A stretch of DNA of 36,631 nt, from NCBI GenBank assembly GCA_029560805.1, contig JAKQKE010000006.1, positions 1 through 36,631 on the forward strand, written 5' to 3'. A program made the translations under genes and the position numbers. A model generated the notes under the pieces. That model was not told where the DNA came from. It did no database searches and was given only the letters and a program-made list of their open reading frames with translations. This DNA comes from Spirochaetota bacterium (lineage in GTDB: Bacteria > Spirochaetota > Spirochaetia > Treponematales > UBA12059). Position 1 is the stretch's first letter. Every line of letters begins with the position of its first letter. This document shows, piece by piece, positions 1 to 36,631 of this stretch.

Positions 1-1641
1 CATCTCCTCGACATATTTATCGGAGGGGTGGATCAAAGCCCTGACCCCTTCGGTCTTCATCTTGGCATCGAGCACATAACCGAGCACACAGATCTGGTCG
101 ATCTCATCGAACAACTGGAATTCGTCCTCGATCTCTTCGGGGAACACGTTCTTGCCGCCCTCGGTGACGATGATGTTCTTGGAGCGGCCAGTGATGAAGA
201 TGAAACCCCGCCTATCGACGTAGCCCAAGTCCCCGGTACGCAGCCATCGGTCATCCGTTATGACCGCTCGGGTTGCTTCCGGAGCGTCGAGGTAGCCGAG
301 CATCATCGAGGGGCTTTGAACCTGGATCTCTCCGACGCCGTCGGGTCCGGGATCGGCTATACGCACAAGCGTCCGCTTGACCGGCAGACCCACCGAGCGG
401 TTGTCCTTGTACTCAGGCAGGTTGACCGCGATGAGCGGCCCGTTCTCGCTCATCCCGTAGCCCTGGACCAGGTTAAAGCCGATAGTGTCGAAGAACTCCG
501 CCGTATCGAGCGCCAGCGGCCCTCCGCCGGCGACGCCGAGCCTGACCGAACCGAGGCCGGCCTTCTTGCGGATGAAGGCGAGGAGGACGCGTCCGGCCGG
601 CACGCGCAGGACCTTGGAGCAGAACCCCGAGACGCCCATCAGGACGCCGATGAGGCCGCGGACCATGGGCTTCAGCTTCTGCACCTCGGCTCGTATGCCC
701 TGCTTGATCTTGTCGAATAGTAGCGGTACGCCAATCACCATGGTCACGCCGGCCTCGCGGATATGCTTGAGGACGACCGACGGGACGATGCGCTCGATGA
801 ACACGATGTCGCCGCCGGCGGCCATCGGCGACAGGAAGGTGCAGGTGGCGGCGTAGGTATGGTGCAGAGGCAGCACCGCGATGAAGACGTCCCGCGTATC
901 GACGTTGAGCGACTGGATCGAGGCGTTGACGTTCGCTATGACCCCGCGGTGGCTTAGGACTATGCCCTTGGCCAGGCCTGTCGTGCCGGAGGTGTAGATG
1001 ATGACCGCGGGTGCGTCACCATCGAGGGCGGCCGGGGCCGGCAGCCCTCGGGCGTCGCGCTCCGCGCTTTTTTCAGGCGCGCCGCCGCTTCCGGCGTCAT
1101 CCGGCGAGCCAAGCTCGAGCCAGCCGTAGCGTTCCTTGGCCCCGGACGCGGCGGCGTCTGGCTTCTCGGCCGGCTTCCGCTCGCCGACGACCGCGGGGAA
1201 TTCGATCGCGAGATCGACCGGCGACTGGACGAGCGCCTCGGCCACCTTCGCCCCGAGCGCCGGTGAGTAGAACAGCGCCCGGCTTCTGGACGCGGCGATG
1301 ATGCCGGCGAGGCCGGCAGCGTCCATCGTCGAGTCCACCGGCACGACGACGAGACCGGCGGCCACGATGCCGATATAGGCGAAACACCACTCGGGCCGGT
1401 TCTCCGCCATCACGCAGACGCGATCGCCGGCGGACAGGCCCTTGGACAGGAGGAACCGCCCGACGGCGTACGATTCGCGGCGGACGTCGGCGTAGGACCA
1501 TACCGTATATGGCGAGCCGGGTTCGGGTTTGGCCTTGACCGCAGGCAAGCCGCCGAACCGGTCGAAGATCGAGTCGAACATCGCCCTGAAATTCGGATAG
1601 TCCCGATCAGGCAGCCTGGAGTATCGTTTCTCTAGATCCAT
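1..1641 (-). CDS. Long-chain acyl-CoA synthetase (AMP-forming), 3' end cut by window edge
   Basis: Member of the ANL (AMP-binding) superfamily, activating a fatty acid to acyl-AMP and then acyl-CoA. 547 residues are visible; the family is usually 600-640 aa, so the C-terminal lid domain lies outside. Seen directly: the P-loop YTSGTTGLAKG at about residues 214-225, GYGMSENGP at about 393-401, TGDLGY near 467 and TGRSKNIIVTEGGKNVFPEE at about 480-500, which are the standard A3, A5, A7 and A8-type motifs. The start ATG at 1641 is preceded by GGAGGT with 3 bases between. It lies 16 bp after pheT on the same strand, so it is probably the last visible gene of a pheS-pheT transcript. Substrate chain length cannot be read from the sequence. 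Confidence 0.93.
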   Translation of the reverse strand, partial: MDLEKRYSRLPDRDYPNFRAMFDSIFDRFGGLPAVKAKPEPGSPYTVWSYADVRRESYAVGRFLLSKGLSAGDRVCVMAENRPEWCFAYIGIVAAGLVVVPVDSTMDAAGLAGIIAASRSRALFYSPALGAKVAEALVQSPVDLAIEFPAVVGERKPAEKPDAAASGAKERYGWLELGSPDDAGSGGAPEKSAERDARGLPAPAALDGDAPAVIIYTSGTTGLAKGIVLSHRGVIANVNASIQSLNVDTRDVFIAVLPLHHTYAATCTFLSPMAAGGDIVFIERIVPSVVLKHIREAGVTMVIGVPLLFDKIKQGIRAEVQKLKPMVRGLIGVLMGVSGFCSKVLRVPAGRVLLAFIRKKAGLGSVRLGVAGGGPLALDTAEFFDTIGFNLVQGYGMSENGPLIAVNLPEYKDNRSVGLPVKRTLVRIADPGPDGVGEIQVQSPSMMLGYLDAPEATRAVITDDRWLRTGDLGYVDRRGFIFITGRSKNIIVTEGGKNVFPEEIEDEFQLFDEIDQICVLGYVLDAKMKTEGVRALIHPSDKYVEEM

Positions 1642-1657
1642 GCGACCTCCCCGGCCG

Positions 1658-3361
1658 TTACAGGAGCGATTCCAGGTCGAGCTCGCAGGCCGCGCAGGGC
1701 ATCGTTATGCCCCAGTTCTCGAGGACGGCCGGATGCACCTCGCCGAACAAGCCGACGGGCTCGCCACCTATCAGTATACGCGCCTGACGGCCGGGAAGGA
1801 ACCTCGGATCGTCCGAGTCGTCGACCGAGTACTCCTCGCCGAGGTAATAGAGCAGGGCCGAGACGACTCCCGCCAACTCGTTGTAGTCGGCCGCCTGGTG
1901 GGCGCACAGGAGGCCGATCCGCTGCCTCGTGGCCGTGCCGTAGTTCCTGGCGTCATCGAGGAAGGCGACCTTGCCGGCCTCGAAGATACGGTGGGGATAC
2001 GGGGCCTTGCTCGACACGGCCTCGGACTGCAGGAGTCCCGGCAGGATAGACGGCCGTACGTACTCGAAATTCTCGGTCATCGGGTTGGAGATCCGGATAA
2101 CGTCGTCGGCCGGTACGTTCATGCGCTCGATGTAGTCCCTGCCGGAGCCGAGGTAGTTGTAGATCATCTCCTGGTAGCCAAGCCCGACCATCACGTCCTT
2201 CGCGCGCCTGGTGAACGACTCTATCGGCGAAAGGCGGCCTATGGTGAAGTCCCGCGGTCGCTCCGGGGCGAAGCTGGCCAGACCGCGGCCTATCATCACG
2301 TCCTCGACGAGGTCGACCGCGTGGATGAAGTCGTCGCGGTACTCGGGCACGGTCGCCCGGACATGCTGCCCATGGGACTCGGCGCGGACGCCCATGCGGG
2401 CGAGCGCCTCGACGACCTGCTCGGGGCCGAAGCTGTCGCCGAGCAGCCTGGAGACGCGACCCGAATCTACCGAGGCCGGCTGCTGGAAGTAGTACGGGAA
2501 GGTGACCGAGCGGCCGAACGGAGTATCGAACCCGTAGTCGACGCGTACCGGACGTATCTCGTAGCCGGCGTCGGAGAAGTCGCAGGCGACGATGCTGGCA
2601 GAGAGGCAGACTGCGGCCATATCGGTGCCGGTGAATTCGACGAGCAGGTCGCGGTCGCCCACCTGGACGGCGCCGATGTCCGCAGAGTTGATGATGGGAG
2701 CCATCGATAAGACGCCGCCGTCGGCGCCCATCAGGATGGGATAGACCGGCGAGCCGGCGATGATGTGGCCGTACTCCTTGCCCTTCGGGTGCTCCGCCGC
2801 GATGCGCCTGAGGGTCATGCTCTCGTCCGACTGCAGCGGTACGAAGCTGACGGCGTCGGGGTCGACGCCCTTATACGCGACCGGCCATGTGATCAGCTCG
2901 ATGCGGTACATGCCCATCGACACGGAGCGGCGCTTGCGGCCGAAGTTGGAGCACAGCTTCTCCTGGGTCTGGATGGCGTCGCGGAGCATCGCGTCGTCGA
3001 TCGCCTTGCCGGAGACGACGAAGGCCGCCATGTAGGGGCGTAGCTCGCGTATCGACTGGTCGACGACGACGCGATAGTCCGCCGGCCTCTGGTCGCCCTC
3101 CCTGGAGAAGAACGGGTACTCGGGAATGCCGCCGCCGAGCCGGATGCGCAACTGGCGCGCGAGGCCGGCGGTCGACCAGAGGTCGGGCCTATTGGTGTCG
3201 TTCAGCTCGATCTTGATGATCCGCTCGTCCGCGGGCCCGGCCAGGTCCCAGGCGTCGAGCTCGGCCTTCGCGGTCTCGAGCGCCGGTTCCAGCTCGGCCG
3301 GATCCATGCGGCGGCCGACGAGGCTGAAGAACAGCTTTTCGTTCACTTCTATCTTAGGCAT
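1658..3361 (-). CDS. pheT: Phenylalanyl-tRNA synthetase beta subunit, archaeal/spirochaete type
   Basis: Beta subunit of the (alpha-beta)2 enzyme that charges tRNA-Phe in the cytoplasm. At 567 aa it is far shorter than the typical bacterial PheT (about 800 aa) and lacks the N-terminal tRNA-binding (EMAP-like) and C-terminal anticodon-binding extensions; this is the archaeal-type architecture that spirochaetes also carry. Recognisable parts are a B3/4-like editing region in the first half, a B5-like region around residues 290-360 and a catalytic-like core with FTRRAKDVMVGLGYQEMIYN and ISNPMTENFEYVRPSILPG. The ATG at 3361 has GGAGA seven bases upstream. It follows pheS by 28 bp on the same strand, as expected for co-expressed subunits. 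Confidence 0.95.
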   Translation of the reverse strand: MPKIEVNEKLFFSLVGRRMDPAELEPALETAKAELDAWDLAGPADERIIKIELNDTNRPDLWSTAGLARQLRIRLGGGIPEYPFFSREGDQRPADYRVVVDQSIRELRPYMAAFVVSGKAIDDAMLRDAIQTQEKLCSNFGRKRRSVSMGMYRIELITWPVAYKGVDPDAVSFVPLQSDESMTLRRIAAEHPKGKEYGHIIAGSPVYPILMGADGGVLSMAPIINSADIGAVQVGDRDLLVEFTGTDMAAVCLSASIVACDFSDAGYEIRPVRVDYGFDTPFGRSVTFPYYFQQPASVDSGRVSRLLGDSFGPEQVVEALARMGVRAESHGQHVRATVPEYRDDFIHAVDLVEDVMIGRGLASFAPERPRDFTIGRLSPIESFTRRAKDVMVGLGYQEMIYNYLGSGRDYIERMNVPADDVIRISNPMTENFEYVRPSILPGLLQSEAVSSKAPYPHRIFEAGKVAFLDDARNYGTATRQRIGLLCAHQAADYNELAGVVSALLYYLGEEYSVDDSDDPRFLPGRQARILIGGEPVGLFGEVHPAVLENWGITMPCAACELDLESLL

Positions 3362-3389
3362 TCGCTATCTCCACGTTCTTTCGTCTTGA

Positions 3390-4943
3390 CTACAGCTTCG
3401 CCCGCCTGAGGCGCACGTCTTCGATATCGTAGCTGAACAGCTCGCGTAGGTCGTTGAGGCCGAGCGCCATCAGGGCCATGCGGTCGATGCCTATGCCCCA
3501 GGCGAGCACCGGCACGCTGACACCGAGCGGCTCGGTGACCTCCGGCCTGAAGATGCCCGCGCCGCCGAGCTCGAACCAGCCGAGCACCGGGTGCTTGATG
3601 TGCACCTCGACCGACGGTTCGGTGAACGGGAAGTAGCCGGGTACGTACTTGACTTCCTTGGCGCCGGCCACCTCGATGGCGAACATCTCGAGGAAGCCAA
3701 GGAGGGTGCGTAGGCTCACGTCCTCGCCGAGCACGATGCCCTCGGTCTGGTAGAAGTCGGACAGGTGGGTCGCGTCGACCTTGTCGTAACGGAAGCATCG
3801 CGCGATGCCGAAGTACTTGCCCGGCACCGACGCGGTCGGCAGCTGCCTGGCCGATAGCACCGTACCCTGGCTGCGCAGCACGAGGCGCTTGGTGAACTCG
3901 CGGTCGAAGCCGTAGCGCCAGCCGCGGGAGCCGGTGGCCCCGCCGTTCTCGTGCGTGGTCGCGACGCGCGAAAGGTAGGGCTCCTCGATAGCCTTGGCCT
4001 TGGTCGGCTCGGAGACGTAGTAGACGTCGTGAATGTCGCGGGCCGAGTGGAACTGGGGCATGAACAGAGCGTCGCCGTTCCAGAACTCGGTCTCGACGAG
4101 GCCGCCGTCGAACTCCTCGAAACCGAGCGAGACGAGCTTGTCCTTGACGCTCTCCAGGAACTGCACGTAGGGGTTGCGGCGCCCCGGGATCAGGCGCGCC
4201 GGCCGGCTCTTGATGTTGTACGACCTGAACGCGGCGCCCTTCCACGAGCCGGACTCGAGCAGCTCCTGCGTGACGGCGCCCAGCTCATCGCCGGACACGC
4301 CCTCTTCGCGTAGCAGGGCCGAGACGGCCGCGGCATCGGCCGTGAGGGCCCAGGTGACTGTCTCGCGCTCGGCAACCTTGAAGGCCGCGTCGGCCGCCCC
4401 GCGCTTCTTGGCCACCTCGGCCATCAGCGCGCGCTCGGCGTCCCCGAGGGTGCCTTCGTCCAGTATCCCGCCGGCGGCGGCGGCCTTGGCCAGCAGGGCC
4501 TTGAGCGCGGCCGCCCGGAGCGACTTGGACGCGTCGACGAGCGAGACGAGCTTGTCCTGCCCCATCGCCAGGACGCCTTCCTTGGAAAGGCGGCCGTAGG
4601 CCGAGCCGGCGTCCTTCTGCTCGATGCCGACGGCCTGGCAGATGGTAGGCATCGCGGCCGGACCGTGCTGAGCCAGCCACGCGACCATGCGCTCCTCGGG
4701 CGAGCCCGCCTCGAGCCACTCGCGGCCAAGCGCGGTCAGCTCGTAGACGTTGCGCGACGAGCGGCCCGTCTCGGCGGCCAGGCCCTTGGCGCTCAGCCAG
4801 GCCTGGGCTTGGTTGGCGTGCCCCTCGACGTAGCCGAGTTCCGACGCGAGCCTGGCCGCGTCGAGGCCGTCTCCCGGCGCGTATCTGAGCAGTACCTTTA
4901 TCTCGAGCGGGTGCAAGCCCTTGAGGAACGTTCGTGGATCCAT
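3390..4943 (-). CDS. pheS: Phenylalanyl-tRNA synthetase alpha subunit, archaeal/spirochaete type
   Basis: Catalytic alpha subunit, 517 aa from the chosen start. The N-terminal about 180 residues are winged-helix-like (LHPLEIKVLLRYAPGD..., ELTALGREWLEAG), as in archaeal PheS; the class II core follows, with NPYVQFLESVKDKLVSLGFE, motif 2 (ATTHENGGATGSRGWRY and a following RLVLRSQGT) and motif 3 near the end (ELGGAGIFRPEVTEPLG, LAWGIGIDRMAL). The frame stays open 49 codons further upstream, but the ATG at 4943 has GGAGAAGG just before it and gives the conserved MDPRTFLKGLHPLE start, so the longer form is rejected. Gap to the upstream 988-aa gene is 59 bp; both read leftward. Recognition as alpha subunit is very firm. 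Confidence 0.95.
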   Translation of the reverse strand: MDPRTFLKGLHPLEIKVLLRYAPGDGLDAARLASELGYVEGHANQAQAWLSAKGLAAETGRSSRNVYELTALGREWLEAGSPEERMVAWLAQHGPAAMPTICQAVGIEQKDAGSAYGRLSKEGVLAMGQDKLVSLVDASKSLRAAALKALLAKAAAAGGILDEGTLGDAERALMAEVAKKRGAADAAFKVAERETVTWALTADAAAVSALLREEGVSGDELGAVTQELLESGSWKGAAFRSYNIKSRPARLIPGRRNPYVQFLESVKDKLVSLGFEEFDGGLVETEFWNGDALFMPQFHSARDIHDVYYVSEPTKAKAIEEPYLSRVATTHENGGATGSRGWRYGFDREFTKRLVLRSQGTVLSARQLPTASVPGKYFGIARCFRYDKVDATHLSDFYQTEGIVLGEDVSLRTLLGFLEMFAIEVAGAKEVKYVPGYFPFTEPSVEVHIKHPVLGWFELGGAGIFRPEVTEPLGVSVPVLAWGIGIDRMALMALGLNDLRELFSYDIEDVRLRRAKL

Positions 4944-5002
4944 GATGCCTTCTCCAGCGTCTGCTATTGTTGCTACGATAGTGTCGGAATTCGCCGTCGT
5001 CG

Positions 5003-7969
5003 TCAATCGGAGGACGGGCGTATGACGCCATGCCCCCGCCCCCCGTCCATTAGGATCTCCAGTTCCCGTTCGGCGCGGACGAGCGAGCAATGCGCCGTAC
5101 GCGCGACGAGCGGCAGGGCTGCCAGAGCGTCCCAGTCGACGAAGGACGATAGCGAGCCGTAGGCAGCGGAGAAGTACCCGATGTTCATCGCGGTAACGTT
5201 ATGGAAGAAATGGCTGCCGAGCGACGAGTCTACCCTGAAGTCCGGGAGGTCGGCCTCGACGATGGCCTTGGCGTTCGATATCTGAGCGAAATTAACCGGC
5301 ACCCCGAGCGAATGGTCGCGCGTACCCCATCGTCCTGGACCGACGAGGGCGTAAGGGCGTCCCTCGGCCTTCAGCCTCTCGTTCAGGCCGGCTATCTCGG
5401 CCGCGACGGCCCCGCTCTCCGCTGGGTTCCAGCGCGTGGGGTCGACGTACACGATATCGCGGACGCCGCGGACGCGGCCGTTGCCCATGCAGCGCTCGCT
5501 CGCCACGAGGCACTGACCCCGCACGATGGCGCCGAGGTCGACCGAGACCCGGTCCGATCGCTGGATCAGCGGCTTGATCTGGAGCATGTAGAAGACCGGC
5601 GCCCCGCCCGGCCCGTCGTCGCTGACGGCGTATTCGATCTCCACCGGTATACCCATGCTCTTGGTGCCGACCTCGAGGACGGCCTCGACGACCTCGGCGA
5701 AGGGGAACGAGTCGTACTTGAGCACCGGGGCGAAGTCGACGATGCGCGGCCCCCTGGCGGAGACGCCCGGCTCCAGCCTGTCGTCCTCGACGCTCCAGGT
5801 GCTGGCGACCATCGCGAAGCCGGGATCGGCTTCGGCCTCGGCGACGTCGAGCCGCGATAGCGTGGCTTCCTCGCCCTGAGTCAGGTCGAAGTCGAGCCGC
5901 TCCATGTCGAGGGCGTAGAACCAGCGCTGGGTGCCGCCGAGGCCCCGGCCCGGCGGTACGACGTCGAGCTTGGGGTAGCGGGGACAGAAGCGATGGGCTT
6001 CGCCGCCCTCGACGACGTACGGCCCGAGTCCGAGGGCGGCCACGCAGAGACCGTCGTCGGGCTTGAGGTACGAGACGGGATAGTAGTTATAGGACTGGGC
6101 CGTGCCGGATATCAGCGGGTAGTACCAGCGCCCGCGCCTGGTGCCGACCAGCTCCTGGATCACGACCGCCATACGCTCCTCCTCGATCTTGTAGCCGGAC
6201 GCGTCGAAGTAGGCGCGGGCGGTCGTCGAATAGAGGCTGGCGTAGATGAGCCGGACGGCGTCGCAGAGCTGCGAAAGGCGCCGCTCGGGGTCGGGATGGG
6301 CGTTCGGGATCAGGAAGGTATCGTAGACGCCAGAGAACGGCACCATGAGCATGTCCTCGAACAGGCCGGAGGACCGTACGGCGAGCGGCTTATCGGTCGA
6401 GGCCAGGTAGGTCCGCAACCTGGAGACCAGCTCCGGGTCGAGCGGGTGCGCCAGGAAGGCGGCGCGAACGTCGCCCTCGGGGGCGGAGTACCACGAATAG
6501 CCCCAGAGGCCGTGCTGGTCCATGAAGCGCTCGAACTCGTCTATGCCTATGAACGTCGTGTACGGCAGCCTGATGTCGACGCCGCCGCCCCGGTTCGGGA
6601 AGGCCAGGTTGTCGATAAGGCTCTTGATGAAGGCCAGTCCACGGCCTTTGCCGCCGACCGAGCCGCCGCCGAGCCTGACCAGGCCACGGTCGCCGAAATT
6701 GGCGCCGATGGCCGGGATGACGCCGCGCGCCTTGCCGCGCTGCAGGTCGTCGAGGGCTCGGCAGATGAAGTCGCGAAGCTCGGTCGGCCCGGCGAAATCC
6801 TCGGGCAGGTAGTTGCGGATGATGCGGGCGAAGCGAACCTCGCCCCTGGCCATCAGCCAGGCGGAGAAGTGGTTGCGGGTCGCGTGGTACAGGAGGCACT
6901 CGGGCGGTACGGCCCGCATCTTCTCGACGAATTCCTCCATGTTCCTGGCCCTGGACAGTTCGACGCCCTCGGGCGTCCTGAACACGAAGGGGCCGAAGCC
7001 GAGCTGGGCCTGGAAGAACGCGCCGAGTTCCCTGGCCAGGGTGTTCGAGTTCTTATCTGCAAAAGACGCGCCGAGCGCGTACGCCTTGTCGCGATTGGTC
7101 GGCTCGCTCGACTGGATCAGCACCGGCAGGTCTGGCTTGCGGGCCTTGGTCATCTCGAGGAAGCGGAAGCCGGCCTCGGGATCCTCGAGCCCTTCGCGCC
7201 CGTAGCGCACGTCCGAGATGACGGTCAGGAGGTAGGGCTCGTAACGCTCGTAGAGAGTCAGCGCCTCCTCGTAGCTCGTCGCGAGCAGGACCTTGGGACG
7301 ACCGCGCATCCTCAGGATCTTGTAGGTCTCGACGACCCGTTCCTCCTCGACCAATTGCTGCGTCTGCTTCATCACGACCGAGTACAGGAGCGGCAGGTAG
7401 CGCGAGTAGTAGCGTATCGAGTCCTCGATGAGCAGCACGACCCGTACCATGCCGACCCTGGTGTCGTTATCGACGTTCCAGAGGTCCTCGACGTACTTGA
7501 TCATGCCGATGAAGAGCTTCGAATAGCCGTTCCAGACGAACACGCGGTCGATCACATCGCGACAGGCCTTCGACCCGGCGTCGAGGCCGGAGAGGCTCGA
7601 GTTGTTCATCGCGAGCAGCAGTATCGGCACGGACGGCCAGAGGGCCTTCATCCTGGAGGCGAGGGCCAGCGGCACGTCGAAGTCGAGGCCGGCCATCAGG
7701 ATGACCATGTCGTAGCCGCCGGAGCCGAACAGCTCCATGGCCGACTCGGGTGTATAGGCGCAGGACACCCTCGGGGCGGTGGTCAGGTTGAGCTTGAAGA
7801 ACTCGCCGTAGATCTGCTCCGACAGGGCGCCGTCGCTTTCGAGCACGAAGGCGTCGTAGAGGCTGGCGACGAGCAGGATCTCGCGCACGCGGTGGCGCAT
7901 CAGGTCGTGGAAGGTGTCGCGCTCGTGGCGCTCCCGGTCGTACGCGGCGACCAGCTCGTTGAAGTACAT
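5003..7969 (-). CDS. Receiver-domain protein fused to PEP/pyruvate-binding (PPDK N-terminal) domain
   Basis: 988 aa, cytoplasmic (no signal peptide). Residues about 28-140 look like a degenerate receiver domain: where the phospho-Asp is expected, the strand reads YDMVILMAGLD. Residues about 178-320 form a second receiver-like unit with acidic pair ED, phospho-acceptor candidate D253 (VISDVRYG), IQSSEP and a Lys in FADKNS. From about 430 on it is a PPDK/PEP-synthase N-terminal ATP-binding domain: GGGSVGGKGRGLAF (K441), VRSSGLFEDMLMVPFSGVYD (R532) and an MLQIKPLI strand near the end of the ATP-grasp part. A C-terminal unit has VGPGRWGTRDHSLGVPV and SLGSHFFHN. The phosphohistidine swivelling domain and the PEP-binding TIM barrel of true PEP synthases are absent, so glycolytic function is unlikely; a two-component-regulated ATP-dependent phosphotransferase is my inference. 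No better start exists: upstream codons up to the in-frame stop contain no ATG, GTG or TTG. Confidence 0.85.
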   Translation of the reverse strand: MYFNELVAAYDRERHERDTFHDLMRHRVREILLVASLYDAFVLESDGALSEQIYGEFFKLNLTTAPRVSCAYTPESAMELFGSGGYDMVILMAGLDFDVPLALASRMKALWPSVPILLLAMNNSSLSGLDAGSKACRDVIDRVFVWNGYSKLFIGMIKYVEDLWNVDNDTRVGMVRVVLLIEDSIRYYSRYLPLLYSVVMKQTQQLVEEERVVETYKILRMRGRPKVLLATSYEEALTLYERYEPYLLTVISDVRYGREGLEDPEAGFRFLEMTKARKPDLPVLIQSSEPTNRDKAYALGASFADKNSNTLARELGAFFQAQLGFGPFVFRTPEGVELSRARNMEEFVEKMRAVPPECLLYHATRNHFSAWLMARGEVRFARIIRNYLPEDFAGPTELRDFICRALDDLQRGKARGVIPAIGANFGDRGLVRLGGGSVGGKGRGLAFIKSLIDNLAFPNRGGGVDIRLPYTTFIGIDEFERFMDQHGLWGYSWYSAPEGDVRAAFLAHPLDPELVSRLRTYLASTDKPLAVRSSGLFEDMLMVPFSGVYDTFLIPNAHPDPERRLSQLCDAVRLIYASLYSTTARAYFDASGYKIEEERMAVVIQELVGTRRGRWYYPLISGTAQSYNYYPVSYLKPDDGLCVAALGLGPYVVEGGEAHRFCPRYPKLDVVPPGRGLGGTQRWFYALDMERLDFDLTQGEEATLSRLDVAEAEADPGFAMVASTWSVEDDRLEPGVSARGPRIVDFAPVLKYDSFPFAEVVEAVLEVGTKSMGIPVEIEYAVSDDGPGGAPVFYMLQIKPLIQRSDRVSVDLGAIVRGQCLVASERCMGNGRVRGVRDIVYVDPTRWNPAESGAVAAEIAGLNERLKAEGRPYALVGPGRWGTRDHSLGVPVNFAQISNAKAIVEADLPDFRVDSSLGSHFFHNVTAMNIGYFSAAYGSLSSFVDWDALAALPLVARTAHCSLVRAERELEILMDGGRGHGVIRPSSD

Positions 7970-7970
7970 G

Positions 7971-7985
7971 GCGCTATCGTAGCGC
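7971..7985 (-). promoter_or_regulatory. Hairpin abutting the start codon of the 988-aa gene
   Basis: A perfect 6-bp stem with a 3-base loop (GCGCTA/TAGCGC) ends one base before the ATG at 7969, and no Shine-Dalgarno sequence is visible in the usual place. Initiation may therefore be weak, structured or dependent on translation coming from tetR 93 bp upstream. The structure is seen; the regulatory role is inference. Confidence 0.4.
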
Positions 7986-8015
7986 GGCTCCGCGCCCCTC
8001 GCAAGAGACGCCCGC

Positions 8016-8046
8016 GAGCGCCTCGTTGAGCGCCTCGTTGAGCGCC
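8016..8046. repeat. 12-bp tandem repeat, about 2.6 copies
   Basis: The unit gagcgcctcgtt occurs twice and then starts a third time, in the 93-bp spacer between the tetR stop and the 988-aa gene. Probably replication slippage; no function is evident. Confidence 0.7.
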
Positions 8047-8062
8047 GCTGGCAAACGCGCCT

Positions 8063-8632
8063 CTACGAGGCCGTAGCTATGCCCCTGGCGAAGACGCGGG
8101 CGAAGGCGACGACGGCCGAGCCGAGGTCAGCGATGCCGCCGAGCCTGACGCGATGGAACGCGAAACCGAAGAGGCACTCGACGAACAGCGACGCCAGCTC
8201 GGCCGGGTCGCCGAACGCCGCGCCGCGGCCGACGGCGCCGGCGAGGTACGGGGAGACGGCGGCGCGCATGATGTCGACCTGGCCGCGCAGCGTGTCGTCG
8301 ATATCGGCGAACTCTTCCTTGATATCCTTGATGCTCATACTGACGATCTTATGGTTGCCGGAGAAGAACGCGACGAAGGTCCGGGCGAACGCGACGAGGT
8401 CGCCCTCCAGCTCGTCGCGGAGGCTTATCGCCCGTATCGCGTCGTCGGGCTTGATATAGTACGCCGCGAACACCTCGCGGAACAGCCGTTCCTTCGAACC
8501 GAACAGCCTGAACACGGTGACCTCGTTGACCGCGGCGGCCTCGGCGATCGCCTTGGTCGTTACGGCCGAATAGCCACGGGCGGAGAATAATTCCAAAGAG
8601 GCTTCGAGTATCCTGTCCCTCGCGCTCACCAT
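8063..8632 (-). CDS. TetR-family transcriptional regulator
   Basis: 189 aa one-component repressor-type regulator. The N-terminal about 55 residues hold the TetR helix-turn-helix (RDRILEASLELFSARGYSAV, then TKAIAEAAAVNEVTVFRLFG and SKERLFREVF); the rest is an all-helical ligand/dimerisation domain with no recognisable specificity. It is divergent from the MATE exporter gene, 101 bp apart, with an inverted repeat between the two promoters, so it very probably controls the exporter and itself. The ATG at 8632 lies only a few bases from the predicted transcription start (minus -10 at 8647-8642) and no Shine-Dalgarno precedes it, so the mRNA may be leaderless. The next codon is GTG and could also serve as start. 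Ligand unknown. Confidence 0.92.
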   Translation of the reverse strand: MVSARDRILEASLELFSARGYSAVTTKAIAEAAAVNEVTVFRLFGSKERLFREVFAAYYIKPDDAIRAISLRDELEGDLVAFARTFVAFFSGNHKIVSMSIKDIKEEFADIDDTLRGQVDIMRAAVSPYLAGAVGRGAAFGDPAELASLFVECLFGFAFHRVRLGGIADLGSAVVAFARVFARGIATAS

Positions 8633-8641
8633 GACCGTGCG

Positions 8642-8670
8642 ACTATATGATACAGACCGCGATAATGCAA
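8642..8670 (-). promoter_or_regulatory. Predicted sigma-70 promoter of tetR
   Basis: On the minus strand: -35 TTGCAT at 8670-8665, 17-base spacer, -10 TATAGT at 8647-8642. Predicted transcription start is about 8635, three bases from the ATG. The -35 lies inside the left arm of the 8665-8684 inverted repeat. Confidence 0.65.
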
Positions 8671-8684
8671 GTAAGCGCTTGCAT
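8665..8684. promoter_or_regulatory. Probable TetR operator (inverted repeat)
   Basis: Perfect inverted repeat with 7-bp arms and a 6-bp centre: ATGCAAG-TAAGCG-CTTGCAT. It overlaps the -35 boxes of both divergent promoters, the position expected for a TetR repressor blocking both genes. Binding itself is inferred. Confidence 0.7.
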
Positions 8685-8707
8685 CATACCGCAATTTTCG
8701 CTATGGT
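8679..8707 (+). promoter_or_regulatory. Predicted sigma-70 promoter of the MATE gene
   Basis: -35 TTGCAT at 8679-8684, 17-base spacer, -10 TATGGT at 8702-8707. The -35 is within the right arm of the operator, so repressor and polymerase should compete. Confidence 0.65.
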
Positions 8708-8733
8708 ACCGCGAACCGATAAGGAACCAAGCG

Positions 8734-10086
8734 ATGAACGAACCTCACAAGACCGATTTCCTCGGGCGGGACGCCATCTTCCCGCTCCTCCTCAAGATGG
8801 GCATACCGGCCGCGGTAGGCATGCTGGTCAACGCCCTCTACAACGTCGTCGATACCATCTTCGTAGGCCACGGCGTAGGGCCGCTCGCGATAGCGGCTCT
8901 ATCGATCGTCTTCCCGCTGCAGATGATAGTCTCGGCGGTAGCCCAGGCCCTCGGCATCGGCGCCGCCTCGATCGTCTCCAGGCGCCTCGGAGAGAAACGG
9001 CCAGACGCCGCCGCCGCCGCGATGGGTACCGCCTATGCGGCGGTCATGCTCGTCACGGCAGTCCTCGTAGCGTTGGTGTTCCTGTTCACGCGACCCATCC
9101 TAGCCTTCTTCGGGGCCAGCGAGACCGTCATGCCCTACGCACTCAGCTACACCCGCATCGTCGCGGCCGGCTTCTTCTTCTTCTCGATGTCGATGTGCGC
9201 GAGCAACCTGATACGGGCGGAGGGTAACGCCAAGGCGTCGATGCTCGGCATGCTGCTCGGCGCCGGCCTCAACACGATACTCGACCCGATCTTCATATTC
9301 GGGTTCGGCATGGGCGTGGAGGGAGCGGCCGTGGCGACGGTGATCAGCCAAGTCGTCTCGTGCGCCTACTTGTTCTCCCTGTACTTCAGGAAGAAGAGCC
9401 ATGTACCGATCGGCGTGGCCGACCTGCGGATCGAGCCGTCGGTATTGCGCGATGAAGCCCTGCTCGGCGTGCCCGCTTTCGTCCAGAGCGCCGGCATGAG
9501 CCTCCTGGCCCTGCTGATCAACACTACCCTCGGCAGGTACGGCGGCGACCTCGCGATCACGACCTACGGCATGAACCATAAGATCCTGTCTATCGTCATC
9601 ATGCCGATACTCGGCATCATCCAGGGCTTCCAGCCCATCGCCGGATATAACTACGGCGCCAAGCGCTTCGACCGGGTCAGGCAGAGCCTCAAGACCACCG
9701 TACTGACGGCGCTGGCCGTGTCGCTGGCCGGCTACGCGTTCATGATGCTCGCCCCGCGCGCGGCCATCGGCCTGTTCACCGCCGACGCCGAGCTGATCGC
9801 CTCGAGCGCGCGGGTGCTACGGGTCATGGTGCTGTTCATCCCGCTCGCGTCGCTCCAGATAACCGGCTCGACCTACTTCCAGGCCGTCGGCAAGAAGACC
9901 CAGTCGATGATGCTCGGCCTCTCGAGGCAGTTCCTGCTGCTGATACCGATCGTGCTGATCCTGCCGCTGTTCATCGGCGTCGACGGAGTCTGGCTGGCCT
10001 TCCCGATAGCCGACCTCGCCTCGACGGTGATTACGCTGGCCCTGCTCGCCCGCGAGCTGCGCCACCTCGAGAGCCGATCAGCGTAG
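8734..10086 (+). CDS. MATE-family multidrug/cation antiporter
   Basis: 450 aa inner-membrane exporter of the MATE family (Na+ or H+ driven drug efflux). It starts in the typical way (FLGRDAIFPLLLKMGIPAAV, then VNALYNVVDTIFVGHGVGPL), and two homologous halves of six hydrophobic helices each can be followed, the second opening near VPAFVQSAGMSLLALLINTT. Length is usual for the family. I chose the ATG at 8734 because AAGGAA lies just upstream and the residues match MATE N-termini; a start 29 codons earlier would fall inside the predicted promoter. The 3' end overlaps the convergent histidine kinase gene by 9 bp. Probably controlled by the divergent TetR. Substrate unknown. Confidence 0.95.
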   Translation: MNEPHKTDFLGRDAIFPLLLKMGIPAAVGMLVNALYNVVDTIFVGHGVGPLAIAALSIVFPLQMIVSAVAQALGIGAASIVSRRLGEKRPDAAAAAMGTAYAAVMLVTAVLVALVFLFTRPILAFFGASETVMPYALSYTRIVAAGFFFFSMSMCASNLIRAEGNAKASMLGMLLGAGLNTILDPIFIFGFGMGVEGAAVATVISQVVSCAYLFSLYFRKKSHVPIGVADLRIEPSVLRDEALLGVPAFVQSAGMSLLALLINTTLGRYGGDLAITTYGMNHKILSIVIMPILGIIQGFQPIAGYNYGAKRFDRVRQSLKTTVLTALAVSLAGYAFMMLAPRAAIGLFTADAELIASSARVLRVMVLFIPLASLQITGSTYFQAVGKKTQSMMLGLSRQFLLLIPIVLILPLFIGVDGVWLAFPIADLASTVITLALLARELRHLESRSA

Positions 10087-11442
10087 CGGCGCGTCGATAC
10101 GGAAGGCGCTCCCCTCCCCGGGCCGGGAGCGTACCGACAGCTCCCAGCCGTGCGACTCCACGACGCCCTTGACCACCGACAAGCCGAGCCCCATGCCCTG
10201 TTCTCGGCGGGAGCCCGAGCCGCGGTAGAACGGGTCGAAGATGAGCGGCAGCTCGCCCTCGCCGATGCCGGGGCCGTCGTCGGATACCTCGATCGCTACG
10301 CGGTCGCCGCCATCAGCGCCGCGCTCGAGCCAGGCCGCGACGCGCACGAGCCCGCCTGGCTCGGTGTAGCGTAGCGCGTTATTGACGATGTTCTCAAGCG
10401 CCCTCGTGATCAGGCGTTCGTCGAAGGGCACGGCCAGGTCGTCGGGCAGGGCTATCGACGACTCCGCCCGGCGCCCGAGCAGCACGGCGTCCTCCTCGAG
10501 CCTACGGCAGAGGCCGCGCAGGAAGGGCGCCAGCGGCGCGCGCTCGAGGCGTTCCCGCCACTCGCCCGAGTCGACTCTGACGAAGTCTATCAGGTCATCG
10601 ATCATACCGGCCAACTGGTCCACCTTCGAGCCGATGATGCCGACGTAGCGCTCGCGGGTATCTGCGCCGTCGTCCATGCCGTCGCCTATCGCCTCGGCGT
10701 AGCCCTTGATCAGCGCGAGCGGCGTCTTGAGGTCGTGGGTCACGCCCATGATGAAGCGAGAGCGCCTGGCCAGGTCGTCCTTGAGCGCGAGCCGCATCGC
10801 GTTGAGCGACGAGGCGAGCGAGGTGATCTCGTTCGAGCCTCGGACCTCGACGTTCCGCTCCAGCTCCCCGGCGGCTATGCGTCGGGTCGCGGCGTCGAGC
10901 GCCAGGACCGACTGGGTGATGGACCTGGCGATCAGTACGGCCATCCCCGCGGAGAACAGGAAGAGTGCCGCGAGCAGTACCGCGAACGACGAGAAGAAGC
11001 GGCTGAACGGGTTCGGCGGCCGGAGGCGCTCCGAACGCTCTATCCTGGTCAGGACGAGCAGGCCTCCGTCGCTCGATCGCACGGGCGAGTCGATCTGGTA
11101 GAAGTAGTCGCCGCTCGTCTCCCGCATGTAGCCGAGCAGGGCCTCGTCGGAGACGAGGTCGCCGACCTTATGCCCGCTTATCGTCGAGAAGGCGACGCGG
11201 CGCTCCGGGTCGAGCACGGTGAACTCCATCGTCGGCGGCTTGTGGGCCATGTAGTCGGCGAGGCGCTCCCAGGAGGCCCGGTCGAACGAGCCGCCGGCCA
11301 GCGCGGCCACCTCGTCGTAGCCGGGCACCTGGACGACCGACGACTCGCGTCCCCCCTGCATCGCGAGGAGGCCGGCGAACGCGAGCAGCGGCACGACGAC
11401 GATGCCGAACACGAGGATGTAGAACTGGCTGCGTATCTTCAT
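10078..11442 (-). CDS. Sensor histidine kinase (HAMP, HisKA, HATPase_c)
   Basis: 454 aa membrane sensor kinase. TM1 spans residues about 7-28 and TM2 about 151-172, enclosing a periplasmic sensor region of roughly 120 residues. HAMP follows (about 173-222), then HisKA with the phospho-acceptor His236 (THDLKTPLALIKGYAEAI) and HATPase_c with N box ENIVNNALRYTEPGG, G1 SDDGPGIGEGELPLIFDPFY and G2 GMGLGLSVVKGVVESHG. The ATG at 11442 overlaps the response regulator's stop (ATGA, 4 nt) and is preceded by GGAGGCGGGCG; a 55-codon longer reading frame exists but has no support. Partner is the adjacent OmpR-type regulator. Signal unknown. Confidence 0.95.
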   Translation of the reverse strand: MKIRSQFYILVFGIVVVPLLAFAGLLAMQGGRESSVVQVPGYDEVAALAGGSFDRASWERLADYMAHKPPTMEFTVLDPERRVAFSTISGHKVGDLVSDEALLGYMRETSGDYFYQIDSPVRSSDGGLLVLTRIERSERLRPPNPFSRFFSSFAVLLAALFLFSAGMAVLIARSITQSVLALDAATRRIAAGELERNVEVRGSNEITSLASSLNAMRLALKDDLARRSRFIMGVTHDLKTPLALIKGYAEAIGDGMDDGADTRERYVGIIGSKVDQLAGMIDDLIDFVRVDSGEWRERLERAPLAPFLRGLCRRLEEDAVLLGRRAESSIALPDDLAVPFDERLITRALENIVNNALRYTEPGGLVRVAAWLERGADGGDRVAIEVSDDGPGIGEGELPLIFDPFYRGSGSRREQGMGLGLSVVKGVVESHGWELSVRSRPGEGSAFRIDAPLR

Positions 11443-12170
11443 CGCCCGCCTCCGTCCGGCCCGCGTTCCGGATCGAGGGTGAACCGGTAGCCCATGCCGT
11501 AGACCGTCTCGATGTGCCGCGGCGACGAGGGGTCGGCCTCGAGCTTCCTGCGTAGCCGCTGGATATAGACGGCCACCGCGGTCACGTCGCCGTAGGCGTT
11601 CTTCCATACCGACGAGTAGATGGTCTCCGGGTCGAGGGGCCGGCCGGGGTTGGCGGCCAGGAACGCGAGCACCGCGTACTCCTTGGCCGATAGAGCGACG
11701 CGCTCCTCTCCTCGCCTGAGCACGCAGGCCTCCAGGTCGAGCGAGTACGGGCCGAAGCGTATCGACCGCGCGTCCCTCGCCGACGGGGCCTCCTGGGCGC
11801 GCCTGAGCATCGCTCGCACACGGGCCACGAGTACCCGCGGCGAGAACGGCTTGGTCACGAACTCGTCGGCGCCGTGGCCGAGGCCCGCGATGATGTCCTC
11901 GTCGGCGTCCCTGGCCGATACGATCAGCACGGGGGCCGCCCCGGCCTTGCGGTACTCTCCGAGGAACTCGAAGCCGTCCATGCCTGGCAGGTTGATGTCG
12001 AGGATGATGATATCCGGCGAGAACGCCTCGGCGCCGACGGCCCGGAGCATGGCGAGGGCGGACTCGGCGGACTCGGCCCGCCGGACCTCCATGCCTTCCT
12101 TGGACAGGTACAGAGCCACGAGGTCCGACAGCTCCGCCACGTCTTCGATGATCAGTACCTTCGCCTTCAT
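11439..12170 (-). CDS. OmpR/PhoB-family response regulator
   Basis: 243 aa from the chosen start. The receiver domain (about residues 3-115) has the acidic pair ED, phospho-Asp in PDIIILDINLPGMDG (D58 in this numbering), LIVSARD and the Lys of FVTKPFSPR. The C-terminal winged helix (about 140-235) shows LSAKEYAVLAFLAANPGRPL and YIQRLRRKLEADPSSPRHIE followed by TVYGMGYRF, the typical trans_reg_C signature. A GTG two codons upstream (12176) could also start the gene; the ATG at 12170 has GGGGTGA at good spacing. Translationally coupled to the kinase. It diverges from the tolC/RND operon with 191 bp between, so control of that efflux operon is likely but inferred. Confidence 0.94.
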   Translation of the reverse strand: MKAKVLIIEDVAELSDLVALYLSKEGMEVRRAESAESALAMLRAVGAEAFSPDIIILDINLPGMDGFEFLGEYRKAGAAPVLIVSARDADEDIIAGLGHGADEFVTKPFSPRVLVARVRAMLRRAQEAPSARDARSIRFGPYSLDLEACVLRRGEERVALSAKEYAVLAFLAANPGRPLDPETIYSSVWKNAYGDVTAVAVYIQRLRRKLEADPSSPRHIETVYGMGYRFTLDPERGPDGGGR

Positions 12171-12317
12171 GCTCACCCCACGGTTCGGAGTATACGCGCG
12201 GCCCGAGCGCCGGGCAACGCCGAGCGGCGGCGATGCCTCCGCCTATAACAAAAAATTATGTGCCTTTCATGGCGCGTCTATAGGCCGCGAACCGGTTTGG
12301 ACGTATGCTCAGGCTCG

Positions 12318-12344
12318 ACGATAGGGTATCCTCGGAACGATAGG
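12318..12344. promoter_or_regulatory. Direct repeat upstream of efflux operon, candidate regulator site
   Basis: The octamer ACGATAGG occurs at 12318-12325 and 12337-12344, 19 bp start to start, 18 bp before the tolC-like start codon. OmpR-type regulators bind direct repeats, but 19 bp is not their usual period, so this is weak evidence. No convincing sigma-70 promoter was found in the 191-bp gap. Confidence 0.25.
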
Positions 12345-12361
12345 ATGACATGGAGGGATAG

Positions 12362-13627
12362 ATGCGAATACCGATAACGCTGGCCGTGGCCCTGCTCGCG
12401 CTCGCGGCCACCGCCGACGCGAGCGCCCAGGATGCTTTCAACATCGACGAGGCCGTCTCGATCGCGCTCGAGGGCAATAGGAGCCTGGCCAGGGCCAAGA
12501 TCGATAGGGAGGCCGCTTCCAGGGCCCTGTCGCTGGCGTGGAACGACCTCGTACCGTCCCTATCGGTCGGCGCCTCGGCCAGCGCTAGCGACGGCCGGGG
12601 AAGCGTCGGCGGCTCCGCGACCGCGAGCCTGAGCCTGTCCGCCGAGTCGCTCCATGCGCGGTCCCAGGCGGAGCTGGCCTACGTGACGGCCGAGCTGGCG
12701 TACGAGACGGCCAGGCGCGACGTCGAGCTGTCGGTACGGACCGCCTTCTACGCGCTGCTCTTGAAGCAGGAGAAGATACGCCTGGCGGAGCAGAACGCGG
12801 CGACGGCCAGGAAGAGCTACGAGCAGGCCGAGGCCAGGCGGAAGGCCGGCGTGGCCCCGGAGCTCGACGCGCTGTCGGCCCTCGTCAGGCTCGAGAAGCT
12901 CGGGCCTGCGCTCGAGAGCGCCAGGATGGACTACGAGACGTCGCTCGACTCGTTCAGGCAGCTGCTCGGCCTCGAGCCCGGCGCGCCCGTGACGCTGACC
13001 GGCTCGCTCGACGCGTCGCCGGTAGCGGTACGGGCCGCCGCCGCCGTCGATCCCGCGGCCGCCGCCGTCTCGTCGCCGTCGGTTAGAACCATGGAGCGAT
13101 CCAAGGCCAGCGCGGAGGCCAGCCTCGCCAAGGCCAGGCGCGCGGTGTACTCGCCGTCGCTGAGCCTATCGGCCTCGTATAGGCCGAGTCGTACCGACGC
13201 GTCCCTGAGCGGCTCGGGCTCCCTGTCGGCCTCGGTCAGCCTGGGCCTCGACGATATGCTGCCCTGGTCGGATGCGAGGCTCGCCGTAGCCTCGGCCGAG
13301 GACGCCGTGGCCAAGATCGACAGCCAGCTGGCCGAGGCTTCGGCCAAGGCCGTCTCGGGCGCCGCCTCACTCCAGCGCACGATAGCCCAGGCGGCCAAGT
13401 CGCTCGAGACGGGGCGCCTGAGCGAGTCGCTGGCCGCGCGGACCTACGCCCTGACCGAGGAGGCCTACCGCTTCGGAACCAAGGATCTCCTGTCGCTCCA
13501 GAGCGCCCAGGACAGTCTGGCCGAAGCCAGGGTATCCGTATCGGAAAGCGCGTACGCGCTGATCGTCGCTCTACTGAACCTTGAATACGCGCTGGGCGAG
13601 CCGTTCGGCTCGCTCGGGAGGGATTGA
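12362..13627 (+). CDS. TolC-like outer membrane efflux protein
   Basis: 421 aa. Signal peptide at residues 1-23 (MRIPITLAVALLALAATADA, cleavage near ASA-QD). The mature part is a duplicated, Ala/Leu/Ser-rich coiled-coil protein of the outer membrane efflux (OEP) family: FNIDEAVSIALEGNRSLARA, then long helices (AEQNAATARKSYEQAEARRK, AGVAPELDALSALVRLEKLG) and the second repeat near SPSVRTMERSKASAEASLAK. It would form the outer-membrane/periplasmic channel of the tripartite pump encoded by the next two genes. GGAGGG lies at 12352-12357 before the ATG. Its stop codon is followed 2 bases later by the fusion-protein start. Family membership is secure; specificity is not. Confidence 0.93.
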   Translation: MRIPITLAVALLALAATADASAQDAFNIDEAVSIALEGNRSLARAKIDREAASRALSLAWNDLVPSLSVGASASASDGRGSVGGSATASLSLSAESLHARSQAELAYVTAELAYETARRDVELSVRTAFYALLLKQEKIRLAEQNAATARKSYEQAEARRKAGVAPELDALSALVRLEKLGPALESARMDYETSLDSFRQLLGLEPGAPVTLTGSLDASPVAVRAAAAVDPAAAAVSSPSVRTMERSKASAEASLAKARRAVYSPSLSLSASYRPSRTDASLSGSGSLSASVSLGLDDMLPWSDARLAVASAEDAVAKIDSQLAEASAKAVSGAASLQRTIAQAAKSLETGRLSESLAARTYALTEEAYRFGTKDLLSLQSAQDSLAEARVSVSESAYALIVALLNLEYALGEPFGSLGRD

Positions 13628-13629
13628 AC

Positions 13630-14613
13630 ATGAGGAAACGCAACCTAGCCTTACTCGCGCTGTTCGCGCTCGCCATCGCGGCGGTCGTCGTCGTGCCGAA
13701 GCTAGCCGGCTCAGGGAGCCAGGCGGCCGCGATGCCACCCGGGGCAAGGCCGACGAGCGGCGCCGGCCCCCGTCCTTCCGGGGCGCCGGGCCGAGGCGCC
13801 GCGGTAGCCACCGAGTTCTCGGTGCGCACCGTCAGGGCCGAGCGGACGACCCTGCAGGACTATATCGAGACGAACGGCGACGTCGTCGTCGACTCCACCG
13901 TCAAGGTCTACCCCTACGTCGCCGGCAAGCTGGTATCGTCGAAGGCGTCCCTCGGATCCCGCGTGACGAAGGGCCAGACGATAGCCGAGATCGACCCCTC
14001 GACGCCCGGCTCCGCCTATACGCTCAACGCGGTCTACGCGCCGATAAGCGGCACGGTGACCTCGCTGCCGGTATCGGTCGGCTCGACCGTCGGTACCGCC
14101 ACGGCCATAGCCGAGATAGGCTCGATCGACGAGCTCGAGGTCGAGGCCAGAATACCGGAGCGCTACGTCGGCGTGCTCAAGGTGGGGCTCAGGGCGACGG
14201 TATCGCTCGAGGCCTACCCCGGCGTCAGCTTCGCCGCGACCGTGTCGAGCGTGTCGCCGGTCGTGGACTCGACCTCGAGGACGAAGACCATCCGCCTGGC
14301 CTTCGACCGCTACGACGAGCGCGTCAACGCCGGCATGTTCGCCAAGCTCAGGCTCGACACGGTGGCCTACCCCGACTGCCTGGCCGTCGCGTCTGGCGGC
14401 GTGCTCCAGGATTCGACCGGCCATTACCTCTTCGTCGTCAAGGACGGCTCGACCGTCGAGAAGCGTCGCGTCGAGGTCGGCGTCGACATCGACGGCCTCG
14501 CGGCGATCACCGACGGACTGTCCGAGGGCGAGCTCGTCGTCGTCGAGGGCGCGTCGGTGCTAGCCGACGGCGCCAGGATCAAGGATATTTCGTCTCCGGG
14601 GTCCGGCACATGA
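13630..14613 (+). CDS. RND efflux membrane fusion (periplasmic adaptor) protein
   Basis: 327 aa HlyD/AcrA-type adaptor bridging the inner-membrane RND pump and the TolC-like channel. One N-terminal hydrophobic segment (residues about 6-24) is an anchor or uncleaved signal; there is no lipobox Cys. Biotinyl-lipoyl-like halves are visible at KVYPYVAGKLVSSKASLGSR and at VYAPISGTVTSLPVSVGSTV, with a very short linker instead of a long hairpin; beta-barrel and membrane-proximal regions follow (VEARIPERYVGVLKVGLRAT; SGGVLQDSTGHYLFVVKDG). The ATG at 13630 has GGGAGGG 7 bases upstream; a TTG at 13624 is possible but overlaps the tolC stop. The 3' end overlaps the RND gene by 4 nt (ATGA). Confidence 0.93.
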   Translation: MRKRNLALLALFALAIAAVVVVPKLAGSGSQAAAMPPGARPTSGAGPRPSGAPGRGAAVATEFSVRTVRAERTTLQDYIETNGDVVVDSTVKVYPYVAGKLVSSKASLGSRVTKGQTIAEIDPSTPGSAYTLNAVYAPISGTVTSLPVSVGSTVGTATAIAEIGSIDELEVEARIPERYVGVLKVGLRATVSLEAYPGVSFAATVSSVSPVVDSTSRTKTIRLAFDRYDERVNAGMFAKLRLDTVAYPDCLAVASGGVLQDSTGHYLFVVKDGSTVEKRRVEVGVDIDGLAAITDGLSEGELVVVEGASVLADGARIKDISSPGSGT

Positions 14614-17600
14614 GCGTTGCCAAGAAAGTCGTCGAACGGCCGGTCCTGGTCGCGATCGCCTTCGCGCTGATTACGGTCGTCAGCCTCTACACCCTATCCG
14701 ACCTGGCTCTCGACCTGATGCCGGACACGGAGCGGCCAGTCCTGATGGTCAGCGCCAGCTACCCCGGGGCGAGTCCAGAGTCGGTCGAGAAATCCGTCAC
14801 CGCCGCGCTCGAGAGCGCGCTGATCAATGTCTCCGGCCTCCAGAGCCTCTCGTCGACCTCCAGCGAGGGTTCCTCCAGGCTCGAACTCGAATTCGAGTAC
14901 GGCACCGACCTCGACGCCGCGACGAACGACGTGCGCGACAAGCTGGACCGGATACGCCGTAGCCTGCCCGACGACGCGTCCGACCCGCAGATCTTCCGGT
15001 TCTCGTCGAGCGACATGCCCATCATGCGCATAGCCGTCTCGGGCGAGCGTAGCTCGGAGGAGCTCAAGGTCATAGCCGAGGACATCATCCAGCCCAGGCT
15101 CGAGCAGATCGACGGCATCGCGCAGGCGGACGTCAACGGCGGCCGCGAGCGCATCGTACGCGTCGAGCTGTCCCAGAACCGCCTGGACGCCTACGGGCTG
15201 ACCATCACCGGCATCGCCTCGAAGCTGGCTAGCGCCAACGTCGAGCTTGGCGGCGGTAGCATCGGCGAGGGGACCAAGAACTACCTGATCCGCACGACCG
15301 GCGAATACTCCAGCGTCGACGAGATAGCCTCGACCGTCGTCGGCACGGCGGGCGGCTATGCCGTCCGCCTGTCCGACCTCGCCACGGTGGCGATGGGCTA
15401 CGAGGACGAGAGCCGCCTCGTCTATGTCAACGGCGAGCCGGGCGTCTACGTGTCGCTGACCAAGCGCTCGGGCTCGAACTCCGTCAAGGCCGCCGACGCC
15501 GTCTACGAGAAGCTCGAGGAGATCAGGCCCCTCCTGCCCTCCGACGTGAGCATGAAGATCGTCTCGGACGACACGCTATCCATCAGGAGCACGCTGTCGA
15601 ACCTCCTGTCGTCCGCCCTGCAGGGCGCCCTGCTCGCGATGGCCGTCCTGTTCCTGTTCCTCAGGAGCCTCAAGAGCACCGTCATCATCGGCGTCTCGAT
15701 ACCCTTCTCCATCCTGGTCACGCTGCTGTGCATGTACTTCGCGGGCATCACCCTCAACATGATGACGATGACCGGTCTGATCCTTGGCGTCGGCATGATA
15801 GTCGACGCGTCCATCGTCATCCTCGAGAACATCTACCAGTACCGGGAACGAGGGGCCAAGCCGACGATAGCCGGCATCCTCGGCACCCAGGAGATGACCT
15901 CGTCGATAGTAGCCGGCAACCTGACGACCGTCGTCGTCTTCGTGCCCATCCTGTTCTTCAAGGACAAGCTCGGCATGATAGGCATGATGTTCGGCGACAT
16001 CATCTTCACCATCGTCATCTCGATCGTCTCCAGCCTCTTCGTCGCCCTCCTCCTCGTGCCGGTGCTCGCGAGTACCTACCTGCCGCTGACGACCCGTAGA
16101 GAGAGGCCGATCAGGAACCGGGCCCTCGCGGCCATGGACGTCGCGCTCGGCAAGACGCTCGACCTCCTGGACCAAGCCTACGGCAAGGCCCTGCGCGCGG
16201 CGGTCGCCCATCGGCCGACCGTCGTGATCCTCGTCGTCGGCTGCTTCGCCCTGTCCCTCGCCTTTATCCCGGACATGAACATCAACATGATGCCGAATTC
16301 CGACGATTCGTCCATCAATCTGTCGGTGACGATGCCGCTCGGCACCAAGCTCGGCGAGACCAAGGCCGTGATGCTCGCGATGGAGGCCTACGCGATGGAC
16401 GAGCTTGAGGGCGTCGAGACCATCATCACGACGGTCGGCGGCGGCATGATGGGCGGCGGCTCGAGTAGCAACGGCGGGCAGCTATCCGTCACGCTGCCCG
16501 ACTTCTCCGAGCGCGTCGACGACGCCGTCACGATGCAGGCCAAGCTACGCGCCCATTTCTCCGAATTCCCGAACGCCGCCTTCAGCTTCTCCATGGGACG
16601 CATGCGCCAGATGAGCGGCGCCGACATCGACGTGGTCATACGGACCCAAGACCTCGAGGTGGGTATAGCGACCGCGCATACGCTGATCGACCTGCTCGAG
16701 GAGAAGGTGCCCGACCTCAGGGACGTGGCGATGGACCTGAACGAGGGCTTGCCGCAGGTCGAGGTGATCATCGACCGGGAGCGGGCCTACGCCTTCGGCA
16801 TAACCGTGCAGGCCATAGCCAAGGAGATAGACGCGAGCGTCGACGGGGTGACCGCGACGACCTACCGCGAGGCGGGCGACGAGTACGCCGTCACCCTGGT
16901 CCTTCGCGAGGCGGACAGGAGCAAGCTACCCGACCTGGAGAACATCTACGTGCAGGGCGGTATGGGGCGTGTCGCGGTGGCCAACTTCGCCTCGCTCGAG
17001 AAGGGCGTCGGCCCGGTCAGCATCTCGAGGGAGGATCAGTCCCGCGTCATCCACGTGACCGCGAGCATCACGAGCGACCGCCGCGCCGGCGACGTCGAGG
17101 ACGACATCAAGGCGGTCATAGCGGACAACGTCGTCCTGCCCGAGGGCACGAGGCTATCGTACGAAGGCTCCTGGGCGAGCGTGATGGAGACGGGCGGATA
17201 CTTCGTCCTGATCGTCACGATGGCCCTGCTCCTCGTCTTCGGCGTGATGGCCGGACAGTACGAGTCGTGGAAGGACCCGATCATCAACATGTTCACGATA
17301 CCGCTGCTGCTGATCGGCGTCGTGGCGGTCTACGTGATCACCGGCGAGAGCCTGACCATGTTCACCGCGATGGGCGTGGTGATGCTCATCGGCATCGTCG
17401 TCAACAACGGCATCGTACTGGTCGACTACACGAACCTGCTCGTGCGCCGAGGCATGCCGGTCCGCGAGGCCTGCGTGCGAGGCGGCGCGTCGAGGCTCAG
17501 GCCCGTGCTCATGACCACGCTGACGACGGTGCTCGGCCTCCTCCCGATGGCTCTATCGAACGGTGAGAATTCCCAGATGCTCAAGCCGATAGGCCTGACG

Positions 17601-17711
17601 GTACTCGGGGGGCTCCTGTCGAGTACGCTCATCACCCTGTTCTTCATACCCGTGATGTACTCGTTCTTCAACGAGCGGCGCGTCCGCGTGGCGGCCAAGG
17701 AGTCAGCATGA
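14610..17711 (+). CDS. RND-family efflux transporter (inner-membrane pump)
   Basis: 1033 aa, the usual length for AcrB/HAE-type pumps. TM1 at about residues 12-30 (VLVAIAFALITVVSLYTL) is followed by the porter loops (LMVSASYPGASPESVEKSVT), TM2-TM6 with GVGMIVDASIVILENIYQYR (D399, the proton-relay Asp of TM4), a second porter half, and TM7-TM12 with GVVMLIGIVVNNGIVLVDYT and RPVLMTTLTTVLGLLPMALS. A single Asp is seen where AcrB has two, and the TM10 Lys is replaced by Asn in VVNNG; both fit the wider HAE group of non-proteobacterial pumps. An in-frame extension upstream to 13581 overlaps two other genes and is rejected. Coupled at both ends by 4-nt overlaps. Confidence 0.95.
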   Translation: MSVAKKVVERPVLVAIAFALITVVSLYTLSDLALDLMPDTERPVLMVSASYPGASPESVEKSVTAALESALINVSGLQSLSSTSSEGSSRLELEFEYGTDLDAATNDVRDKLDRIRRSLPDDASDPQIFRFSSSDMPIMRIAVSGERSSEELKVIAEDIIQPRLEQIDGIAQADVNGGRERIVRVELSQNRLDAYGLTITGIASKLASANVELGGGSIGEGTKNYLIRTTGEYSSVDEIASTVVGTAGGYAVRLSDLATVAMGYEDESRLVYVNGEPGVYVSLTKRSGSNSVKAADAVYEKLEEIRPLLPSDVSMKIVSDDTLSIRSTLSNLLSSALQGALLAMAVLFLFLRSLKSTVIIGVSIPFSILVTLLCMYFAGITLNMMTMTGLILGVGMIVDASIVILENIYQYRERGAKPTIAGILGTQEMTSSIVAGNLTTVVVFVPILFFKDKLGMIGMMFGDIIFTIVISIVSSLFVALLLVPVLASTYLPLTTRRERPIRNRALAAMDVALGKTLDLLDQAYGKALRAAVAHRPTVVILVVGCFALSLAFIPDMNINMMPNSDDSSINLSVTMPLGTKLGETKAVMLAMEAYAMDELEGVETIITTVGGGMMGGGSSSNGGQLSVTLPDFSERVDDAVTMQAKLRAHFSEFPNAAFSFSMGRMRQMSGADIDVVIRTQDLEVGIATAHTLIDLLEEKVPDLRDVAMDLNEGLPQVEVIIDRERAYAFGITVQAIAKEIDASVDGVTATTYREAGDEYAVTLVLREADRSKLPDLENIYVQGGMGRVAVANFASLEKGVGPVSISREDQSRVIHVTASITSDRRAGDVEDDIKAVIADNVVLPEGTRLSYEGSWASVMETGGYFVLIVTMALLLVFGVMAGQYESWKDPIINMFTIPLLLIGVVAVYVITGESLTMFTAMGVVMLIGIVVNNGIVLVDYTNLLVRRGMPVREACVRGGASRLRPVLMTTLTTVLGLLPMALSNGENSQMLKPIGLTVLGGLLSSTLITLFFIPVMYSFFNERRVRVAAKESA

Positions 17712-18004
17712 CGAGGATAGAGATCATAGCCAACCGCTCGGTCCAGGACGACGTCGTCGACGGGCTCGAGTCCGCCATCGACGGCTTCTACTATACGGTG
17801 GTGCCCGTGGTCCATGGGCGCGGCCGCGAGGCGAGGATGCTCGGCACCGCCACCTGGCCCGAGGAGAATTTCATGCTGATAGCCTATATAGACGACGGCC
17901 AGGCCGAGGTCGCGAGAGCCGTCGTCGCCAAGGTCAAGGCGCGCTTCCCGACCGAGGGCCTCAAGCTCTTCGCCGTCGGGGGCGCCTCGTCGCTCGGCTC
18001 GTAG
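17708..18004 (+). CDS. Small PII-like protein linked to RND pump (DUF3240-like)
   Basis: 98 aa, no signal peptide or membrane segment. The pattern of a ferredoxin-like beta-alpha-beta fold is visible: RIEIIANRSVQDDVVDGLES, then YTVVPVVHGRGREARMLG, NFMLIAYIDDGQAEVARAVV and GLKLFAVGGAS. This resembles PII-like and DUF3240 proteins, the latter known next to heavy-metal RND pumps; family assignment is by recollection of fold and context, not by search. Its ATG overlaps the RND stop codon by 4 nt, so it is the last gene of the efflux operon and probably senses or modulates pump state in the cytoplasm. The T-loop of true PII is too short here for uridylylation. Confidence 0.6.
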   Translation: MTRIEIIANRSVQDDVVDGLESAIDGFYYTVVPVVHGRGREARMLGTATWPEENFMLIAYIDDGQAEVARAVVAKVKARFPTEGLKLFAVGGASSLGS

Positions 18005-18034
18005 TACGGTCCGGCGCGCCGGTCGGACGGTTCG

Positions 18035-18052
18035 GGAGCCGAGCGAGGCTCC
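18035..18052 (+). other. Hairpin after the efflux operon
   Basis: Perfect 6-bp stem with a 6-base loop (GGAGCC/GGCTCC), 30 bp after the PII-like stop. No T-run follows, so it is not itself a good terminator; it may protect the 3' end of the mRNA. Confidence 0.35.
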
Positions 18053-18091
18053 GGATTCCTCCTTGAGCCCGGCGGGCGCGTCGATCCCATA

Positions 18092-18142
18092 CTATAAAAA
18101 CGGGCCGCCCCGGCTAGCCGGGGCGGCCCTTCTCCTTTTTTA
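18092..18142. terminator. Bidirectional intrinsic terminator
   Basis: A 13-bp perfect stem (18102-18114 with 18117-18129, core GGGCCGCCCCGGC) has a T-rich tail on the plus side (ttctcctttttt) and an A-run on the other side (tataaaaa, a U-tract when read leftward). It separates the convergent efflux operon and gdhA and should terminate both. Loop length of two bases means the innermost pairs probably open. Confidence 0.9.
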
Positions 18143-18169
18143 GGAACCGATCGGGAAACTACCCGAGGA

Positions 18170-19516
18170 TCACACGAGGCCCTGGGCGATCATCGCGTCG
18201 GCTACCTTCTTGAAGCCGGCGATGTTCGCGCCCACGACGTAGTTGCCGTCGGCGCCGAATTCCTTGGCCGCCTCGAGGCAGGTATTGTGGATGTTGACCA
18301 TGATGGCATGCAGCCTCTGGTCGACTTCCTCGGCCGTCCAGGCGAGGCGCATCGAGTTCTGGCTCATCTCGAGGCCGGAGGTGGCGACGCCGCCGGCGTT
18401 CGCTGCCTTGCCCGGGCCGAAGGGGATCTTCTTCTCGACGAAGAGCTTCCAGGCCTCGGGGGTGCAGCCCATGTTCGAGACCTCGACGACGTACTTGACG
18501 CCATTCTTGACGAGCATCTGGGCGTCGTCGCCTGACATCTCGTTCTGGATGGCGCAGCACATGGCGATGTCGACCTTCTGCTCCCAGGGCCTCTTGCCGG
18601 CGAAGAACTTGGCGTTCGGGAACTTCTTGGCGTAGGTCTCGCAGGAGTTGCGGTTGATGACGAGCATTTCCTCGAGGTACTTGTGCTTCTCGGCGGTGGA
18701 GATGCCGTCGGGATCGTAGATGTAGCCGTCCGGGCCGGAGATCGTGACGACCTTAGCGCCGAGCTCGCTGGCCTTGATGCAGGTGCCCCAGGAGACGTTG
18801 CCGAAGCCGGAGACGGAGACGGTCTTGCCCTTGAGCGTGTCGCCCTTGGCCTTGAGCATCTCGTTCAGGAAGTACACGGCGCCGAAGCCGGTAGCCTCGG
18901 GGCGGATCAGCGAGCCGCCGAAAGACAGGCCCTTGCCGGTCAGCACGCCGGTGAACTCGTCGCTCAGGCGCTTGTACTGGCCGAACATGTAGCCGACCTC
19001 GCGGCCGCCCACGCCGATGTCGCCAGCGGGCACGTCGGTATCGGGGCCGACATACTTCTGAAGCTCGGTCATGAAGCTCTGGCAGAAGCGCATGATCTCG
19101 TTGTCGCTCTTGCCGTTCGGGTCGAAGTCGGCGCCGCCCTTGCCGCCGCCCATCGGGAGGCTCGTGAGGCTGTTCTTGAAGGTCTGCTCGAAGCCGAGGA
19201 ACTTGAGGGTGGAGAGCGTCACCTTCGGGTGGAAGCGGATACCGCCCTTGTACGGGCCGATGGCGCTGTTGAACTGAACGCGATAGCCGCGATTGACGAT
19301 GTACTCGCCCTTGTCGTTCATCCAGGGCACCCTGAACATGATGGTGCGCTCGGGCTCGACGATGCGCTCGAGGATGCGCTGGGCCTTGTACTTGGGGTTC
19401 TTCTCGATAAGCGGCTCGATCGACTCGAGGACTTCCTCGGCGGCCTGAAGGAACTCGGTCTCCCACGGCGCGCGGGCTTTGAGGCCATCGAGGACCTCGC
19501 GGATATAAGCGTTCAT
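18170..19516 (-). CDS. gdhA: Glutamate dehydrogenase (hexameric, NADP-type)
   Basis: 448 aa, the length of family I hexameric GDH. It makes glutamate from 2-oxoglutarate and ammonium using NAD(P)H. Seen: substrate-site region FNSAIGPYKGGIRFHPKVTL (K90), catalytic region PMGGGKGGADFDPNGKSD (K126), VGGREVGYMFGQYKRL and the Rossmann loop VSGFGNVSWGTCIKASELGA. NADP preference follows the family, not a residue I can prove. Start ATG at 19516 has AAAGGAGGGCGA directly before it; a 20-codon upstream extension runs into the 5' leader and is rejected. Monocistronic: own promoter at 19610-19582 and terminator on the other side. Confidence 0.97.
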   Translation of the reverse strand: MNAYIREVLDGLKARAPWETEFLQAAEEVLESIEPLIEKNPKYKAQRILERIVEPERTIMFRVPWMNDKGEYIVNRGYRVQFNSAIGPYKGGIRFHPKVTLSTLKFLGFEQTFKNSLTSLPMGGGKGGADFDPNGKSDNEIMRFCQSFMTELQKYVGPDTDVPAGDIGVGGREVGYMFGQYKRLSDEFTGVLTGKGLSFGGSLIRPEATGFGAVYFLNEMLKAKGDTLKGKTVSVSGFGNVSWGTCIKASELGAKVVTISGPDGYIYDPDGISTAEKHKYLEEMLVINRNSCETYAKKFPNAKFFAGKRPWEQKVDIAMCCAIQNEMSGDDAQMLVKNGVKYVVEVSNMGCTPEAWKLFVEKKIPFGPGKAANAGGVATSGLEMSQNSMRLAWTAEEVDQRLHAIMVNIHNTCLEAAKEFGADGNYVVGANIAGFKKVADAMIAQGLV

Positions 19517-19581
19517 TCGCCCTCCTTTAATAGAGCTGACAGACACGATGCTCGGTACGGACACTGGTCCGTCCATGGAAC

Positions 19582-19610
19582 ATTGTACACATTCGGCGGA
19601 GTCTATGCAA
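19582..19610 (-). promoter_or_regulatory. Predicted sigma-70 promoter of gdhA
   Basis: Minus strand: -35 TTGCAT at 19610-19605, 17-base spacer, -10 TACAAT at 19587-19582; predicted leader about 60 nt. The 19611-19670 stretch just upstream is markedly AT-rich, as UP elements or regulator sites often are. Confidence 0.7.
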
Positions 19611-19733
19611 GACGTTTTTCGATTATTGATAGCGGTATTTCATATATCAAAATCACTATCGACGGTACACCACGACCGGGCAAGCGCCGCGAGTCGTGGC
19701 AGATGGGTACAACGCTACGGAGGAGGGCGGGCG
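19611..19733. other. AT-rich intergenic stretch between TPR gene and gdhA promoter
   Basis: Contains AT-rich DNA at 19614-19660 and, on the minus strand just after the TPR stop, an inverted repeat CCACGAC/GTCGTGG with a 16-base loop and no T-run. No clear terminator for the TPR operon was seen. Confidence 0.4.
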
Positions 19734-21770
19734 TTAGTAGAGGCTACGCACCCGCTCGAACAGGGCGCTCCAGACGTACGACGCCTTGGCAGCCGAGGCC
19801 TCTCCGCCTGAGTCCTGAGCGGCCTCCGGCTTCGGCTTTGGCGGCTCTCGCAGCGCCACATCGCGCGGGTTGACGCGGTCGAAGAACCCCACCCGCTCGA
19901 GCTTACCCTCGAACAGCTCGTCGTCGACCCGCGAGGCGACCACGCGCGCCACGACGTCCGAGTCCTTCCAGGCCAAGCCGCCGCCGTCGGGCTCGATGGC
20001 TACGGCTCCGCGCTTGACGAGGATGAAGGCGTCGCCGACGGCCACGCCGTCGACCCGGCCCAGCCCGACGAGGGCCAGGTCGCCGCGACGCTCGAGCAGG
20101 GAGCCGCGCGTCGGCAGGGCCTCGCGTATGCCCTGGACGACCCGGGCGGTCGATAGGGCCACACGGTCGTTACCGGAGCGAGGCGCGTCGACACGGGCGG
20201 CCAAGGCCCCCGTCCTCGCCGCCCGTAGCTCGGCCGACACGAGGATATCGCGCTCCGTCTCCGCGACGCGCACGAGCACGAACCATTCGGCGCCCGACTC
20301 CCTGGCCAGGGCGAACGCGTCGGCGAAGCCGGAGACCCTCGCCACGCCGCGATCCGGCGCCAGGCCCGGCTCGAAGGCGAGCGAGTCGCGGAGGTAGCGC
20401 GCCACGACCAGGTCGCCGCCCGCGTGGTACGTGGAGGCGTCGGGGGCGACCGAGAAGACGACGAGGCGGTACGGATCGGTCCGCGCGCCGAGGCCGACGC
20501 TCCAGTCCCGGCCGACCGACCCGGCGAGCAGGCTGTCGTAGATCTCGATCGCCTCGGACAAGGCCCGGTCGGACTTGCCGAGGTCGTCGAGGAAGCGCAG
20601 CTCGGCCAGGTAGGACGAAGGCAGGCCGGAACCGCGGAGCAGCTCGGCGTAGCGCCTGCGGCCAGGATTGGCGTAGGGATCGACGAGGAGGCCGCGCCGG
20701 TACTCGGCGATGGCCTTCTGGTAGAGTAGCCGCCGCTCGAATTCGGCCGCCCGGGAGAAGCGCCAGGCCGCCAGGGCGGAGCGCGACGGATCCTCGAAGC
20801 CGGTACCCTCGATGACCAGGTTCTCGAGCGCTATCCTGGCCAGCTCGTCCTCGGGACGCAGGGCCGCGAGCGTCGACAGCGCGTACTCGGCCTCGGCGCG
20901 CCTTCCGGCCGCCTGCTCGACCAGGCCGAGCAGGAACCAGGCTCGGGCGTCGCTCCGGTCGAGGGCGATGGAACCCTCGAGCACCTCGCGAGCCTCGGCC
21001 AGCTCGCCGCGTTCGTAGTACAGCTCGGCGAGCAGACGGCGGGCCCCGGCGTGGCCCGGGCGCTCCCGGACCGCCTGGCTTGCCAGCCTGGCCGCCTCGG
21101 CCAGATCGCCCCGCTCGTAGTACAACTCGGCCGCCGCGTACGAGGCGTCGGGGTCGCCGGCCGTCCAGCGCAGCGCCTCGGCGAGGTAGGCCGAGGCCTC
21201 CTCGACGCGCCCCTCGGCCTTGGCTATGAGCGCCAGGGACAGGAGGGCCCGCGGGTCGCGCGGGGCGGTCTTGAGCGACGAGGCGAGCCTGGCCCTGGCG
21301 TCGCCGGGCCGGCCGCCCCTCAGGTCGAGCAGGGCCAGGCCGAAGCGGGCGTCGCGGTCGTTCGGCAACCGGGCGAGGGCCTCGTCGAGCAGGGCGCGGG
21401 CCTCGGCCAGCTTGCCCTGCCCGATGCGCGAGAACGCCTCCAGGGTGACCAGGGACGGCGAGCGCGGCCCGTACTTGTAAGCCTCGGCGATGAAGGATAC
21501 CGCGCGCTCGTACTCGCCCAGCTCGTATTGGCAACGGGCCAGCATGGCCCACGCGTCGGCGTAGGCGGGGTTGGCGGCGACGGCCGCCATGAACGCGTCG
21601 ACGGCGCGGTAGGTAGCGCCGGACGCCAGCAACTCCACGCCGGCCTCGTAGCGTTCGCGCGCCGAGACGGGCTTGGCCGCCTGGGCGGAGACCGGGGGAG
21701 CGCCCGCGACGACCAGCGCGATGGCGGCGAGCGCCACCGCGGTTCCGAAGCGCCGCGCCGGCCGCGTCAT
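19734..21770 (-). CDS. Exported TPR-repeat protein
   Basis: 678 aa. Signal peptide at residues 1-30 (ending PPVSAQA). Residues about 37-340 are a run of TPR units (for example ANPAYADAWAMLARCQYELG, ERPGHAGARRLLAELYYERG, SIALDRSDARAWFLLGLVEQ). The C-terminal part (about 420-630) is a mixed alpha/beta region (GVARVSGFADAFALARESGA, DGVAVGDAFILVKRGAVAI) that resembles FlgT/CsgG-like or OM-associated domains only loosely; I do not assign it. It is the last gene of the phoH-HD-ybeY-tlyC string and its ATG overlaps the tlyC stop (ATGA). A role as periplasmic scaffold or envelope assembly factor is inference. Confidence 0.85.
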   Translation of the reverse strand: MTRPARRFGTAVALAAIALVVAGAPPVSAQAAKPVSARERYEAGVELLASGATYRAVDAFMAAVAANPAYADAWAMLARCQYELGEYERAVSFIAEAYKYGPRSPSLVTLEAFSRIGQGKLAEARALLDEALARLPNDRDARFGLALLDLRGGRPGDARARLASSLKTAPRDPRALLSLALIAKAEGRVEEASAYLAEALRWTAGDPDASYAAAELYYERGDLAEAARLASQAVRERPGHAGARRLLAELYYERGELAEAREVLEGSIALDRSDARAWFLLGLVEQAAGRRAEAEYALSTLAALRPEDELARIALENLVIEGTGFEDPSRSALAAWRFSRAAEFERRLLYQKAIAEYRRGLLVDPYANPGRRRYAELLRGSGLPSSYLAELRFLDDLGKSDRALSEAIEIYDSLLAGSVGRDWSVGLGARTDPYRLVVFSVAPDASTYHAGGDLVVARYLRDSLAFEPGLAPDRGVARVSGFADAFALARESGAEWFVLVRVAETERDILVSAELRAARTGALAARVDAPRSGNDRVALSTARVVQGIREALPTRGSLLERRGDLALVGLGRVDGVAVGDAFILVKRGAVAIEPDGGGLAWKDSDVVARVVASRVDDELFEGKLERVGFFDRVNPRDVALREPPKPKPEAAQDSGGEASAAKASYVWSALFERVRSLY

Positions 21771-22558
21771 GCGTCCTCTACGTCGCCCGGCCGCCTGAGT
21801 ATCTTGACGGCGCCGATCTTATGGCCGTCCATCTCCTGGACGACGAAGTCGAACGTGCGCCAGGACACCTTCTCGTAGCGGGCGGGAATCTTGCCGAACA
21901 GGTCGAAGACGAAGCCGCCGAGCGTATCGAAACCCTCGACGGGCAGGCCGAGCCCGGTCTCCTCGTTCAGATCCTCGAGATTGACGCGCGCGTCGCACAG
22001 CCAGGCCGCGTCGCCTATGGCGACGATATCCTCCCGCTCGTTATCGAACTCGTCCTGGATATCGCCGACGATCTCCTCGATGATATCCTCCATGCAGACG
22101 ATGCCCGACACGCCGCCATACTCGTCGATGGCTATGGCTATATGCACGTGCCGGCGCTTGAATTCCCGGAGCAGGGAGTCGATGCGCTTCGACTCGGGCA
22201 CGAAGAAGGGCTTGCGTATCATCGCGGCCAGGTCGATCTCCTCGCCCTTGGCAATGGCGAGCAGCAGGTCCTTGACGTACAGCACCCCGACGACGTCGTC
22301 GATGGTCTCGTTGTAGACGGGTATCCTCGAGTGCCCGCAGGTGGTCACCGTCTCGAGAAGCTCGTCGCGCGGCGCGTCGATGGCGATGAACACCGTGTCG
22401 ATCCTGGGCACCATCACTTCCTTGACCGTGGTCTCGGACAGCTCCTGGATGCCGCGTATCATGTCCTGGCGCTCCGAACTCACCTCGTCGGCCTCGTCGC
22501 CGTCGGGCCTGGAGCGGAAGGCCCTCCTCAAGCCGCTCAAGAAACCGCTCGTCTTCAA
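21767..22558 (-). CDS. tlyC: CBS-domain protein, TlyC/CorC family
   Basis: 263 aa, cytoplasmic, lacking the N-terminal DUF21 membrane domain of larger family members. Two CBS motifs (about residues 45-100, VKEVMVPRIDTVFIAIDAPR and SRIPVYNETIDDVVGVLYVK; about 110-165, HVHIAIAIDEYGGVSGIVCM) are followed by the CorC/HlyC C-terminal domain (DARVNLEDLNEETGLGLPVE, DTLGGFVFDLFGKIPARYE). The family is linked to Mg2+/Co2+ handling; the name haemolysin C is historical. The start is a TTG at 22558 overlapping the ybeY stop, with GGAGG ten bases upstream, so translation depends on coupling to ybeY. Confidence 0.9.
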   Translation of the reverse strand: MKTSGFLSGLRRAFRSRPDGDEADEVSSERQDMIRGIQELSETTVKEVMVPRIDTVFIAIDAPRDELLETVTTCGHSRIPVYNETIDDVVGVLYVKDLLLAIAKGEEIDLAAMIRKPFFVPESKRIDSLLREFKRRHVHIAIAIDEYGGVSGIVCMEDIIEEIVGDIQDEFDNEREDIVAIGDAAWLCDARVNLEDLNEETGLGLPVEGFDTLGGFVFDLFGKIPARYEKVSWRTFDFVVQEMDGHKIGAVKILRRPGDVEDA

Positions 22559-23007
22559 AATATCGTTTCCTCCGCTAACGTCGATAGGAGCGCCTCCTGC
22601 CTGGCGAGCATCGGCTCGTCGGGCTCGTTCGTGCCGTGGTCCATGCCGGACAGGTGCAGGACACCGTGCGCGATGAGGCGCTTAAGCTCCTCGTCGCGCG
22701 TGGCGCCGTACTCGGCGGCGTTACGCTCCATGACGCCCAGACATATTACCACATCTCCGGCGATATAGCGACGGCCGTTTTCGCCGTCGCGCCACTCGCC
22801 GAGCGAGAACGACAGCACGTCGGTCGGGCCGTCCTTGCCGCGGTACTCGGCGTTCAGGCCGGCCATGAAGGCCTCGCCGCAGAAATAGAGCGACAGGTCC
22901 CAGTCCTCGAGCCCGAGCCCGTCCATCGCGCGGACGGCGAAGGCCGCGGCGCGCTCGAGCCAGGCCGGCTCCTCCATGTCGCGATAGTCGACGGCTACGG
23001 CGTTCAC
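22555..23007 (-). CDS. ybeY: Endoribonuclease YbeY (16S rRNA maturation)
   Basis: 150 aa single-domain metal-dependent RNase that takes part in 16S rRNA 3' processing and ribosome quality control. The signature H-x3-H-x5-H is complete: HGVLHLSGMDHG with H114, H118 and H124 as zinc ligands. Also typical are LNAEYRGKDGPTDVLSFSLG and GDVVICLGVMERNAAEYG. The start is a GTG at 23007 that overlaps the stop of the HD gene (GTGA) and has AAGGAG 7 bases before it. Neighbours phoH and rsgA also belong to ribosome/RNA biology, and ybeY-phoH linkage is common in bacteria. Confidence 0.96.
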   Translation of the reverse strand: MNAVAVDYRDMEEPAWLERAAAFAVRAMDGLGLEDWDLSLYFCGEAFMAGLNAEYRGKDGPTDVLSFSLGEWRDGENGRRYIAGDVVICLGVMERNAAEYGATRDEELKRLIAHGVLHLSGMDHGTNEPDEPMLARQEALLSTLAEETIF

Positions 23008-25205
23008 CCCTGCTCCTTGGTCTTCGGATACTCTATCCTCGAGTGGAAGTGCCCGGACAGCACCCGCACGAACGAGTTCATGATCAGCTCGAGGTCCCTG
23101 AAGGTCAGCGCCGACATGGACAGCTGGCCGTTCCCGAAGCGGTCCATCACGAGCTCCTTGACGAACTGCTCGAGCCGCCCGATGGTCGGGCGCTTGAGCG
23201 TCCTCGAGGCCGCCTCGACGCAGTCGGCGAGCATCACGACGGCCGCCTCCTTGCTCGAGGGCAGCGGGCCCGGGTACCTATATTCCTCGGAGCTCGCCTC
23301 CATCGACTCCTTCTGCGCCTGGGCGAAGAAGTAGCTGATGAGCGAGGTGCCGTGGTGCTCCGCGATGATGGCCTTGACCGACTCGGGCAACCTGAGCGCG
23401 TCCGCCCGCTCGAGGCCGAACTTGACGTGCCCGCGCAGGACCGTGGCCGACAGCCGCGGGTTGATCTCGTCGTGCTTGTTGTAGCCCGACTGGTTCTCGA
23501 TGAAGTACTCGGGCTTCTCGATCTTGCCGATGTCGTGGTAGTACGCGCCGACCCTGGCCAGGAGCGCGTCGGCGCCTATCTCGCGGCAGGCCGACTCCGC
23601 CAGGTGGGCGACCGTCACCGAGTGGCTGTAGGTGCCCGGGGCCACCGACAGGAGTCGCTTGAGCGCCGGCGCGTTCAGGTCCGACAGCTCCTGGAGCCTG
23701 AAGACCGTCGGCGCGTTGAGCATATGCTCGAGCACCGGCAGGAACGACAGCGCGAGCACGCCGCAGAGGAAGCCGTTGACCGCCGACCAGAAGGCCGTGG
23801 ACAGGGCCGCCACCGCGCCGCGGTCCGCCAGCGCCGCCAGCGCGAAGCCAATGGCGAAGCGCGCGGCCGCCAGCTGCGAGCCCGCGCGCACCAGGTCGAT
23901 GCGCTTGTCGGCGCGCCTGACGAGCACGATACCGGCCAGTCCGGAGGCTATCGCCTGGGCCGGCACGAAGGCGTCGAGGCCGGTCACCAGCACGAGGCTG
24001 GAGCCGATGATCAGCGTGAACATCAGCGCGAAGCGTTCGCCTATCAGGATGGCGACCAGCATCGACACCAGGGCCGTCGGCAGGAAGGCGTCGATATGGG
24101 CCGCGAGAACGGGCGGCAGGAAGGCCGACAGGGCGCTCGACGCGACGAAATAGCCGACAGCCACGGCCAGGACGAACCAGTAGCTGGCGCCTTCGACCCG
24201 GATGCCGGTAGAGCCCCTGCCGAGCAGGGCGACCGACGCTACCCCGAGCGCCGCGAGCAGCAGGACGCCAGCCAGCGCGTACAGCGCGTCGAACTCCATC
24301 TCGGAGCCGCGCAGGGCGGCGAGCCGCTCGAGGTCCTCGGCCGTGACGATGAAGCCCTCCCGGATCACCTTGTCGCCCTTGGCGAGCTTGCGCATGACCG
24401 GCTCCACCCGCGCTCGGGCCGACTCGAGGCGCCGGAGGCTCTGCTCCGCGTCGAAGAAGGCGTTCTCCCTGGCGAACGCGACGGCGAGGTCGGCCGCGAG
24501 CGCGGACATCGTGGCCGACAGCTTGAGCGACTTGGCGATATCGAGGGCGGCGGCCTTGAGCCGACGAGTCGTCGTCGCCGACTCCAGCGGCACCTGTTCG
24601 TAGACCAGCGGACCGTCGGTCCAGCGGCGCAGCTCGACGCTCTCGGGATTGTATTGCTCGAGGCCCGAGTCCGGTATCGCGAACACGCCAGCGCCGAGGA
24701 GGGCGGTCAGCACCGCGCGGCCCTGGCTTATAGCGTTGGACGGGGCCGGATAGTTGGTCAGCCGCTCGGGCAGGTCCGTGGCGGCCAGATCGGGGAAGCG
24801 GCCGCGCAGCCGGAGCGCCAACTCCTCGCGGCCCTCTATCTCGCCGGCCAGGGAGGCGAAGCCGAGCCTGAAGGCCTCCAGCTCGGCCAGGGCCGCCCGG
24901 GTGGCGGCGTCGTCGAGCGAGAAGACCGCCGGCACGAGCCGGAGCTCGGCCTCGGTGCGTATCTTGGTCGCCCTGACGTCGATATAGACCACGTCGCGCT
25001 CGGCGACCACGTCGCGGTCGGCCACCTTGCCCGCCTCGAAGCCGCCCTTGCCGGCCGCGCCCGAGGCGGCGCCGAAGCCGATATAGGCGGCGACGCACAC
25101 GAGGGCCGCGACGGCTATCGCCCCGTAGCGGCGGACCATGGCGCGGTCGCTGAACGCGGCGCGCAGGCGGTCGAGCCGGCCGTAACTATCAGATCTCTGA
25201 CTCAT
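23004..25205 (-). CDS. 7TM receptor-type HD phosphohydrolase (PgpH-like)
   Basis: 733 aa. Predicted order: short cytoplasmic N-terminus, TM near residues 28-48, extracytoplasmic 7TMR-HDED-like region (about 50-290), a cluster of seven hydrophobic helices (about 308-495) and a cytoplasmic HD domain (about 510-690) with HSVTVAHLAESACREIGADA, YYHDIGKIEKPEYFIENQSG (H557, D558), GHVKFGLERADALRLPESVK and IIAEHHGTS. The characterised PgpH of this architecture hydrolyses cyclic di-AMP; that activity is inferred here. It overlaps phoH by 17 nt and ybeY by 4 nt. The conserved order phoH-HD-ybeY is widespread. Confidence 0.93.
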   Translation of the reverse strand: MSQRSDSYGRLDRLRAAFSDRAMVRRYGAIAVAALVCVAAYIGFGAASGAAGKGGFEAGKVADRDVVAERDVVYIDVRATKIRTEAELRLVPAVFSLDDAATRAALAELEAFRLGFASLAGEIEGREELALRLRGRFPDLAATDLPERLTNYPAPSNAISQGRAVLTALLGAGVFAIPDSGLEQYNPESVELRRWTDGPLVYEQVPLESATTTRRLKAAALDIAKSLKLSATMSALAADLAVAFARENAFFDAEQSLRRLESARARVEPVMRKLAKGDKVIREGFIVTAEDLERLAALRGSEMEFDALYALAGVLLLAALGVASVALLGRGSTGIRVEGASYWFVLAVAVGYFVASSALSAFLPPVLAAHIDAFLPTALVSMLVAILIGERFALMFTLIIGSSLVLVTGLDAFVPAQAIASGLAGIVLVRRADKRIDLVRAGSQLAAARFAIGFALAALADRGAVAALSTAFWSAVNGFLCGVLALSFLPVLEHMLNAPTVFRLQELSDLNAPALKRLLSVAPGTYSHSVTVAHLAESACREIGADALLARVGAYYHDIGKIEKPEYFIENQSGYNKHDEINPRLSATVLRGHVKFGLERADALRLPESVKAIIAEHHGTSLISYFFAQAQKESMEASSEEYRYPGPLPSSKEAAVVMLADCVEAASRTLKRPTIGRLEQFVKELVMDRFGNGQLSMSALTFRDLELIMNSFVRVLSGHFHSRIEYPKTKEQG

Positions 25206-26154
25206 AGGCGTCGATTATCTTCCTGACCAGGGGATTCCTGACCACGTCCCTGCCGTCGAGACGGCACACGAAGATGTCGTCGATGTCCGACAGCACCTTG
25301 AGCGCATGGACGAGCCCGGACTCCGATTTACGAGGCAGGTCTATCTGGGTCGCGTCGCCGGTCACCACGGCCACCGACCCCTCCCCGAGCCTCGTCAGGA
25401 ACATCTTCATCTGTTCCTTGGTGGTATTCTGCGCCTCGTCCAGGATGACGACGCAGTTATTGAGGCTCCGGCCGCGCATGTACGCGAGCGGGGCTATCTC
25501 TATGGTATGGTTATCCTCGAGCCGCTTGACCACGTCGTAGGGCACCAGGGCCTCCATCGCGTCGTACAGGGGCCGCAGGTAGGGGCTGATCTTCTGCCCC
25601 AGGTCGCCGGGCAGGAAGCCGAGGCTCTCGCCCGCCTCCACCACCGGCCGCGTCAGCACCAGCCGCCTGCGCGCCTTGGACAGCACCTCGCGCAGGGCCC
25701 AGGCCACCGCCAGGTAGGTCTTGCCCGTGCCGGCCGGACCGACCGCCACGCTTATGTCGTGGCTCGAGAGCCCGCGCAGGTACAGGGCCTGGTTGGCCGT
25801 GCGTGGGTAGACCTTGGAGAAGGCGCCGGGTACCTGGATCGCCGAGTCCTTGAAGGACGCGCCGGAGGGGGCCGCCTGGCCATCGGGCGTCAGGCTGGCG
25901 TGGATCGCGGTGATGAGCTCGGGAGAGGCCGGGAGGCCGTCGTCGATCGACGACAGGAGCTGTTCGATCACGGCCGCGAACAGCTCCCGGACGTCCGGAC
26001 GCGGCGACTCGAGCGAGATCTCGTTGCCGCGAACGAACACGGGCACCCCCAAGAGGCGCTCGAGCACGCGAAGGTTGTAATCGTTGACGCCGCAGACGTC
26101 GGCTAGGAGCCTCGTGTCGTCCAGGGCGATGCCTACGGCCGCTGTGGGAACCAC
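25189..26154 (-). CDS. phoH: PhoH-like P-loop ATPase
   Basis: 321 aa cytoplasmic ATPase of the PhoH (YbeZ) family, thought to act with YbeY in RNA metabolism. Walker A is GPAGTGKTY (K145), Walker B NNCVVILDEAQNTTKEQ, then VVTGDATQIDLPRKSESGL. A KH-like N-terminal region contains VRGNEISLESPRPDV. The start is a GTG at 26154 with AGGA about ten bases upstream; no ATG in frame gives a better match. Begins 55 bp after the lptD stop on the same strand. Confidence 0.95.
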   Translation of the reverse strand: MVPTAAVGIALDDTRLLADVCGVNDYNLRVLERLLGVPVFVRGNEISLESPRPDVRELFAAVIEQLLSSIDDGLPASPELITAIHASLTPDGQAAPSGASFKDSAIQVPGAFSKVYPRTANQALYLRGLSSHDISVAVGPAGTGKTYLAVAWALREVLSKARRRLVLTRPVVEAGESLGFLPGDLGQKISPYLRPLYDAMEALVPYDVVKRLEDNHTIEIAPLAYMRGRSLNNCVVILDEAQNTTKEQMKMFLTRLGEGSVAVVTGDATQIDLPRKSESGLVHALKVLSDIDDIFVCRLDGRDVVRNPLVRKIIDAYESEI

Positions 26155-26209
26155 GGTGTCCGATCCTAACCCCGCCGGGGGAAAAAATCAAGGAAGCCGG
26201 GCCCGCCTG

Positions 26210-29200
26210 TCAGTCCCAGGAGACCGTATCGCCCTTCTTGGAGTAGGAGGACTTGATCTGGGACACAGAATTCCATGACAGCGTCACCGAGAAGTCGGTC
26301 TTGAACACGTACTCGAGGTTCTCGAGCACCGGGCTGGCCGTCAGCTTGAGCGCCAGGTCCCAGTCGTGCAGGTGGTGGGTAGCGGTCAGCTCGAGCGCCT
26401 TGAGCTTGAACAGCGACGCCCTGCGCGCCTCGCCCGTACCATCGAAGAAATTGAACGACGCCAGGAGGTCGGTCAGCGGATTGACCGGATCGAGGGCTAT
26501 CTCCTCGGGTATCTCGAACGCGGCGGGAAAATAGCGCCACAGCGACGCATTCCTGCTCGTCGACGACAGGCTCAGGTCCAGGAGCTCGTGCACCTTGAAG
26601 GTCAGGCCGTAGACGAAGTTCAGGTACGAGTCGGTGAAGCGCAGGAAACTCTGCTGCGCGGCCGCGTTGACGTCCATCGTCCACTGGATACGGCGGCGCC
26701 AGGCCGCCGGCGGCTTCCAGCTCGTCTTGTAGGCCATCGACATCGAGTTGACCATGAACGACGGGTCGCCGACCGACGACCAGCCGGCGCCGTAGCTCAA
26801 CCGGTACGCGACCGCCTCCTTGGCGCTCGCCGAGGCGGTGAACCCGTTCCAGGCTACCTGCAGCGACAGCGCGGTCGGCTTCTCGTCCTCGATATCCCAG
26901 ACGTAGCTCCCGGTCAGCTTCGGCCAGGGAGCCTCGCCGAGCGTCAGGCTCGAGCTCAGGGGCGACCAGACGTACTCCTCGTCCTCGGACGGCATCGAGT
27001 ACTCGGAGCCGACCGTCAGGGTGGCCCAGGGCGCCTTGAGGCTGAGCCTGCCCGTATAGCCGCCGAGTCGGGGCGGCAGGTCCGCCTGGAGCGAGAGCAC
27101 CTGCTTATAGCCCCAGGGCTGCAGGCCAAGGTCGAGCGACAGCGCGTGCGCGCTGACCGTCTCGTCGGTCCAGTCGGCCGTAACCGTCTCGTAGACGGCC
27201 TTCGAGGCGTCCGTCGGGGCCGTCGCGTCCATCTCCTTGAACGCGTACTCGTACAGCGTCGACGAGAGGGAGTAGCCGAAGCTGGTCGGCGACCAGAGCC
27301 ACAGGTCCTGGAACGGGGAGCTCGTCAGCTTGAGCTGCGCGCTCAGCTTGTCGTTACGGTACTGCGCGTCCTGCTTGGCCCAGGTCGTCTTGAGCGACTC
27401 GCTCGCGTAGGCCGCGTCCGACGAGATGCTCGGCCTATCCTGGGCCTGGCTCGACGCCGACAGGCCGAGCGTCAGGGCGAGCAGACCGTCGTAGGCCGCG
27501 CCTACCAGATTGACCGAGCCAGCCGCCCTCGAGGTCCTCGTCTCGTACAGCGCCGACCAGTCCACGAGCTCCGGCTCGGTCCAGGCCGTGGTCAGGAAGC
27601 GCCGCTTCCAGGCGAAGGTCGGGCTGAGCGACCACGACATCGAGGCGGATAGCGGCGTACGGTCAGCGTAGGTCTCGGGCGAGGCCAGGGCCGGCGCGGA
27701 GAAGCCGGGGGCGGCCGCCTTCTCCGCCTTCTCCGCCTTCTCCGCCTTTTCCAGCGCCGCGGAGGTGGCCCAGGGCGCCTCGAGGCTCGGCAGGGCCGCG
27801 AGCGCCCGGTCGACGGCGTCCGGGACGCGCTCGTCGCCTTCGCCGCCTTCGCCTCCTCGGGCATCCGTCGCGGAGGCCGCGGCCGTCGGGCCCGAGGCCG
27901 TGGGGACGGCCTTCCCGGCCTTCCTCGGGTACTTGAACAGCGAGCCCGACAGGCTGGCGCTCGAGTCGAGCACCGTCCACTCGTACGGAGCGAAGAACTC
28001 GCGCGTCGGGTCGACCGCGAACAGCTTGGCCTCGGTCGAGTCGCTCGGCGTCGGCTTGACCACCGAATTCCAGGCCAGCGAGGTGTTCAACTTGGTCAGC
28101 GACGCGGTCGACAGCCACGACGGCAGGCTGGCCGAGGGCAGCGACGCCGACAGGCTGAGCGAATCCGTGAAGGACGATAGCTTCGATACCGTCGTCTCGT
28201 CGTCGTCCTGGTCGAGGAACTGGAGCCAGTTCATCTGCTCGCTGCGGTCACGGAAGTCCACGTTGTAGTACGCGTCGCTGTAGAACGGCAGCGAGAAGCT
28301 CAGCTTGACCGGCCCGGCCGACAGGCTCGAGGCCAGCTCCCAGCCGAAGCGGAACGGCAGCTCCGTACCGAGCAGATCCACGCCGTTCCAGACCGACGCG
28401 TAGTCGCCGGCCGAGACGAAGGGCGTGTAGCCGTCGGCCGCGCCGAAGACCGAGCGCGATAGCCCTATCCCCGCGAAGGCCGTCGTCGACGAGAACGGGC
28501 CGGGCGAGGCGAGCTGGGCCTGGACCGCCGCGAAGCCGCCCAGGTTCGAGTACAGGTCGACGATCACCTTGACGAAGTCGGTCGTCTTAGACTTCGCCGG
28601 CTCCCGCGTCGTCCGGAGGAACACCCCGTCGATCCTGCGCTCGTAGCCCGAGCCTCCCTCGGCTATCTTGAGCAGGCTGATCTCCTGCTCCTTGACCTCC
28701 TTGCGGCCGACCAGGTAGGTCGTCGTCTGCACGTAGCGGCCGAAGCGCTCCTCGTAGCCGAAGACCGGGTTGAACGCTATCTCCTCGCCCGGGTAGTAGA
28801 AGAACGGCAGGTACAGGAGCGGCAATTCGCCGACCGACAGCGTCGCGTTGAGCATGGCCCACTCGTTGCCGCCGAGTATCCAGATCCTGGAGGCGCGGAT
28901 CGAGTAATGCGGGCTCTCGTCGTCGCAGGAGCTGACCACGCCGTCCTTGAACACCAGCACGTCGCTGCCGCGCTTGACGATGTCGTCGGCCCGGAAGAAC
29001 AGCGCGTCGCCGGACTCCTCGCCGGCCGCCCGCTTGCTCTCCCCGTCGAGGAAGGCCCCGCTCCAGTCGTCCATGTCCAGCTCGAGCGCCTCGCCGATAA
29101 AATAATCGGAGCCGCTCGCCTTGCGGCGCTCGAAGACGATGTCGCCGCGGGCCGACAGCAGGTTGGCGTCGCGATTGACCACGATCGTATCGGCCCGTAT

Positions 29201-29659
29201 CGTCAGCGTCTCGCCCCGATCGTCGTCCTTGACCGAGATCGACACCCGCCCCTCGAAGCGCACCGTCGACTCCCCGTCGTCCCTGGCGCTCAGGTACTCG
29301 GTGCGGTCGGCCGACTCGATCGTGATCGTCTTGGACGACGCCGCGGCGGACGGGGGCGCCGAGACGCCGAAATGCTTATAGAGCCTGGCCCGCAGCTCCT
29401 GGGCCGTGCCCGACTCGTCCAGCCCGAGCGACCGGGCCCAGGCCGCGAGCGCGTAGTAGTCGGAGCTCGCAATATCGAGGGCGAGCGTCGCGAGCACCAG
29501 ATCCTCAGGCTCCAACGGCGCCTCGCCCGAGGGCGGCGCGCCCTCAGGCGGCGGCCCCTCCGGAGGTAGCGCGTCCTGGGCCCAGGCGGGTCCCGCGGCG
29601 AGTATGATTGCGGCCAGGCCCGCGGTCACGAACGCGGCGCGGAACGATCGGAGTGCCAT
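26210..29659 (-). CDS. lptD: LptD-like outer-membrane beta-barrel (LPS/glycolipid assembly)
   Basis: 1149 aa, longer than enterobacterial LptD (about 780). Signal peptide 1-28 (cleavage near AWAQD). A Pro/Glu-rich linker leads to a helical SAP-like stretch (residues 66-97). The OstA-like jellyroll follows (about 110-215: KTITIESADRTEYLSARDDG, VNRDANLLSARGDIVFERRK), and the rest is beta-barrel-rich, Ser/Trp/Tyr-rich strands. A Glu-Lys-Ala repeat (27717-27752) sits in an insertion. It would insert glycolipid into the outer leaflet; spirochaetes such as Treponema carry LptD-like proteins although classical LPS is absent. The chain ends GDTVSWD, without the terminal aromatic residue usual for barrel proteins. 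Follows rsgA by 66 bp. Confidence 0.8.
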   Translation of the reverse strand: MALRSFRAAFVTAGLAAIILAAGPAWAQDALPPEGPPPEGAPPSGEAPLEPEDLVLATLALDIASSDYYALAAWARSLGLDESGTAQELRARLYKHFGVSAPPSAAASSKTITIESADRTEYLSARDDGESTVRFEGRVSISVKDDDRGETLTIRADTIVVNRDANLLSARGDIVFERRKASGSDYFIGEALELDMDDWSGAFLDGESKRAAGEESGDALFFRADDIVKRGSDVLVFKDGVVSSCDDESPHYSIRASRIWILGGNEWAMLNATLSVGELPLLYLPFFYYPGEEIAFNPVFGYEERFGRYVQTTTYLVGRKEVKEQEISLLKIAEGGSGYERRIDGVFLRTTREPAKSKTTDFVKVIVDLYSNLGGFAAVQAQLASPGPFSSTTAFAGIGLSRSVFGAADGYTPFVSAGDYASVWNGVDLLGTELPFRFGWELASSLSAGPVKLSFSLPFYSDAYYNVDFRDRSEQMNWLQFLDQDDDETTVSKLSSFTDSLSLSASLPSASLPSWLSTASLTKLNTSLAWNSVVKPTPSDSTEAKLFAVDPTREFFAPYEWTVLDSSASLSGSLFKYPRKAGKAVPTASGPTAAASATDARGGEGGEGDERVPDAVDRALAALPSLEAPWATSAALEKAEKAEKAEKAAAPGFSAPALASPETYADRTPLSASMSWSLSPTFAWKRRFLTTAWTEPELVDWSALYETRTSRAAGSVNLVGAAYDGLLALTLGLSASSQAQDRPSISSDAAYASESLKTTWAKQDAQYRNDKLSAQLKLTSSPFQDLWLWSPTSFGYSLSSTLYEYAFKEMDATAPTDASKAVYETVTADWTDETVSAHALSLDLGLQPWGYKQVLSLQADLPPRLGGYTGRLSLKAPWATLTVGSEYSMPSEDEEYVWSPLSSSLTLGEAPWPKLTGSYVWDIEDEKPTALSLQVAWNGFTASASAKEAVAYRLSYGAGWSSVGDPSFMVNSMSMAYKTSWKPPAAWRRRIQWTMDVNAAAQQSFLRFTDSYLNFVYGLTFKVHELLDLSLSSTSRNASLWRYFPAAFEIPEEIALDPVNPLTDLLASFNFFDGTGEARRASLFKLKALELTATHHLHDWDLALKLTASPVLENLEYVFKTDFSVTLSWNSVSQIKSSYSKKGDTVSWD
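27717..27752. repeat. Four 9-bp tandem repeats coding Glu-Lys-Ala
   Basis: The unit gccttctcc occurs four times, the last with one change (gccttttcc), inside lptD. It encodes an in-frame charged EKA repeat; copy number changes would keep the frame and could vary a surface or periplasmic loop. Confidence 0.9.
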
Positions 29660-29725
29660 ACCGGCGCATGATACAACGGCGCCTATTATTTTGCTACCGA
29701 ATGTAGACGACGCGCCGCCCCTGCC

Positions 29726-31009
29726 CTAGCCGCGCTCCGCATCCTTCAGCCGCCTACGCGCCTTGGCGATCAGCTTCCAGCGGCGCTCGTCGCTCGCGCT
29801 CAGCCTGGCCGAGTGCCTGCGCTCGTACGACGCCCGCTCCGCCTCCAGCTCCAGGTAGTCGGAGAAGCGCCCCGGCTCGAGCTCGCCGGAATCCAGCGCG
29901 GCGCGCACCGCGCAGCCCGGCTCGTTCGTGTGCGTGCAGTCGGAGAAGCGGCAGGAGACGGCCAGCTCGGACACCTCGGCGAAGACGTCGGCCGTCGCCT
30001 CCTCGTCGCCGAGCACCTTGAGCTCGCGGAAGCCCGGCGCGTCGACCACCAACAGCCCCGAGTCCAGCCGGTAGAGCCGGCTGGCGGTCGTCGTGTGCCG
30101 GCCCCGCCGGTCGCCGTCGCGCACCGCGCCCTCGATAGCCCGAAGCCCGGGCTCCGGAGGCGGCGCCGTCTCGACGTCACCGGCCCCGGACGGCCCGGCG
30201 CCGGGCGCCGCCTCGCCGCTCCCGGCGCCGGCGAGCGCGTTGACCAGCGCCGACTTGCCCATGCCGCTCTTACCGAGCAGGGCGATAGTCTCGCCTGGCC
30301 CGAACAAGGCCGCCAGCTCCGCTATCCCCGCCCCGGTCCGCGCGCTCGTCGACAGCACCGGCACCCCCGGCGCCAGGCGCGACAGCTCCGCCTCGGCGGC
30401 CAGCCTCGTCTCCTCGTCGGCCAGGTCGCGCTTGTTGAGCGCCAGCACCGGCGCCGCGCCCGACGCCCGGGCGAGTACCAGCGCCCGCTCCGCGAGCCTC
30501 GGCAGGAAATTCCGCCCGCCGTCGAGCGCCAGCACGACGATCAGCGTGTCGATATTCGCCGCGATCACCTGCGCCTCGCTCGTCCGGCCCGCCCGGCCGC
30601 GGGCCACCGCCGACAGCCGCCCGAGCGTCGCCTGGATGCGCGGGTAGCCCCCGTCCAGGTCGACGAGCACCCAGTCGCCGCAGGCCGGATACTCGAGCAC
30701 GCCCGAGGCCCGGCCCCGGTCGCCCGAGTCGGCCTCCTCGATGGCCCGAGCGTACGCGCCGCTCAGCGCGACGCCCGAGTACTCCCCGGGAGCGCCGGCC
30801 CTGCCAGCCGCCGCCGAGACCGCGGCCGCCTCGAAGCCCGGCCGCCCGGAGAAGTCAGGCGCCACGACGCGGTAGGCCCCGCGGTCCCGCCCGACGACCC
30901 GCGCCGGCAGCATGCCCCTCGCGGCCGGCCACAGGCCGGCCATCGTTTCATAGGAAGCGTGATGCTCCCGCCTCCAGCCCCATCCCTCGGGGCTATAGTC
31001 CTTCGTCAT
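29726..31009 (-). CDS. rsgA: Ribosome small-subunit GTPase RsgA (with insertions)
   Basis: 427 aa; family members are usually 290-350. A circularly permuted GTPase needed for late 30S assembly. Motifs appear in the permuted order G4 NKRD (192-195), G1 GKSGMGKS (246-253), G2 RGRHTTT (302-308) and G3 DAPG (323-326), followed by the zinc site C353, C358, H360, C366 (CRFSDCTHTNEPGC). Two regions are extra: about 55-105 within the OB-fold part and about 260-290, an Ala/Gly/Pro-rich linker between G1 and G2. The ATG at 31009 has AAAGGT upstream. A long leader (31010-31217) contains a 13-codon ORF. Confidence 0.93.
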   Translation of the reverse strand: MTKDYSPEGWGWRREHHASYETMAGLWPAARGMLPARVVGRDRGAYRVVAPDFSGRPGFEAAAVSAAAGRAGAPGEYSGVALSGAYARAIEEADSGDRGRASGVLEYPACGDWVLVDLDGGYPRIQATLGRLSAVARGRAGRTSEAQVIAANIDTLIVVLALDGGRNFLPRLAERALVLARASGAAPVLALNKRDLADEETRLAAEAELSRLAPGVPVLSTSARTGAGIAELAALFGPGETIALLGKSGMGKSALVNALAGAGSGEAAPGAGPSGAGDVETAPPPEPGLRAIEGAVRDGDRRGRHTTTASRLYRLDSGLLVVDAPGFRELKVLGDEEATADVFAEVSELAVSCRFSDCTHTNEPGCAVRAALDSGELEPGRFSDYLELEAERASYERRHSARLSASDERRWKLIAKARRRLKDAERG

Positions 31010-31148
31010 AGTCTACCTTTCGATGAGTTCCAGCGATGCGCGATTACCCCGCGAGCCTGACGCGCGGCGGGATGACGGGATGGCATGGGGAGGGCGCGGC
31101 GATGACCGCCTCGGAGGGTAGGACTACGTTTTTTGTACTGTAGACGAG

Positions 31149-31165
31149 CCGGACCCACGGTCCGG
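31149..31165. other. Hairpin in the rsgA leader
   Basis: CCGGACC-CAC-GGTCCGG: a perfect 7-bp stem with a 3-base loop, ten bases after the stop of the micro-ORF in the direction of rsgA. No U-run follows it on the minus strand, so simple attenuation is not shown. Confidence 0.5.
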
Positions 31166-31175
31166 TTCGCGCGGC

Positions 31176-31217
31176 CTACCCGAACGCCGCTCCGCTCCTA
31201 GCAGTGGCCTTCTTCAT
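31176..31217 (-). CDS. Possible 13-aa leader peptide upstream of rsgA
   Basis: Reads MKKATARSGAAFG then TAG. The ATG is preceded by AAAGGAGG with a 6-base spacer, the best Shine-Dalgarno of this region, and starts with AAG AAG as many expressed small ORFs do. It lies 166 bp upstream of the rsgA start and ends just before the 31149-31165 hairpin. It may be a regulatory leader, a small protein or the remains of a longer gene. Expression is unproven. Confidence 0.4.
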   Translation of the reverse strand: MKKATARSGAAFG

Positions 31218-31410
31218 AATAAGCCTCCTTTACGGACGAGCGCTCGGATGCCGGCGCTATGCGCCCGGCCGGACCGGCTGTCGCCGAACCTATCCGTACT
31301 GTACGCCCCGACGACGAGGCGTCGCAAGGGAAAGTATAGTTTTAATCAGGAACGAAGGGGGCCGCCACGCGCGTAGGCCCGGCCGCCTGAGCCGGACGCG
31401 GCCCCCGCCG

Positions 31411-31448
31411 CGGGCTTCCTCGGCGATCGCGGGCTTCCTCGGCGATCG
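31411..31448. repeat. 19-bp tandem duplication
   Basis: Two adjacent perfect copies of cgggcttcctcggcgatcg (31411-31429 and 31430-31448). A partial relative, cctcggcgatcccgcgg, occurs near 31527-31543. Lies at the boundary between core genes and the defence-like region. Confidence 0.85.
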
Positions 31449-31562
31449 CGGACTAAAGCCGCAATCGCTGCCGTCGTTGAACCTGACTCGCCATGTTCGC
31501 AGGTTAACGACGGCGCCCGGGTACGAGCCTCGGCGATCCCGCGGCCCCCCGGGGAAACGCGC

Positions 31563-32012
31563 CTAGAACGCGCCCTGCTCGATGGCGCGGTGCTCGGCCT
31601 GCGATACCCAGAGCAGGTTGGAAGGCCGGTTGTCGAAGCCGTTGTTGTTGATGTGATGCACCTGGGTCGCGCCGTCGCGCCGCTCGCACCACGCGCCGGC
31701 TATCACGCGCCAGACATTGACGTCCCCGTGCCCGGGGATGGAGACGTGGAGCCAATCGCTCGCCTTGCCCTCGTCCGGGGATTGCCTGAGTATCGAGCCG
31801 CCATGGCGCACGCGCCCGTAGTTGCTGCCCTCGGCCCCGGTATCCGGATCGAGCGCGAAGCGCTCGCCCGGCAATTCGGCGCTGTCGTCTTCCCACAGCG
31901 CCCGTCCCGTGGGCCCGAGCAGGGGCTCGTACTCGCCTCCCCTCGGCTTCTTGACTATCATCGAGCGTAGCTCGCCTATGCCGTAGTGGATCGTATGGCT
32001 GATGACGCGCAT
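31563..32012 (-). CDS. HNH-family endonuclease
   Basis: 149 aa. C-terminal HNH fold: QVHHINNNGFDNRPSNLLWV followed by SQAEHRAIE, with H119/H120, N128 or N132 and H141 in the usual spacing; this resembles the HNH_3 group of phage and free-standing homing-type nucleases. The first about 85 residues are unassigned, with GRVRHGGSILRQSPDEGK. I chose the ATG at 32012 because AGGAGGAACC precedes it; an ATG/TTG-type start seven codons upstream lacks one. It faces away from the restriction genes to its right. No intron or intein is seen near it, and target is unknown. Confidence 0.8.
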   Translation of the reverse strand: MRVISHTIHYGIGELRSMIVKKPRGGEYEPLLGPTGRALWEDDSAELPGERFALDPDTGAEGSNYGRVRHGGSILRQSPDEGKASDWLHVSIPGHGDVNVWRVIAGAWCERRDGATQVHHINNNGFDNRPSNLLWVSQAEHRAIEQGAF

Positions 32013-32085
32013 GGTTCCTCCTGCGTAGAGCATAGCATGGGGGAGGAGCCGTGGGGAGCAAGGCAGGCACGGTCGACACGTTCTG

Positions 32086-32114
32086 TTGCCCTCGACCGAT
32101 CGAGGCTATACAAT
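32086..32114 (+). promoter_or_regulatory. Predicted promoter of the broken restriction gene
   Basis: -35 TTGCCC at 32086-32091, 17-base spacer, -10 TACAAT at 32109-32114, followed by an ATG at 32143. Its good match shows the locus could be transcribed even though the gene is interrupted. Confidence 0.55.
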
Positions 32115-32142
32115 GCTCGTATTCGTAACGACGGGGTAAAAC

Positions 32143-32994
32143 ATGGGTTTCGAGGCAATCCTCAATCACTATAGATCGCATTCATTCTCCGAACGCGATA
32201 AGGGCGCCCGTTTCGAGCGCCTCATGCAGGCCTGGTTGCGTACGGATCCGCTCTATAAAGATGCCTTGACGGACGTCTGGCTCTGGAACGATTTCCCCGG
32301 GCGTTAAGATTTCGGCGGTAAGGATACCGGCATAGACCTTGTGGCTCGTACCGGGAGCGGCGACTATTGGGCCATCCAGTGTAAGTGCTACGCCGAGGAC
32401 GCGATCATCGACAAGCCCGCCGTCGATAGCTTCCTGGCCACCTCGAGCCGCTCCTTCCTGGACGACCAGCTACGCACGACGACCTTCTCCAACCGGCTAT
32501 GGATATCCACGACCAATCATTGGGGCCCGAACGCCGAAGAAACAATACATAACCAGAAGCCCCCGGTACACAGTGTAGCACTATCCGACGTGCTGGCTTC
32601 CCCGGTGGACTGGGACGCGCTCGAGCGTGGCGTTCATGGCGGCAAGAAAAAGGAAATCGACGCAAGGAAACCTAAGGGTTTCCCCGATCACATCCCGTTC
32701 ATACACGCTATACCCGATCCCCACGTCGAGCGATGGGTGCTGAATGACTCAGCGGCGTTCAAAGCGGTTTTCGGAAAAGGATGCGCCGCGCCCGACCAGA
32801 AATGCGAGAAGGATAGGTATAAAGACATACTGAACAGAGCGATAGTCGCCGCCGGAGGAGAGATAACCATCAGCTGGACCGAGCACGCGGAAGAACTCAT
32901 AGAACATATGGATATCGATCATCTGTGCCGCGTCGACGAGTCAGTCGAAAAGTTCATTGGAGAATGCCGCGCCGCTTTCAAAGCGCTTGCCTGA
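32143..32994 (+). pseudogene. Mrr-like restriction endonuclease remnant interrupted by in-frame TAA
   Basis: Reading from ATG 32143 gives a clear restriction N-terminus (EAILNHYRSHSFSERDKGAR, FERLMQAWLRTDPLYKDALT, DVWLWNDFPGR), then TAA at 32305-32307, and the same frame resumes with DFGGKDTGIDLVARTGSGDY and WAIQCKCYAEDAI. The PD-(D/E)xK residues D65 and Q79-C-K81 are intact but lie after the stop. This module is known at the N-terminus of large Mrr-like restriction-helicase (type ISP-like) enzymes; here the frame ends at codon 284 without helicase motifs, so the gene is also truncated. The first possible restart, GTG at 32341, would lose D65. Base use is less GC-rich than in the core genes, suggesting transfer. 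Confidence 0.8.
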
Positions 32995-33000
32995 ATCCTT

Positions 33001-33030
33001 AAAAAAGGGAACCGGCGATTGACCGGTCCC
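33001..33030 (-). terminator. Intrinsic terminator, best in minus orientation
   Basis: Stem GGGA-CCGG with a single bulged A (33007-33015 with 33023-33030) and a 7-base loop. Read leftward it is followed by TTTTTT; read rightward by tcggctccttcc, which is poor. It lies 6 bp after the broken restriction gene and may serve it, but its U-tract favours a minus-strand transcript for which no gene is seen. Confidence 0.65.
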
Positions 33031-33276
33031 TCGGCTCCTTCCGCCATGGGTGGATGAGTATCACAAGGCGAAACATAGCTCTTGTATTGTTTTCTTACAA
33101 GAGAGTTAAGTACCGCGGAGACACTTCATGGCGATGAGCAAAGGCGGTGGCGTTGGCGTTGGCGGGGTGATGCTAACGGCAACATGTAAGGAAGGCTTAC
33201 ACGTTGCGTGTATACAGACCAGAATGAACCGTCCGGTAAATCCAGATGGTTCGCATATAAAGCACGGAGGCGTCTG
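33031..33276. promoter_or_regulatory. Structured leader/control region before mcrB
   Basis: Inverted repeats: CTCTTGTA/TACAAGAG (33079-33103, 9-base loop), TGTAAG/CTTACA (33185-33201, 5-base loop) and TACACG/CGTGTA (33198-33212, 3-base loop); the last two overlap and are mutually exclusive. A G-rich run (ggcggtggcgttggcgttggcgggg) lies at 33143-33167. No good sigma-70 promoter was identified; -35-like TTGTAT at 33082-33087 sits inside the first repeat. Confidence 0.5.
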
Positions 33277-35541
33277 ATGGCTAGGATCAAAGGAGCTGAA
33301 ACGATATACGAGGCTGCGCGGGCGTGGGGCGAGGCGTGCCTCGTCGGGGACGGGTCGCTGTTCGGCAGCGAGCGGCTCTGGACGGCCGAGCGCCTGGCAG
33401 AGCTTAAGCGGCTATATATAGACCGTCCGGACGAATCGGATCGTTCGTTCATGGACAAGCTCGAGGACCAGCTGGCAGACGGCTCGCCCGAGTCCAAGCG
33501 ACTCGCCGCCGAGCTCTTCTGGCCCATATTGCTCTTTACATCGGCACAGAAGCCGGCGACCAAAATCGTGAAGATGCGCCGTGTCTGGCAGTGGTCAGGC
33601 TCGTCCTTCCCCGAGGACCTCCCTATGCTCGTCCCGTCGCTGCTCGCGGGCATAGGCAGCGCCGGACCAGCCTTGAACAATCTCTTCTGGCTCGAGTATG
33701 CCTTCGCCATCAGGCTGTTCCTAGCTATCAAGGCCAAGCCCGCGTCGGAGCGGCGGGAACTGCTGGCGGATGGCTGGGCCTTTGCGGCATTCATGGACGG
33801 GCTGGACGAGGCCCATGGTCGTCAATGCTACCACATGCTCGCGCATCTCCTCTTTCCCGATTTCTTCGAACGGATCGCGAGCCGTAGCCACAAGGCGGCT
33901 ATCGTCAATACCTTCGGCCAGGAACCTGCGCCAGGATGGCACGAGCGCCTGGCTACGGACAAGACGCTCTACGAGATTCGGCTGGGGCTCACGCCCGAGC
34001 ATGGCCAAGACTTCGATTATTACGATGATACGAAGTTGCACGACGCCTGGTACCAAGCATCGGGCGAGAGCGACGACCAGGAATCAAGCGCCCTCGTCCA
34101 AGCTCCGACGAGCCTACCGTCCCGCTACTCGGGCGCGCGCTTCTGGGCCATCGGCGCTGGCGTCGACGGGAAGCTCTGGATGAGCTTCAAGGACGAAGGC
34201 TTCATCGCGCTCGGCTTCGACCGATACGGCCAGGATATCGGCGCCGCTACGCGCAACGAGATCTACGAGCGTCTCCTGTCCCTCGGCGGGGGTACCCATA
34301 AGCCGACGAACGACGCCCTGGCGCTCTACGAGTTCGCCAGCGTCATGAAGGAAGGCGACTACGTCTTCGCCAAGCAGGGCCGCTCCACCATCCTGGGATT
34401 CGGCCGAGTGAGCTCGGCCTACCGGTTCCAGCCCGGCAACAGCGGCTCTTCGCATCGCCGGACGGTCGAATGGCTCAGGATCGGCCCGTGGCAGCTGCCT
34501 CCCGAGCGGCGCATCACCACGAAGAGCCTGACTGAATTCACGAGCTACACCGCCTGGTTGGCCTTCGCCCTGGCCCTCGTCGGCGAGACCGCCGTCCATG
34601 CGGCAGCCGAAGTCGCCGCGAACGCGCCTCTAGCCTACGAAGCGGGCGGAGCGGCCCGCTTCTACGGTATCGAGGACCTCGTAGCCGACGGGGCCTTCCT
34701 CGACAGGTCGGAGATAGAAGAGGCGCTCCGCTCCTGGGACGACAAGGCCAACCTCCTCGTATCGGGCCCCCCCGGTACGGGCAAGAGCTGGCTGGCCGCC
34801 CGCTTGTCGTGGATCAAGCTCGGGGGCGACGACCCGGACCGACTCCTCCGGGTCCAGTTCCATCAATCCTACGCGTACGAGGACTTCGTGCGCGGCTGGA
34901 AACCGGGAGCCGGCTCTTTCGAACTGAGGGACGGCCCCTTCCTCCGCTTCTGCGAGTTGGCGCGCGGCGATCCGAACCGGCCCTACGTCGTCCTGATCGA
35001 GGAGATCAACCGGGGCGACATCTCGCGCATCTTCGGCGAGCTGTTCTTCCTGCTCGAGAAGGACAAGCGGGAGAGCCGCTACGCCGTACGCCTCTCCTGC
35101 GTCAAGGACGGCGAGCCGCCGTTCTTCATACCGCCGAACCTCCTGCTCGTCGGTACCATGAACACCGCGGACCGTTCCATAGCCCTCGTAGACTACGCGC
35201 TCAGGCGGCGCTTCGCCGAGCTACCGCTCAAGCCCGCCTTCGAGCGGGACGCGTTCTCCGACTACATGGCCGGGGAGACGATGCAGGCGACGGAAGCGCT
35301 CATCGCCAGGATTGTAGACTCCATGACCGCGTTGAATAAGGAGATAGACCGGGACCCCAACCTCGGCGCTGGCTACGCCATAGGCCACAGCTACTTCGCC
35401 TCGGCGCCCGAGGTCGAAGCCGAGCTGGACGAGGACTGGTATAGGTCGGTCGTGAGGACTCAGATCATCCCCACCCTCGAGGAATACTGGTTCGACAAGC
35501 GGGACAAGGTCGACGCATGGCGACAGAGACTGCTCGCGTAG
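33277..35541 (+). CDS. mcrB: McrB-like AAA+ GTPase of modification-dependent restriction system
   Basis: 754 aa motor subunit of a type IV, modification-dependent restriction system. Residues about 1-280 are a helical domain of unclear function with CYHMLAHLLFPDFFERIASR followed by SHKAAIVNTF. Residues about 300-420 resemble an EVE/PUA-like modified-base reader (RFWAIGAGVDGKLWMSFKDE, EGDYVFAKQGRSTILGFGRV). The McrB-type AAA+ domain follows: Walker A GPPGTGKS (497-504), Walker B VVLIEEINRGD (571-581) and the family signature GTMNTADRS (626-634). The ATG at 33277 has GGAGG 6 bases before it; a GTG 23 codons upstream lies in the structured leader. Overlaps mcrC by 25 nt. Confidence 0.92.
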   Translation: MARIKGAETIYEAARAWGEACLVGDGSLFGSERLWTAERLAELKRLYIDRPDESDRSFMDKLEDQLADGSPESKRLAAELFWPILLFTSAQKPATKIVKMRRVWQWSGSSFPEDLPMLVPSLLAGIGSAGPALNNLFWLEYAFAIRLFLAIKAKPASERRELLADGWAFAAFMDGLDEAHGRQCYHMLAHLLFPDFFERIASRSHKAAIVNTFGQEPAPGWHERLATDKTLYEIRLGLTPEHGQDFDYYDDTKLHDAWYQASGESDDQESSALVQAPTSLPSRYSGARFWAIGAGVDGKLWMSFKDEGFIALGFDRYGQDIGAATRNEIYERLLSLGGGTHKPTNDALALYEFASVMKEGDYVFAKQGRSTILGFGRVSSAYRFQPGNSGSSHRRTVEWLRIGPWQLPPERRITTKSLTEFTSYTAWLAFALALVGETAVHAAAEVAANAPLAYEAGGAARFYGIEDLVADGAFLDRSEIEEALRSWDDKANLLVSGPPGTGKSWLAARLSWIKLGGDDPDRLLRVQFHQSYAYEDFVRGWKPGAGSFELRDGPFLRFCELARGDPNRPYVVLIEEINRGDISRIFGELFFLLEKDKRESRYAVRLSCVKDGEPPFFIPPNLLLVGTMNTADRSIALVDYALRRRFAELPLKPAFERDAFSDYMAGETMQATEALIARIVDSMTALNKEIDRDPNLGAGYAIGHSYFASAPEVEAELDEDWYRSVVRTQIIPTLEEYWFDKRDKVDAWRQRLLA

Positions 35542-36572
35542 AGCTATCGAGCCGCGCCCTCTATTTCCTGCTCTGCTACGCGGCCGACCTGTACGATCCG
35601 CACGACGAGCTCCTCTCAGGCGAGCTCGACTCCTGCTCGCCGATCGACCTTCCGACGCTGGCCCTGAGCGCTGCGGCCGCTACCGTGCTTCGGCGCGGCG
35701 CTCGGCGGGTGTATCGCCGCTCGGTCTACGAGGGACCCGCCGTCCGCGGCAGGCTGGACCTGGGCGCCACCATGACCCTGGATCTCGGTCGTGGCGCGCA
35801 CGCCGTTTCAGTCGTGGGCGAGCTGTCACCCGACTGTCCGCAAAACCGCGTCATCAAGACCGCCCTATCCGTGGTCGCCGCCTGCCCCGGACTCGCTCCC
35901 AAGAGCCGCGAACGCGCCGGAGCCATGAAGCGAGCCTTTCCAGGCTCGCCGTATTCGACGATAGCCGAGGCCAGGCGCGCGCTCCGCGAGGTTCGCCTAG
36001 CGCGCGGGGAGGCTGGCTACCGCCGCGCCCTGTTCTGGGCCGGCCTCGTGCTGCGATCTACCATGCCGGACGCCGGCGCCTATCGCCTCGACGATCCCCT
36101 CGATGATAGGCGCTATCTCGACCGAGCCTTCGAGAGCCTCGTTCGCGGGGCGCTCCGGGAGTCGCTCGATGGCGTCGCGATAGTCAGGCGCGACCGGTTC
36201 CGATGGACCCCGCCCGACCAGTACCGATCGAGCCTCGTTCCAGTCATGGAGACCGACGTCACCGTACGAGGCCCCGAGCGCTGCGTCGTCGTCGACGCCA
36301 AGTACTACGGCCAGGCGCTCGTCGTCGGCAGGCACGGCTCGACGCAGCTCCGATCGTCGCACCTCTATCAGATAGCCTCGTACCTGCGCGTCCTCCGGCG
36401 CCGCGACTCGCGTCATCGCCTATGGTCCGCCTGCCTCGTCTACGCCCGCTCGGGAGAGTCCTTCGACCACCGCGTCGATCTCGGCGACTTCAGCCTCCGC
36501 GCCCTCGGCCTCGACCTCGAACGCCCGCCCCGCGAGATCCTGGACGAGCTCGCCGGCGTCTGGAGCGAATAA
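35517..36572 (+). CDS. mcrC: McrC-like PD-(D/E)xK nuclease subunit
   Basis: 351 aa, close to E. coli McrC (348). Opens with the typical LYFLLCYAADLYDPHDELL stretch; the nuclease core near the C-terminus reads PVMETDVTV, then RCVVVDAKYYGQ, giving D247 and D260-A-K262 as likely catalytic residues, and LYQIASYLRV follows. It cuts DNA when activated by McrB translocation/GTP hydrolysis. Its ATG lies within the end of mcrB (25-nt overlap), and no methyltransferase gene is near, as expected for a restriction system that attacks modified DNA. Confidence 0.9.
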   Translation: MATETARVELSSRALYFLLCYAADLYDPHDELLSGELDSCSPIDLPTLALSAAAATVLRRGARRVYRRSVYEGPAVRGRLDLGATMTLDLGRGAHAVSVVGELSPDCPQNRVIKTALSVVAACPGLAPKSRERAGAMKRAFPGSPYSTIAEARRALREVRLARGEAGYRRALFWAGLVLRSTMPDAGAYRLDDPLDDRRYLDRAFESLVRGALRESLDGVAIVRRDRFRWTPPDQYRSSLVPVMETDVTVRGPERCVVVDAKYYGQALVVGRHGSTQLRSSHLYQIASYLRVLRRRDSRHRLWSACLVYARSGESFDHRVDLGDFSLRALGLDLERPPREILDELAGVWSE

Positions 36573-36631
36573 TTCCATTCCACTTTCCATACTTTTTCCC
36601 TTGACAACCAGCCGAAGCGGGAACGTAAGTA
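36573..36631. other. Right-edge intergenic tail
   Basis: 59 bp after mcrC. T-rich with a TTGACA at 36601-36606 that matches a -35 box; the window ends before a -10 could be judged (the 17-base position reads about cgtaag, not a -10). Confidence 0.3.

Follow-up and report, generated by a model that had tools for sequence, protein, structure and literature searches.

Response regulators in which a receiver is fused to the ATP-binding domain of PPDK (REC-PPDK) have been catalogued in Bacteroides and Heimdallarchaeota (PMC5847659), and PPDK has been listed as an effector of Asp-less receivers (PMC4395418). The available excerpts of these two sources list the architecture only, and give it no phosphohistidine-like C-terminus, no link to glutamate dehydrogenase (GDH) and no function; none of the three was found in the literature we searched either. 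The 988 aa protein described here contains the same fusion and is clearly of the same kind. Its architecture is already known, while the swivel-like C-terminus and the GDH linkage appear to be new. PEP synthase and PPDK carry an ATP-grasp and a swivelling domain in the same relative order as this protein, which lacks their TIM barrel, has receivers added and ends in a domain that is unrecognisable by sequence. Rifampin phosphotransferase is likewise a dikinase without a PEP barrel, but has a drug-binding domain between its ATP-grasp and swivelling domains. In the 988 aa protein these are contiguous, the ATP-grasp ending near residue 805 and the C-terminal domain starting near 806, and no rifampin-binding domain was found.

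The window, meaning the whole stretch of 36,631 nucleotides that was analysed, is from contig JAKQKE010000006.1 of a Spirochaetota bacterium (GCA_029560805.1), whose draft genome comprises 3.3 Mb in 304 contigs. The gene for the REC-REC-PPDK_N-swivel protein lies on the reverse strand at 5003..7969, and was described by ORF call, Pfam, alignment and an AlphaFold2 model. Among the matches listed, its closest named relatives are from Spirochaetota. The closest relative of all in these matches is 96% identical across all 988 residues, and homologues that cover most or all of it at 36-83% identity come from many phyla, as the earlier note on this DNA had stated. With such relatives 5003-7969 is not a chance open reading frame. 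Full-length or nearly full-length homologues in the matches listed represent at least Spirochaetota, Bacteroidota, Ignavibacteria, Acidobacteriota, Riflebacteria, Cloacimonadota, Desulfobacterota-like lineages, Planctomycetota and Asgard-type archaeal bins, some of these sources being metagenome bins in which contamination is possible. Plasmid records gave full-length matches in a few Bacteroidota replicons only, and a search of viral contigs gave none.

The AlphaFold2 model, built from a 79-sequence alignment, has a mean pLDDT of 87 and contains two receiver folds, at residues 28-163 and 175-327; the earlier note had singled out residues 28-140 and 178-320 for structure prediction, and its description of one degenerate and one intact-looking receiver is borne out. 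Receiver 1 (7481..7888, reverse strand; Z about 14.7 to solved receivers) has Met92 at the phospho-Asp position, which is Met in 62 and Thr in 14 of the 79 homologues (76/79 together). Receiver 2 (6989..7447, reverse strand; Z about 14.6) has the full set expected of a response regulator, namely an acidic pair (E182, D183), a phospho-Asp (D253), a Ser/Thr (S287) and a Lys (K306) in a receiver fold, and E182, D253 and K306 are invariant in the 79 homologues. Pfam Response_reg matches residues 217-301 below threshold. The suggestion of two-component control is supported. PleD-type proteins, which were among the top Foldseek matches, likewise have tandem receivers with one degenerate. In PleD the output is a GGDEF domain and the intact receiver comes first, whereas in the REC-PPDK protein it is the second. 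A helical linker follows at residues 328-428 (6686..6988, reverse strand), with a weak, sub-threshold resemblance to DUF5752, a family of which no mention was found in the literature searched.

Residues 429-805 (5555..6685, reverse strand) form a PPDK-type ATP-grasp domain, identified by PF01326, a structure match, alignment to the genome's own PPDK, and conservation. Pfam PPDK_N (PF01326) covers 437-807 with an E-value of 1e-28, and the best structural match of this half is rifampin phosphotransferase (Z 26.9 over 282 residues). In the alignment K441 falls on the lysine of the GGKG motif in the host PPDK, and K441, R532, E777, E779 and Q797 are invariant in the 79 homologues. The PPDK_N domain with catalytic Lys and Arg that marks PEP synthase and PPDK is therefore present (PF01326, K441, R532), and the intact-looking ATP-binding half that had been read from K441 and R532 is supported. 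The PEP/pyruvate TIM barrel (PF02896), previously judged absent, has no Pfam match and no unassigned stretch of the 988 aa is large enough to hold it.

The C-terminal domain, residues 806-988 (5006..5554, reverse strand), carries the motifs GPGRWG and SxG[ST]HFF. It has no match in the Pfam scan, in which PPDK_N was found and Response_reg fell below threshold; PF00391 in particular is missing. Its sequence profile showed no similarity to those of 17 true swivelling domains (hhalign probability under 2%), and Foldseek with this domain alone gave nothing significant. When folded alone, however, it reaches a pLDDT of 93.6, and the solved structures that it resembles most are phosphohistidine domains, at Z 5.8-7.5. 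These are headed by the C-terminal PEP-utiliser domains of pyruvate kinase (3t05, Z 7.5; 2e28, Z 7.0), followed by enzyme I-Ntr (6.7), PPDK 379..510 (6.4), enzyme I and rifampin phosphotransferase 755..865. Most lower matches (aconitase, chaperonin apical domain, LD-carboxypeptidase, PA domain) share the same broad swivelling beta/beta/alpha fold. The whole model aligns over 418..987 with PPDK 1dik 6..511, over 420..987 with PEP synthase 2ols 4..467, and over 428..986 with rifampin phosphotransferase 5hv3 7..866. The swivelling-fold assignment comes from VIA-align and these whole-model alignments, Z values of 6-7.5 being middling. Within SxG[ST]HFF, His920 (codon 5210..5212, reverse strand) is invariant in the 79 homologues and is the first residue of a helix (920-927) that follows a strand in the AlphaFold2 model. 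The His of the GGxTSH motif in true phosphohistidine domains is placed likewise, at a helix start after a strand, although the -2 residue differs from the usual TSH motif in being Gly.

Residues 806-988 are thus probably a very divergent phosphohistidine-type swivelling domain, the likeness being structural only, with His920 as candidate phospho-acceptor. The earlier note held that the protein has no phosphohistidine domain, and named a C-terminal one as something that would refute its reading; the structural likeness comes near to this, although sequence profiles show none, and with a swivel-like C-terminus (Z 5.8-7.5) and an invariant His920 the claim is probably wrong. Given this C-terminus with its histidine and no PEP barrel, the protein probably represents a dikinase 'half' under receiver gating, one that could load its own His and brings no acceptor domain.

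Directly downstream of the REC-PPDK gene are pheS (3390..4940, NF003210), probably cotranscribed with it in this lineage, and pheT of archaeal type (1658..3361, TIGR00471), both on the reverse strand. The only GDH gene of the host genome (a single genome match, PF00208 and PF02812) lies on the same strand at 18170..19576, 10.2 kb from REC-PPDK. Between them, at 8063-17711, are genes for TetR, MATE, a histidine kinase, an OmpR-type regulator, an outer membrane efflux protein and an RND pump. The histidine kinase (10078-11607) was set aside as cognate kinase since it has its own OmpR-type regulator (11439-12176), and no conserved histidine kinase was seen among the recurrent neighbour families of REC-PPDK loci. 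In a related locus (L155) the order REC-PPDK-pheS recurs beside GDH; there the REC-PPDK and GDH genes are adjacent, versus separated by the efflux block in the window.

Clustering of neighbour genes in the fetched loci identified GDH as the dominant partner of REC-PPDK, within about 8 kb in 33 loci from Bacteroidota, Ignavibacteria, Spirochaetota, Cloacimonadota, Desulfobacterota and archaea; the second recurrent neighbour was 2-oxoacid:ferredoxin oxidoreductase (12 loci). Arrangements vary (divergent, convergent, GDH first, GDH last), and together with the distance between the phyla this argues against a single inherited block. GDH was found within 12 kb of the REC-PPDK gene in 36 of 54 genomes against 0.85 expected, a significance that is overstated because the genomes are phylogenetically non-independent. 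The distance was counted from the C-terminal domain, which leaves the genome of the window just outside the cutoff. The other 18 of the 54 have no GDH within 12 kb, contig breaks accounting for some. As a control, genes for PEP-utilizers_C proteins (true PPDK, PEP synthase or enzyme I) in the same genomes had GDH within 12 kb in 0 of 53. GDH itself was present in 58 of the 60 genomes searched. Spirochaete relatives mostly have GDH on the REC-PPDK contig, and in one (G010) it is directly adjacent, in the order GDH, REC-PPDK, pheS. One genome from Bacteroidales (G135) has its REC-PPDK gene directly downstream of a GDH gene, in convergent orientation. Ignavibacteria and Chlorobi loci (L093, L095, L113) have GDH and REC-PPDK genes alternating in repeats, which suggests paired paralogues.

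With the C-terminal domain as query, relatives without receivers came to light. Two of them (579 aa in L193, 581 aa in L192) consist of the ATP-grasp and C-terminal domains only, and their genes directly follow GDH. Proteins of 862-894 aa with an unrelated N-terminus, KaiC-like by eye, adjoin GDH in L154 and G068, and relatives of 769-1058 aa sit inside GDH clusters in several loci. Proximity to GDH, shared by relatives that have no receivers or a different N-terminus, thus goes with the catalytic pair, and receivers are one among several N-terminal add-ons to it. In every one of ten proteins, which represent four architectures, K441, R532, the acidic E779, Q797, GxGRWG and G[ST]HFF with its His920 are retained. 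Two further genes were observed at these loci: one for an NrpR-type nitrogen regulator beside GDH and a divergent PPDK protein (L154:7163-8179, forward strand), and one for a GDH-cluster PPDK relative with a C-terminal nucleotidyltransferase domain (Polbeta/NTP_transf_2; L193:4024-7200, reverse strand).

What computation shows is the domain composition, conservation at the ATP site, a swivel-like fold that carries an invariant His, the lack of a third catalytic domain and the GDH linkage. On account of that linkage, control of GDH, perhaps by phosphorylation, is the likeliest function, and we give about an even chance to the protein being a response regulator with a two-domain, dikinase-type phosphotransferase output that controls GDH. 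A histidine kinase would phosphorylate receiver 2 at D253, while receiver 1 would serve in dimerisation or as an adaptor. Phosphorylation of D253 would free the ATP-grasp domain for the swivelling C-terminal domain, and ATP would be converted to AMP with formation of phospho-His920, by analogy with PEP synthase and PPDK. The protein itself lacks a PEP/pyruvate or drug-binding domain, and the phosphate would pass to an outside acceptor, most likely GDH (the candidate acceptor) or a GDH-bound factor, so that GDH activity shifts with nitrogen or energy state.

A 1996 paper by Baggio and Morrison, which PMC4539542 cites, reportedly found that GDH activity is affected by genes located downstream of gdhA in Bacteroides, and a 1987 study is said to have described reversible inactivation of GDH. 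The REC-PPDK protein is a candidate for both the trans-acting factor and the inactivation. Because its gene recurs beside that of GDH, it is a strong candidate for the missing switch of ammonia assimilation in Bacteroides and relatives. More tentatively, and at somewhat less than an even chance, we propose a new mode of post-translational control in which a receiver-gated ATP-grasp/phosphohistidine half phosphorylates GDH, this protein is the trans-acting factor of Bacteroides GDH, and the GDH-linked pair is reused with other N-termini. If phosphate does pass to GDH, PPDK-type chemistry would serve signalling instead of metabolism. With GDH as a genomic neighbour in both bacteria and archaea, a long-listed fusion gains a concrete, testable role in nitrogen assimilation. 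The proposal concerns abundant gut bacteria, with the gene in 55 of 60 sampled Bacteroidales genomes, often in two copies, one of which may carry an N-terminal PAS domain.

The linkage could instead reflect a shared pathway and not direct modification. The protein might be a metabolic kinase that passes the His920 phosphate to a small metabolite at the glutamate/2-oxoglutarate node, with GDH a pathway neighbour and not the target. Small molecules are what its dikinase relatives phosphorylate (PEP synthase, rifampin phosphotransferase), and the oxidoreductase genes that adjoin REC-PPDK in 12 loci would fit. We nevertheless consider this unlikely: the 988 aa hold no substrate-binding domain, receiver control looks regulatory, and the 579-581 aa relatives, with two catalytic domains only, directly follow GDH. 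We likewise doubt that the protein is a non-catalytic ATP/ADP sensor that holds nucleotide in its ATP-grasp domain and contacts GDH directly through its C-terminal domain, without phosphotransfer. A C-terminal domain too divergent for recognition by sequence is compatible with that, as is a Lys in 49 of 79 homologues at the position equated with R337 of PPDK, but none of the 79 homologues departs from His920 or from the remaining catalytic residues of the ATP-grasp, and four architectures keep them, which would be unusual for a pseudoenzyme.

A candidate phosphohistidine and a competent receiver in one chain also allow a self-contained phosphorelay from His920 to D253, within one protein or a dimer, that replaces a classical histidine kinase. 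Relatives without receivers retain the catalytic pair, we know of no precedent for a swivelling domain that donates phosphate to the Asp of a receiver, and we regard such a relay as very improbable. Least credible is the version in the earlier note, of a protein without a phosphohistidine domain (PF00391 is indeed missing from its Pfam scan) that donates its phosphate to a free-standing phosphohistidine protein, since the C-terminus is swivel-like with an invariant His920 and no such free protein was found in the host genome; a separate acceptor survives from that version, and the linkage points to GDH.

The four PF00391 domains of the genome are all in large multidomain proteins, namely PPDK, enzyme I, a PPDK-like protein and a PPDK-phosphoglycerate kinase fusion. 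The fusion (L123:891-4976, forward strand, contig C171) has 1361 aa and joins phosphoglycerate kinase to PPDK_N and a phosphohistidine domain of the PEP-utilizers family. Another protein, of 879 aa (L124:738-3377, forward strand, contig C227), is a PPDK homologue with phosphohistidine and PEP-barrel domains, in which the ATP-binding domain is reduced to a small remnant that scores below threshold; PEP-utilizers_C frames of similar length recur in related genomes.
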